Shown here one piece after another: positions 1-64,000 of a DNA stretch of 64,000 nt. Origin of the DNA: Tetrahymena thermophila SB210 (taxonomy: Eukaryota > Ciliophora > Oligohymenophorea > Hymenostomatida > Tetrahymenidae); assembly GCF_000189635.1 (NCBI RefSeq), contig NW_002476452.1:372001-436000 (forward strand), in the 5' to 3' direction. The first letter of the stretch is position 1. Each line of letters opens with the position of its first letter. Both the position numbers and the translations under genes were made by a program. The notes beneath the pieces are model-generated. The model was given only the letters and a program-made list of their open reading frames with translations, was not told where the DNA came from and ran no database searches.

Positions 1-223
1 ACAATTTATTGGTTTTATCCCAAACATATAAGTAATATTATAAATTAATTTAAACTTAAAAATCTTTTAATAAGTTAAACTATAGATTGGTTAAATGGAA
101 TAAGATAACTAACAAAATAATCAACAATAAAATGAAAATGGAATAAACCATTGCTTATAAGACACAATTTCGTAATTTCGCGAGACTTTGAAATACAGTA
201 AGGACTAGTTGAATAAGTTGAAA

Positions 224-1795
224 ATGGAGCAAAAGGATTTAGAAAACTTCAATAAAATTTTTGGTGAACTCGAAAATTAATCGAAGCGTTTGGATGAATA
301 ACTAAAACTCCTTCACAAAATTCTCCAAGATATTGAAAAAAATAATAAATATATTCCTGAACCAGAGTTCGATTAATATGGCTATGATATGATTATTAAA
401 ATGAAATCAGTTTTTGATTTGCAAAATAATACAAATAACAATTTAGAAATCAAACATAAATAATCTAAAGAAGAAAGGTAAATCTAGAAAGGATTATAAA
501 TAAAATATAGCAATGATAAACATAAATAATTCAACAAAGAATAAACAATAGTTGGTATGCAAGGTTAAAGGAATAAAGGTAAAACTTTTATTTTAAATTC
601 TTTAACAAATGATGAATTTCCTTCAGATTACAATGTGAGTACTCCTGGAATATGTTTGAAGTTTCATGATTATGAGCATAAACATGTGATTTATATAGAC
701 TCAGAAGGTCTGAGTTGTCCTATTGAAATTGATTATGATAATAATGAAAACTACAAAAAACTTAAAGAAAAATTAGATTACAATGGAGTATTAGATTAAG
801 AAATCTATAAATAATTGCAAAATGATATTACTAATAAGCACCTTGACCAAAAAGTTACAGAATAGTTATAACAAGATTTCATTATATAATCATCTCATAT
901 TCTTTTGATAGTAGTTTCTAATCTTACTCAGGATGACTAAAAGTTAATTCATACTATTTCATAATTATTAGCTGGAGAAGGGAAAAAAAAAGAAGTTTAT
1001 ATTGTTCATAACTTAAAAGAGACTCACACAGTAAATAATATATAAAATTACATTGAAAAACTTTAATTACTTTATCCTCTTCGTGAATAGCGGATTAATA
1101 CTTATGAGGCTGAGAATTAAAATAACACAGTGTATATTGATTGTATAAACTAGGATTTTAATCATTTAATAATGGCTTACTCTAACAGCTAAGCTGGAAG
1201 CTATTATAATTAATTTACTTTGCATTATTTATAGTAAAGAATTGCTATGTGCTAAGATGTAACAAATTTTAATACTGTTAATAAGCTATAAGACTATTTT
1301 AATCAAAATCTATAAAACTTTGTTTTTTTGAAAAAAGCAAACGGCTAAGAATTATTAGAAAAAGAAAAATCTTTCTTAGAATATGACGAAAATAATTAAG
1401 CAATAGTCCTTTAGAAGTAGTATTCAATAGAAAAAGTTAAGGAGCTTTCTGTCAATGTATTTGGATTTTTACAAAAAGATTGCCTTTATTCAATTTATAA
1501 TGTCAATGACAGTCGTATACTTATCGTAGAAATCCCAGGTTCATTAAAAAATATTAAGTTCAATTTTAGAAAGTTAATAGGTATATTTAAGATTAGTATA
1601 TACCCAGATGAATAATTCGAAAAACAATATGGAATTCCATATGCTTCTACAAGAAAAATTGAAGAAAAAATATGGAATATACGTATTTGTAATGAAGGAG
1701 AACTATGGATTTTCTAGAAAGAATAAACAGTAGATTTAAAAAATGGCTTACATAAATTTATATTCATTAAAGATGAGGATGAATAGGAATTCTGA
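224..1795 (+). CDS. Stand-alone large GTPase (GBP/dynamin-like P-loop), 523 aa
   Basis: With TAA/TAG read as Gln, a single uninterrupted frame runs from ATG 224 to TGA 1793-1795. Residues ~109-120 hold the P-loop (GMQGQRNKGKT, pattern GxxxxGKT). A G3-like DSEG follows in YIDSEGLSCP, and a hydrophobic strand LLIVVSNLT precedes a VHNLKE segment that could be the guanine-specificity region. This order fits large self-assembling GTPases related to guanylate-binding proteins. No transmembrane segment or signal peptide is visible. The protein aligns through most of its length with the C-terminal half of the gene at 4012-6885 and more distantly with the one at 18132-21748, so these are paralogs. Upstream in-frame codons contain no other ATG. 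The nucleotide-hydrolysis role is family knowledge; the cellular role is unknown. Confidence 0.85.
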
Positions 1796-2610
1796 ACTAA
1801 CCAAATAATCCTTTTCACAAAATATTAATAACATTATATAATAATTAGTTTATAAGAATATATGCAAATAGAATTACATAATCTAAAAATTTTTTAAAAT
1901 ATTTTGTATTTTTAATTATTAATTGTATATTGAGTAACATGATTAAATTATTTTTACATACTCAATAATTGAAACAATAAATAAATATGTGTGGCTGAAT
2001 ATGCAATTTCTATGTGACAAAAGTGACAAAAGAGTAACTCTTGTGAAAAATTATATTTATATTTATCTTAAGTTATTTATTTGTCAATTTTTCAATTTAT
2101 TTTAATACAGTTTTTCTATTTACACACTTTCAAAAGGAAAAGATTTGATACTTGCTTTAATTGATTTCCTCTTTATTTGGTATACTAAAATCCCGTGTAT
2201 TTTTTACAAGCCCAACTATTTAATGCTCAATTAATAATAAATAAAGATATATAAATATTTAATTGATTTAAAAATATTCTGGAATTGTTCTATTAATCAA
2301 AAAAATAAAAAAGAGAGCTTGGCTTTTTTTTTTTCGATTGATCAAAATTAAAAATTTTGAGATTAATACTCCCTATTTTTTTATAAATTATTAAATCAAA
2401 AAGGAATTAAACCCTCTTCAATTTGCATTTTTAAGATAGAAGTGTTAAGACTAATATCACTAGGTTTCTATTAATTAATCTAATAAATACAGTGTCAATG
2501 GCTAATTTTTATAATTTAATTTATTAAAACTGATCATAAAGGATGATCAAATAAATTTTTTCTCTCTCTTTTTTCAGATAAAAAATGGAAAGATATACGT
2601 ACTCAAATAA
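1796..2610. other. AT-rich spacer
   Basis: I see no gene here. The stretch is very AT-rich with homopolymer runs and probably holds the 3' flank of the GTPase gene and the promoter of the next transcription unit. Confidence 0.5.
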
Positions 2611-3232
2611 ATGTCTGTTAAAAAAAGCTAATTGATTGCTAATCCTAAAATATATTTTTTAAAGTATATTTAATTTCAATAAATTTTATTATTATTTTTT
2701 TTTAAATAATAATTTTAATTTAAATAAAAACTTTAAAAATATCTTATTATAGAATTAAATTAATCATTCATAAATATTATGCATCTTTTTTTTTATTTTT
2801 TATAGTAAAGAAAGTCTTTTTATTTTAAAACTAGTTGAAGATATCTAATAGCATTTGATAGCCTAATATATGAAATTAAATAATTAAACTTTAAGAGTAA
2901 ATAAATAGTTAAGATAGAATGACTTTTGAGTAGATTATAGGTATATTAAAGATTTAGCTAGAAAAATCTGTATCAAATATCTTTCAAGAGTTTCAGAGTC
3001 ATAAAATAATTAAACTATTTCTTACCATGTTAATTATTAAATCATATAGTTTCAAGGAGGTAGAAGTTCTTTTTAAAACAAACTTTTAAAGAATGAATTT
3101 TATTTTACTAAAGTAAAGAAGAAGTTTAGCAAACTCAATTAGTCTTTTAAAGTTTGGTATTATCAATATTTAGACAAATGTAGCAATAAACCAATAAATT
3201 TTATAGTGGTTTGGAATCGATTAAAATTTTGA
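2611..3232 (+). pseudogene. Two-exon gene of unknown function interrupted by TGA
   Basis: Exon 1 (2611-2663) starts with ATG and reads MSVKKSQLIANPKIYFL. A GTATAT...TTTATAG intron (2664-2805) joins it in phase to exon 2, which reads KLVEDIQQHLIAQYM and onward. At 2927-2929 the frame meets TGA, yet the same frame continues with protein-like sequence for about 100 codons (for example KVWYYQYLDKCSNKPINF) to TGA 3230-3232. I therefore read it as one gene broken by a nonsense change. A 33-nt intron (2908-2940, GTTAAG...TATAG) would also remove the TGA in phase, but it is shorter than the confident introns of this window. No domain is recognised. Confidence 0.5.
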
Positions 3233-4011
3233 TTAGCACATTTTAAAGAATAAATACGATATAAATTGAAAAAATAATAGTATAACTCTTGAGTAAGTTT
3301 GCGTATAAAGATTTTTATTCCACTTTATTCATGTGCTAACATGTTATTTCTTTTTATGTATTTTCAATTTGATTTATATTTACAAAAAGAATCAACTTTA
3401 TTACTGAAATATTTGCATATTTGAATATATATATATGCCTTATAATGTATTGAACTTAGGTTTATTTTAACTGTCTATATTTTGAAAGCAAAGAATATAT
3501 TTAAAAACAGTCTAATTTTTTTAGGAATCATTTAAAAAAATGTGAGAAAAAAAGTTAAGATAAAAAGGTAATCAATAAGAAAATTTTAAGTAAAAAAATA
3601 ATTAAAGTAAAATGAAATATTATTTTATTAAATTTAATAGAATATTCATTGAAATAATTAATTAAAAAATTTTTTAATTTGTAGATTTAAAATATAGAGA
3701 ACTACAGTAGCTCTTATTTATAATATTTCATTTTATCAATTTTAAATTCTAAATATAGAAAAAATATATTAACTGTAAATTTCTGAACTAAAATAAAGAG
3801 TATATGACTGATAAATTAATTATAAAATAAATAAAGTATTAAATTAAATTATAAAATTTAACAAATTAGATTATATATCATTTCTCAATTTCCAATACAA
3901 TCTTAATTATTTTTTAGTATAAAATAAAAAGTTTTAGTATGAAAATTCAATTTAAAATTAAGCATAAATCAAATATAAACTCTTCTAAGATATCTTAAAT
4001 AAATAATTATA
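3233..4011. other. AT-rich spacer between convergent genes
   Basis: No coding pattern was recognised on either strand. The upstream remnant (+) and the downstream GTPase gene (-) both end into this stretch, so it carries two 3' flanks. Confidence 0.5.
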
Positions 4012-6885
4012 TCAATTATTCTCATTTTCGCTATCAACTACTTCTTTATCAAATACAAACTGATGAATACCATTTCTAAAATTTTAGTATTCATTCTAAT
4101 TATGTTTGTAAAGTTCGTTTTCTGAACATATTTTAATTATGTATTCTTCTTTTTGTTTCCTATTTGAGATATAGCATTATCCAAGCTACTCTTCTAAATC
4201 ATAGTTTTATGTAGTTTTAATAATAAATAATCCATCTTTTTTTCTAAACTCCTACTCAAAACTTGCTGAATTTGGAATTTCTACCAAAAGATAAAGCTTA
4301 TTCTATTCTTTATTTTAAACGATTGAGTAAGAACACTAATTTTTAAAAGTACTGAAATTCGTTTAAAGATATTTAATTTTTTCAATACTAAAGCCTTTCT
4401 TGAGTCGGATAACTTGTTACTGCTCATCATATTCTATAAATTCTTTCTGTAATTAATGCATGCTTTATTCTTCATCTTACTTTAATGTCAAATAGGTTTT
4501 TATATTTTGATTTAGATAATCTTTAAATTTTTATACTGGATTAAATCTAATTTAAGAAGTACAAAATACTATTACTTGTTTCAAATATTTGATTGTAAAT
4601 TTGTTATATTCTTCTCCAGCTTCACTTATTTGATGTGCCATAATTAAATGATTAACATTTTAATTTATTATATCAATAAATATGGTATTTTACTTGTATT
4701 CTGGCTACTTAAAAGTATTAATTGATTATTCCCGAATTGGAAATATTTTTTTCAATTGCTGTATGTAATTATAGACATTTTATGATAAATGTGAGTTTTT
4801 CAAATTATGAATTACAAAAATTCTTTTTTATCTATAAGCTTCATTTTAATCAAAAGTATTAGACATTTTATTAATGAAATTAACATCTTCTTAAGTAAGA
4901 TTGGAAATGACAATAATTAAGATTTAAGAATATTAAATGATAAAACCTTATTAGAGTTATTCTGTTACTTATTAAAATTGATTGATTGTATTTACATCAT
5001 TTTATATTTTCTACAAATCTCTGTAACTTTCTTTTCCTTAATTCCTTTTTTCAATAAATTTAACGTAATCATGAGAACTTTCATAATTTATTTAGTTAGG
5101 TTTGTTTGTACCTTAAGAATCAATATAAATAACACTTTTACCATTACTTAAATCATATTTCATAGAAATCCCTTGAGTACCTTCATTTATATCAGCTGAT
5201 TAATTTTCACAAAAAAGATAGTTCATGATAAAAGTTTTACCTTTATTGGTTTATCCTAAAAAACCAACTATAGTTAAATTTTAATTAAATAAATTCTACT
5301 CTCTTAAATTTATATTCACTAAGCTTTAATTTTGAATGAAATTTCTTCCTTATTAATTTTCAATTTTAATATTTTGATTACTAATACAGTTTTCAAGATC
5401 TAGAACTGATCGCATATTAATTTCAATGTCATATTTCATATGAGGAATGCAATAATCAAGGTTATTATTGTCTTTATCTTAAAATTATATTTTCTTTTAT
5501 GATACTTTTTAAATATCATATAATAATATTTTATGTTATGCTTCTTATAATTAAGTTTTTAAAGAGCTTTATTAGTTTATAAGCTCTTGATTTTAAGCTT
5601 AAAGTTGAAGATTTTTATTTTGAATTTACTTTTATTGAGTTTCTAATTTTTTTTCTTCTTCTTATTCTTACTAAAATTTATTTTCCAACTCATTAATCAA
5701 TTATTTTTATTATTGATTTTGTAATATGGAGGCCTTTAATTCATTTTAGAGTTTATCGTTCAGAATTTAATATTCTTAATTTATTTTTTATAAATCTTAA
5801 TTTTCATTTTTAAGTTCTTCATTTTTTTGTTATGCGTCTTAATTTTCCTTTTAAAATTTTTTAATTTCGCTTGCTAAATTATTTTTTTCATTAGCTAATA
5901 TAGTTTTTTAGTTTTCTTTTTAACTATTAATTTAATCTTGAAGACTTTAAACTGTATTTTAGAGTTCCTCAATTTAGCATCTAGATTATTTATCATTATT
6001 AATTAAAACTTAATTTTCTTACTTTATTTGAAAAATATCATTTTTAAGTTTTTGGTTTTCCTCAGTAAGGTTATGTAATTTACTTACATTTTCTTCATTA
6101 TTATTTATTTAGTTCATATAATTGTCTTTTTCTCTAATTAATTTTTCATATTATTCGTTTTTTTTCTATTCTCTCAAAATTTACTCTTGAAGCACTTCAA
6201 TTTCACTATTTAAACTATTTATATTATTATCAGCAGCTAATTTAAATTTTTAGAATTCATATTAAATATTAATTAGATTTTCTAAAATATTATTAAGTTC
6301 TTATATTTTTTTTTTGAGTTATGAAATATCTTAAATTAAAACTTAATTTTCTTAATTTTTTTGTGAAATATCATACTAAAGTTATTGGTTTGCACTATTA
6401 AGGTTTTTTAATTAATTATCTTTATTATTATCAATTGAATAGTATTGATTGTTAACCATAATCTATTAGTTTTCATTTTTTTTTAAAAAGTATTCTAATT
6501 TATAATTATTTACTTCTCTTTCTAATTTTAAGTGTTATTCCTAATTATTTTAAGCTAAATTAATTTATTAATATTTATTAAATCTATCATTCAAAGTTTA
6601 TTATTATTAAATTGGGAAATTTTTCATCAATCTATTTTATCTAATTTCACTACCTAACTCTAAATTTCTATGTTATATTATTTCTATTTCTTTATTTAGT
6701 TAGTATTGTTTTAATTATTATTCATTCAAGTTCTAGTATCTTGCATTTTGATTTAGATAATTTAAACACGAATTGTGTGGTTAAATATATGATTTTTATT
6801 AATATTAAGAACTAAAAGGTAATTGCTATTAGTCTCTAATATCTTTTTATTGTAGAAAATGATTATAATATGGTTAAGAAGACAT
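4012..6885 (-). CDS. Coiled-coil N-terminus fused to large GTPase domain, 957 aa
   Basis: A single intronless frame runs from ATG (6883-6885) to TGA (4012-4014). Residues 1-~60 are Gln/Asn-rich. About 60-500 form a long Gln/Glu/Lys/Asn-rich coiled coil with repeated leucine heptads. The GTPase domain begins near residue 540 with the P-loop GFLGQTNKGKT, then YIDSQGTNKP (G3-like DxxG, glycine kept), the strand ILIIVISNLT and FVIHNLK. The C-terminal half aligns with the stand-alone GTPase at 224-1795. Coiled coil plus large GTPase suggests a self-assembling, perhaps membrane- or scaffold-associated protein. That role is inference, and substrate and location are unknown. Confidence 0.85.
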
Positions 6886-9195
6886 ATTTATTTTATATTC
6901 TTATTTTTTTAATAATTTGAAATCTATTTATTAAATAAATATTACATTAATTTTCCTTTTTAGTTAATTTTTTATATCTAAAAAAATATTTGATATTAAA
7001 TAAAGTGCAATAATACTTTATATATTTTTTTGATAAAAGATATTAGTTAATATAGGGGTAGGGTAACCCATAAAATGGGCTAAAAAAAGAAAGAAATAAT
7101 TAAAAGTGAATTTAAATTAAATCAAAAAATTAGAAGGCTCTATTTTGGCGGCTACCCCTCTTCGCGTAAAATAGCATGATATATGTAATAAATATATCTA
7201 TATATATAATTCAATTTAAATTTATTTTAAATTCAGACTATATTGTAATATGTATTAAAATATAACTTGAATTAAGAGAGTATAGATTTGTAGGTTTTAA
7301 TAGAAAACTATAGTTAGTAGAAATTGCCTTATCTAATTATAAAATTTAATTTTGCTAGAATATTTAATTAAGATTTTTGATATATTCTAAAGTGAAAAAG
7401 TATATTTTCAAGTTGAAAACCCTTTTATTTTTCCAATTTTAATTAAGAAATTTTCTTACTTAACTGTTCTGTAATTCTTTTGAAACTTTAAAATGTTAAT
7501 ACAAAAATAAACTAATGTAAAAAAATAATCAAGATAATTAATCAATCAAATTTTTATGATTAAGATATTATCAACAAATTCATTTAATAATTGAAATAGA
7601 TTATTTTATTTATTATATTTTAATATAACTTGTTAAAAACTACTTTAATTTTAAATTAAATTTACATTGATAGAAAAACACAACAAATAAAAACAGCAAT
7701 AATTGTTTTATATGTCTATAATTATAGGAATTATTGATATCTATATTAAAAGGTAACATTTTATCAAATATTAAGAACTTTTATCAAAATGTCAAATAAT
7801 AATATTTTAAGATTGATAAATTTACTTAATCAGAAGATATTTTTTCAAGTTTTTACATTTTAAAGTATACTTTATAGTTTATAAAGTAATATATTAAATA
7901 ATGTTTTTCTTCTTTTTTCCAATTAGCCAAAGTGATAAATTTTAGCAAACAAGAAAAAAAATTAAAAACTAAAGCAAAAAAAATTTTTTTTTCATAACAA
8001 TTAAAACTAAAATTAATATAAAATTCTTGTTTTTATTGTAGATTAGTAAAAAAATCAAGCTAATAATATAGCTATGAAAAGCTATCAAATCATTTCATTA
8101 GTATTGTTTATAAGGAGGGTCTTCTAAGTTAAACCAAAAATTAAAATATTGTAATGATTAATTTACCATTATCTAAATTTATAAATAATACATAATAAAA
8201 TTATAAAAATTATTTGTGGCGAATTAATTAAAAATAAAAAGTTTAAAATTCCTTATCTAAAGATAAAAAAATGAAGTTAGTGAAGTAAATGAAAAGATGA
8301 AGATACTTAAGTAGAATAACTCTAAAAAAGAATAAAAACTAAACCCAGTCAACAAATATTAAAAAAAATAAAATGAAAATAAGTAACAAATAATGCAAGA
8401 GTAAAAAAGAATAATCAATAAAAATCAAAATATTATTAAAAAATGAAAGAAAATATTAAAAATAAGCTGATAATTTAAATTAAGATTAAAAAAAATGACT
8501 TCTTGATTCACAATTATAAATAAAATAAAAGCTAAATGAAAAGACTAATCAAATTATATTCTAGAATAAAATAAAAATGAATATAAAAGTTAATTTTAGC
8601 TATTAAATTGATATCTTTTTGATCAATTATAATAAAAAAAATTGGCTAATTAGGTAATATTATTGTAAGTTATCATCTGGTGAGATTAGTTATTTCTAAA
8701 TACCTTTATTTTTTAATAATTTTTTTGAGGTTTAAAATAATTATAATTGATTTTATTTATTTTTTAATTAATTTTAAATTAATTGAAGACATTCAATTTT
8801 TTATTAAATTTTTTTAATTTTATCTTTTTAAAAAATTTTTTGCTTCCTTATAATTGGATTTTATAAACTTTTAAAGTCATTTTATAAAACTACATACTAC
8901 ACAATCTATTAATGTCAAAATCACATAAAATTAGGAAAAGAATTAAAACATTATTTATAATATTTTAATAAAAATATAAATAATGGTGAAGCAAAAATAA
9001 ATTTTTAAGTTATTATAATACCAGTAAAATAATATTTCTAAATTAAAATTGGTATATTATATTTTAATAAATAAATGATATAACTTTTTAAATTTTTATT
9101 TAAAAACAAATATTGTTTAAATATTTATAAAAATTACATTTATATATCATTTTTTTAAAATTAATTTTCTTAAATGTTATTTAAATATATTTTGG
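6886..9195. other. Long AT-rich spacer with one GC-rich inverted-repeat element
   Basis: Apart from the inverted-repeat element at 7054-7159 I found no supportable gene in this 2.3 kb. A Lys/Asn-rich stretch near 8265-8460 is open in short pieces in several frames but has no consistent start or stop. Confidence 0.45.
7054..7159. repeat. GC-rich island bounded by inverted AGGGGTAG / CTACCCCT
   Basis: The sequence AGGGGTAGGGTAACCC opens the island and CGGCTACCCCT closes it, so the eight terminal bases are perfectly inverted, and further inside AAAATGGGC is loosely mirrored by GGCTCTATTTT. The element is 106 bp, close in size to the hAT-type MITE at 60947-61057, and AGGGGTAGG ends are typical of hAT elements. 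No 8-bp target-site duplication is visible at these exact borders. Alternatively the 3' part can fold: CTATTTTgGCG pairs with CGCgtAAAATAG just downstream, with CTACCCCT in the loop. Confidence 0.4.
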
Positions 9196-9516
9196 TCATT
9201 AACCGAGTTTGCATTCAACTTTATTGACTTTAGAAACCTAAGTGAATTATGTGAAATCTGTAGGAGTCATTTCATAAGTTGATAAGCATGGAGTAGTGAA
9301 AGCATTCTTTTTTATTTAAGGATTAGGGACTATGGTGAATTTATAGAATTTGAGGCAAGTATTTACAACAAAAATACCACTTTCAGTTGTTTACAACTCA
9401 GTACATTCGTCATAATATCTGATATCTTTTAAGTTTGAGGTATTTCTAACTAAAACTAATGTAGAGATAGCAAGAAGGGTAGCTAAGCCAATAGCAGTGA
9501 TTAATGTAGTTTTCAT
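9196..9516 (-). CDS. Small secreted or membrane-anchored protein, 106 aa
   Basis: The frame runs from ATG (9514-9516) to TGA (9196-9198) with several in-frame TAA/TAG codons. Residues 1-~24 (MKTTLITAIGLATLLAISTL and on) form a signal peptide or signal anchor. The remainder is short with four well-spaced cysteines (DECTEL, NTCLKF, TPCLST, VECKLG), which suggests two disulphides. No family is recognised. It has no close neighbour on its strand, and its promoter would lie in the AT-rich stretch above 9516. Confidence 0.7.
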
Positions 9517-9815
9517 TTTTTATTTCTTTCTAATAATTAATTTTGATTTTTTGATGATTTATTCTTTATAATTTAAAATAGAGATAAGCAATTTTTAAAT
9601 AATATTTTTTAATAAAAGATTTCAGATTATAACTAGAGTTTATGAACGAATAATATCAGGGCGACCTTTAACTTGATTAAATTTCTTATGGATAAGAAAA
9701 ACATTATTAAAAATCTTAATTAATAATGAGAATTAAATTAACTATTCTGATTTGTAAAAGGAATTACTTCTGTTAATAGTATTCCATTCATTTATATCAA
9801 ATTTGATTCATTTGA

Positions 9816-10106
9816 AATCTGATAGTTAGTAAGAAAAGCTAAATTTATTGGTTTACCCAGTACTCAAATCACAACAAAAAGGTCATAAAAATTTCGTCAT
9901 CTAAGAAATTCTAAAAAATAAGCTTAAAAAAAATATTCTTCAATTGTTCTAGAATAGATACTTATATTTTTATTTTGAATCTACATAAATTTAAATAAAA
10001 TTTGGAAGATAAATGGGAATAGCTTATCCTATATTTTAAAAAGATGGAAAATGGTATATTTAAAGTGTATAAAATTTTAAAGGAAGAAAGTTTATATTTA
10101 GTTTGA
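9816..10106 (+). pseudogene. Possible coding remnant without start codon
   Basis: Between two in-frame TGAs (9813 and 10104) an open frame reads protein-like sequence with mixed codon use, including LEDKWEQLILYFKKMENG and VYKILKEESLYLV just before TGA 10104-10106. No in-frame ATG opens it and no clear upstream exon is visible. An overlapping frame is also open here, so this is only a candidate last exon or relic. Confidence 0.2.
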
Positions 10107-11002
10107 GTTTTAAAATGAATTTTAAGCTTCTATTTTTCTCTTTTTTTGAAGAAGAGAAAAAAATCTAGAAATTTAAACATGCTAAAATAGAAAATTAATA
10201 ATAAGTTTTTTAATTTTTGAGTTTATAACTTGGATTTTAAATGATAAAAAATATATTGGTTGTATTTTATAATTCTTAGTTTTCTAAACTCTATTATTAA
10301 ATATATATTTATTTATTAAAGAGTTTCTTTTAAAATTTTAGTCACCTTTAAATTATATTCGAAAATTAAATTAACTTGTAAAAAAACTAAATTTATTTAA
10401 CTACTTTTAGCTAATCTAATTTTAATTTAATCAACTAAATAAAACTAATTTAAAATATTATTTTAATCAGATTTTTTGCTACAAAGATAAATAAAATAAT
10501 TTTATTAAAATGTATTAATTAAATTTAAATAGAATTAAAAATTAATGCTTCTAGTGTCAAATTAGATTAGTGTATAAAAAATTATTTATGTAATTTATTA
10601 AAAATATTTATTTAATTATTCTTTTATATATTAATATACTTTAATAAATTGCAAGGTTAAAATTTAAATTATCATTTTATTTTATCTGCTGATTACAAAC
10701 ATTTTCTTTGACAATTTATTAAAAACCCAAATAATAATAATAATAATTAATTTACAGTATATATTTCTTATTTAAATAGTAAAATTATATAAATTGATTT
10801 AATCAATTATCATTAGAATATTTATTAAATTATCTATTTTTGGTTAAAAGGTATTTAAATTTTTATGAAAAATCCAAATTAATTTTTAAAAAAATTTTTG
10901 AGAGATAAAAATAAATCAAATATCAATATTAAATTTCATACTAATATGCAAATTTACACAAGAAATACCAATAAAATCTATCAGTATTAATTAATTTTTG
11001 TT
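10107..11002. other. AT-rich spacer
   Basis: Nothing beyond AT-rich sequence and short homopolymers is recognised here. It includes the 3' flank of the minus-strand gene that ends at 11003. Confidence 0.4.
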
Positions 11003-12166
11003 TCAACAGTTATTAATTTGGAGAATCTTTTCATCTTCTAAGTATAACTTAAAGGAGTTAAAAGATGTCTTAAGGATAGCAGGAGTATCTAAGTAGGTGG
11101 GAAGATAGACAACTACAAAACCTTCAAACTATTTAAGTTAAATAGTGCTATGGGTTACTTCGAATTCGAAGAAAGTTCTGTAATCTTTACTGACGAAAAC
11201 CTTAACTTCGTTCAAATTAGGATGGGAAGTAATGAGAGCATCAAATTTGTTGGCCTTCAAATTGTCATAAATTGCTCCATATTTAGCTTCGTTGATCAAA
11301 ATTTTTCCTGTTTCATCTAATTGGTAAGGTGATTAGGAAGCCATACCAACAAACCAAGGACGGAGAGTTTTTCTATAGTTTTAAACAACTGGCAAGACGT
11401 TTTAAAAGTTTGTAAAGATATCCTTAATAGTGCTTTCTTCAAAAATGTCTAAAGTCATTTAGAACATGTAATTAAAGTTGAAGTACCATTGCTTAGCACC
11501 AAAAGGAGGGAAGTCCCAATCTTAATCTCCGAGGTTGCTGATAGCATGGACAGCATGGTCAACAATGAATCCTTAGAAGGAAGAATTTTTAAAGAAGGAG
11601 AATAATTATTTAGCACTGTAATGGAAAATTTGAGCAATGTTGCAATCAATACTGTTATCCAAATAATTAACATTGTTGAAGAAGCACATTTTGTAAGATT
11701 CACCTTCTTCTTCAAAGATACGAGGATGAATCATCTTGTGTTTTCTGCAAGTGAATTAGTCAGAAGAAATCTTGTAAGAAAGCTTCAAGTCATCACTACT
11801 AGGTTTGAACTTAATAACATTGCAAGTAGTTCCATCATAGGCATCTGTAAAGTTTTCAAAGAATATCATACCAGGAGCCTTATTAACGGGGAAGATGTCA
11901 ATTGTGAAATCTTGATAATACAAGCACTTATTATCAGTAAAGTAAGTAAGAGCGAATTGATCTAAATTTTAGAATTCAGTGGTATTCAAGACACTTCTGT
12001 TGTAGTTATTTTGATAAGCATGACCAAGCTCTAAGTGAGGATAGTGAGGCATACATCCAATAGTATGGTTATCGTGCTTAGGAAGAAGTTTGCAACTATA
12101 GACAGAGTCACTAGCAAGGCAAGAAGCTGAAAGTACAACTAAAAGCAAAATAAGACTTTTATTCAT
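11003..12166 (-). CDS. Secreted protein of unknown function, paralog A, 387 aa
   Basis: ATG 12164-12166 opens an intronless frame to TGA 11003-11005. Residues 1-~19 (MNKSLILLLVVLSASCLAS) are a classical signal peptide, followed by SVYSCKLLPKHDNHTIGC. There are several N-glycosylation sequons (NHT, NRS, NTT, NFT). Cysteines recur at spacings shared with the paralog at 14248-15420. The most conserved blocks are SNLGDQDWDFPPFGAKQWYF and NYRKTLRPWFVGMASQSPY. There is no transmembrane helix after the signal and no recognised catalytic motif, so it is likely a soluble secreted or vesicle-lumen protein. The two paralogs lie in tandem on the same strand, indicating local duplication. Confidence 0.85.
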
Positions 12167-14247
12167 TTTTTTATAAATACTTTTTATGTTTATTTATTGA
12201 TTAATTTATTATTTATTTATTAAATCCTTTTCTATAAACTGGATTTTTAAATTAAATATATTTGACTTATAATTTAATTTTTAATGATATTTTTAGTCAT
12301 TAAACATGTCACAGATTGACATTGATTTTTCGAGCAATTAAAATGCTTATTATTTTATCAAATAAAATTAAGATTCGGGGATATGAGGATTGATATAGAA
12401 AAAGTTTTAATCAGATTAACCAAACAAAATTGATAATTGAGTTTGAATAAAGTTAATATTTTAAATTCTGAACAAAATTGTTTCTTATGATTTCTTGTGA
12501 GAAAAGGAATTATTTTTAATCAATAATAAACATAAATTTTTAACACTCTTACATATGTATTAACTCCGAAAATTAAATTTACACCATGTAATAAGCATTT
12601 TTAGTTCTATTTCTAACTGTGAGTGAAGAATGTTGCTAAATTATATTTAATTAAAAATAAGTAATTAGCTTAATGTAAAGTTATTCTTTCTACAAATTTT
12701 TATGTTAATATCAATAAGTGTAAAATAAATGATAAATTTTATACAAAAACTTTAAAATAAATAAGAAATAGCTTGAAACAGCTTATTTTTTAGTATCACA
12801 AATTTGTAAATTGTATATCACTGAGCAAAGTTATGTAATGATTTTACATCTGATTTGGTTGAATTTAAAAAAAGTAAATAAATCTGAGTTGAATTTTTCA
12901 TTGAGTGTAATTGATTTATGCTCTATTAAAAAAATAAAAAATGTGTAATCTTAGATCGGATATTTCAAATAGCAGGAGTTTGAATCAATTTAAGCTACAT
13001 TCTAATTTTTAATTGTGAATAGATTTCATAAGATTTTATTATTGATTTGTTTTTAATAAATCTTCTACCTTAATTTGTGGAAAATAAAATTTATTTGTTA
13101 AGCCGACTCAAATATAAAGATAAAGTACAAAATTTAATTTTTTTATGAAGATTATTTATCTGTAAACATCTAATTAAATTTGAGCAACTATATATTTACT
13201 TTTTTTTATTTTGGTATTTTTTTTATGTTATCTACCCAAATTCTGCAAAAGTTGTTAAAAAAAATGGTCTGTTATTACTTTTTATTCTTATTTTGAAGAA
13301 GGAATTGTTACATAATAAGTAACTTTAATAAAAAATGAGTTCATTCAATTTATTATAAAGTGTCTTATATTGTTGTCAAATTTTTTAAATAGAATGCAAA
13401 TTATTCTCTTAAATATGTAAACTCCAAAAAAAAATAAATCAAATTTTAATTTTCTAACAATCAATCAATATTAAAATACAATTTTAATTTCTCAAACATA
13501 AATAAAAATTTAAAAAGAAGCAAGTTTACTTTAAGTTGCTTAACTTTTATTTTTTTAACTTACATAAATAATTAAGTATTTAGCTAAATAGAATGTCTCT
13601 ATATTTAACTAGTAAATCAATAGAATAGTACCAAATTTTAGTATAAAAATAAGGCATAAAATATATCTTTACAATTAAATATGCATTTGCTTATAAACTA
13701 ATGTGATTTGTATAAGCAATATATTTTTTTAAATAAACAATAATATTTCCTCATTTTTTTTGATAAAAAATAATTAAAATAATTTTTTTAGATATTTATT
13801 TCTTAACTTTCTGTGAGTAAATGATGAATTTTTTGAAAATAAGGAAAAAATGTGGTAAAAAGATTTTCTTTTTATAAAATTGTACTTGAATGATGTTAGT
13901 ATGATCTTTTCTTAGTTTATATGTTCTATTTTATTGTGGTTTAGATTAACTTTAGTGATAATACGTATATTTGCTTGATTTTCTAAACTAATATAATCAA
14001 GCTCAAAGTAAAAAAATTATCATTAAAAAATTTTTAATTGGAGTGAATAATTTGCTTAAATATTTTCTTCAATCAATCAAAATTAATCCATATAATTTAT
14101 TTTTAGTGTTGGAAAATTATTTAAGAAAAGACGAGCATTTATTAAAAATCTGATCAAAAATTAATCACAAATAAAAACAAAATTAGTTTAAAGATATTTT
14201 AAATTGTAACTCTAATTTTTAAAAGAGTAAATTAAATTTTTTTGTAA
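12167..14247. other. AT-rich spacer between secreted paralogs
   Basis: No gene was recognised. A short match to the paralogs (TAGCAGGAGT context near 12968) may be a relic of a third copy, but it is too short to annotate. Confidence 0.4.
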
Positions 14248-15420
14248 TCAATTTTAGTTTGAAATGTGAAGAACTTTCTCATCTTCAACATAGATCTTTA
14301 ATGAATGGAAAGATGTTTTCAAAATAGCAGGAGTGTCTAGATAAGTAGGAATAAATATAATTACAAATCCTTCGAACTAATTCAAGAATATTGGTTCACC
14401 AGAAACTTCGAATTTATAGAATTTTCTGTAGTCCTTGCTCACAAATATTGTAATTTCTTCAATATCAGGCTGAGAAGTTAATAGAACATCGAATTTGTTG
14501 GATTTTAAGTTATCATAGAATGTTCCATAAGCTGTTTCATTGAGAGCAATCTATCCAGTTTAATCAAGCTTATAAGGAGATTAAGAAGCAATAGCTACAA
14601 ACCAAGGACGAAGAGTTTTTCTGTATTTTTGAACAACAGGTAAAACATTTTAGAAATTTTTTAGAATGTCTCCAATAGTGCTTGGCTCATTAATATCAAG
14701 TGTCATTTCAAACATGAAGTTAAAGTTAAAATACCATTACTTATCACCAAAGGGAGGGAAATCCCAATCTTGATCTCCAAGATTGCTAATAGCATGGACA
14801 ACGTGGTTGGAGATAAAACCTTAGAAGTTTGGATTTTCGTAGAAGTCAAAAAGTTACTTTGCACTGTAGTGGAAGATGTGAGCTATGTTGCAGTCAATAG
14901 AATTATCCAAATATTTAACTTTGTTAAAAAGGCACTTTCTGTAAGAGTCTTCTTTCTTCTCAAAAAGACGAGGTAAAATGATATTATGCTTTCTACAGGT
15001 AAATTAATTAGATGAAACTTGATAACTTAGACTTACATCATCAGACTTAGGAGTATACTTGATAATATTGCATGTTTGATTATTGTATAAGTCAGTAAAA
15101 TTTTCATAGAAAACAATATTTGGAGATTTAGTTTCAGGGAAAAGCTAGACAGTTAAATTTGCATTATAAAGGCATTGATTTAATGTAAAATAGTTAATAG
15201 CAAATTGGTCTAAAGACTAAAATTCAGGGCTACTTTAAGCAGAAAAGTTGTAATTATTTTGATATGCATGACCCAATTCGAAGTGTGGATGTATCGGCAT
15301 ACAACTAGCAGTACTGTTATTATGAGTTGGCAGAAGTCTACAGCTGTAAGGGACATTCTGCTCACTAGCAAGACAGCAGGAAACAAAAAGAAGAAAAATT
15401 AAAGTAGAGCTATTTTTCAT
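14248..15420 (-). CDS. Secreted protein of unknown function, paralog B, 390 aa
   Basis: The frame starts at ATG 15418-15420 and stops at TGA 14248-14250 without introns. The signal peptide is MKNSSTLIFLLFVSCCLAS. The mature part keeps the same order of blocks as the paralog at 11003-12166: YSCRLLPTHN near the start, FTCRKH in the middle, SNLGDQDWDFPPFGDKQWYF, YRKTLRPWFVAIASQSPY and TYLDTPAILKTSFHS near the end. Cysteine positions and N-glycosylation sequons are largely shared. Identity is high at the C-terminus and lower near the N-terminus. I do not recognise the family. Confidence 0.85.
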
Positions 15421-18131
15421 TTTTAATTAAGTTTTGTTTAGAATAGTTATGATTATTTATTTTATAAACTTTTTAGTAAGATTTTGTGGCCAAGTATATA
15501 AAAGAGTTTTTCTGTGCATTTATATTATTTAATGTAAGCAACGAGACAAAAGCCAAAGAATGGATTTTACTTTTGTGTAAAAGGTATAATTAATTAATAT
15601 CAAAATCACCTAATTTTTAAGGTCAATATTTGAGCTTTTCTTTTAGAAAATTTGATAAATTATTTTCACAAATAAATTCATTAACTTCTCATTTTCTTCA
15701 TAGAATATTTTATTTTTATCAAAAATTTTACAATTTTTATCAGATTTTGTTAATTTCATGTTTTGATTTGTGGATTTCGAATTAAGTATTACAAATTTAA
15801 TTTATTGTGTTAACCTTTAATTTTAAAATCAAATAATCTTAAATAAATTAAATTCTTTAAGATCTTATCAAATTATCAATTCATTAAATTACTATACAAA
15901 TAAATATATCATATAACATTACTCAAATCAATCTAACTTAAAAAAAATAGATATTTTAGTATAAGCGAGCATGCAATTCAGGGAATTATGTATTAAGACT
16001 TTGTTATCAAATAAATCAATTTTAAGAATATATTTTGGATTATTTATTTTACCTTATATTTTGATAAATTTCTTAGATTAAATTTGTGGATAACATTCAA
16101 TAATATTTATAACCATACTAAATATATTTTTAATTTCAAATTTGATAAATGTTTTGGTTAAAGTAAATTCACCGAAAATTAATTCAAGCTTTCATAAGAT
16201 GAATTTTCTCTCTATTAATTTTTATAAATTATGCGAAAATCTTGCATAAATTATAAAATAAAATGTCATTTTAAATAAAATCTCCTTAGTTTTTATACAT
16301 AAATATACCACATTTTTAGATATGAAATATATTCTATTTTTTATTCATGTAACAATTACAAAATTTTACATTTTTTATTTTAAGATCTTGCTCATTTTTA
16401 ACTAGTTTATTTTAAAAAGAAGAAAATTTGAGGATTCAGATTAATATATTAAAAATAAAGTAAAGTAAACTCGTTAAATATATTTAGGAGATTGAACAAA
16501 AGGAGCAATTTTGAATAATTCAAATGGATTAATAAATTTTAAGAGATTTAAATTGTGGACAGAACATTTTTAAAATAATATTCTAAATAAATTTTTTTTT
16601 GGATTATTTATTTTTTAAAAATATTAGTAGTTTTTCTATTTATAAGATAATATAATGAAGGAAAATTGATATAGTATGACATGATTTTCAATTAAATCTC
16701 CTTATTTAAACATAAACAAATATACTAAAAATAAAAAATACAAATTCATTAAATTATAATTTTATTGTATGTAAGAAAATAAAATTAAAAATGTTTGAAA
16801 GAAAAAAGGATATTGTTAATTTTTAAGTCATTTATTGGAAAAAGAATGAAATTTCATGATTCAATAAAATAAAATAAAAATAAAGTAAAGAGAGCGCATT
16901 AAATTATTTTAAAACTTTGAATAAAAGGTGAAATTATGAAATAATTTAAAAGAATTTTTAAAAAAGAACTAATTTGATGATATGAAAATTGTGGAGAGAA
17001 AATAAACCCATTAAATTAGTTATTAAATAGGAAATTTATTAGAAAAATAAAATTAAAATTAATTTTTGATGGAAAAGTAAGTTATATGTTGAATTGATAA
17101 GAATTGGTGGCATGAATGATTTGAATGAATTAAAATTAATTTTTGATGGAAAAGTAAGTTATATGTTGAATTGATAAGAATTGGTGGCATGAATGATTTG
17201 AATGAATTAAAATTACATTTACAATTCAACCAAAAAATGATCACAAATTTAATGACTGAATATTTTGTTAATTAAAGATTAGAATTTAATTTATTTCACC
17301 AAAAATCTTTTGATAAAAACATTTTCAAAGAAAGCTAAAGAGGCTTTGATTAGATTTATTCTATTTTTAAATAGGAAATATAATCTTCATACACAAAACT
17401 GATATAAATATCATTTTAAACACAATAAATGTATTAACTGTAATATATCTGAGTCTATTGTTATATACCAAAATAAATAAATTTAATATAACGAGACTCA
17501 AAAAATTCATCTTTTATCAACTTTCATTTCATCTCTCGACCTTGACAAGAGAAGTTACAGTTATTCAAAAAAAATAAGAATCCTCTTTATTTCAAAAATG
17601 TATATTTTATATAAAATAAAAATGGAGGTGATTTAGATAATATTTATTTTGCTAAAATATAGATTTTGATGTAGAAATATGTTTTAAGTAATATTTATTT
17701 GTTAAAAATTAAAATTTAAAATAAATTTAAGGAAAAGCTAGTTTATAAAAAATGAAATTCATTATTTTGAAGAAAAAAAGGATAAATAAATTCTACTCAT
17801 CTCATAAAATAATTTAAATAATTTTTGTAAAGAACAATGAAATAAAAGAATTATTTTTTCAAAGCTTAAATAAAATAAAAATAGAAAAATGTTTATACAA
17901 ATGATAAAGGAGATAAAAATAATTGCAATATTTTGGCAGATCATAATAGATTTTTAATAATATTTATTTATAATAGATATATATTTATTTATGTATGTAT
18001 GTATGTATATATATATGAATGAATAAAAACTAGATTGAAAGTTTAGATTCACTTCTAAAAAATTGTTTTACATTAATCACTTTATAAATTAAAATTATAA
18101 TTAAAATATATATTTATTTGCTTCATTACTT
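15421..18131. other. AT-rich spacer with simple repeats
   Basis: No coding pattern was recognised across this 2.7 kb. It contains the 77-bp tandem duplication at 17051 and a TATG/TA microsatellite near 17990-18020. Confidence 0.45.
17051..17215. repeat. 77-bp tandem duplication (two copies plus partial)
   Basis: The unit beginning AATTAAAATTAATTTTTGAT occurs at 17051 and again at 17128, and its first ten or so bases recur at 17205. The two full copies are essentially identical, implying a recent duplication. The period is not a multiple of three and no gene spans it. Confidence 0.85.
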
Positions 18132-21100
18132 TCATTACTGGTGTTTTAGCTTGAAGGTTATTGAAGAGTTTTATTCATCAAAGTCCAAATAATAGTTTCT
18201 AAAGGCATTTATATCAGCTTAAGGTTATATTGCTTAGAAGGAATCTATGTTGTAATTCTAGCTAAAGTAATTAGAAATATTATTCTTTAAAAACTATTCA
18301 AAGGAAGGTAAAAATTTTTTTTGATTTTAGATTTCACTCAATCTATTCATACAGTATTAAAGCATAGCATGTTAATACTTATCTGCAAATGGTTCAAATA
18401 GATTTCCATTTAGTATATGAGTAATTTAGATGTATTTCTTGGACTGTGTATTTTTCTAAATTAAGGAAGTTTTATAAACTTTTAGTTCTACCATTGATTT
18501 TTGCTTGAAATTCGCATCTATATGTTAAAGGGATTATCCGAAGTATGTTTGTAATTCCTAAGCACTATTCAATCCTTTGCTATAGTAATTATGAATCAAA
18601 ATAAGCTCTTTTACTACTAATGACTCCTCATTTTCAATTCTGTTGAGAATTTCGCTTAACATCTTTTATTCTTCCTAATATTTTTAAAGAAATATTTTCA
18701 AAAAAAAATTATTCATAAATTTGAAATAAAAATACTTAAGTAAATTTATCAAAAACGATTATTAAAGTTTGTGTGTTTTTAATGAAGAAATCTATCCAAA
18801 AGAAATCTCTTCTGTTTGTCTTAGCTATTTGCTCTTCAACTATTTTAATAAAAATATTATTTTAATTAATTAATTAAGAATAAATAAAAAAAATTAATTT
18901 AGTTTAAAAATAATTTTAATTAGAAAATAATTAAGTAATATGATAAGCCTTTACTCATAGTAGAGAACTACTTTTGTTAGGCGAGATCAGTGATGCTGCT
19001 CTAGCTGATTTGTTACTAGTTGTCAATTTGAATAGGTTGCATGTAAGAATACTCAAAAATAGCAATATTTTCATCTAAAATAATATTCAGTTTGGGATCA
19101 AAATAGGTTGTTTTTTTCAACTCCTCTACTGTCTGCAAGCTTCCTTTCATCAACCCATTAATTAAGGTAGTCTTGCCAGATTTTGGCATACCTAGCACAC
19201 CAATGACCTATTCTAATTCATGAAGATTAGCTTTGCAATGCATTTCTTATATTTTCCATCCATCTTCTATGAGTCTCTCTACGCTTCCAGAGCAATCCAA
19301 AGAATATGACCACTCCATGATGCTATTTTATATTTGCTTTCCTATTATTATTTTATTAATTAAGGATAAAGGAAAATAGTATTAAAAATAATTAATTTTA
19401 TTACTCGCATTGTTAAGAGTTCCCAAAGAGTGCAGATCAGAAGAAGAGGAAAATGATTTTCTTCTCTTCATAGGTTAAATGTCTAGATCAATCAAGTCAT
19501 TAGGAATATTTAGCCTTTGAAATTTAGTGAGATTTATAATCAGGTAGTCTTTGATTTAATACAGTTTTTATTTAAGAATTTAAATCTCATGATTTTTGGC
19601 TCCAATTAGTCTTTCAAGTTCTTCTATTCTACTCTCAGAACTAATGAGAAGTGAGCTATTTCTAAGAGATTTCTTTTTAGACATAGGAGATGGTGAATTA
19701 GAAATAAACTCATCATTAAAGCACTTTTCGTTTTTTTCGATTGTCTAAAACCCGATGCTGTTAGTCATAATTTCATCGTTTGTACTTTTGGAGCCTTCTT
19801 TTTTGAGTTGATAGTTTTTTCTTTTTTAAACGTTTCTCATAGTGTCTTAATTAGTACCAGTACTGCAGTCATCCTCTTCATTAATAGTTTCTGCTTCCAT
19901 TTTTGTAACTTGGTTATTGATAAAGTCTTACATGTTTAATGGATTAGCACTTTAGCTTAAATTAACTGACTAAAGAGTTATTTTTTTGAAGGTGCCATTT
20001 GCAATGTTATTTTAGCTGTTCTGTGAACGTTGAATCAAATTATCGATAGATGAGGGAGATTACTCAAGTTTCAAATCAATATTCTATTACTTGTCATCAA
20101 TTTTTAGTTCGCTTTCACTGAACTTCTCTTAAATTTATTTCATTTACTTCATCATCTCTTCTTTTTAATCCATAAGAGAATGAAGTAATTATAAAACTTC
20201 ATTGTTACAGGCAGATTAATTTAACTTCCATTCGAACTCTTTCTTTATTTGTTATTCTTTTAGAAGATGCTCCTCCATCTGTTTCTTTAGGTTTTTCTCA
20301 TTTTAAATGTTGTACTGCTCTCTAGCTTAACAAATCTACAACTCTATCTACGCTTCACGTAGCTTTTCTCTATGCTCTAAACTCTTGATTCTTTCTTTTA
20401 ATTCATTGTTTTCTTTTTCTAATTCGATTATCTTTGCTTAATCATCCTATTGATATTATATATTGTTCTAATTATTATTACTATTATTGTTGATGCTATT
20501 TTTTTGGTTTTAACTTTTAATACTTCCACTATCTATAGTGTATAGTTTTGCCCCTTCATCTTCAGTAACATTGGATGAAGTGACTGGGTTATCAGAACTA
20601 TTTATATTAATGTGATAATGATACTTAGTATTATTTAAATTATTACTTTAATTTTTATCATTGTTAGAAGATTTTTTTTATTCAAAAAACTTTAAGTTTT
20701 AATATATGTCATTCTAAAGTTATTATTATTTTTAATATGATGAATCTTTACTAACATATTATATTTGAAGAGAATTATTTTTTGTTCTTATCAAATTACT
20801 ATTGCTCTCTAACACTTAACTGTTCCTGCCATGATTATTTAGAATTTATGTTATTTTGCTTGCTTGATTGGTATTTTTATCAAATATTTCTAAACCGCCA
20901 CTTTTATTCTTCAATGGGGAACTATATATTTACTATTGCAATTGCTACTAAGAATAATTTCCTAAATTTGCTGATTTAGGTTTTTATAAGCTAAAAGAGT
21001 TAGAGCTTTGAGGAGCTATTTGTAAATATGGGTCTTTTGGCTTTTCATACTGATAAAATCCAGGGCTCATCACACTTTATTAAGTAATACTCTATGGAAG

Positions 21101-21748
21101 AGTTTTATTTGCAAAGCTATTAAAGTATTACTTAGTATTTCCATTAATTTAGTTTGACTGAGAAAGGAAGTTATTCCCACTTGCATTTAGTTGAGATTAA
21201 ATTAAACTAGAAGAATTCATCTACTGATGCTATTAATTTTTTTATTGCAGATTAATTTGAGTAAATAAATTGCTATTAGATACGTTCGTAATACCATTAA
21301 CGCTTCTGAATTAAGGCGAAGTGTCAGTAGACTTCGAATTGTCTACATTCTACATATTTAATGAACTTTGATAGCCACTTAAATTGACTACGTTTTAAAT
21401 ATTGCATGGTATTTGGTGTTGGGAGTTGGTTCTGCCATCCATTTTTTTGATTACGTTATTTTCGTATGTAATATTCTAAGCTTATTATTTTTAGTTGGGC
21501 TAAGTAGAAGAAATACTATAACAAGAAGTTTTATTGTATAAATTTTAAGAAGATAAGTTGTAGGCTTACTTAGAATTACTGCTGTAGCCTGATAAATATT
21601 AGCTATTATTATTAGTAAAAGTAGCTAGGCTGTTCTGCTTCTGCTTTTAAAGCTTTAGTTAGTTTTTATCTAAAGAAGATTTAATTAATGGAGATATAGA
21701 ACCTCTATTTTATTAATAATCTTCAGATTAGTTTAATAAATTACTCAT
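18132..21748 (-). CDS. Asn/Ser-rich coiled-coil protein with C-terminal GTPase domain, four exons, 1125 aa
   Basis: Exons on the minus strand are 21748-19405, 19341-18955, 18839-18736 and 18674-18132. The introns (19342-19404, 18840-18954, 18675-18735; 63, 115 and 61 nt) all begin GT and end AG and keep phase. Residues 1-~400 are Asn/Ser/Gln-rich and disordered. About 420-560 form a coiled coil (IIELEKENNELKERIKSLEH), and a second short one lies near 720-760. The GTPase part starts at ~830 with the P-loop VLGMPKSGKTT, followed in exons 3-4 by TLIIVFDKFTQ and LILIHNYY. These match the corresponding strands of the two other GTPases in this window (LLIVVSNLT and YIVHNL). No good DxxG is visible, so GTP hydrolysis is uncertain. 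The start is the first ATG after an in-frame TGA. Confidence 0.85.
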
Positions 21749-23954
21749 AAATACTCTTTTTTAATTCTATTTCTTTAAATGTGTTTTTAGCTATCTAAAA
21801 GTTCAACTGTAATCTGTGATTGATCGCTTCTTCAAATCTTTATTATAAAAATAATTTTAATTGTTTATTTTTAGTACAAAAAATAGGCCATTGTAATTAT
21901 TTATTTTTCATTGATTATTATTTCTACTATTAAATGGCGACAATTACAACTTAAATTCCATTATATTTTATTGAATTAAAATGTAAATCCAATATGATAA
22001 ATATCTAAATTTACATGAATTTCGCTTGTGCTAATTACTGTTTAAATACTTTCTTATTTACTAGATTTGTAGTAAATACCTTTCTAGTTTGTTTGTGATT
22101 GGTTTGCTCTACTAGATGAATTTTATTTATTTCTTTATAATTAATTAATCGATTGTTCTTATTTGTTATTTGTTATTTCTTATTTTATTTATTTGGTGTT
22201 GGCATGAGTTGTTTTTCTTGATAGCTTCGATTTCATCAAAGTTCTATGTAAAAATAAAAACTAGCAGCTTCTAATGGTATATAATAAATGCATTAATTCC
22301 CTATTTGTTTATTTGTTTATTTTTTGACCTTTTTAATAGCTTTAATAAGACATGAATAAATGAATAAACAAACTAATTTGGTTTTTTTCTCAAATTTTCA
22401 TAAATTTCTAAAAAAAAACTGATTAATTAATTGATTTCTACTTCCTCAAACTAAATAATATGAATCTATTCATGAAATACTATTATCAATACAATTATCA
22501 ACATAGAAATACTAATTTTATTAATGAGATTCCAAAACACATAGAATAATAAATAACATCTTCCTTTACATTGATTACTATATTTTTATTTATTTTGATA
22601 ATTTATTTTTGTAAAACTATGAATTTTCATTTGTGGTTATAAACAAAATAAATTTAATAAACATTTAAAAAAATTTAATTTTTGAGTTAACTTAATTCTT
22701 ATTTTAAAAAATTTATAATAAACTGACTCACATATAAACAAATAAGCATTTATTTATTTATTTTAAAGTATAATCAATAATTAATTCTAATGAAATATTG
22801 ATAATATTATAAAAATTAATTCCTTCAAGAGAAAGAATCTTAGCTTTTCTCTGATTCAATAGCTTTTATAGTAATAACTGAAAATAGTAATGATGGAAGA
22901 ATTTTTTAGATAGCTAATTAAAGCTACAGTTGCTTGATATGTTTTTGAAATATATACAAAAATTTATCTAATATAAATTAAAGTTATATCTATCAATATT
23001 TTTGATTATATTTCTATTTTTTTTTAGCATTTTTTCAGATAATCTATTGCAATAAAATAATATACTTTGTATCAATATGTGTAAAAGGTATAGAAGAATT
23101 TATTTAATTTGGCGACTAATAAAAAAAAGCATCATATCGATTGATTTATTTATCTTTAACGAATACAGCCATCCGCTAATTTTGTCAAAAATACAAATAA
23201 TTATATAAAAAAAGTTATCAAATCAAAACAACATTTTTTTGAAAAAATTAAATTTCAAAAGAAAAATACTGTAAGCTGTATAATTTTAATCAAATCTCAT
23301 GGACTTTCATGAAGAATTAGCATGCTTTTAGTATTATTGTTTTAGCATTTTTTGCAAAATTTAATTTTTTAAGGTTTGATTTGAATTGTTACAGCTGAAG
23401 TAAAATCAATAGTACCATGTTATAAATAAATTTATATCACAGTAAACCATTAAAAACAGCAACAGTAATATAAATATAGTCAGCTTGAATTAATAACTAG
23501 TAAATCCTTAGATAAATAAATTCTGATTTTTTCAATACTTTACTTAAATAATTCTGCAAAAGATGAATTTGCAATATTATTTATGTGGCATTACTTATTT
23601 TAATTACTTATAAAAATCTTTAAGAATAATTAGAAAAGTGAAAAATTATAGAAAAAATTTGTTTACATTTTTTATTTTTTAAATTATAAAAATTGATTTT
23701 TGTTAAAATCGCTTAGTATTTTTACTTTTTTAATAAAATTTTGATAAAATTACAATATTATTTTAAGCCACAAACATCTTTGAATGAAGTAGTCCAACGA
23801 AGGATGAAAAACTTTTTATTTATAAATTATAAATAAATAAATACAAAACTTTAGAATATATTTTTATAAAAGTATAAAATATGTATGTACATGACTTTAT
23901 TAAAGAGTGAGCAAAAATATTTATATTTATACACATAAAAAATTATGGGTTTTT
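21749..23954. other. AT-rich spacer
   Basis: I recognise no gene. The divergent coiled-coil GTPase gene begins at the left edge and the next minus-strand gene ends at the right edge. Confidence 0.45.
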
Positions 23955-25877
23955 TCAATGGGTAGAATTGAACTCTGTTGTATAAACTACGCTGTTATTA
24001 TAACAATTTTAACCTGGATTAGAGTAGCTTAAAGCTGTTTGGAATTGAGATTAATCTTATTTAAATGTACTGTTGGTTGGGTATGTTTATTATTGGTGCT
24101 ACTATTAATTTTCTTATGTTACTAGTATCGATTTTAATTAAGATAATGTATTGTCAAAAGCATTTTCAAATTTTTTAGCTGTTTCTATTTGTTTTTCAGT
24201 ATTTTTAATAGGAGTTAGTTATTTCTTTTTATTGCTCATTGAATTTTATAATTTTGATATGATTTGTATGAGTTGCTACTAAACTTGAGAACTGTCTTAG
24301 CTTGTTCTATTCAAAGTATCTTAATTATTATGCCTCTTATTTGGAGAAACACTCATTTAATAAGTATAATTACTCTCGTTGTTCGAAATTGAACTTATTG
24401 GATTTTTATTTAGCTTTAAAGTTGTATGAATTGGTTAAAACTTTTAATTTGAAGTTGACTCCAGTGTATAGCTATTTGTAGTATTCAGTTACTTGTTTGC
24501 TATTTTGTTTGGAGAAGTATATTCAGAGGCACTGTATCCTAAACTGTTTTCGTTTTTATACTATTTTTCATTACTTTTTTCTATTTAGTTTCTCAAGGGA
24601 GTTTAGCATATTGTTGTTTAATTCATGTTAGGAGAACTTAAACTATCAGATGTATGGAATTTAACATTTTACATTTTACCTGAATTCATTTTCTCCTATT
24701 AAATATTCTGGTATCTCTTCTCAGCCTCCAATTCCTCTAATTTTATTTACATCTAAATACGAATATCTCTTTCTTTGAGTAATTCTTTAGATTGCTTTTC
24801 TTAAAGCTCTTTGGTTTCTCGCAATTATTTATTTGCTTACTACAACTTAGCCTCATAGTCTTCAACCAATCGGTGCTCTAACTCCTACTTAGTTATATTT
24901 AATTAATTATTTTGTCTAAATTCCTATTCCTTTGAAGGGTTATTTGCTGACTAAGATTTCGTGAAGGCTATTTTTGTTGGGGATATTGAATGTATTGAGT
25001 TTTTCATTTAGCTGTTTGTAGGAGAAATTAAGCGAATTTAAGACCCATCATGCAAATTGCTATTTAAAGAACGTGGTTTATTTTATGGAGAAAGGTTACC
25101 TACTCTAGTTATATGCTCTTCATTTATTATTTGATGATTTTCGATTTACTAATTCTTCAAAGGACTTGAGGATCTAGATAAATTTTAAAGATTATTCTAC
25201 TAGCAAGGAATAGCATTTATTGGATTAGCTTTGCAAGGATTTTTGGATCCTGTAGATAATTCACTCTAGGTAAGTTGTTCACTGCAAGCAATTTGATGAT
25301 CGTGTAGGTATTACTAATTTTACTCTTGTTAATCAATAATTTTTTTCTTTTCTTCTATAAGAACCTCTATCTCTTTATTAAGCTTGTCAATTTCTTGCTT
25401 GAGATAAAAAGATTCCTCTAATTGCTGCTAAGTAAATTCCTGGTTATCCGAATTACTCTATTGACTGTTATTTGCTTTAAAACTAAAATTTTGAGGATAA
25501 CTAATTATCTGCTGCAAGCCTCTTTCTAAGAGCTATGAATTTAAAAGGTTAATTTAACTCTTGTAGTCTTCCTCTTATTTTTCCATCTAACGAAGGCGCT
25601 TAACTAAATTAAGATTTTATTCCTCTATTTATGAGCACTTCTATTCAAAATGACTATGAATATCTAAAAGAATTTTATCATTCTAGTTAACTCTATCAGT
25701 GTTTATAGACTAATCTAAGTTTTCTTGCAATTTAGATAATGATTCCTATAACTTGCCTTCTAGCTTTGAATGGAATTCTCTAGATCTGCCTATAGCATTG
25801 CTTACGTTAGTATTTAAGTTTTACAGCTTAGAGTGCATCTCCTTAAGCTATTTTATGTTAACAGAAGTATTACTCAT
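23955..25877 (-). CDS. Coiled-coil and Ser/Asn-rich protein, 640 aa
   Basis: An intronless frame runs from ATG 25875-25877 to TGA 23955-23957. Residues ~1-130 and ~150-200 form coiled coils (e.g. EEQNLNLVKRLRQMEKQEED), a low-complexity Ser/Asn linker follows, and a strong coiled coil returns at ~290-390 (HRLVEDYEAKLQQANKQL). The C-terminal 230 residues are Ser/Thr/Asn-rich and probably disordered. There are scattered SP/TP sites (SISPTK, YTSPNK) that could be phosphorylated. No enzyme motif is present. Such proteins are common in ciliate basal bodies and cortex, but the assignment is only a guess. Confidence 0.8.
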
Positions 25878-27064
25878 AGTTATTTTATTGATCCTTAATC
25901 TTGTAATATAATGATACTTAATTTATTTGCTTAGATTGGCAACTTTATTATTTTTATAATAAGATTATCAAAATTAGTATATTTTATTTAATTAATTGGA
26001 TAATATCAAGATTTACCATAATAATAATGAATAAGCTTTAAATAAATTTATTGGCTACTATACTTTGTAATTTTTATTAAGTCATATATTATTAATTAAT
26101 TTAGCAGATACAAGATATTTCAAAAGCTACATAGAAACAATTAAAAATGGCTAATGATTGATCTAAAAGTTTTAATAAAATAAATTAATAGATAGATCAT
26201 TTGTTGTTTTCTGAAATCATACTAAAATCATAACTTTCTAAATAAATTACTTGATAAATAATTTCAAAATATTGATAATATTTTATTTTAGATTTAAAAT
26301 TATATTCATAGAAAAAATAAACTTTAATTTTTAATGCTAAAATAAAATATTATCAATAAAAAAAATTAACTTATTCATAATTATTTTTTTTAATATTTGA
26401 TTTTTAATTAATAAGTAATTAAATAAATAAAATTAAATTTAATAATGAAGTAGGATTAAAAAACAAACATATTAATAATATAATATAAAATTTAGATTTA
26501 AATTCAATATTTTATAGGTAGAAACTGAAGAAAAAAAATTGGATTATTTCTTGCATAAAAAAATAAAACCCTCCTTCATAAATAAATTATCACAGTATTT
26601 CCTTAAAAGTTAAAAATAAATGAATGAATTATCATTATGGTCTACTTATTAAATTTGCCATTGAAAAAATCAATGTGATAATATGTAAGAATAAAGAGAG
26701 TATTTTTTATTATTTATTTATTTAAGACAATTCAATTTAATTGAATCAATAATAAAAAATGGCAGACCACTAATTAAACTTTGAAAAATTAGATAACTAT
26801 AGAATTTTTTAATTTTTAATATAGAAATAAGAATTACCATAACATATGAAGGTGGTGTGGTGTTATTTTAGATGCAATTTGTCTATTAAATTTATTCAAA
26901 TAGATAATATTCAGCGAAAAGATTCTATCTATTTTAGAGTTTACAAAAATTGTAGAAAGAAAATTTGAGGCCTAAAAAACAGTATAAGAATTCTAATTTT
27001 ATCAAATCAAACTTAATAATTTAAATTGTTTACAAAAATTAATTAATTAATTAAAAAAATTAGG

Positions 27065-27102
<38 letters not shown>

Positions 27103-27120
27103 CATAAGCCTACTTAGAAT
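25878..27120. other. AT-rich spacer ending in a (CAAT)n tract
   Basis: No gene was recognised. The last part holds the tetranucleotide repeat at 27072-27102 in the leader of the following gene. Confidence 0.5.
27072..27102. repeat. (CAAT)n microsatellite, about eight units
   Basis: An uninterrupted run of CAAT lies 18 bases upstream of the ATG at 27121, probably within the 5' untranslated leader. Shorter CAATCAAT runs also occur near 47495-47535. Confidence 0.9.
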
Positions 27121-27513
27121 ATGAGAAAAAATATAATAGCTATAGTTTTTTTATTCAGTCTAATATTAAGAATCAAAGCTGAATGTACAACTGACTGTGC
27201 TAATGGTTGGAAAATTATTACAGATGTATATTATTGCAAAAGTATTTTTGGAGATGCAAACTGCAATAATGATGCAACATGCATTACTGATTTTAATAAT
27301 TATAAGGCTTGTGCTTTAACAGGATGCTTTGGTTAAATTGGAAACCTTGCAAGTATCAGCTAATACAATGATTGTGTATAAAAATGTACAGGAACTACCT
27401 AACCAGTTAAAGATTTTGCTCTTAGCTTTAACAATTGTATGAATATAGCTTCTTCTGCAATGCTACTTTTTGAGGTAGCGATATCAATCTTTCTATACTT
27501 AATCTACTTTTGA
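27121..27513 (+). CDS. Small Cys-rich secreted protein, likely GPI-anchored, 130 aa
   Basis: ATG 27121 to TGA 27511-27513 is one exon with in-frame TAA codons. Residues 1-~20 (MRKNIIAIVFLFSLILRIKA) are a signal peptide. The mature region has ten cysteines, enough for five disulphides, in a compact domain (ECTTDC, YYCKS, DANCNN, ACALTGC, DCVQKC, NNCMN). The C-terminus is a hydrophobic tail (SSAMLLFEVAISIFLYLIYF) directly before the stop, with small residues ahead of it, as in GPI-attachment signals. It is probably a cell-surface protein. No named family is recognised, and a single-pass membrane anchor is the alternative. Confidence 0.75.
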
Positions 27514-28433
27514 ATTTAATAAAGAAGGCTAATTATATCCTTATTAACTTATAATAAATAAAATAATTTATTGCTAGCATAATTATGATAATTCTTTGTA
27601 CTTTTAATTAAAACTTACAAAATAAAACATTTTTGTATAATTTCATCAAAAAAAAGAAATAAATGTATTAATTCTTTATACAAACTTTAAAAAAGTCAAA
27701 ATAAATAAATAATCTAAATCAGTTTTTTCATTTTAAATCTAATAGATTTCGTTTTTTTTTTAATTTTTACCATAAATTCAAAAACATAACATTAATTCTT
27801 AATAAATAATTCTATTTTCTCTAACATAGATTTTATTTTTTTATGCTCTCCGAAATTGAACCTTTTTTTAATTTTAGAATTTATGTAAATATAATTTGGA
27901 ATTAGTATTAATATTTTCAATCTTTTTAAATTCGAGTTTTTTATTTTGCACATAAAAATAGCTTTAATAAATTTTAAAAAGCTTGAATGAAAGATTTAGT
28001 ATTTAAATTCTGGTTTAGTAATGCATGAATTAATAAATAACATAATTTATTTACTTAATACATGAAAAATAAATCAATTATTTTTGCTTGATTTTATGAA
28101 AATAATTACAAAATATATTTCGCTATTTATTTATTTATTCCTTTTTTTATAAATATTCTTTTTTTGTCATTTCTTAAATTGATAATGAGGTATGAATATT
28201 AAAATATTATTTAAAAATATTGAATTATATATTGTCTGACATTATTCTAATTGCAAAGGTTGATGTTTAATAATCATAAAATCCCTTGCATCTCTCCGAT
28301 TTTTCCTTAAATACTGAAGAAAACTATTTAAAAGTCTCATATTATTTAAAAAAGAAGAGAAAACAAAAAGATATTTAAAAAAAAGAATTTTTAGAAAGTT
28401 TTAAAAGTAGAAAGAAAGAGAGAAAGAAAAATA
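27514..28433. other. AT-rich spacer
   Basis: No gene was recognised. It separates two plus-strand genes and holds the promoter of the polycystin-like gene, with a purine-rich tract at ~28340-28433. Confidence 0.5.
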
Positions 28434-31400
28434 ATGAAGTAAAAAATTGTTTCCTTTTATATAAGGATTTTATTGTTTTTTGTCAGCTTAAGTTGCTATA
28501 CTTATTAATTAACAATCTAACTATAAATGACAGATCAGTTAGATGGGATGTTTTTATAATTTCAACAAAAAGTTGTCTTTTTATCAAGTAGTCCTTATAC
28601 TCCATCAGATTATAATTGTTAACTTTTAGCGATATATGATTTGACTAATTGTTATCTAAGTAGCGATTCAACCAGATTTTACTTGAATCTATATTCAAAC
28701 ACTACTCTCTAAAAAAATTTGTACAAAAACTTTCATTCTTTACCATTTTATTACCTAGATTAATAATTTTAAAATCTATAATTTAATGGTGCTTTAGGCT
28801 TACCTCAGAATATGATACCTCCAAGCGTAATTTTGAGTTATCAATAACCATATGTTAATATATGTGAAGACACCCAAATTAAAATAATTTCAGAGTTGGT
28901 GAATGGAAATAATAATCTCACCTATAAGAAATGGAATCTTGAATCTATGAATCCCTCTAACTCTGCTAATGCTGTTGCTCTGACATAAATTCTAGCTAAT
29001 TTTGAGAGTAAGAACTACCTCACACTGCCTCAATAAAGCTTAAATGAAAACACTAATTACTAATTTAGTGTTGAGGTGGTAAATTTCATAGGAACTTCAA
29101 ACAAAGTTCTTTTCAATTTGAAAACTCTTAGTAAAAATACTCCCTTTATAAAAGTCATTTCGCCTAGTTAATTTAACAACATGTATGTATTTCTAACACA
29201 TTTAGACTGAATATTTATTTATTTGTTTATCTTGACTCATTCTTAAATATAAAATAAATAGAGACTTTAGAAATGACTTTTAATTACAAATATCGTACAA
29301 TACAACTGTGTGTGGAAGCAGTAGCAATCCAGCTTAGTAAAATAAAATTACTGTATCACTACAAGATGGATCGAATTAATTATACTCTTTAGGGGTTATG
29401 ACGGGCACAGGTTCATAAATATTTAATTTGACAATACCCTCATAGTTTTTACAATCAGCAAAGTAGCATTTTTTTTTTGAAATCATCCAATATTAAATTT
29501 TCATTTCTTATAATAAAATAAATAAAACTACTTTTTTTTGTTTATTTAAATTAATTTTAAATGTAAAAAAACACAAAATTTAATAAAACAACACAAATAA
29601 ATAAATAAATTTATCAATAAAACAAAAGTAGATTTTTAAAAAGGAAAAGGTTTATTTAAAATGAAAACAAGAAATAAAATAAAGGATATAATAAAGAAAT
29701 AACTAACATTCTTTTACTTATTTATTATTTAAAATTAAATAGATCATATATTATAGCAATATAGTTGGACATTTAGGCACAATCTTCTACATATTAATAA
29801 AGTATATCTATCACAACAATGAATCCAATAATTACTTCTAGTTCCCAAAACCCAATAACTGATTTCATATAAGACAATGGCTAACCAATATTGCTAAATA
29901 TGGATTACAGTTATATAGATACATTAAAAGTTGATAAAGCTTAATTTAGCACTCAGTGGAATTGCATAGATTTATCTTTGCTCAGTAATAGCTGCACAAA
30001 ATTATTTAATCCCTCTTTAAATCAAAATATTTAAGGTATGCTATCAAATAGAATGTACTAAATTACTTTCTCTATTGCTTTCGGAAATTAAATTTCATAC
30101 AGCACATTTAATATAGTTCTAGCAGATTTGAGTAATACAGATAAAAATAAAATTTACTAATTTTATAATAATATTCAATCTTATGATAGGTCAGCTTCTA
30201 ATGCTCCAAATCCTCCAAATTTTAATTTTATTTTGTAAATTTCTCCTTCATTTAAAGGCAAAACACTAATAAGATAAAACATTTACTAGCCTTTTAACTT
30301 GGCTATTTATATGATTAATTTTGAAGTACTAAAGGTTGATATACCAGATACTAATGATATAATCTTTTAATTATAAGATTTAGTTAATTTGAAACAATAA
30401 TTGTCATCATAATATAATTTATTATCAATAGCTTTATTTAATCGAAAAATTCTTCACACATTATTTGACTATTCTTTTGAAAATGTTGATTGCTAATTTA
30501 CTCTAAGTTCTAGTTATGTGGAAGCTTTTACTGACATAACAAAATTATCTTTAAAAAATTGCTAAAAAAGTTATAATGTTTTTATATATTCAGACTATTA
30601 AAAATTATAAAAGGATATTTCATAGTAATCAATAGCTAATGGGTATCTAGTATACTAATATTTATAAGGTATCTAATCTATAAATTTAGCATTTTCGAAT
30701 AATGCTAATAAATAAAACTATAATTAGTTTTATATATTGGGTATATCTTCTGATCTAAATTATCAAATGGTTTCCACTGTTAATGTCATTGAAAATACTA
30801 AAATAATGAACCTTAATTCTCTTAAATAAATTGCTTATAATTTAATCTAAAATAATAACTAAATATCTATTAATAATTTTTAAAATAATAGAGCAGATTA
30901 TATAAACTATTTAATTGTTTAGTAATTAGAGTATCTTGATTAAAAGAGTTGTAGCTAATCATGCTCTATAAATGGATCATGCTAGCTGTAAAATATATTA
31001 CCATTTAATCAAACATAGAGCATTTAATGCTAGTGCCAATAAAATTATTTTTTTTATGATTGTACAGCTTCATAATCTGATATGAATAGCTTTTTGAATT
31101 TTTTTCGTGAAAATCAGATATCCAAGATTTAATATGATGTACAAATACTAAAGCTTTTGGCTTAAGTTTAGTCTAATATTTATTTATACTTTTTTAGTTA
31201 ATAGTAAATAAGCATTTAGTACATTTATCCTTCTTTTGTTTTCTAATAATTTTATGATTTATCAATCTTTTCGCCTGATTTTGGATGTTAAGATCTTATA
31301 GACTAAACTTATGATTTCCTAGATCAGTACATTTCATATTCTAATATATATCAAAATAATCCAAATTTCGATTAAAAATTAGTTAAGTAAATTAATTTCT

Positions 31401-33985
31401 ATTTATTATTTTTATTAATTACTTTTTACCTTTTTCTTTTTTTATTGCTTTAAACAAGTAAGTAAGCAAAACATCTTATTTAATTAATTTTCTTATTTAA
31501 TATTCTTTTGAAAAAGTATTTTTTGGTAAAAAATATCGATATTAATAACAGTTTAAACTTAAATTAATTTTTTATTTATTAAAAATTAGAGCTACATATG
31601 GGGTTTCTATACCTTGTTAATTTGTTACTGGAAGTCCGGCTTATTATTTTACAAAAAATAATTTTTGTGGGATGGCTAAGTAGGTACCTTATCCAATTTA
31701 TTACTTGTCTTAAATGTTTAGCACAAATTAGATAATTGTAAATTAAATATGTGATACTGGTCAATTGCAAAGTCCATCTTTTAAGGATATTAGCATTCCT
31801 TACTATCCAGGATAACATATGTATTAATATAATCAAACTCCTTGCCTAAAGCTTAAATTTTTGAAGTAAGCATTCGCAAATTATTATTAAGACTAAATTA
31901 AACCTGGCTTTAGTTTCTCAATAGATTAATCTGATTAAAATCCTTATAACTTTACTCTATATTTTGATATTCCTACATTTTATAAACAAAATAAATAGCT
32001 CTCTTAAAATTTAAATTTTAAATTTTAAAAACTTATTTGTATCTTTAACAACCAAGATTAGAATTGGGAAATGTGTATTGAAAATTAAATTGTAATTCAA
32101 GGAAATTCCTCTCTGCTGAAGGTATCAATTTATTTATTATTTCATTAATTATCAAAAAAAATTAATAATTTAAACATTTTTTTCAATATTTCTCAAAATC
32201 ACTAAAGCTAAAACTAAATAATGATTTTAGAAAATACAATGCAAATATATAAAAAAATAAATGTGTATTTTAATTAATCATAATTTATTATTTAAATATC
32301 CTACTTCTTCTACTGTCTATACTTACTGAGATTAAAGCTTTTATCAGAAGATATCTATTTTTATACTAATTTTCATATAAATATCAACTATACATGTAAC
32401 TCAAACTCAGGATGGAACTATTTTTATTATTATTTATTAGCAAATTACTATAATTATTTCACTCATTAAATATGATATAAAAAATAAATCTGAATTTAAT
32501 TTAATTGGTTATTTTTTTTAGCAAATTTTATTTACAAAAAATTTTCGTTTAAATTGATAAATTATTTTTTTAATATAATATTTATTAAATTAGTGTATTT
32601 GTGCATCACCAAAAGTTTTTTATTAGCTTTATACTAATGATTATACTGTTGTATTTATTGATGATCACAACTATGAATTTATTTTTGCTAACGAAATATT
32701 TTCTTACTAATAAATTGCTATTATTGGTTACTTAGGATTGATGCTGACTGTATAAATAATATTTTCTGTAATTGGTTTAAATCAAGATAAAAAGAAAAAG
32801 GTTTAAATCGGAGTATTTCCAATCAGAAGATAATCAACTATAGTTGATATAAATCAAATAGATTTGAATTAAGATATAAATTAGGATAAGAAATTAGATA
32901 GAAGGTCTTCAATATTGTTAGAGATTAACAATGAAGAAATTGCCAACTCTAAAAATTCCAATTTTTGCTCGACTCTTATTGTAAATATACAGATTAATTG
33001 AATAAAATTCATTCTAACTTAAATAATATAAAAAAGAAAGCTCACTCTGTTGGTAAAATCTACTTCAATTATTCATTGAATTTTCCAAGATTTTAAAGAT
33101 ATTTGACTCAATTTTTTATTTATTTGTCATTGCCTGCTGTTGGTGGTCTATATGCTAAATATGTAAATTCTTACTGATTTATTACTTAGCATTTATTATT
33201 ATTATTTTTGAATAAACGAATCAATATTTTTATTTATTTATTTATTTAATTTCAAAAAGTTTTAATGATTGATGTTTTTATTTATTCTTTTTAACTAATT
33301 TATATTATAGCAACTTGACACTCTGATTTATTTTAATCTTGCTTACTTTTGCATTTGCATGTCACCTTTTGGATTGAGGCTTGGGATGAGTATCTTTGAT
33401 TTAATATATTACAATATTAATAAATGTATAAAGATAAAGATAATTAATTATCCCCTAATATTGATAATGAATATCTTATTTATTGGATTCTATGGATTTT
33501 TGGGTTATATTTATTACAGACTTTGGACTGATTCTAATTCTAAATATTTATAAAATTGGCTTATTTTCTCCATAATTATGCTTATTTTTCATGCTATTAT
33601 TTTCGAATTTCTATACATGACTATATCTATTTATTATGTGCGTTCCGAATTTCAAAAGAAACTACAAAAAATAAGAAAGCTTTAACTTAAAAAATAAGTA
33701 AATTATACTTAAAAAGAATCAAATGATCAAATAAACCTTCCATACAATAAATTACCATCAAATGATCCAGGAAATTTTCTAACTTTAGAAACTCATGAAA
33801 ACCAGCTTACACATTTAAATAGATAATCTTAATTAGTTTTATTGACAAAGACAACTCTATTAGACAAAATGCAAATTGAATAAATAGATGGGGACTTAAA
33901 TATTCAAGGAAAAAATTAGGTGATTTAGCTACAGCCAACAAAATCTCAAATTATTTTAAAATAAAAGACTTTACAAAAACTATGA
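28434..33985 (+). CDS. Polycystin-1-like membrane protein with EGF-like and GPS motifs, six exons, apparent frameshift
   Basis: Exons are 28434-29182, 29262-29462, 29743-31386, 31590-32121, 32594-33162 and 33311-33985. All introns are GT-AG and keep phase, and the predicted length is ~1456 aa. A signal peptide (ILLFFVSLSCYTY) precedes a large ectodomain resembling REJ/PKD beta-sandwiches. An EGF-like knot follows (CSINGSCQ...CQCQQNYFFYDC), then a GPS-like motif spanning the exon 4/5 junction: C-IFNNQDQNW-EMC, then CICASPKVFYQL. After it come a transmembrane helix, a cytoplasmic stretch, FPRFQRYLTQFF leading into a second helix, and three more helices. In exon 5 the frame must shift between 32935 and 33001; one extra A in the A5 run at 32951 would restore it. 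It is either a recent pseudogene or a sequence error. In polycystin and adhesion proteins the GPS is the site of self-cleavage. Confidence 0.75.
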
Positions 33986-34718
33986 ATTTTATTTATAATA
34001 AATAAATTGACTATCTATTTAGCAAAAATTTATGTTTTTTTGTAAAAAAAAAATATTGAAAATTTTGAATTTAAAAAGTATGAAAAATTAAAAAATAAAT
34101 AACATTTTTTTATTTCTATTATAAAAATTAATTTAATTTAAATCTCAATCATTTTAATTTAGAATTTTCTCATTAAAAAAATTAGTTTTAAAGTTCATAT
34201 TTCAATTTTTACTGTAAATTCTCTTTTATTTCCAATCTAATATTTTAAAACCAATAATTTAAAAACAATTTTAAGTGTTTTATTTACACCGAAATTTTTC
34301 TTTTTTGGGTGTTATATAATATATTATAATTAACAGTATGGATTTTATTTATTACTTATATTAATTTCTGATTAATATTGAAAAGAAACAAAAGACTATT
34401 TATTAAAAATGTATATTACTATATCACTATTTATCATTTTAATAATATTTTAATAACATAAAATAGATCAGTTTTATGAAAATATTTTTAAATGCATTAA
34501 AAAAATCATAGGAAATATTCAAGCCTTTTCATATAGCATGTTATGAATTTATTAAACATGATATATTTCTTTTAATTTTAAAAACGGCTTGAATTTCACA
34601 AACGAAATTCAAAAAAGGAAAAACAATTTAAATCTGGTAGAAAAGAAGTAAAGACGTTAAGATATTTAAAGTTAATCATTATATAAATTGAATTTTTAAG
34701 TTGTAACGCAAATCACTA
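33986..34718. other. AT-rich spacer
   Basis: Nothing recognised except AT-rich 3' flank. Confidence 0.5.
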
Positions 34719-35850
34719 ATGGATTTATGTTGTAATCCGTTTGAAGATTCTATTAAGTTAGAAGTACAAAGCTAGCAAGAAATATAAGTTATTAAAATCT
34801 ATTTAGAGTAATTTATTTTTTTCAGTGAAAATTAATCTAATTACAATCTAACACTAAATGAAGTTAATACATTTAAAATATTTGGTATTATAATTATCAA
34901 TTCCTTGTAATATATAGTTAAATTAATACATAATATATACTATTTTTAAAATATTATTGAAATTTAATATATTTTTATTTATTTTTCGAGAATATTTTTT
35001 ATTTCAATTTATAAACAACTTTTCATGATATATTATTTTATTTTAAAAAGCCAGAAATTTTTAATAATAAATATGTATGCATATAATGGATTTATACTTC
35101 TATCTCAAATTTCTTTTAATTAATTCGCTCAATTTTTAGGAATATGTTATATTATCTTCAAAGCTTTCTTATATAGATTATTCAGAAAATTTGCAAGTTA
35201 AGAATGTAAAGAATTTAATAATTACACTATCAATAACAGTGTAATCATTAATAATTTATGGATATGATTATAGTCATTAAGTATATAAAGTCTATCTATC
35301 AATTCAGATATAATTCAGAAAAAGTTGCTTTGTCCCTTTTAAATTGTAATAAAAATAAAATTGCATCTGTCTGTTATATCAAATAATAAAAGCTTATTAA
35401 TTTTAATACTATTGAAAAATAATAAAATTGTAAACGATAGCTGCGATACTATACTATTCTTTCTAATTTAAACTCAGGCTGTTTGTTCTTTTTGATTTCT
35501 TGACTGATATTTTGAATAAATGAATTTTTTTAAACAAAATTTTTGTTATTACTGGTTTTTTATTTAAATGGAGTTATTTGATAGGCTGATTTTTGTTTTT
35601 AATAACTTCTGCTAGTTAATGCAATTTAAATGCTGAACTAATTCCTCACTTTAAAGATAAAGATAGATAAATAGATTTATTTTTCAGAATAGTTAGCAGC
35701 CTGAGATGATTCACAGACTAGACTAAAAGATTTAATTATTATTATTAATGAATTAAGTTTTTAAGAATCGCTAAGATCATAAATTAACGTGAATAATAAT
35801 TAAGAAAATAATAAATAATTAGAAAAGCTTGCAAACATTATCTTATTTTT
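34719..35850 (+). pseudogene. Degraded or multi-exon gene of unknown function
   Basis: ATG 34719 opens MDLCCNPFEDSIKLEVQSQQ. A GT-AG intron (34788-35139) would join it in phase to KLSYIDYSENLQVKNVKN and on to GYDYSH. Further protein-like blocks follow in other frames: ASVCYIKQQKLINFNTIEK near 35360-35430 and DDSQTRLKDLIIIINELSFQ near 35710-35770. I could not link these with convincing introns, so this is either a gene with unresolved splicing or a decayed copy. No domain is recognised. Confidence 0.3.
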
Positions 35851-37227
35851 TTTTAATTGAAATTGAATTACAATCAATTAAATAATTTAATAGAAAGAAT
35901 AGATCTAGATTTATTTTTAAAAAACACACAGTAAATACAAGCTGATAGTTTATTCAAATATTTGTATTTTCTTTAAAATATTACTTTTGATATTACTAAA
36001 TTAAATCAACCTAATTTTATCACTAATTTGTGAAACGAAAAGAATATTTATCACTGCTTTTATTACTTGCTTACTTTCATTAATATTTTTAGAAGGCATC
36101 TTACTGAATTACTTAAAATTAAAATCAATTATAAAAATAAGTTTTTTAATCACTGTAGAGGGTGAATTGATGATACAGTTAGTTATTATCAAGTAATTAA
36201 TGACTTTAAAAAAAATATATTTAAAATAAAAAGAAAATCAAACAAATAGTTATAGAGTTATATAGATGTAAGAAGCAGGTATTATAGAGGTAAGTATAAA
36301 AATAGAATCTAAATTTATAGAAAGAGTGAGCTTGGAAGAACAAAAAATAAAAATTAAAATTGATAAAAACACTAAGAAAGATATCCTTATATAAATTTAA
36401 TTAAGTAATACTTTCTGAAGTATTTACAAATTATTTTTACATGGCATTATGTTAATATAATTAATAAAAAATTAAGTTAAACAAATATTTAATTTTATTA
36501 TTTTTTGTGGTTAAATATTTAGTCTTAAAATTGATTGATTGATATCTTTGCAAGGATATCCAAAATTCTCTCCTCTGCAAAAGATTCTCGCTTCTACATA
36601 AAAGAAAGAAGGAGAGTGATCGATTTACTTATTTATTTGAGTTTAAAAAAGAAAGAAAGAAATTATGATAAAAGTTAATGAAGTAGTTCTAATATATTCT
36701 GATGCAGGTTTATATACCAAATTGATATTTAATAAGAGTATACTCAAAAGTTATAGACATATATTTACAAATAAATAGGTGATTTATTGTTATTTATTAT
36801 TATTCTCATCATCACAAATCGGATAAATAATTAATTATATGAGTGAGTGAGTGAGTGTTTTGTTGTGTGATGGTTCATTGAAAAAGATATAAATTATAAA
36901 TATTGCATTAAAGCCAAAATAAATGTCGCTTTTTTATTTTAAATAAAGCGAATTTTTATCTAGGTTAGTGGTGAAATTTTAATTCAAAAGAATTATTTTT
37001 TTTAGTAGGATGAGATTTTTAGTAAAATTATCTAGAGAAAATCATTTTATTGAAGAGTTATTAAAAGTAGATTTACTACTCAACAATTAATCTATTTACT
37101 TTTCATTGTGAAAGTAAACTACTTTTTGGTATTTTAATGATATCTGTAGTTAGTATATTAAATATATTTTATATAGAGTAGGTGTTTGTTTTGTTAGTTT
37201 GCTTGTTTTAATTTGTTTATTGGTTAA
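35851..37227. other. AT-rich spacer with short simple repeats
   Basis: No gene was recognised. A TGAG microsatellite lies at ~36840-36858, and short purine-rich tracts (GAAAGAAGGAGAG) near 36600. Confidence 0.45.
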
Positions 37228-37554
37228 TCAACATACGGCACATCTATCTTATTCAATAAGCTGGATGGTGCACTGAGTTTATACTTTGCTCAACTTAATT
37301 TATAAACGCTTGCGGATAATAGAGCTTTGAGCAGGCATAGTAAGACGAGGGCAAAATAGTTGCTTGTGCTCGTAAATGCGCTTAGCGTTCATAAGCTAAG
37401 GATTTGAGTCTTCAAATTCCTACTATTATTTCATCATCATGATGAATTAGTAGGCCAATTCAGGAGATTCAACTGATTGTCTACCTTGTTGAGTGGTGAC
37501 ACCACTGGCTCTTTTTTTATTAGAATTGTGAGGTTTAGTAGAAGTACATCCCAT
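37228..37554 (-). CDS. Small protein with dual-acylation-like MGC start, 108 aa
   Basis: ATG 37552-37554 to TGA 37228-37230 is a single exon with unusually high GC for this window. The N-terminus MGCTSTKPHNSNKKRASG fits N-myristoylation at Gly2 with possible palmitoylation at Cys3 plus a basic patch, pointing to a membrane-tethered cytoplasmic protein. The middle contains QFIMMMKQQQEF and a basic helix (IRKRLQIKLSKVQ), and the C-terminus ends CAVC. No family is recognised. Confidence 0.7.
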
Positions 37555-38995
37555 TTTTTGAAGTTAATTTATTTATATTAGTGGTTATTTTGGTTGATTT
37601 AAAGGTTATTTTTTATTTTTTTAGTAAATGTATCTATCAATCAGATTTTACTTAAAAATTTTAAAGAAAATAAATATAAACTTCAGAAGAAGCTGTTTTT
37701 AATTATTTTGTCAATCGCAGTCTATTTGATTTTTTTTTGTTATTTATTCTTTATGAATACAACCTGCTTTAATTTCTTTTTAAAATGCGCGAGTATCTTG
37801 TCTATATCCCACCCACAATGCCTGCCTATCTATTAATAAAATTAATTAATTATTTTACTTAGTCTGCTTTTTCTTATTTTTGAAAAATTAAAAAAAGTAA
37901 AGAAGAATAACAAAAGTGATTGAATAATTAAGTAAACAAATAAATATACAAATGCAATTAAATAATTTATTTATTTATCTTGCATTTTAAATGAAATTGC
38001 TTACTCCTACTTGATTTTCTTTTAGAAATCACTGATTTCATTACTGATATAAAATCTATAAGGAATAAATCAAAAAATATAAGATCAAATTCTGCGAACC
38101 AAAGTAAGTAGAGACAGCTGAACAAAGTCTGTTTAATATTTAGAGGGGCAACAGCAAAATTTTAAGTTTTAATAAAAATATATAAAAGTAATTTAATACA
38201 GAGACATCATCTCATCTTACATTAAAGATTATCAATGTTTGATATAGAAAACAGAAATACTTTAATAAATCCTTTTGATAAATTAAATATTGTACATTAA
38301 CCGAAATCTATTCAAACCGCACATAAGTGTAGAACCTCTACCTATCTATTTAGTTAATTGTCTTAAAATTTTCATTCTAAACTATTGTTTTTTAAAGAGC
38401 ATTTATTTACTGCATTCTTTTATAAATTTTAATGTATTCTGATATACTATCTATCACATTGAGTTATTTCATTTTAACGTTATACTGATTGATACAAAAT
38501 TAGAATAAGTGTTTACATTTATCTGAATTATACCATGACATTCATTCATAGTTCGCATAATTTTTATTTCTATAAAAGCATGAATTGTAAAATAATTTGC
38601 ATGTATAGATCTATTCTTTTTTGAGTGAGTGCAATGTAAAATATAAATTATAGTATGAAATTTTATTTTAAACAAATACTAAACAGTCATTTATTTAAAA
38701 ACTACAATAGACAGTCAGACAGACAAGAGGTTCATATGTTTTTAATTTTTTTGCATGCAAATTAATATAAATATTTTTAAAAATCTAAAAAATAGTCCTA
38801 AACAAAATTTATAAGCTCGAAAGAGGGAGCTAGCAGATTATTAAATTGTATTTTACCAGAAATATTTCAAAAAGTTGTTAACAAATATTTTTTACTAATA
38901 AATTAAAGTTAGCAACTTTTAGTTTCAGATTTTGATACTCAACATAAAATTTGTAATTAATATCAATAACAAACAAACAAAGAAAAAAACAATGA
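37555..38995. other. AT-rich spacer with one doubtful small ORF
   Basis: Apart from the doubtful ORF at 38235-38462 nothing coding was recognised. Confidence 0.45.
38235..38462 (+). CDS. Doubtful small ORF, 75 aa
   Basis: ATG 38235 to TGA 38460-38462 reads MFDIENRNTLINPFDKLNIV then becomes Phe/Leu-rich. The first ~40 codons look protein-like, the rest resembles AT-rich spacer. It could be a first exon of the downstream unit or chance. Confidence 0.2.
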
Positions 38996-40198
38996 ATGGA
39001 TAGGTCTATCAATCTATTAGTGCTAAAGTCTGCCAGCTTTGAGAAACTAAAAATAAATTTTAATTTTTTAGTAATAGCTTATATTTCTATTGCTTCTTAT
39101 ACTAGATGATATTTAGATGGAATAAATCTAGCATTTAAATTATTTAAGCTACTTTTGTCTTTTCTTTGTAAAAATTTAAAATACGGCATCAAAATTTAAC
39201 AAAGTCAGGCTGGTCAATTTTATTTTTACTATAATGAGAATGATGAAAAGAAAAATTTCTTCTACTTTGATCAATAATTTAAGGTATTTTTTTAGAAATT
39301 AATCGAAAAAATGGCACAAAAAATAAAATATTTCTCTGAAGGCTTAGTTTTTGGTAGATTTATTCTGTTTAGGTGTAGTAAGGCTAATTTGTGCATTTCA
39401 TGCCCTAGAAACTAAGAATTTATTCAAGATAAAAGTAGTAAAAACCTATATCAAGGATTTTAATTTTATGAAGGTAGCCATAGTAATTATTCTTTCAAAA
39501 TGCTACAAATATTAGAGAATAATTTCATCCTTTCACAGTAAGAAAATTTAAATATTTATATTTACAATGATATTAAAAGTTTGAAATCAAATTTAAAAGG
39601 ATATTTGTTACTTTCATCAATTATAAATGAACGCACTTTTTAAGTATCTCAAAAGACATCTACTTTAAAGCTATTAAGTATGATCTTAAATTTATCTCCT
39701 AATTTAAGTTAAATTTAAACACAAATTAACGGCTTTTTAATATATTTTTTAATTCGAGAGCAGTTTATGCTAAAATAACAATTTTATGAGCAACAAAAGT
39801 TTATTTTAATTTCTAACTAATTTGAAAATCTTTGGATATATTTATTTGTATTATGTAAAATTAAAATTGTATTCAAGACTTTTGTTGTTTAAATATTTTA
39901 AATAAATGAGGAAAAGAAATAAAAAAAACAAATGAAGGATTGTTGAAATGATGGAAAATCAAGAAATTGCTTTTTATCATTTGATTGAAATAGAAAGAAA
40001 ATAACTGATTACAAAAAGTATGTTTACTATAAGAAATTGAAACAAAAATCTATATTCAAGTAACCTAAAAATTTATATGCAAAGTGTTAGAAGAAAATTT
40101 ATATAAAATTAATGAAGAAAGCTAGACATCATTTTAATCATAAATATTATTGTAAATTTAAGTATTTCAATAAAAGACAATATCAGATTCAAGCGTGA
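38996..40198 (+). pseudogene. ~400-codon gene of unknown function with three in-frame TGA codons
   Basis: From ATG 38996 one frame stays protein-like to TGA 40196-40198 but contains TGA at 39107, 39944 and 39986. Coding character persists across each: ASYTR then YLDGINLAFK; KQMKDC then NDGKSRNCFLSFD; then NRKKITDYKKYVYYKK and LMKKARHHFNHKYYCKFKYF. The central part has a Cys pair (NLCISCPRN) and is rich in Phe, Lys and Tyr. The most economical reading is a single gene with three nonsense changes (TGG to TGA would restore Trp). Two adjacent intact genes are less likely because the later pieces lack ATGs. No family recognised. Confidence 0.45.
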
Positions 40199-41199
40199 AA
40201 AGTAATATTTTAGAAGATGTAACTCAAATTTTGTAGAATAAAAATGACTCACAAAATATGTAATACAATTCTATTAAAAAATATATTTATTTCATTTTAG
40301 TATAACCAATTTATAATAAATTATTTAATTTAATTAAAATTACATTTTATATCTCAAACTATTTCAAAATTCTTTCGAAAATCATTTTGTTATACTTGCA
40401 TCTTTACAATGTATAAAACTTGAAATAAATTTTTTTATTTCTTAAAATATTTTTGTGGGAGATTGTTGTTGAAAAATATGTTTCATCCAAAAAAGCAAAT
40501 GATTAATTAATTTATTATTCTACTTACCTTTAGATTAAATAAAAAATACTTAATTAAGAAAGCCAAACAGGAAAATTTGTTTAGAATCCTAAATATAAAT
40601 TATTTATTATTATTATTATTATTATTATTTATATATATATTATATGCAGAATTTATACTATTACTTTACATAATTATGCTTTAAGATTTTATAGATTGAA
40701 GTATGCTCAATTACATTTACATTAAACTCTCCCTTTGCTAAATCAATTTTTTAAATGATTATAAAAATTCTTTTATTATTTGCTATAAACACTTTTTGCT
40801 AGAATTATTAGAATTTTTGATTTTATTTTAAATAAAACCACTCAAAATTTTTAAAAGTTTTATTTTAGGCAAAAAATATTCCTCAATTTAATTTTTGAAA
40901 TCGTTGTACTGAATTTATTTTTTTATTTCGATTTTATTGAATTTCCTAACTTATATTACAATTTACTCTGTATTTTTTATTGTCACTAGAAAATGAATTA
41001 TTATTTACAGAGGTTTACTTGCAATCCTTTGGAAAAAAATGGTAACCAAATTTAACATATATTTTTAGAATAAAAATTTTGTTCAGTAAATAAAAATATT
41101 AAATTTGTCTGATATCCATGTACCACTTAATTACATTTGATATGATACTCAAAAACAATTCAAATGATGTAAATTATTACTGATCAAAACAATAAAAAT
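40199..41199. other. AT-rich spacer
   Basis: One frame stays open for long because only TGA stops translation in this code, but the sequence is low-complexity. I see no supportable gene. Confidence 0.4.
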
Positions 41200-43520
41200 C
41201 TGATAACTTTTCAAAGGAGAAAATTTTAATAATTTAATTTACCTTATTAGTATTACTCAGTACTCTTATTAATATTAACTATCAGATATTCATTACAAAT
41301 ACACCTCGCTCGAATATTCACTTTATCTTTACATTATTCTTAACATTTCATGCATTTATACTGATTTAAAAATTTTCTATTTTACTACCTAAAAACACCC
41401 TAGAAAAAAATTATAATGAATCAATTTTTTTCTTGTAAAAAGAAATTTGTTTACAACTTCCAAAATCTTTGCTAAATGAAGATAATATCAATCATACCAA
41501 CATGTTTATACAAATAAAATTTATTTTTTTTTAAATAATTATGAAATTTATCAAATAAAATTGCTTATAAAATGTATTTTTTTACAATTTGAAATCATTT
41601 AAGCAGATGAGTTTATTTTTTTAATATTATAATATTTGTTTAATAAATTACTCATAAATATTTGAACCAAAATATTCTTCTTTTAATTATTAATTTCAAT
41701 TTGATAATAAAATAGGAATTTAAATAAGTTGACTAAAAATAAATTCTAAAATATTTTACATTATTTTATAACAATAATAAAAATTAATATTTTTTAGAAT
41801 ATCTTTTTTATAAATGTTTAAAATTTTTCAAAAAATTAATAGGATTAATTTAATTAACTTAATTAATACTATTCAGTACACTAACTATAAATGACACATA
41901 ATAAAAAAACCTCTCTTGAAATTTACACTTATATTTTCTTTACTCAAACATTTCTTCTATTAATACTGATTAAAAAATTTTTATTTTATAACCTAAAAGC
42001 ATCTCAGAAAATACTGATACATTTTAGTATTTTATTCTAAAAAGGCATTTATAAACAACTTCTAAAAACTTTGCAAAATATCTAAAATATTAATTAATTA
42101 TACTAACATATTTATAAAGCAATTATTAAATTTATTATATTAAATTGCAATTATAATATGATTTTTCACAGTCTTAAACAATTTAAATAATGAATTTATG
42201 ATGTTACAATCCTTAACGAACTTCACACATATACTTAAGCAAAAATATTTTTCCTTTAATAATTTATTTTGATTTGATGATAAAATAAGATTTTGAATAA
42301 GTTTATTAAATCTTCATTATATAATATTTTACATTTTTTTATAAATTAATACAAATTGATATTCTTAAAATATGTTTTGTTACTTAAAATTAATTAATAC
42401 TTTTCAAAATAATAAAATTGAATCATTTAATTGGCTTTATTAATACTATTCAGACATTATCTATTATAAACAATTAATGAAACATAATAAATAAATATAC
42501 CACTCTTGAATATCTGCATATATATAATTAAATTATTAAAAAAATACGATACATTAAGACTGTTAAAAAAATTTTCGACTTTACTGTGTATAAAGATTTC
42601 ATATAAAATAGATTCAATTTATTATTTCCATCTCAAAAAAATTTTTTTACAGCTTCTAAAATATTTTCTAAATCTAAATTCAGAATCATATTTAAAAATA
42701 AAATTAATTTTATAAAACAATTATGACACTTATTATAATAAATTTATTTTAAGATATACTTTTCTACGTTTTTAAACTATTTAAATAAAGAAAATTGTTA
42801 TTCATTTATGAATAAATCCTTTATAAACTTTATATATATTTAAACCAATATATTTTATTATTATTTTTTGAATTTGATAATAAAATAGGATTTTAAATAT
42901 ATTTATTAAATTTTCATTCTAAAATAATATTGATTTTTCTCTAATATTAAGTGTTATTTAAAACTAAAAGCTATTTAAAATAATATATCTGAATAATTTA
43001 ATCAACTTTTATGATAATATTTCATACATTAACTCTTAATGATTCATTATAAATATTCTTCTCTCGAATTCTTCACTTATTTTTTTTATATTATTCAAAA
43101 AATCTGATCCATTAATACTGATTTAAAACTTTTCTATTTTATATACTGTCTAAAAAGTTCTTAAAAAACGCTGATTCATTTTCATTTTTCTACTCAATAA
43201 AATTTGTTTGCAATTTATAATATCTTTCTCAATTATATATAATATTAATCATGTGAACATATTAATATATGAATATATTTTTATTTTGATATTTTTCAGA
43301 ATAATTTGCTTTAAAAATGTACTTTTTATACCTCTAAATCATTTAAATAGAAGAGATAGTTTTTTGTTTAAGATACAATTTATATTATATCAAACTACGC
43401 ATTTCTAATTAAGCGAATATACTTACTTTCTTTTAAGCTTTTTATCTGAATTTATTTATTAAAATGGATAATAAATATGTTTTAAAGATTTTCTTTCTAA
43501 AATATTTTAGATTATTTTAA
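41200..43520 (+). repeat. Array of four diverged ~580-bp tandem repeats
   Basis: The same landmarks recur in the same order about every 560-605 bp. A block like TAATACTGATTTAAAAATTT occurs near 41356, 41961, 42551 and 43111. A block like GATAATAAAATAGGATTTTA occurs near 41702, 42278, 42874 and 43464. Intervening anchors such as AACTTCTAAAATCTTTGCTAA and ATTTAATTAGTTTTATTAATACT are kept. Units are heavily diverged from each other by substitutions and small indels and contain no shared reading frame, so this looks like an old satellite-like array. Confidence 0.7.
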
Positions 43521-44510
43521 ACTTTTGATAAAAAATTATTTTATTTATTTTATGTTATTTTTCATAAAAAATGTTAATGTTTAAGTAAGGTTCATTATTT
43601 TATTTTTTAGTTAGGTGAATCATTTTTTATAACTTTATGATCATAATTCTATTTAATAAAAAATGAAACTCTTTCTACCAATGATTAATTAATCAGAAAA
43701 ATCTTGGATCAAATGATATAGATAAATTTACCGTTGATTAATATTTAGAAGTTATATTTTTTTATAGTTTAATCCAGATTAAAAATAGATAAATGTTTAG
43801 ATTTATTTTCAAATGGTTCTTTTCTATTTTAATTATTTGTAAATTTAATTTAAAACAATTAAATATTTAAAATTTTTATTTATCAATTTAAAAAGATTAT
43901 TTATTTTTCTAAACTATTTAAATGGGTTTAATTTTTTCACATTTAATTTAATCAATTTTTTTATTTTAAATTAAATTTGAGAAATTATTTTAAATCTAAA
44001 AATAAATTTTTAAGATTGAAAAATTAATTTATTCAAAATATTTTAAATGATAAAATTGAAATTCTAAATTTAAATTAATTCATAATTTTTTTTATAAAAA
44101 AAATCTATCTTCTAAAATAAAATAGTAAAAATATTTATTTTAAACTGGATAAAATTATATTATTTTTTCCAAATTTTACACTTCTTGTTTTAAATAAATA
44201 TAAAAAGCTGATTTTGTAAAAGTTTTTGCTTATTATTTTATTAAATAAAATTCATTTTAAAACTTGTCATTTAAATTATGTTTAAATTAGAAAGATTAAT
44301 TTGCTAGAATAGTCTTACTTTACTAGTATTTATAGTTATTATCTGTTTGAAATACAGTACTTATTTTTTAGAAAGCATAAATTAAATTAAAATAATTTCT
44401 TTATTAACTAGAATTTCTAATCAATATTATAAATTTTTGTAGAAATTAATAAATGATTAAATTTTATAGATAATAAAATGATAAATTAAAAATATTTAAG
44501 TGCATTTAAT
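43521..44510. other. Extremely AT-rich spacer
   Basis: Long runs of A and T only; nothing recognised. Confidence 0.5.
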
Positions 44511-44863
44511 ATGTTTAACTATTAATTTGAGCAAAAAATAGTATGTAAGTTAAATAAAAATATTTAACCTTAGATTTTGGTAAAACAAGATTACTTAGCT
44601 TAAACCAAAAACTTATTTTAGAATAATTTTGAAGGGAATAAAAAATATTAATTTTTATTAATAATCCTACATATGAAGAGTTTGAGAAATATAGCTCAAA
44701 GCCAAATGCCACAAACAATGATATTAATTAGGATGATAGCATTAATTTGTAAATTTTGCGAGTCAGTGACTGTATAAAATCGATAAGGATTTATGAATTT
44801 TTTTGTATTTCAATTTACTCAAGTTAAAATAAAAGAAAGATAGAAAAGAATCATAAAAACTGA
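44511..44863 (+). pseudogene. Frameshifted small gene remnant
   Basis: ATG 44511 begins MFNYQFEQKIVCKLNKNIQP and continues with YLAQTKNLFQNNFEGNKKY. Near 44640-44665 the coding signal moves to another frame, NPTYEEFEKYSSKPNATNND then DDSINLQILRVSDCIKS, ending at TGA 44861-44863. Each half looks like real protein, so a one-base loss seems to have broken a small gene. No intron with proper phase explains the shift. Function unknown. Confidence 0.35.
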
Positions 44864-45217
44864 GTTGCGGTCTCTGTGTGTGTGTGCTTGATTAATCAAT
44901 TAGATAATTAAATAAAAGAACATTAATAATCAGTATCATCAGTGCATAACATTAATATTATTAAGTAAAAGTGAAAGTTAAACAAAATAGGTTTATTTTA
45001 ATATTTTAAGTAATTAATATTAGGATAGTAATTTAGTTAGTTACCTTTAGTTTAAGTAAATACATATTGGCTTCCAAGTAAAATTACTCATAGGCGCAGC
45101 AATTCGCATAGCAAAATCAATTATTTAAATTAAGATTTGTTTGATTTAGCTTTTTGAGCTTGATTTGTTGCAATTACAACCATTCAATCAAATAAATATT
45201 GCCTTAGTTTATAGTTT
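44864..45217. other. Spacer upstream of the RINGv gene
   Basis: Contains a short (TG)n run at ~44876-44886 and the likely promoter region of the next gene; no gene seen. Confidence 0.5.
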
Positions 45218-47452
45218 ATGGGAAATTGCTAATAGATTTAAAATCTTCAAGAAAATGAATTAAAAACTACACAAAAAGAGACAGGTATCTATATTGCAGT
45301 CAAAATATGGTCGAAAAAAAGTAATGAGCTCTTCAATTATGAAGCTAGGACCTATAAGGAATTAAAATACGACTTGTTAAAGTAAGAAACTCTTCCTAAG
45401 TAGCTAAGACATTTATTTTGGAGAAATCAAGATGATGGATTAATGCTATTTAATCCTAATAAGAATATTTCTGTAAGTAACGATAAGCAAGAGAGATCTT
45501 TTCTAAGTAAATGGGTAAATCTAAGCTCTCTTGACCGTTAAAATGGCATTGAAATTTAAGTGAATGATGTTTATAAATTTGGCAATACGCTTTTGAAGGT
45601 GAAAGATATTTATTTTTCTAATCACCAGCAGAAGTTTAGGAATTCTTTTGATGCAGGAAGCAACTACAATTGTGGATGTAATTCCAAGAAAAATACTTTA
45701 ATCATAGGAAATTGCTCTGATTAATAGCAGCAATATTCAAAATTATTGTCTGATAAATCATGCTAAAAATAATTAAGCTAAATAAGTAATAATAATAATG
45801 GAAAATGCCAGCGCTGTTAGAACGGCTGTTAGGGAAATAATTGGACAGTTATGCAAAAGGCAACGACTATGATGCTTAGCTCCAAGTATTAGGGAACAGA
45901 AGAATGCAACGATGATTTGGATTAAAGCTATTTTGATAATAACTGTGAAAATTAGGTAGCAGTAAACACTGAAAAATAAGCTTGCAACTAAAATTGTTGC
46001 AATAACGCAAAAAGATCTAAAAAATCTCTCTGTCATAACCAAGGAGAGCCTTTGAGATAGTGTAAAATATGTCTTTAAACAGAAGATGAAGAAAAATTAA
46101 ATGATTCTTTTTCATAATCTCTTTAAAAACAAAATGATGAGTTAGAGAATAAAGATCATAGTTTTACTTTGCACTAGTCTAATATCAAAGAACATCAAAA
46201 TTGCCACAACCATTCATTTTATAGTACTTAATATACTTTCAATAATAATCCTCTTATAAGTATTTGTGGTTGCTAAGGATCTATGAAATATGTTCACTTA
46301 AAATGTCTTTAGACTTGGGTAAAGAGCAAATAGTTGCTGAATGATTCCTTTAGCAGTAAATACTGCGAGTATTATTCTCACAAGGCAATGATATGTGAGC
46401 TTTGTAAGAAGAATTATCCATTGAAAATAAATATAAATGGCAAAAAAGTCTTCCTTCTTCAAATGGAAGAATAGAACGAGGAAGAAGGCACTAAGATTAT
46501 ATATCCCGCCAGCACTGGATCTCGCTAAGATTCAAATGTAAACTAAGCTGTCATTTCTATGCGTTAAAATAGTCAAGAGAATATCTTGCAAATTGATAAT
46601 GAAGACGATGATAACATTGCTGATTAAGATGAATCACCATTTGAAGGACATGACAACAACGAAAATGAAAGCATTTAAAGCAGCGAGGATGAAGGAGATG
46701 ATTAAAATAGCCAAAACTCTGAAGGAGATGAAGAAGAGTAAAATGAAGACCAAGAAGAAGAGGAATAAAAAACAGACTGGGAAAATTTAACAAATCAAAA
46801 GAAAAGAGAGAAGAAAAAGAAAACGAAAAGATTTGATAACTATGTCATATTCGAAATTTCTAATTCTTAAAATACTTCATTAAATGGTCTGATAATACTT
46901 AATTTATAAAAAACCTACGAAAATAAAGCAAATCTAAACAAAACATACAGCTCTGATCAAAATAAAAATAGCTCAGTATTAAAAACTATTTTCACTCTTG
47001 GAAGATAAAATTCATGTGATATTAAAATTAATGATATAACAGTAAGCCGCTTTCATGCAGAACTAAAAGTTAACTATGAAAAAGGTAGAATATTTTTGAA
47101 AGACACAAACTCTAAATTTGGAACTTTAATTAAGCTTAGAAAGGAGCTTGTAATTAATAAAAAATTGGATGGAGTCTAAATATAAATAAATAATGTGTGC
47201 TTAGAATTTTGTATTGGATAAGATCCATAGTAGGAATTTTATAATTAACAATATACAAATAAACAAGGGAAGGAAAAAGACTCCAGAGCGACAATATGCT
47301 AGTTCTCTACTTGCTTCAAAACCAATAATACCAGCAAACCTGACTACGAAATCAATATTCAAGATGCTAGTTTTAAATTTAGGGATTAAGAATACAGTCC
47401 AATCGAGTAGCTACATGATTTAAATCCCTTAGAGTTATCATATTAAAATTGA
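45218..47452 (+). CDS. RINGv (RING-CH) and FHA domain protein with MGNC start, probable E3 ligase, 744 aa
   Basis: A single exon runs from ATG 45218 to TGA 47450-47452. The N-terminus MGNCQQ fits myristoylation and palmitoylation. An early region (~80-130) could be a further small domain, followed by a Cys-rich stretch. The RINGv finger has C282-x2-C285 (CKICL), a long insert, C350-x-C352 (ICGCQGSMKYVHLKCLQTWV) with H360 and C363, then C393-x2-C396 (CELCKK); this is the C4HC3 order of MARCH-type E3 ligases. An acidic Glu/Asp-rich linker follows (~480-550). Residues ~590-672 are an FHA domain with GRQNSCDIKI, TVSRFHAEL and TNSKFGT, the phosphothreonine-binding signature (G-R, S-R-x-H, G-T). 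There are no transmembrane helices, unlike MARCH proteins, so lipid may tether it. It is probably a phospho-directed E3. Confidence 0.9.
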
Positions 47453-48330
47453 CCAGTACTAACTTATTAACACACTTCTATTAATCAACAGTCCAATTAA
47501 TCAATCAATTAATAACTAATCATCAATCAACCAATCAGTCTTTCTATCTGTGATCTTAGCCAGTATTTTCAAATTAATCTCTATTTATTCTACCATGAAT
47601 AATAAATAAAAGCTTCCAGTAAAAATAATCAAGAAAATATAAAAAAAATACAATAAAAGAAGATATCAATATATAATTCTACTTTTAATTAATTTCAAAA
47701 TGTAAAATAAACCATTAATAAAGAAATATTTTAATAATAAAAAAAATGATCTAATTTCTATTTATCCACATTTAATTCAAAGTATAAACAAGTATAATTT
47801 TTTTTTTCTAAGCCAAAAATATTTACATAAATCTAATAATATTAAAATTAATAATATGATATCAAAAATTACTAAGTCTTTATAAATTAATACTGATATT
47901 TAAATTTAATTTAAGTGAATCCTATCTATTTACAACTATTCAGTTTATGTATAAATTACAATTTATTCAATTTAATGATTTTTAAGTTTATTTTTTCATG
48001 AAATATAAAATTAATAACTAAAATTATATTTTACAATTTATTTATTCTTGATTTTATTAATATCTTAAAAATAATCTTCAATCATAAACAAAAAAATATT
48101 ATTATTCAAATTTATAAGAATTTTGAAAAAAAAATTTATTTATTATTCAATCTATTATAGATTTTTAAATTGTTTATTAAATTAAACTTATTTCAACTAA
48201 TTAATAGAATGAGTTTTAAGCTTATGAAAAGGTATTTTGATTTTATAAGGAGAACTTTATTGAAATTAGTAAATTATAATACATGCTACTCTATTGCCTC
48301 AGATATAATATAAAAAAGTAGTTAGTTCCC
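47453..48330. other. AT-rich spacer with CAAT-type short repeats
   Basis: 3' flank of the RINGv gene with CAATCAAT runs; no gene recognised. Confidence 0.5.
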
Positions 48331-49218
48331 AATTTAGTAAGTATTTTTTAATATCCAAAAAATTTAATTTTTAGACCTTAAACCTGAGGGGGTTTATTGA
48401 AGGGAATATAGTAATAGAGTATTCATATTTTTATAAATAAAAGACTTTTCAAAAAATACTTTATTTTTTGAAACAAAGTGAAATATTCTAATTAATAAAA
48501 AGAAAGGTTTTTGATAGATATTCTAAAATTGATCTATTTTTTAAAATTTGAATAGTGCCTTACTTATCAAGATTAGAGATTAAGAAAATCTGTTATATTG
48601 TAATTTTAAGACCAATCACTAAAGAAATAAAAATATTTTTAGTAACCCTTTGTAGTAAGCTATTTCATTTATTTAGTTTAAAGCTTAATATTATTTAATT
48701 AATTTATACTAATAATAAAATGAATTATTATGAATTAAATTTTAAATGAATGAATTGTAATTAGTTTCTTTAAAAATTCTTCAACAAAGAAACATAGAGA
48801 TAACATTTATATTTTATAAACATTTGAATACTAAGTATTAATATTTAATATTTTCCCCATCCATCCATAAATTATTATCTACAAATTTATAATTGTTTTT
48901 AAACATTTAAAATATATTACTCTGGTTCAAATTTTTATTCTTGACCTATACTACATCTCAAACAGGAATTAGGATTTTAATTATGAATGAATGTGCACAC
49001 TTTTTCTATGAGAAGGACAAAAGTTTTATTATTATAGTTACTAGAATTCCAATAGTTATAGTAATCTAAAGAAAATTTGCCATTTTCATCTATATTACAT
49101 TGGTAAGGTAGTGGTGAAATAAACTTCAGGTCTTACCTTTGGAAAATATTTAATAAATTAGAATTCATTCAGCTTTGTAAATTCCATTTTTGTGAATTGT
49201 ATTTTTTTCACCCTCTTT
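48331..49218. repeat. Segmental duplication, copy A (partner 51670-53020)
   Basis: Two blocks are shared with 51670-53020 in the same order. 48349-48640 matches 51683-52010, including ATCCAAAAAATTTAATTTT, a near-palindromic AAACC...GGGGGTTTA and GATCTATTTT. 48650-49216 matches 52475-53015, which contains the E2-like gene on the minus strand. About 450 bp present in copy B is absent here. Substitutions and indels are spread throughout. Confidence 0.8.
48851..49216 (-). pseudogene. Decayed E2 ubiquitin-conjugating enzyme copy, catalytic Cys lost
   Basis: This minus-strand stretch is homologous to the C-terminal two thirds of the E2-like gene at 52662-53147. It keeps NIDENGK, then reads FSLDYYNYWNSSNYNNK where the intact copy has ICLDYYNDW, so the catalytic Cys codon TGT has become TCT (Ser). 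Indels (for example an extra ATTC and a missing five bases near 49125-49170) shift the frame, and the N-terminal part is absent beyond 49216. It is therefore a dead copy generated by the local segmental duplication. Confidence 0.75.
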
Positions 49219-49369
49219 TCATTAAAAATTAATTTAAAACAATTATATAAAATAATATTTTGTATTTTTATTATACTTTAATAGACTTATTTTAATAATG
49301 CAATAATACAGAATAACTCCATCACCATTTTTATATTCAATTACTTATATCAAATTACTCATTTAAAAT

Positions 49370-50760
49370 TATCTTTTCTATTTATTCCATAAATGAGATA
49401 TTTGATATTTTAGAGCAGTTTCACAGTCTTGGTCATCTTAAAAGTCTGGGAATTTTGCTTTTTATAGAGCTTTTCAAATCTATTGAGGAATCAGTTTATT
49501 TACATAAAGCATATATTACTTAGAGCTCTGTTGAAATAGGAAAAGTGAAGTCTGAGTTTGTTTTTTTAAGAAATGGTTTAGATTTAAAAAAATTGAAAAT
49601 TAGATTTCTTAATTAAAGAAAAAACAGAAGAAAAAAAAGTAAAAGTAGTATCACTTAAAAAAAGAGTGGGACTATCTTAAAATAATAACCATATTAAAAA
49701 GAACTAAAAAAAACCAAGACCAATAAGAGTTTAAATAATAAAAATTGAGAGACAACCATATTTGGGATGGTTATTTAAGGAGAGAAGTAATCCTTTCAAG
49801 AAGGTACGAGCTAAATTATACATAAATTATATTCAAAAATAATACATTGATATGCAGAGAGTTGATTAGTATTAAAAATCAATATTATAGATTGATTAAG
49901 AGCTCACTTTATCGCATTCACCTCAAGAATGCATTAAAAAGTTCTAAGATTTAGGATTGCTTAATCATGTACCTTTCAGTGAAAATTAAGTATCTAGTTC
50001 GAAAATAAATGAGTATAATTAACAATAAAAATCGAGTTTATGGCTGAAAGTATGTTGCTTAAAGTGTCAAAATATGAAAAGTATTAGATATGACTCTATA
50101 TTTTGATAAAAAATTCCTCATTGCTTGCTTTCTTCGTTTATTTTATTCTTTCTCCAAAAATCTCTCAACAACTTATGCATAGAATATGGCATAATGTGAT
50201 ATCAGTACTGTTAAAGATTTTTGAATCAGCACAATTTTAAAAAATATTATTTTAATATAACTCTTTAAAAAATTCACTAATTATAAAGAGTAATCACTTT
50301 AAAAAATAAAAGCTAATACAAATACGAAAAATTCTTATGTAGGATTTTTTAAAAATTTGAAAATAAGGTAATCTATCATAGAAATACGTGTAAATTTGAA
50401 AAAATTGGTTACTATTAAACTGGTTGAATTGAGAATGTTAGAAATTGTTATAAAATATTATGATCTGGTGTTTATTTCTTTATCCTGAGCGCTTCCTGGA
50501 AGACTAAGCTTCAAATTATTTCTAAAATGGTACACAATTTTTAATTTTTACTCCAGTTAGTATCTAATTTACCTTTAAGATTAGATTTAAGATTTCCATG
50601 CTTCTGAAATATTTTTTAAATGTTATACAGGGTATTTATATGAGGATATTAATCAAGATCTACTTTCTATAAAGATTTAAATATCTCCTTTACTGATTAG
50701 TCTATTTCAAGATATCCTTATATCATTATTCTTAACTCTTTTGGGATTTAAATTTTAATA
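49370..50760 (+). pseudogene. Decayed gene of unknown function in several frames
   Basis: Clear protein-like blocks follow one another on the plus strand in changing frames. 49395-49575 reads EIFDILEQFHSLGHLKSLGI. 49604-50106 reads RQPYLGWLFKERSNPFKK, then DQELTLSHSPQECIKKFQ and KFQDLGLLNHVPFSENQ. 50090-50224 reads YFDKKFLIACFLRLF and STTYAQNMAQCDISTVKDF. 50460-50590 reads PERFLEDQASNYFQNGTQ, and 50591-50745 reads HASEIFFKCYTGYLYEDIN. A 28-nt GT...AG gap (49576-49603) would join the first two in phase, but no consistent gene can be assembled. I read it as a broken gene inserted between the two duplicated E2 segments. No family recognised. Confidence 0.4.
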
Positions 50761-51669
50761 ATTTCTTATTTAAATTGCTTATTTAAAGAAAATTTTATCT
50801 GCTAATTATTTAATTAAGTAGTCGTTAATATTTGAATTTAAAAATTAATATTATTTAAGCTGTAAATATTTATTATATAAATACATTTTATTTAACATAT
50901 ATCTCAGCCAAAAAAGTGTATTCAGCTTAATTCTTTTTTACATAAAGTATTAATAAAGTGAAATAAGATCAACAATAATTGATTGTTATAAAACAAATAA
51001 GACAATAAGAATAATTAAGTAAAGCATAAATATATATTTATTGTAAGAATTTTAAAGTGAGCTGAAAAAAGCTTAAGCAATTAAATAGTAGAGTAAGACT
51101 CAATAATTATTTTGGATATTAATTACGATTTGATTTATCAACTATTACATAAGCAAGTAGAAAAAAAATAAGAGGAAGAAATAAATTAATAAAAACAACA
51201 AAAATAAAAAAAATATTCATCTATTTAAGAAATTCAATCTTCATATATATATTTAAGAATAATTATTAATTTAATATTTAAATAAATAATAATATATATT
51301 TTTAAATTAAATTTTTAATTTTTGAATGAATCTGAAAATTATTTTTATATGTAATAATTAAACAAGCGTTGTTTGAGTAAACTTTTAAATACTTTCAAAA
51401 TTAATCTAAAATTAAAAAATAATATTTTCAAAATCAAGTTCGTAAAATTAAAAAGTAGAACTATTTTTTCTGCATTTTAACATAGATTATGTATTAAAAT
51501 TATTCATTAATTGCTTTCTAGATTCATTTTATTTTATTTAGTAAAATGTAGGATGCTTAACTAAGAATATCAAAAAATCAATAAAAATGATTTTAACATT
51601 TATTTTGAGTAAAAATATAATTAAATTGAAATAAAATATTTTTTATAATTATTTAATTAAGAAAGTTTT
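50761..51669. other. AT-rich spacer with a possible Gln/Lys-rich relic
   Basis: A short plus-strand stretch near 51110-51240 reads HKQVEKKQEEEINQQ but has no start or clear end. Otherwise nothing recognised. Confidence 0.35.
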
Positions 51670-53020
51670 ATAATTTAAACCCATATATTATCCAAAAAAT
51701 TTAATTTTCGGACTTTAAACCCTAGGGGGTTTATCTTAGAGAATAGAGTAATAAATAGAGTATTTTTATTTTTATGAATAAAACACTTTTAATTTAAAAT
51801 AATAAAAAACACTTTTATTTTTGAAGAATAGTGAAATATTCTAATTAAATTAAAAAAAAAGAAAGATTTTTGATTAGTATTCTAAAATTGATCTATTTTA
51901 TATAATCTTAAATAGTATCTTACTTATCAATATTAGAGTTTAAGAAAATCCTTCCTATTATAGAAGAAAAGCTTAAAAATTCTAAGATCAGTCACTAAAG
52001 AAACAAACAAGTTTTTAACAAATATTTAGTAGATTCTTAAAATGATTAATAGTTTTAATTGTTTTTAAAACTAAAGCTATTTTAAAACTTATGCACTTAA
52101 AATAAAATATTAAAGTATTTTAAAATAATTTTCAAAATGAATATAATAATTTTTAGAATCATTTTAAACTAAAAAATTTACAATTCATTTGTATATTTAT
52201 ATTACTTAAACGGTTACAAAATTTTTTTTATTTTATATTAGACAGAAATTTCTCATTATCGCAATTAAATTTATCAAAATATTTTATTTATTTAAATGAT
52301 TAAAGAAAAATAGTAAAACATACCAATCGATAAAATCTAAAGTATTATGAAATTTTATATAAAATAATATAAACTGTTTTTATTCAAATTAATTTATATT
52401 TATAAAATAAATTAATTTCTTTTCACATAAAATATGGTAATCATAAATTATTATTCTTATTGCAAAATAAATAAAAATTATTTCACTTATTTAGTATGAA
52501 GTTTAATATTATTTAATTAATTTGTATTAAAAATAAAATGAATTATTATGAACTAAAATTTAAATGGGTTAGTTGTAATAAATTTCTTTAAAAATTCTTC
52601 AGCATAAAGATGGCATATATAATATATTTATTTGAATACTAAATATTAATATTTAATATTTTCATCCATCTAAAAATGCTTACCTACAAACTAATGCTTA
52701 CTTTTATACATTTTAAATATATTACTATTTATTACTTTATTCTTCTTTACCTATACTATATCTCAAACAACTTTCATTGTTTTAATTATGAATGAGTGTG
52801 CACAAATTTTCTATGAGAATGACAAAAGATTTTTTATTATACGTAGAAGAATCCCAATCATTATAGTAATCTAAACAAATTTTACCATTTTCATCTATAT
52901 TACTATGGTAAGGTAATGGCGAAATAAACTTTCCTTCAGGTCTAACCTCTGGAAAATCTTTAGTAAATTAGAATTCAGCTTTGTAAATTCCATTTTAGTG
53001 AATTGTATTACTTTCACCAT
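51670..53020. repeat. Segmental duplication, copy B (carries the intact E2-like gene)
   Basis: Partner of 48331-49218. The left block begins near 51683 with ATCCAAAAAATTTAATTTT and contains the palindrome AAACCCTAGGGGGTTT at ~51715-51731. The right block (52475-53015) spans the E2-like coding sequence. Copy B carries an extra AT-rich segment at ~52020-52470. Confidence 0.8.
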
Positions 53021-53147
53021 AAATGAGGACATTAAGCTTTGTTGGATCTTTTTTATTTTCCTCAACACTGAAAGAGCTGCCTTCTATTTCACACTAATGA
53101 GTAATGCACTTAAGAAATTCTTGTTAAACAATATTTTAAACTTCCAT
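52662..53147 (-). CDS. E2 ubiquitin-conjugating enzyme-like (UBC fold), 161 aa
   Basis: ATG 53145-53147 to TGA 52662-52664 is a single exon. The UBC core is recognisable: an N-terminal helix, a beta strand with YGESNTIHQNGIYKAEFQF, the FPEVRPEGKFISP turn (equivalent of the YPxxPP loop), then YHSNIDENGKICLDYY with the catalytic Cys at residue 91. The usual HPN motif is HSN (81-83), an unusual substitution. The helix after the active site (SFVILIENLCTLIHNQ) and the C-terminal helices are present. It accepts ubiquitin or a ubiquitin-like protein from an E1 as a thioester. The N-terminus is short, so an upstream exon is possible. It lies beside deubiquitinase genes, a predicted ubiquitin-like protein and a RINGv protein. 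Confidence 0.8.
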
Positions 53148-54180
53148 TTGTTTTTCTTAAATTTTTTATTGATTAATTTTTTGATAATTATTCTTAATTT
53201 TTTTTAAAGATGTATTTGAAATTTGAAGAATTCTTAAAAGCAATATATTAAAAGTTTTGGTAGTTTCTAATAATTTTGAAATACAATTTATTTTTATTAT
53301 TACTAAATACTTAGTATACTTGGTGATGGTAATGCCATAATAATTAAATAGAATAATTAAAAATAAAATAATTTTAATATTTTTTGAGTATTACTGAATT
53401 TATTTACAAAAAAATCTAAATATTTTAGGATATATTTACAGAAGAATTGTATATATTTTTAAATAAAAATAAATGTTTTCTTTTAGTAATGCAATAATAT
53501 AGAATATCTTTATCAAAATATTTTGGCGACTCAATAAATTAAACACTTTGTCAAATTTTATACATTTAAAAAGAAAATATTTATTTTAATTATTTTATTT
53601 ATTTGTAATTAAAATAGAATAAGTTTTGTAATAGAAGATTAAATTTAGATAATAAAAGACTTTTATTAATTTTTTGTTTAATTAATTATGTATTTTTCTT
53701 AACTGCGTCATTAAAATACCCTAAATTAAATGAATGCTGTGCAAACTTCTCTTTTTTTCTACTTATCTCTAACATTTTAAATATTCTTATCTTTAAATTA
53801 TAAAAATATTCTAAGTAATTACATTTATACATTCTCAGGGCTCTATAATTTACACATTTAAGCTAATTTAACAGAATTTATAACTTATTTGTTAACTTTT
53901 TGTAAGTTATTTTTATAACCCAAAAATATTTGTATTCAAGAAAATTTAAATCTATATAGATAGTATTTAATTTACTGCTAAAAATTCAATTGATCAACTA
54001 TAAATTTTGGGCTTTTATCTTTTATTTATTGTATCTTTCTTTTTAAGTAATATTCTAACAAATCATTTATGAAATCATTAATAGTCTTAAGTCTTTTTTT
54101 TGATTGAAATAACAAAAATTATAAAGCTTTTTAAGATATAATCATAGAGTGTTATACTAAATCAGAAAGCATAAATCAAA
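53148..54180. other. AT-rich spacer, possible further E2 relic
   Basis: Around 53700-53760 the minus strand has TTTGCACAGCATTCATTTAA, resembling the TTGTGCACACTCATTCATAA of the E2 gene, which hints at a third, badly decayed copy. Otherwise no gene was recognised. Confidence 0.3.
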
Positions 54181-55500
54181 ATGGTTCTATCTATTTATAA
54201 TTTTATAAGAAATTTTTTAAAACCATAACATTTTTATATAACTTTTGCTTTTTTATCATTGATCTATTTTTAGAGAAGATAAAAGAAAAAAAAGTAGATT
54301 TTATGGAAGGGCTTTATAAATTTAGGAAATACTTGCTACATAAATGCAGCTCTCTAGCTGTTGAGATAAATCAATATTATTAACTCTAATTTTTTAGATT
54401 AGTAATAATCATGGTTAGCAAATTAGCTTAAATAGCTTTTTAAAATGATTGATGAAAGTGAGTAAGTAGAAGAATAGCTTAAAAAACTTCACTCAATATC
54501 TTAATAACATTAGATTCATGAACTTAAAGGAGGTGATAGCTATTAAATATTATTTACATTTTTAAGGACCATTAATAGTGATATTAATAAAAGATGCTTT
54601 GCCTTAGGATAAAAAAATGTGCTAAATAATTTTGAAAGGCATATATCGATTGTGTCATTAGATGGTTATTAATGTTAATAATGCCATTAATTTTGATAAA
54701 AAGAAAAGAATTAAATAGAAATAATTGAAGAAAAAAATTTCAGCATTGATATTCATAACTTTAATGATCTTCATAAATTATAATCTATCTAATAAGAGAG
54801 TGAAATGATAAATTTTTGTTAAAATTGCAACTCTTAAACAAAATTTAAGACAAACAAAGTCATTAAAAATCTCCCGCAGTTCATAGTTGTTAAATTTTCA
54901 GAATAAAATTTACAAAATCTAAGCCAATCTTAATGTAAAAAAGAGATATTCCTTCAAGGGAGTGCTCACCCTTATAAAATTATAGGTTACTGTAGTTATA
55001 CAGGCAGCCATTATACATATACTGCTAACTATGATGATGTTTGGATACAATTTAATGACAGGAGAGTTTAAATTGAGTAAAAAGGATTTCAAAGAATATA
55101 CTATTTACTATTAATGAGGGTTTTAAATGAACTAATGAATGAATGGTTCAACATAATAAATAGATTAAATAGTAGCAATAAAAAAGACAAAATAAATAAA
55201 TAAATAATTTTTTATAATAACAAATTTTAATTTGAACTTAATTATTGTATGAATTTTATGTATTAATCAGATACATTCTCATAAATATAAAAATAATTAG
55301 AATATACATAAATACCAACTTTAATTAATTTGATCTTTGATTTATAAATACATTATTTGAATTTGTTATTTTATTTTTAATAATCTTAATTTGGTAAAAA
55401 TAAAATACTTTTATCACTTTATTACTTTTAATTTTACTTATAAATAATAATAATAAGTCTGTTTTCTATAATTATTTTAAATACAATTAAAAAACTTTGA
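54181..55500 (+). pseudogene. USP-type deubiquitinase with N-terminal membrane anchor and in-frame TGA
   Basis: ATG 54181 opens a frame with an N-terminal hydrophobic helix (HFYITFAFLSLIYF) and a basic stop-transfer patch (QRRQKKKK), followed by the USP Cys box GFINLGNTCYINAALQ (Cys52). This layout recalls membrane-anchored USP30. A CxxC pair (YQCQQCHQF) is followed at 54694-54696 by TGA (codon 172). The same frame continues with a second CxxC (NFCQNCNSQ) and the His box GYCSYTGSHYTYTANYDD (His277), then WIQFND. After ~55110 a small deletion relative to the 57527 paralog removes the normal stop, and the frame runs on in low-complexity sequence to TGA 55498-55500. It is probably a pseudogene; readthrough of the TGA is the alternative. 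Confidence 0.6.
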
Positions 55501-55585
55501 ATACTTACTTTCTTATAAAAAATAGATTCATTATTATTGATTCAAAACATAAATTATCAAAAAAAATTAAAACTAAAACAAATAA

Positions 55586-57019
55586 ATGTAATAATTACTG
55601 GCATGTTGTTGCCCCTGGTTTTATAAAACTAAAAACGAAGAGTAAAATTTAGATTAAAATAATAATTAAAATAACGAATTTAATGATTAAAGGAATATAA
55701 AAACTAAAAAAGAAAATAATCAAGCAATATAAGATAATTCAGATTTAAAAAGGAGCTAATATAATTAGAAAAATAATATTTACCCCTAAATGTCAAATAA
55801 TAATTAATAATTTAATAATAGGATTGTTTATAAATAAGAACTTAAAAATACTAACTATAATAATAATAACAAAGATTTAAAAGATTTAGATAATAAACCA
55901 AATGGAATGGAAGATAAATAAAAAAGTTTTAATAAAAAGGAAAATAATTCATAAAATAGTAAAAACTAAAAAAATCAAAAATTTGTAAAAGAGAATGACA
56001 AACAAATATAAGAAAGATATAATTACTCAAATTAAGATAAAAATAATAATCAAAATGAAAACAGAATATAATAAATAAATTCTTACTCCTAAAAGAAACA
56101 AATTAATAAGAAGCTTTAAATTTCAGATTAGGATAGATTTAATATCTAAGAATAGGATTTAAATCGCAATAAATAAGATTAAAAATTTTAAGACAAAAAT
56201 AGAGAAATTTAAACTTATTATGGCATATAAAATCTAGGGAACACCTGCTATATCAATTCTGCCCTCCAAATGCTGAGATAGATTTATGAAGAAAATGAGT
56301 AGTTTTTGGAGTAAAGATCTTATTTTGCCTAAAATTTAAAAGAATTCTTTTAAGGTCTTAGTAAAGGTTATGTTAACAGATAGTTATTAAATGACTTTAT
56401 CAGTATTTCAAATTAAAAGTAAACTCATGAGTAAAAAGGAGGAGATTCTTATTTGACTGCCTTTAATTATCTCTCTAAAATTATAAATGAGACGAATGAA
56501 TACAAATAAAATAATATTAATGAGTATAAACTAACACAATTTTAACAAATATTTACAATAATATTTTAAGATGGCTTATATTGTAAAAAATGTAAAAAAT
56601 ATTTGATGGATTCTACAGATATTCCATATATGAATGAACCTGATTCAAGCTTAGATTTGCAAAATTTTCCTAAATATAGAATAGAGTCAGTTTATAAGAG
56701 AATTTATACACAACAATCTTACTGTAATCAATGCAATTAAAAATCTAAATTGAAAACTTTAAGAAGTATTGCTTTCTTTCCTTAATTTCTGATAGTAAAG
56801 CTGCCTAAATCATCATTCAAGCTTGGGAAAAAGTAATAAAGAATTAAATTTGATAAAATAAGTTATTAATTAATAGGGTATTGTAATTACGATGGTGTTC
56901 ATTATACTTATACAGCTAAATAAAATAATATTTGGATAACTTATAATGATTCAATAACTTATTAAGTATATAAATTAAATTTAAGGTACTCAATATATCA
57001 ACTTTACAAAAAAATGTGA
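55586..57019 (+). CDS. USP-type deubiquitinase, 477 aa
   Basis: A single exon runs from ATG 55586 to TGA 57017-57019. The N-terminus MQQLLACCCPWF has a Cys cluster suited to palmitoylation. Residues ~15-210 are Asn/Gln/Lys-rich and disordered. The catalytic domain starts at ~214 with GIQNLGNTCYINSALQ (catalytic Cys221). A QKGGDSYLTAF block follows, then a pair of CxxC zinc-binding motifs (LYCKKCKKY and SYCNQCNQ) and the His box GYCNYDGVHYTYTAK (His439) with WITYND. All catalytic landmarks of the C19 (USP) peptidase family are present, so it should cleave ubiquitin or a ubiquitin-like protein at the Gly-Gly bond. It is the second of three tandem paralogs. Confidence 0.9.
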
Positions 57020-57526
57020 TTCTCCCTCATTATATCTTATTGAAATTAAGACAAGATTTGATAAAAAATTACTCTATATACATTTACATAATGTAATATT
57101 TATTTGAAATAGATAACTTTTGAGTAGTATTGAAATAATTTCTAAAAAATATCTATATTAATAAATTAGAATTGAATGTGTTTATTTATAAATTCTTTAA
57201 TTTTTTTCAAATGAGATTATTGAATATTTTTTTCTTTTTGAATAATTAATTAATCCAATACTTTTTCTAAAACTGATCTTGATAAATACTTTTTTGATAA
57301 AAGCAACCATTATTAATTGATCAATTTAGTTAATATTCTAAAACAAAAATAAAAGTATTTTATATTTTGACATTGTCTATAACTAAAAAATAAATATTTT
57401 TATTAAAAGTGTTTTATTTTACAAATATTGTTGATAACCTATTTGAAATTACTTATTTTTAAATTGCTCCCTTTAAGATATTTGATAAATATTTTATGTA
57501 AAAAATACTCAAAAATTAAACAAAGA
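57020..57526. other. AT-rich spacer between tandem USP genes
   Basis: Short promoter/terminator spacer; no further gene seen. Confidence 0.6.
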
Positions 57527-58555
57527 ATGAGTAAAAATAAAAATGAATACTAAAAATAAAATTAAAAGAATTCTAGCAAAAATAAAAAAACCTCCAATGG
57601 TTTTAAAAATCAACCTAAACACAAATTAATAGAAAATCAATCGCCGAATAAGATAACAGATAAAGAAATAGAGGGGGAATATGAAGAAGAAAGCAAAAAA
57701 GAATACAACAAAGTGACTGTAGGATTCCAAAATTTAGGTAATACATGCTACTTAAATACTGCTTTGCAAACGATAAGACAAATCAGTTGTATTAGTAGTG
57801 ACTCTCTTCCTGATACTATATTTTGTGAAACTCTCAAAATTTTATTTTAAAGCACCAATTGTAATCACAAAACAAAATATCTAAACTTTGTATTTGATAT
57901 AATGTAAAATTACTAAATACATCTAGAAAATGGAGGAGATGCATATTAGTGCCTTATAAACTTGCTTAGAAAAATCTATTCAGAAATAACTAATAAAAAA
58001 GGCATAGAATAGTTTTAAAAAAGCTTCTAAGCTATTTTTGAAGATGGAGTTTTCTGTAATAATTGTAAAAAGTATGAGGAATCTAAGGAAGTTTAATATT
58101 GCCATATTTAAGAAGAAATTATTGGGATAGAAGATTTTTCATTAAACTCAGCGATTATTGAACCTCAATCTCTTTATTAGGATAGTGAATGTAAATACAA
58201 TTGCTCGACTTGTAATCAACCTACTCTTAAACCTTTTAGAGCGATTATATCTGCTCCTAAATTCTTGATTTTTAAAGTAATAAAATAAGAAATAAGTAAT
58301 CAGCGAAATAATAAAAAAAAAGCTCAGAAATAAACAAATTATTCACAATTAAATACAAAAATAGAAGATTAATCTTAATCCTTTTGTTATAATTTAATTG
58401 GTTGTAGTGAGTTATCTAATAGTCACTATACTTACACTGCAAAATATGATGATTAATGGTATCGCTTTAATGATTCATATGGGTAGAAAATAGAAAATTT
58501 TAATATTAACAATAATAATAATATTAATTATTTACTATATATTAATGATAAATGA
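57527..58555 (+). CDS. USP-type deubiquitinase, compact, 342 aa
   Basis: ATG 57527 to TGA 58553-58555, one exon. A short Lys/Asn-rich N-terminus (~65 residues) precedes GFQNLGNTCYLNTALQ (catalytic Cys74). ENGGDAYQCL corresponds to the KGGDSYL block of the sister gene. Two CxxC pairs (VFCNNCKKY and YNCSTCNQ) and the His box GCSELSNSHYTYTAKYDDQW (His300) with YRFNDS follow. The family role is removal or processing of ubiquitin-like modifiers. It is the smallest of the four paralogs and lies 1.3 kb upstream of the predicted ubiquitin-like gene. No membrane anchor is visible. Confidence 0.9.
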
Positions 58556-59289
58556 GGAAATTAAGAGATTTTTATTTTTGTAAATTTTCATGAACAACTA
58601 CATTGTATTTTTTATTTTCATTTTCCATTTTAAAATTAAATAAACAAATAAATTAGATGATTAAATTAAAAATAATCAATTTGTTATTGAATAAGATATC
58701 ATTTTAAATTAAAAAAGAATTTTTTTTGATAGATTTTTAGTTTTTAGAAAATTAGAAATTAATTTAAGATAATTTTTTTGAAAAATAATTATGATTGTGC
58801 TTGATGTAAAAAGAAGTTACTCAACTTTTGATTTTGTGTATATTAACTTTTTTGTTTAAAATAATCCTTTACTTCTAATTACCAAAACTCATGAAAATAT
58901 TTTATAAATTTATTTGTTTTATTAATATGAATACTTTTTAAAAATCAAACTCATTTTAAAATAAAAGCTACTGTTTGCCAATCATGAATGAATAAAAAAT
59001 TTATTATAGATATAAGCAAATTGACATTTCCCTATTTTCTTAAATATTCTTAAGAAAAAAAGAAGAATTTAGTTTGCTTTATAAATTAATTTTGAATCTT
59101 GAAATTTTTAAAAGCTTCACTTAAAATAAGTAAATTTTAATATTATTATTTGATTTCAACTTAAATAAAATAAATTTAAAATGTAAAATTATAATTAAAA
59201 AAACTATTATTAAAATGAGTGAGCTGATTTAAAATCATAAATTTTATTTAAAAATAAATAAAAAAAGGCTTAAATGCCTAAATAAATTT
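58556..59289. other. AT-rich spacer
   Basis: No gene recognised; 3' flank of the USP gene and of the minus-strand remnant that follows. Confidence 0.5.
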
Positions 59290-59554
59290 AATAATTTTTT
59301 AGTCATTATATTAATCTAGTTAATAGTTTATCCATGAAGTGCTATATTTTCTAAATGTCTTTCTCTTCTACTACAGATTGATCATGTCATTCTTAACTAG
59401 ATTCTTTACTACCTCTGAGACATTGTCATTAGCTTCTCTTATAGCCGGTTTCATATGATTAATATGTAATAAATAGTTCCTTTTCAGGCATGGTACCTTT
59501 AAACTATCTAGAAAAAAATTTGCAAATCTATTAGCTCAAAGTTATATTAGCCAT
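59290..59554 (-). pseudogene. Small gene remnant with two frameshifts
   Basis: ATG 59552-59554 begins MANITLSQQICKFFSRQFKG then TMPEKEL. The coding signal continues in a second frame (LLHINHMKPAIREANDNVSE, VVKNLVKNDMI) and ends in a third (SVVEEKDIQKIQHFMDKLLT then RLIQ, TGA near 59297-59299). Restoring one base at each of two sites would give a protein of about 96 residues. The N-terminus is Arg/Lys- and Ser-containing without acidic residues, so an organelle targeting peptide is possible. No family recognised. Confidence 0.4.
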
Positions 59555-59844
59555 TTTATTTATGTTTTTATTTTGTTTAATTAATATATTTTATTAAACA
59601 TTACATTTTTTACCCGCCTTTTAATAAGAATAAAACCTATTAGAATATTAACAAATTAATTAATAACATTTTTTTATTTTAATTAAATCCTAAATAACTA
59701 ACCCCTAAGGTAAATTGCAATATTTTTTGATTAAAATCAGTACTATAAATAAAAACGAGCAAATCCAATAATAAAGATAATTATTAAAAAAAATTAAAAA
59801 ATCCAAATAATCACTCAAATATTAACTAAAATAAATCAAATAAA

Positions 59845-60105
59845 ATGAGCATAAAGGTTATGTTTATATAATTAGAAGGCTAACACTAAGGCTAAAAGGC
59901 TATTAAAGACTTTCCTTCCTCTACAACTTTAAAATAGGCTGCAATCGCTTGTAACATACCTATTAAAGATATGACCTTTAAATGTAATCAGGAAGCTTTA
60001 GATAACCTTGATAAGACTTTATAAGATATCAAAGATATTTATAATACAAATTCTCCAGTTCTTATTGTGAGAGTCTTTAAAAAAGCAGTTGGAGGCTTAG
60101 AGTGA
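59845..60105 (+). CDS. Predicted ubiquitin-fold protein ending GGLE, 86 aa
   Basis: ATG 59845 to TGA 60103-60105 in one exon; seven in-frame TAA/TAG codons are read as Gln. The order of elements fits the beta-grasp: strand 1 SIKVMFIQLEG, turn, strand 2 KAIKDFPSS, helix TTLKQAAIACN, then TFKCNQEALDN, DKTLQDIKDIY (compare the TLxDYNI stretch of ubiquitin) and the last strand SPVLIVRVFKKAVGG. The protein ends Gly83-Gly84-Leu85-Glu86, so removing two residues would expose a C-terminal Gly-Gly as in ubiquitin-like precursors. Its length also fits (76 in ubiquitin). It is flanked by USP genes and near an E2-like gene. Sequence identity to ubiquitin is too low to prove homology by eye. Confidence 0.7.
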
Positions 60106-60938
60106 ACTAGTCATAATCCTATTCAATATTATAAACAAAAATAAAAATAATTAATATACTAGATTATTCACTGTGTTTTTTTATTTTTTACTGAATAATA
60201 ATTTTTGTTATTTTGCTATCCCATTCGAATATTATCTTATTTAATTTTAAAGATTTATCATGGTCAATTAAAATATTTTCCTTTTATAATGATTAAAAAT
60301 AATGCAAATTTATTTTTATAGTCAAAACAAATTAACAAAATATACTATTTTAATGTATTTGTACTAAATAAATTAAAGAGTTTTATACTCAATTTATAAA
60401 GATAATACTATTTCAATTTAAAATAATATAAATTAATGCTCTTATTAGTAATCCATATCTTCATCTAAGAAGCATTGAAAAAAATAATTAAAAATAATTT
60501 GATTCGCGATAAAAGATAGCTACTTTACTCATTTCAAACAATTTTGTGAATGATTAAACAATTATTCAATTGATAAAATTAATAAGCTTTTTAGAATTAT
60601 TTCGTAGAGAATAGATGAGCAATCTAAAAAAATAAATCTAAAAATGTATAATTAAAAACAGATATTGCTAGGAAATACATAAAATGATTAATTACTATTA
60701 TTTTCCCCTTTAAGCTATTCATAATATTTCTGATTTAATAAAAACTTTATTTTGTGAAGGAAAAGGAAGTATTTTTTGTTTATATTCTAATTAATTATTA
60801 AAATAAAACACTTTTATTTTTTAAAAATTAATTATAAAACTAAAACTCTTTTATCCCTGAAATAATATGAATATTCTAATTAATAGATTTATATTATGTT
60901 TAATAATAATAATAATTACTTAAGTCATAACTTCATTA
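60106..60938. other. AT-rich spacer
   Basis: 3' flank of the ubiquitin-like gene; nothing else recognised. Confidence 0.5.
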
Positions 60939-60946
60939 TTAATCAC

Positions 60947-61057
60947 TAGGGATTGACCATATGACCATTTTTATCATTCGGCCATATAATATACCGAATT
61001 TTTTTAAAAATTATTCAGCCGTATACCGTATCATGAAATTTATACGGTCGATCCCTA
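60947..61057. mobile_element. 111-bp hAT-type MITE with 8-bp target-site duplication
   Basis: The element begins TAGGGATTGACCATATGA and ends TTATACGGTCGATCCCTA, whose reverse complement TAGGGATCGACCGTATAA matches the start with a few changes, giving terminal inverted repeats of ~18 bp. It is flanked on both sides by TTAATCAC (60939-60946 and 61058-61065), a perfect 8-bp duplication, the hallmark of hAT transposition. The interior is partly self-complementary (CGGCCATATAATATACCG, CAGCCGTATACCGTA) and GC-richer than its surroundings. It is non-autonomous, with no coding capacity. Confidence 0.9.
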
Positions 61058-61302
61058 TTAATCACTAATTAAAATTGAAATTTTAACTTGCTTTAATGAT
61101 GAATTCTTAGGTTTTTTAAATTCTATAAATATAATAATATTTATTATCTAAAAAATAATATTATTTTCAATAGTAACATAAAATTTAAATATTCAAATTA
61201 TTATAAAAAAGACTATCTTAAAAAAAATATATAAATTTATAAAATTTAAAACAAAAAAATATTTTAAAGTATTCTTTGACTTTATTAGTTATTTAGTTTA
61301 TC

Positions 61303-63663
61303 TCATATTCTTTTCAATAAAAAGTATATTGCTTTAGAACAATCTGGTCTTACTTCGCTAGAATTTTAATCATTAAATTCAATCCACTTATTATTGTATT
61401 TTGCAGTATAAGTATAGTAATGACCATAATAACTACAGAATCCAACTATTTCATATTTTTAAGTTGTTTTTTAGTTTACTAAAAATTCGAATTATTTATC
61501 TAAGATATATAGACATTATTCTTTTGGAATAAAAGATAGTAATCTAATTAGCATAAACTTAGGTGCATATTTGTATTTTCTGATTGACTGCAATTAATCT
61601 CTACATATAGGGCAAATAAGATCATCACTGTTTATCTGTTTAAACAAATCTAAATCACTATTATCTTAAAAGGCATCATCTAATTTACTGCATTCGTATC
61701 CAAATTCTTAATAATCTAAACAGGTTATAAATTAACTAGTATTTGGAATTTTTTACCTTTCACATTTACCACACTTTAATTTGTCTTTATAATTACGCGA
61801 AAACAAATCATCAAATTATTATTTTTAATTATCAGGTAGAGATTTTTTTATTTCATAAAGAAAATCATAAATACACATATAGGTATCTCCACTATAAGTA
61901 TGCTCCTGATTTTATTTAGATTTTTCAGCTATTTTTTAAATCCAAAATTAAATTTTTTTAGTATTTCTTTCTTCCATGCATTGAAATAGTTGTAAAAAAT
62001 CTTTAGAAAAGCCAGGGTTTTCAAATATTTTTTAATCAAAATAGTAAACTTACCTTAGCGTTTAAATTGTAGAATTAATGTAGCATTTTAAACCAATATT
62101 TGGTAGACCTATTTTTATTTTATCAAGATATTAGCTCTTATTTAAATATATTGATTCAAAATGATATTGATTGTTTCTTTCAACCATTCTTCTATCTCTT
62201 GAACTCAAATGATTTTATTGAGAAGTTGAATTTTAGGTCTAACTTTCATTATCAAGTTATTGTTGTTTTTAATTATCCTAATTAGATTTTTATTAATTTT
62301 AAAGGAGATGGTTTTTTATAGAAATCTCTAAGTGCTCAGATATATAATTTACTTAATTTTACTATAAATTATTTTAAGTTTCAGCCAAACTTTTTTAAGT
62401 ATTTTAAATTTTGTTTTAGCTTTCACAATTTGCATTATTTTTTTCCAATTTCTAATTATTTTCTTAAATTTTAAGTTAATCATTATTTTGTATTTTATTA
62501 GTATTTGAAGAGCTAATAATTGTTTGTTAATAACCTTTTATTAAACTGTCTTCTCGAGCTCTTAATTTTACATTTTAAGATAATATTTAATACTTCTTTA
62601 AATTACTTAATTCAGATTTCTCATAACTGGTTAACTCAAATTAATTGTAAGAAGTGATCAAACTTTTAGAAGAACTTTATGAATCAGAATCTCTTGTTTA
62701 ATCTTTATTGTTAATATTATTTTAAGCAGAATTTGAGTTAAAAGATGTTGAATCTAAATTTTTGCTTATACTTTGATTATTATTTTAAATTTATTAACTT
62801 TTTTAAATGAAAATCTAATTTATTTTCTCTTCATTTAGATAGTTTTAAAAAGAATAATTTAATTTTTAATTATTAAACTGATTGAAGCCAATTTCCTATA
62901 CAATTTTATTAGCATTTTGTAAGCTATTAGATCTATATTTGATAAATTGATTCAGTGCCTATTATTAAGCTATCTATGAATTAGGGTCGAATTTAGATGC
63001 ATTTTACAATTATTCTGAATTTTAGTTAATGCTTTTTTGGTATTATGGTTATGGAGAGTTTAAATTTCTATTAGCAATTGAAGAACTAGTAATTGTTCTT
63101 AGATTATAAATATTTTGAGTTGCCACATTCTTTTAGTTAGTTTAGCAGTTAGTTTGATTTTCATTCTGCAAATGTTAATTTATTTAATTATTTTAATATT
63201 ATTATTAAGATTTTGCTGAATTCTATTATTATTAGATATATTAACTATTCTCAAGATTTTTTTTATTATACTCTAAAGTTAAAAAAGAAGGTGAAGTTCT
63301 TATCATATATTTTGTTTATTTATTAGAATCTAATTTAAAGTTCCTCTAATAATTATTTGATAAGTTAAAATTATTTTCATAGCTATTTTTATAATTCGGA
63401 GTATATTGAAGGATTTACCCTTTATTAGCAATTTTACAATTATCTTGCATTTAATATTTATAATACAACTCATTTTTTTAATCTTAATAATTAGGAGTTC
63501 TTTTTTATCTATTATTATGTGAGATAACGTAATTATTTGTTCTATATTAAAAACTAGGTTATCTATCACTAAGATAAGTATCTGTGACTTTGTTTTATGG
63601 TTTTTCAGAGTTTTTAATTGCATATTCTTACAAATTTTAAGTAGGCTTTTAAAATTAACTCAT
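61303..63663 (-). CDS. USP-type deubiquitinase with long Gln/Asn-rich N-terminus and altered Cys box, 786 aa
   Basis: ATG 63661-63663 to TGA 61303-61305 is a single long frame with dozens of TAA/TAG Gln codons. Residues 1-~510 are Gln/Asn/Ser-rich and probably disordered or prion-like. The USP domain begins at ~518 with GLPNIGLKCYINSTIQ. The catalytic Cys (527) and following Tyr are kept, but the usual N-T before it is L-K, and the changed Asn may alter the oxyanion hole. HTYSGDTYMCI matches the GGD block, two CxxC pairs follow (KCGKCERQ and LICPICRDQ), and the His box GFCSYYGHYYTYTAKYNN (His748) with WIEFND is intact. It is a fourth paralog on the opposite strand. The 3' end lies ~245 bp from the MITE. 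Confidence 0.85.
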
Positions 63664-64000
63664 ATAATTACTGCTTTATCTCATTTCTTATTTTATTTAA
63701 GGTTAATTTAACTTAAAAATATTAACTTTATTGTAGTAATAACTCATAATTTTTTATTATCCTTTATTTTTATTAAATTAATATTTATTTATAAAAGATA
63801 CTTTTTCTCATAAATATATAAACATAGAAGTTATTAAGAAAGAATTAAAAGTTTACAAAATTTCACAAACCTAATTCTATAGAGTAATATTTTAAAAATA
63901 TTTATATCAAAATAAAAACTTGTTTATGTGTAATTTTTAATTTAAAATACCTAAATTTCTTAATATGATAAACAAACATACTTAAAAAATTTAGGATTTT
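63664..64000. other. AT-rich upstream flank to window end
   Basis: Probable promoter region of the minus-strand USP gene; nothing else recognised. Confidence 0.5.

Follow-up and report, generated by a model that had tools for sequence, protein, structure and literature searches.

Does a short open reading frame that ends in Gly-Gly plus two further residues, and that lies among genes for USP proteases and E2 enzymes, encode a ubiquitin-like modifier (Ubl), and are enzymes dedicated to that modifier encoded alongside it? This question is raised by an 86-codon frame in a stretch of 64,000 nucleotides (the window, meaning here the whole stretch of DNA that was analysed). The window lies on a chromosome of 556,716 bp (C99), one of the 445 contigs of a 101 Mb genome; both ends of C99 carry CCCCAA/GGGGTT telomere repeats, as in a complete macronuclear-type chromosome. 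Together with genetic code 6 and the BUBL-like genes described below, these telomeres point to Tetrahymena or a near relative as the host. The evidence set out below makes it probable that the product of the frame is the modifier in a ubiquitin-like conjugation pathway of its own.

An open reading frame with a Gly-Gly tail shared by two copies

Translation under table 6, in which TAA and TAG are read as Gln and TGA as stop, gives a product that starts MSIKVMFIQLEG and ends VLIVRVFKKAVGGLE; under table 11 the same frame holds 6 internal TAA/TAG codons. A search of the 101 Mb genome with this product at E<=10 returned two matches, namely the query itself and a second copy (copy B) on the same chromosome.

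59845..60105, + strand: Ubl copy A, candidate ubiquitin-like modifier, 86 aa, ends VGG-LE (code 6, ATG to TGA stop)
C99:454157-454414: Ubl copy B, 22 kb downstream of copy A, aligned over 86/86 residues

Direct alignment shows the two copies to be 86% identical, and no difference between them is found in the last 15 residues (72-86), GGLE included. The identities printed by the genome search (81% for copy B and 93% for the match of copy A to itself) come out low because TAA and TAG are counted there as mismatches. An 86-aa product with Gly-Gly followed by LE had been read from the letters of the window alone, and this description is borne out, as the frame is open under table 6 and GGLE closes both copies. 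Each copy has the C-terminal Gly-Gly of conjugated (type I) Ubls, here placed ahead of the short LE extension.

Codon changes between the copies amount to 7.5 synonymous on 54 sites vs 13.5 nonsynonymous on 204, a dN/dS of 0.45 (Fisher p = 0.095) that is not significant alone; this lean to synonymous sites is only suggestive of constraint. Within the window, 6/474 stop-to-stop frames with a length of 60-130 aa reach the codon score of copy A, whose frame is counted in the six. A Gly-Gly within the last 10 residues occurs in just 2/455 ATG-to-TGA frames of 60-150 aa across 134 kb of C99, and these are the two Ubl copies. Judged by its second copy, its codon score and the rarity of its Gly-Gly, the frame is more than a chance ORF.

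Sequence comparisons with ubiquitin-like families

The sequence-only reading had put forward an HMM search against Ubl families as a check on its proposal, and this search lent it no support: among 24736 Pfam models, 0 families matched the product at E<=10 (the HMMER filters drop most matches above ~0.1). Because no Pfam model matches, we do not file the Ubl under any of the named families with which it was compared (ubiquitin, SUMO, Urm1, UFM1, ATG8 and ATG12), in keeping with the earlier judgement that it is not ubiquitin, SUMO, NEDD8, URM1 or ATG12. NCBIfam likewise returned no family, and there were no relatives of the Ubl in viral contigs. A PDB sequence search gave no credible relative; JAC1 (E 0.21) and eS17 (E 1.1) were dismissed as chance matches.

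More sensitive comparisons gave scores at or near background. An hhalign comparison of both copies with a profile built on 27 of the genome's ubiquitin-like sequences gave a local score of 10.3 (mean of 200 shuffles 10.2), which is no signal, and a 'glob' score of 4.2 vs 3.2 (sd 2.2) in shuffles. Global alignment to ubiquitin and to a NEDD8-like protein gave z of 1.0-2.3 over 8 comparisons, with 27-155 of 1000 shuffles reaching the score, and alignment to the ubiquitin profile gave weak and non-significant z of 1.3 and 2.0 (30/300 and 10/300 shuffles). A crude propensity scan placed strands at residues 3-8, 45-47 and 72-77 and a helix at 30-35; at 16-21 it gave helix in place of the expected second strand. 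By eye, elements of the Ubl and of ubiquitin can be laid out collinearly (VMFIQLEG / FVKTLTG, PSSTTLK / ASDTIEN, NIPxxxMTF / GIPPDQQRLIF and, further on, KTLQDI / RTLSDY and VLIVRVFKKAVGG / LHLVLRLRGG). We treat this overlay of order and spacing as a lead and not as evidence of homology. The result would fit a rapidly diverged Ubl, represented by two sequences only, and would equally fit a protein that is not a Ubl. What stands of the proposal of a new Ubl with a processable tail is the tail itself, with GG-LE identical in the copies and a cognate-type E1 found (see below); for the proposed beta-grasp, the sequence statistics are at or near background.

These comparisons bear on a different explanation, in which the frame encodes a real small protein, ubiquitin-like or of another fold, that is not conjugated and works instead on the neighbouring USP or E1 enzymes, as their adaptor or inhibitor, its Gly-Gly being incidental. 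The lack of Pfam, PDB or hhalign support for a Ubl fold is in its favour, and the two residues after the Gly-Gly mean that the encoded form is not conjugation-ready. However, short extensions after Gly-Gly are normal in Ubl precursors, and one NEDD8-like gene of the same genome has one, ending KGGF. The confinement of a near-terminal Gly-Gly to the two Ubl copies among 455 small frames, the identity of their last 15 residues and the head-to-head position of the E1 also argue against an unconjugated protein, and we regard this explanation as unlikely.

A divergently transcribed UBA1-type E1 gene beside the candidate Ubl

If the product is a conjugated Ubl, a cognate E1 is expected, and a candidate was met head to head with the Ubl in copy B. 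The intact E1 gene lies outside the window and was thus out of reach of the sequence-only reading, so that finding it tests the Ubl proposal independently.

C99:453857-450997, - strand: E1, copy B, 909 aa, 3 exons, outside the window
59343..59554, - strand: E1 stub, copy A, 212 bp, matches about codons 1-75, frame damaged; the rest is absent relative to copy B
59555..59844, no strand: intergenic stretch from the E1 start (stub) to the Ubl start, from the alignment of the copies

The start of the E1 lies 299 bp from that of Ubl copy B, and the two are transcribed in opposite directions. Its introns, of 50 and 81 bp, are bounded by GT...AG, with splice sites picked to preserve frame and homology. 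The intergenic stretch is kept in both copies (299 bp in copy B) and includes a near-identical block of ~75 bp on the Ubl side; it is probably a shared divergent promoter.

Pfam ThiF matches the E1 in 2 stretches (E 1.5e-49). In the PDB, the E1 is most similar to a UBA1 (4ii2, which we take to be that of S. pombe; E 5.7e-48), followed by other UBA1s, UBA6 and UBA7; the match to SUMO E1 subunit 2 is much weaker (E 2.9e-21). Alignment to 4ii2 covers residues 7-161, the first adenylation-type half, and 221-532, the second half with the catalytic Cys; a third stretch, 646-717, aligns weakly (i-Evalue 0.35). The nucleotide-binding loop LVGCGAVGCE pairs with LVGAGAIGCE of UBA1, DDDLIEGSNIPRQ with DMDSIEKSNLNRQ and AVDSSSAR with ALDNVEAR; SNIPRQ falls on the SNLNRQ of UBA1, and the Cys in ASCTAK is aligned with the one in PICTLK. 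By its two ThiF-like halves, GxGxxG, SNxxRQ and aligned catalytic Cys, the cluster E1 is classed as UBA1-type. The first two aligned stretches are separated by 59 residues in the cluster E1 and by 141 in the UBA1 chain. With ~80 residues fewer here, the E1 is short of a domain as large as FCCH; the short stretch is presumably where UBA1 has its FCCH domain. The C-terminal ~190 residues, after the last (weak) stretch, where a UBA1-type E1 would have its ubiquitin-fold domain, contain no Pfam domain at E<=0.1.

A search of the genome with the E1 gave 9 matches, 3 of them its own exons and 6 at 24-36% identity. SNLNRQFLFR motifs are present at further E1 loci on C177, C114, C156, C214 and C332, and UBA1-type E1 genes thus appear, from these motifs, to be expanded in this genome. 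A further ThiF pair was noted on C134.

No relatives of the E1 were found in viral contigs or in contigs of prokaryote genomes, and phage records gave only 3 partial matches, covering 15-18% of the E1, two of which are annotated MoeB. A viral or bacterial origin of the cluster was dropped: the introns, the UBA1-type E1 and the USPs point to a eukaryotic source, and scans of viral contigs with the Ubl, E1 and E2, and of prokaryote contigs and phage records with the E1, gave no viral or prokaryotic relative beyond these three. The collections scanned are not ciliate ones, so these results bear on origin and not on conservation.

A UBA1-type E1 is also what would be seen if the E1, E2 and USPs had diverged within the ubiquitin pathway but still handled ordinary ubiquitin, with the small frame an unrelated neighbour. 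The Gln of UBA1 that contacts Arg72 of ubiquitin is aligned with a Gln in the cluster E1, and ubiquitin is abundant in this genome (82 PF00240 matches). Yet the Ubl has been duplicated along with its block and is intact in both copies while its neighbours decay, its tail is Gly-Gly, and a single intergenic region separates its start from that of the E1. We consider this alternative quite improbable, and retain the reading of the small frame as the modifier.

E2 and USP genes of the cluster

The E2 is present and intact in both copies, and part of a third lies elsewhere in the window.

52662..53147, - strand: E2 copy A, 161 aa, UBC fold, Pfam UQ_con E 2.2e-20
C99:438378-438857, - strand: E2 copy B, 160 aa
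48860..49138 (C99:420860-421138), - strand: partial third E2 (query residues 69-161, printed identity 61%)

UQ_con matches E2 copy A at 73.1 bits vs a Pfam cut-off of 27. The nearest solved structures are UBE2S and UBE2A, and the Cys of the E2 aligns with that of UBE2S; this catalytic-type Cys is retained in both copies (NGKICLD in copy A and NGIICLD in copy B). The HPN tripeptide was not found in either, being H-S-N in copy A and H-C-N in copy B, with the Asn kept and the Pro absent. A dN/dS of 0.33 (p = 0.0012) shows the E2 to be under purifying selection between the copies. The genome holds 8 matches to the E2, of which 3 are those on C99 listed above and 5 lie elsewhere at 19-33% identity; no relatives were found in viral contigs.

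The window also contains four USP genes of copy A.

54181..55125, + strand: USP1 copy A, one in-frame TGA; its homologue in copy B is intact and 316 aa long
55586..57019, + strand: USP2 copy A, 477 aa, Cys box GNTCYINSALQ, His box VHYTYTAK, Pfam UCH E 6.8e-11
57527..58555, + strand: USP3 copy A, 342 aa, Cys box GNTCYLNTALQ, His box SHYTYTAK, Pfam UCH E 2.1e-13 (375-aa frame)
61303..63747, - strand: USP6 copy A, 814 aa, UCH near the C-terminus, Pfam UCH E 2.3e-11

Pfam UCH is above its cut-off in USP1 of copy B as well (USP1B; copies are lettered in this way from here on), and the first 322 residues of USP4B match UCH at 2.5e-07, the last 434 having no match. Together with UQ_con, these matches above the Pfam cut-offs confirm the set of deubiquitinase and E2 genes that had been described around the Ubl. 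By sequence, a USP fold with the UCH domain and the Cys and His boxes is found in USP2A, USP3A, USP1B and the first part of USP4B. The exceptions are USP5B, which has no Pfam match and a Ser in its Cys box, and USP6A, which matches UCH but in the alignment of the copies has a Tyr in place of the His found in the His box of USP6B. USP1A is probably broken because of its in-frame TGA. As for USP2B and USP3B, the pieces that match follow directly on one another but change frame, leaving no space for an intron. The dN/dS between the USP6 copies is 0.72 (p = 0.033).

When USP1B was used as a query against the genome, all 11 matches, among the best 12 candidates scored, fell within C99:426181-456189, so this branch of USPs looks private to the cluster as far as this one protein query goes. 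Other, more distant USP genes surely lie elsewhere in the genome.

The cluster has been duplicated in tandem

Comparison by blastn of window 44001-64000 with C99:436001-476000 reveals a tandem duplication, in which collinear blocks of 79-89% identity place window 50783-64000 against C99:436583-458924. The block that carries the Ubl equates window 59343-60492 with C99:453628-454814. Window 58834-59343, 0.5 kb in copy A, corresponds to 9.5 kb in copy B (C99:444143-453628); the extra stretch carries most of the E1 gene and two large USP-like genes.

C99:445035-447305: large USP-like gene of copy B
C99:448245-450536: second large USP-like gene of copy B

Gene losses differ between the units, with most of the E1 gone and an in-frame stop in USP1 in copy A, and frameshifted USP2 and USP3 in copy B. 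The E1, USP1, USP2 and USP3 are each open in one of the two units, and copies A and B jointly retain one complete gene set. The genes that are broken or catalytically doubtful are USP1A, USP2B, USP3B, USP5B and USP6A; assembly errors may be the source of broken frames.

Such losses would be expected of a formerly active cluster that is now losing its genes and is no longer functional, and the E1 stub, the TGA in USP1A, the frameshifted USP2B and USP3B, the Cys box of USP5B with its Ser and the dN/dS of USP6 can all be read in this way. Against decay stand the open copy of each of E1, USP1, USP2 and USP3 in one unit, the dN/dS of the E2 and the E1 itself, whose three exons are open over 909 codons. 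We hold a decaying locus to be very improbable, and continue with the reading of a functional conjugation cluster.

Further features were noted in and around the duplicated region. A ~109-bp stretch at window 60948-61056 has inverted ends (AGGGATTGACC..TAT ... ATACGGTCGATCCCT) and is bounded by a 10-bp direct repeat, ATTAATCACT, at 60938-60947 and 61057-61066; it is missing from copy B, where the flanking blastn blocks (ending 60942 and starting 61066) are 4 bp apart, and it looks like a MITE-type insertion postdating the duplication. Near the cluster, window 45218-47452 (+) encodes a 744-aa protein with RING-variant (RINGv) and FHA domains, a possible E3, which we did not assign to the pathway because it lies outside the duplicated block. 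At the other end of the window, two related large GTPase-like proteins (95-1795 and 4012-7071, -) have P-loops GQRNKGKT and GQTNKGKT; Pfam MMR_HSR1 is above cut-off only in the first, and by eye the pair resembles guanylate-binding proteins. Two tandem related proteins (11003-12598 and 14248-15759, -) each have an internal signal-peptide-like stretch, after which they are similar (SCKLLP / SCRLLP ... LELGHAYQNNYN / FELGHAYQNNYN).

A proposed Ubl pathway and its relation to known systems

Genes for a candidate Ubl, an E1, an E2 and USPs are present and linked, and searches of this genome with the Ubl, E1, E2 and USP1B gave no close relatives outside the locus. The cluster is most likely a dedicated Ubl cascade working like those of ISG15, FAT10 or NEDD8, a reading supported by linkage, catalytic motifs and the Gly-Gly tail. 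In such a cascade the GG-LE precursor would be trimmed to GG, probably by a cluster USP. The E1 encoded head to head with Ubl copy B would adenylate the GG end and load the Ubl onto its catalytic Cys, and the charge would then move to the cluster's own E2, in which the corresponding Cys is seen. The Ubl might then be attached to lysines of its targets, either directly or with the help of an E3, and the several USP paralogues could take it off again. We infer from the sequences every biochemical step, the pairing among the cluster's proteins and any E3.

The ISG15 / UBA7 / UBE2L6 / USP18 and FAT10 / UBA6 pathways are vertebrate ones. The cluster is like them in having a putative dedicated Ubl, a single-chain E1 of UBA1 type and an E2 that would both serve it, and USP-type proteases that may remove it; the C-terminal extension after the Gly-Gly is shared with ISG15. 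Unlike ISG15 and FAT10, the cluster Ubl is a single and not a tandem domain with no detectable sequence relation to either, its E1 is without the FCCH-size region, and the genes are clustered and locally duplicated in a ciliate. The putative short-extension precursor ending GG-x and the apparently dedicated E1 and E2 are features shared with NEDD8 and SUMO. The E1s of NEDD8 and SUMO are two-chain, whereas that of the cluster is one chain, to which SUMO E1 subunit 2 is a far poorer match than UBA1; SUMO proteases are of Ulp/SENP type, in contrast to the USPs found here.

In the BUBL genes of ciliates, a BIL (intein-like) domain comes after the ubiquitin-like domains, and the products are processed to a GG end. 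The cluster Ubl is likewise a candidate ciliate Ubl gene whose product would be processed to a GG end; it differs in that BUBL domains are recognisable by PF00240 while it has no Pfam match, and in that it ends two residues after the Gly-Gly with no BIL domain. Elsewhere in the genome, ubiquitin-like domains at C91:842980 and C91:852872 are followed by GGCFVSNTQITMA..., and we take these to be BUBL-like genes with a BIL domain. At C22:657780, C172:86804 and C50:93853 and 90472, ubiquitin-like domains continue past the Gly-Gly as a fusion family, whose common sequence after it is FVxLENEKSKK-like, then FSxxAP. A stretch of ~20 kb at C169:503875-523260 is packed with dozens of ubiquitin units.

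Bacterial Bil operons hold Ubl, E1, E2 and deconjugase genes together, and the proteases of prokaryotic Ubl operons are of JAB/Rpn11 type. The layout of the cluster is like that of prokaryotic Ubl operons in the adjacency of Ubl, E1, E2 and deconjugase genes, as reported for Caldiarchaeum (PMC5654768). It is unlike them in that its E1 is UBA1-type with two adenylation-type halves, it has introns, it lies on a eukaryotic macronuclear chromosome and its proteases are USPs.

Eukaryotic Ubl pathways with an E1 of their own are few, these E1s being UBA1, UBA6, UBA7, those of SUMO and NEDD8, UBA4, UBA5 and ATG7. No ciliate Ubl-E1-E2-USP cluster was described in the open-licence PMC literature, among the matches listed (titles and abstract starts). 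Whether the cluster represents an additional eukaryotic Ubl pathway, lineage-specific to this ciliate group and operon-like, with an unrecognisable modifier, a compact FCCH-less single-chain E1, an altered-HPN E2 and specific USPs, is in our estimate an evenly balanced matter. If it does, Ubl pathways can arise and persist in eukaryotes as a linked set of modifier, E1, E2 and proteases, and the compact E1 and H-S/C-N E2 would serve to test which elements of E1 and E2 enzymes are indispensable. If a genetically tractable Tetrahymena carries the cluster, the pathway would be directly testable.
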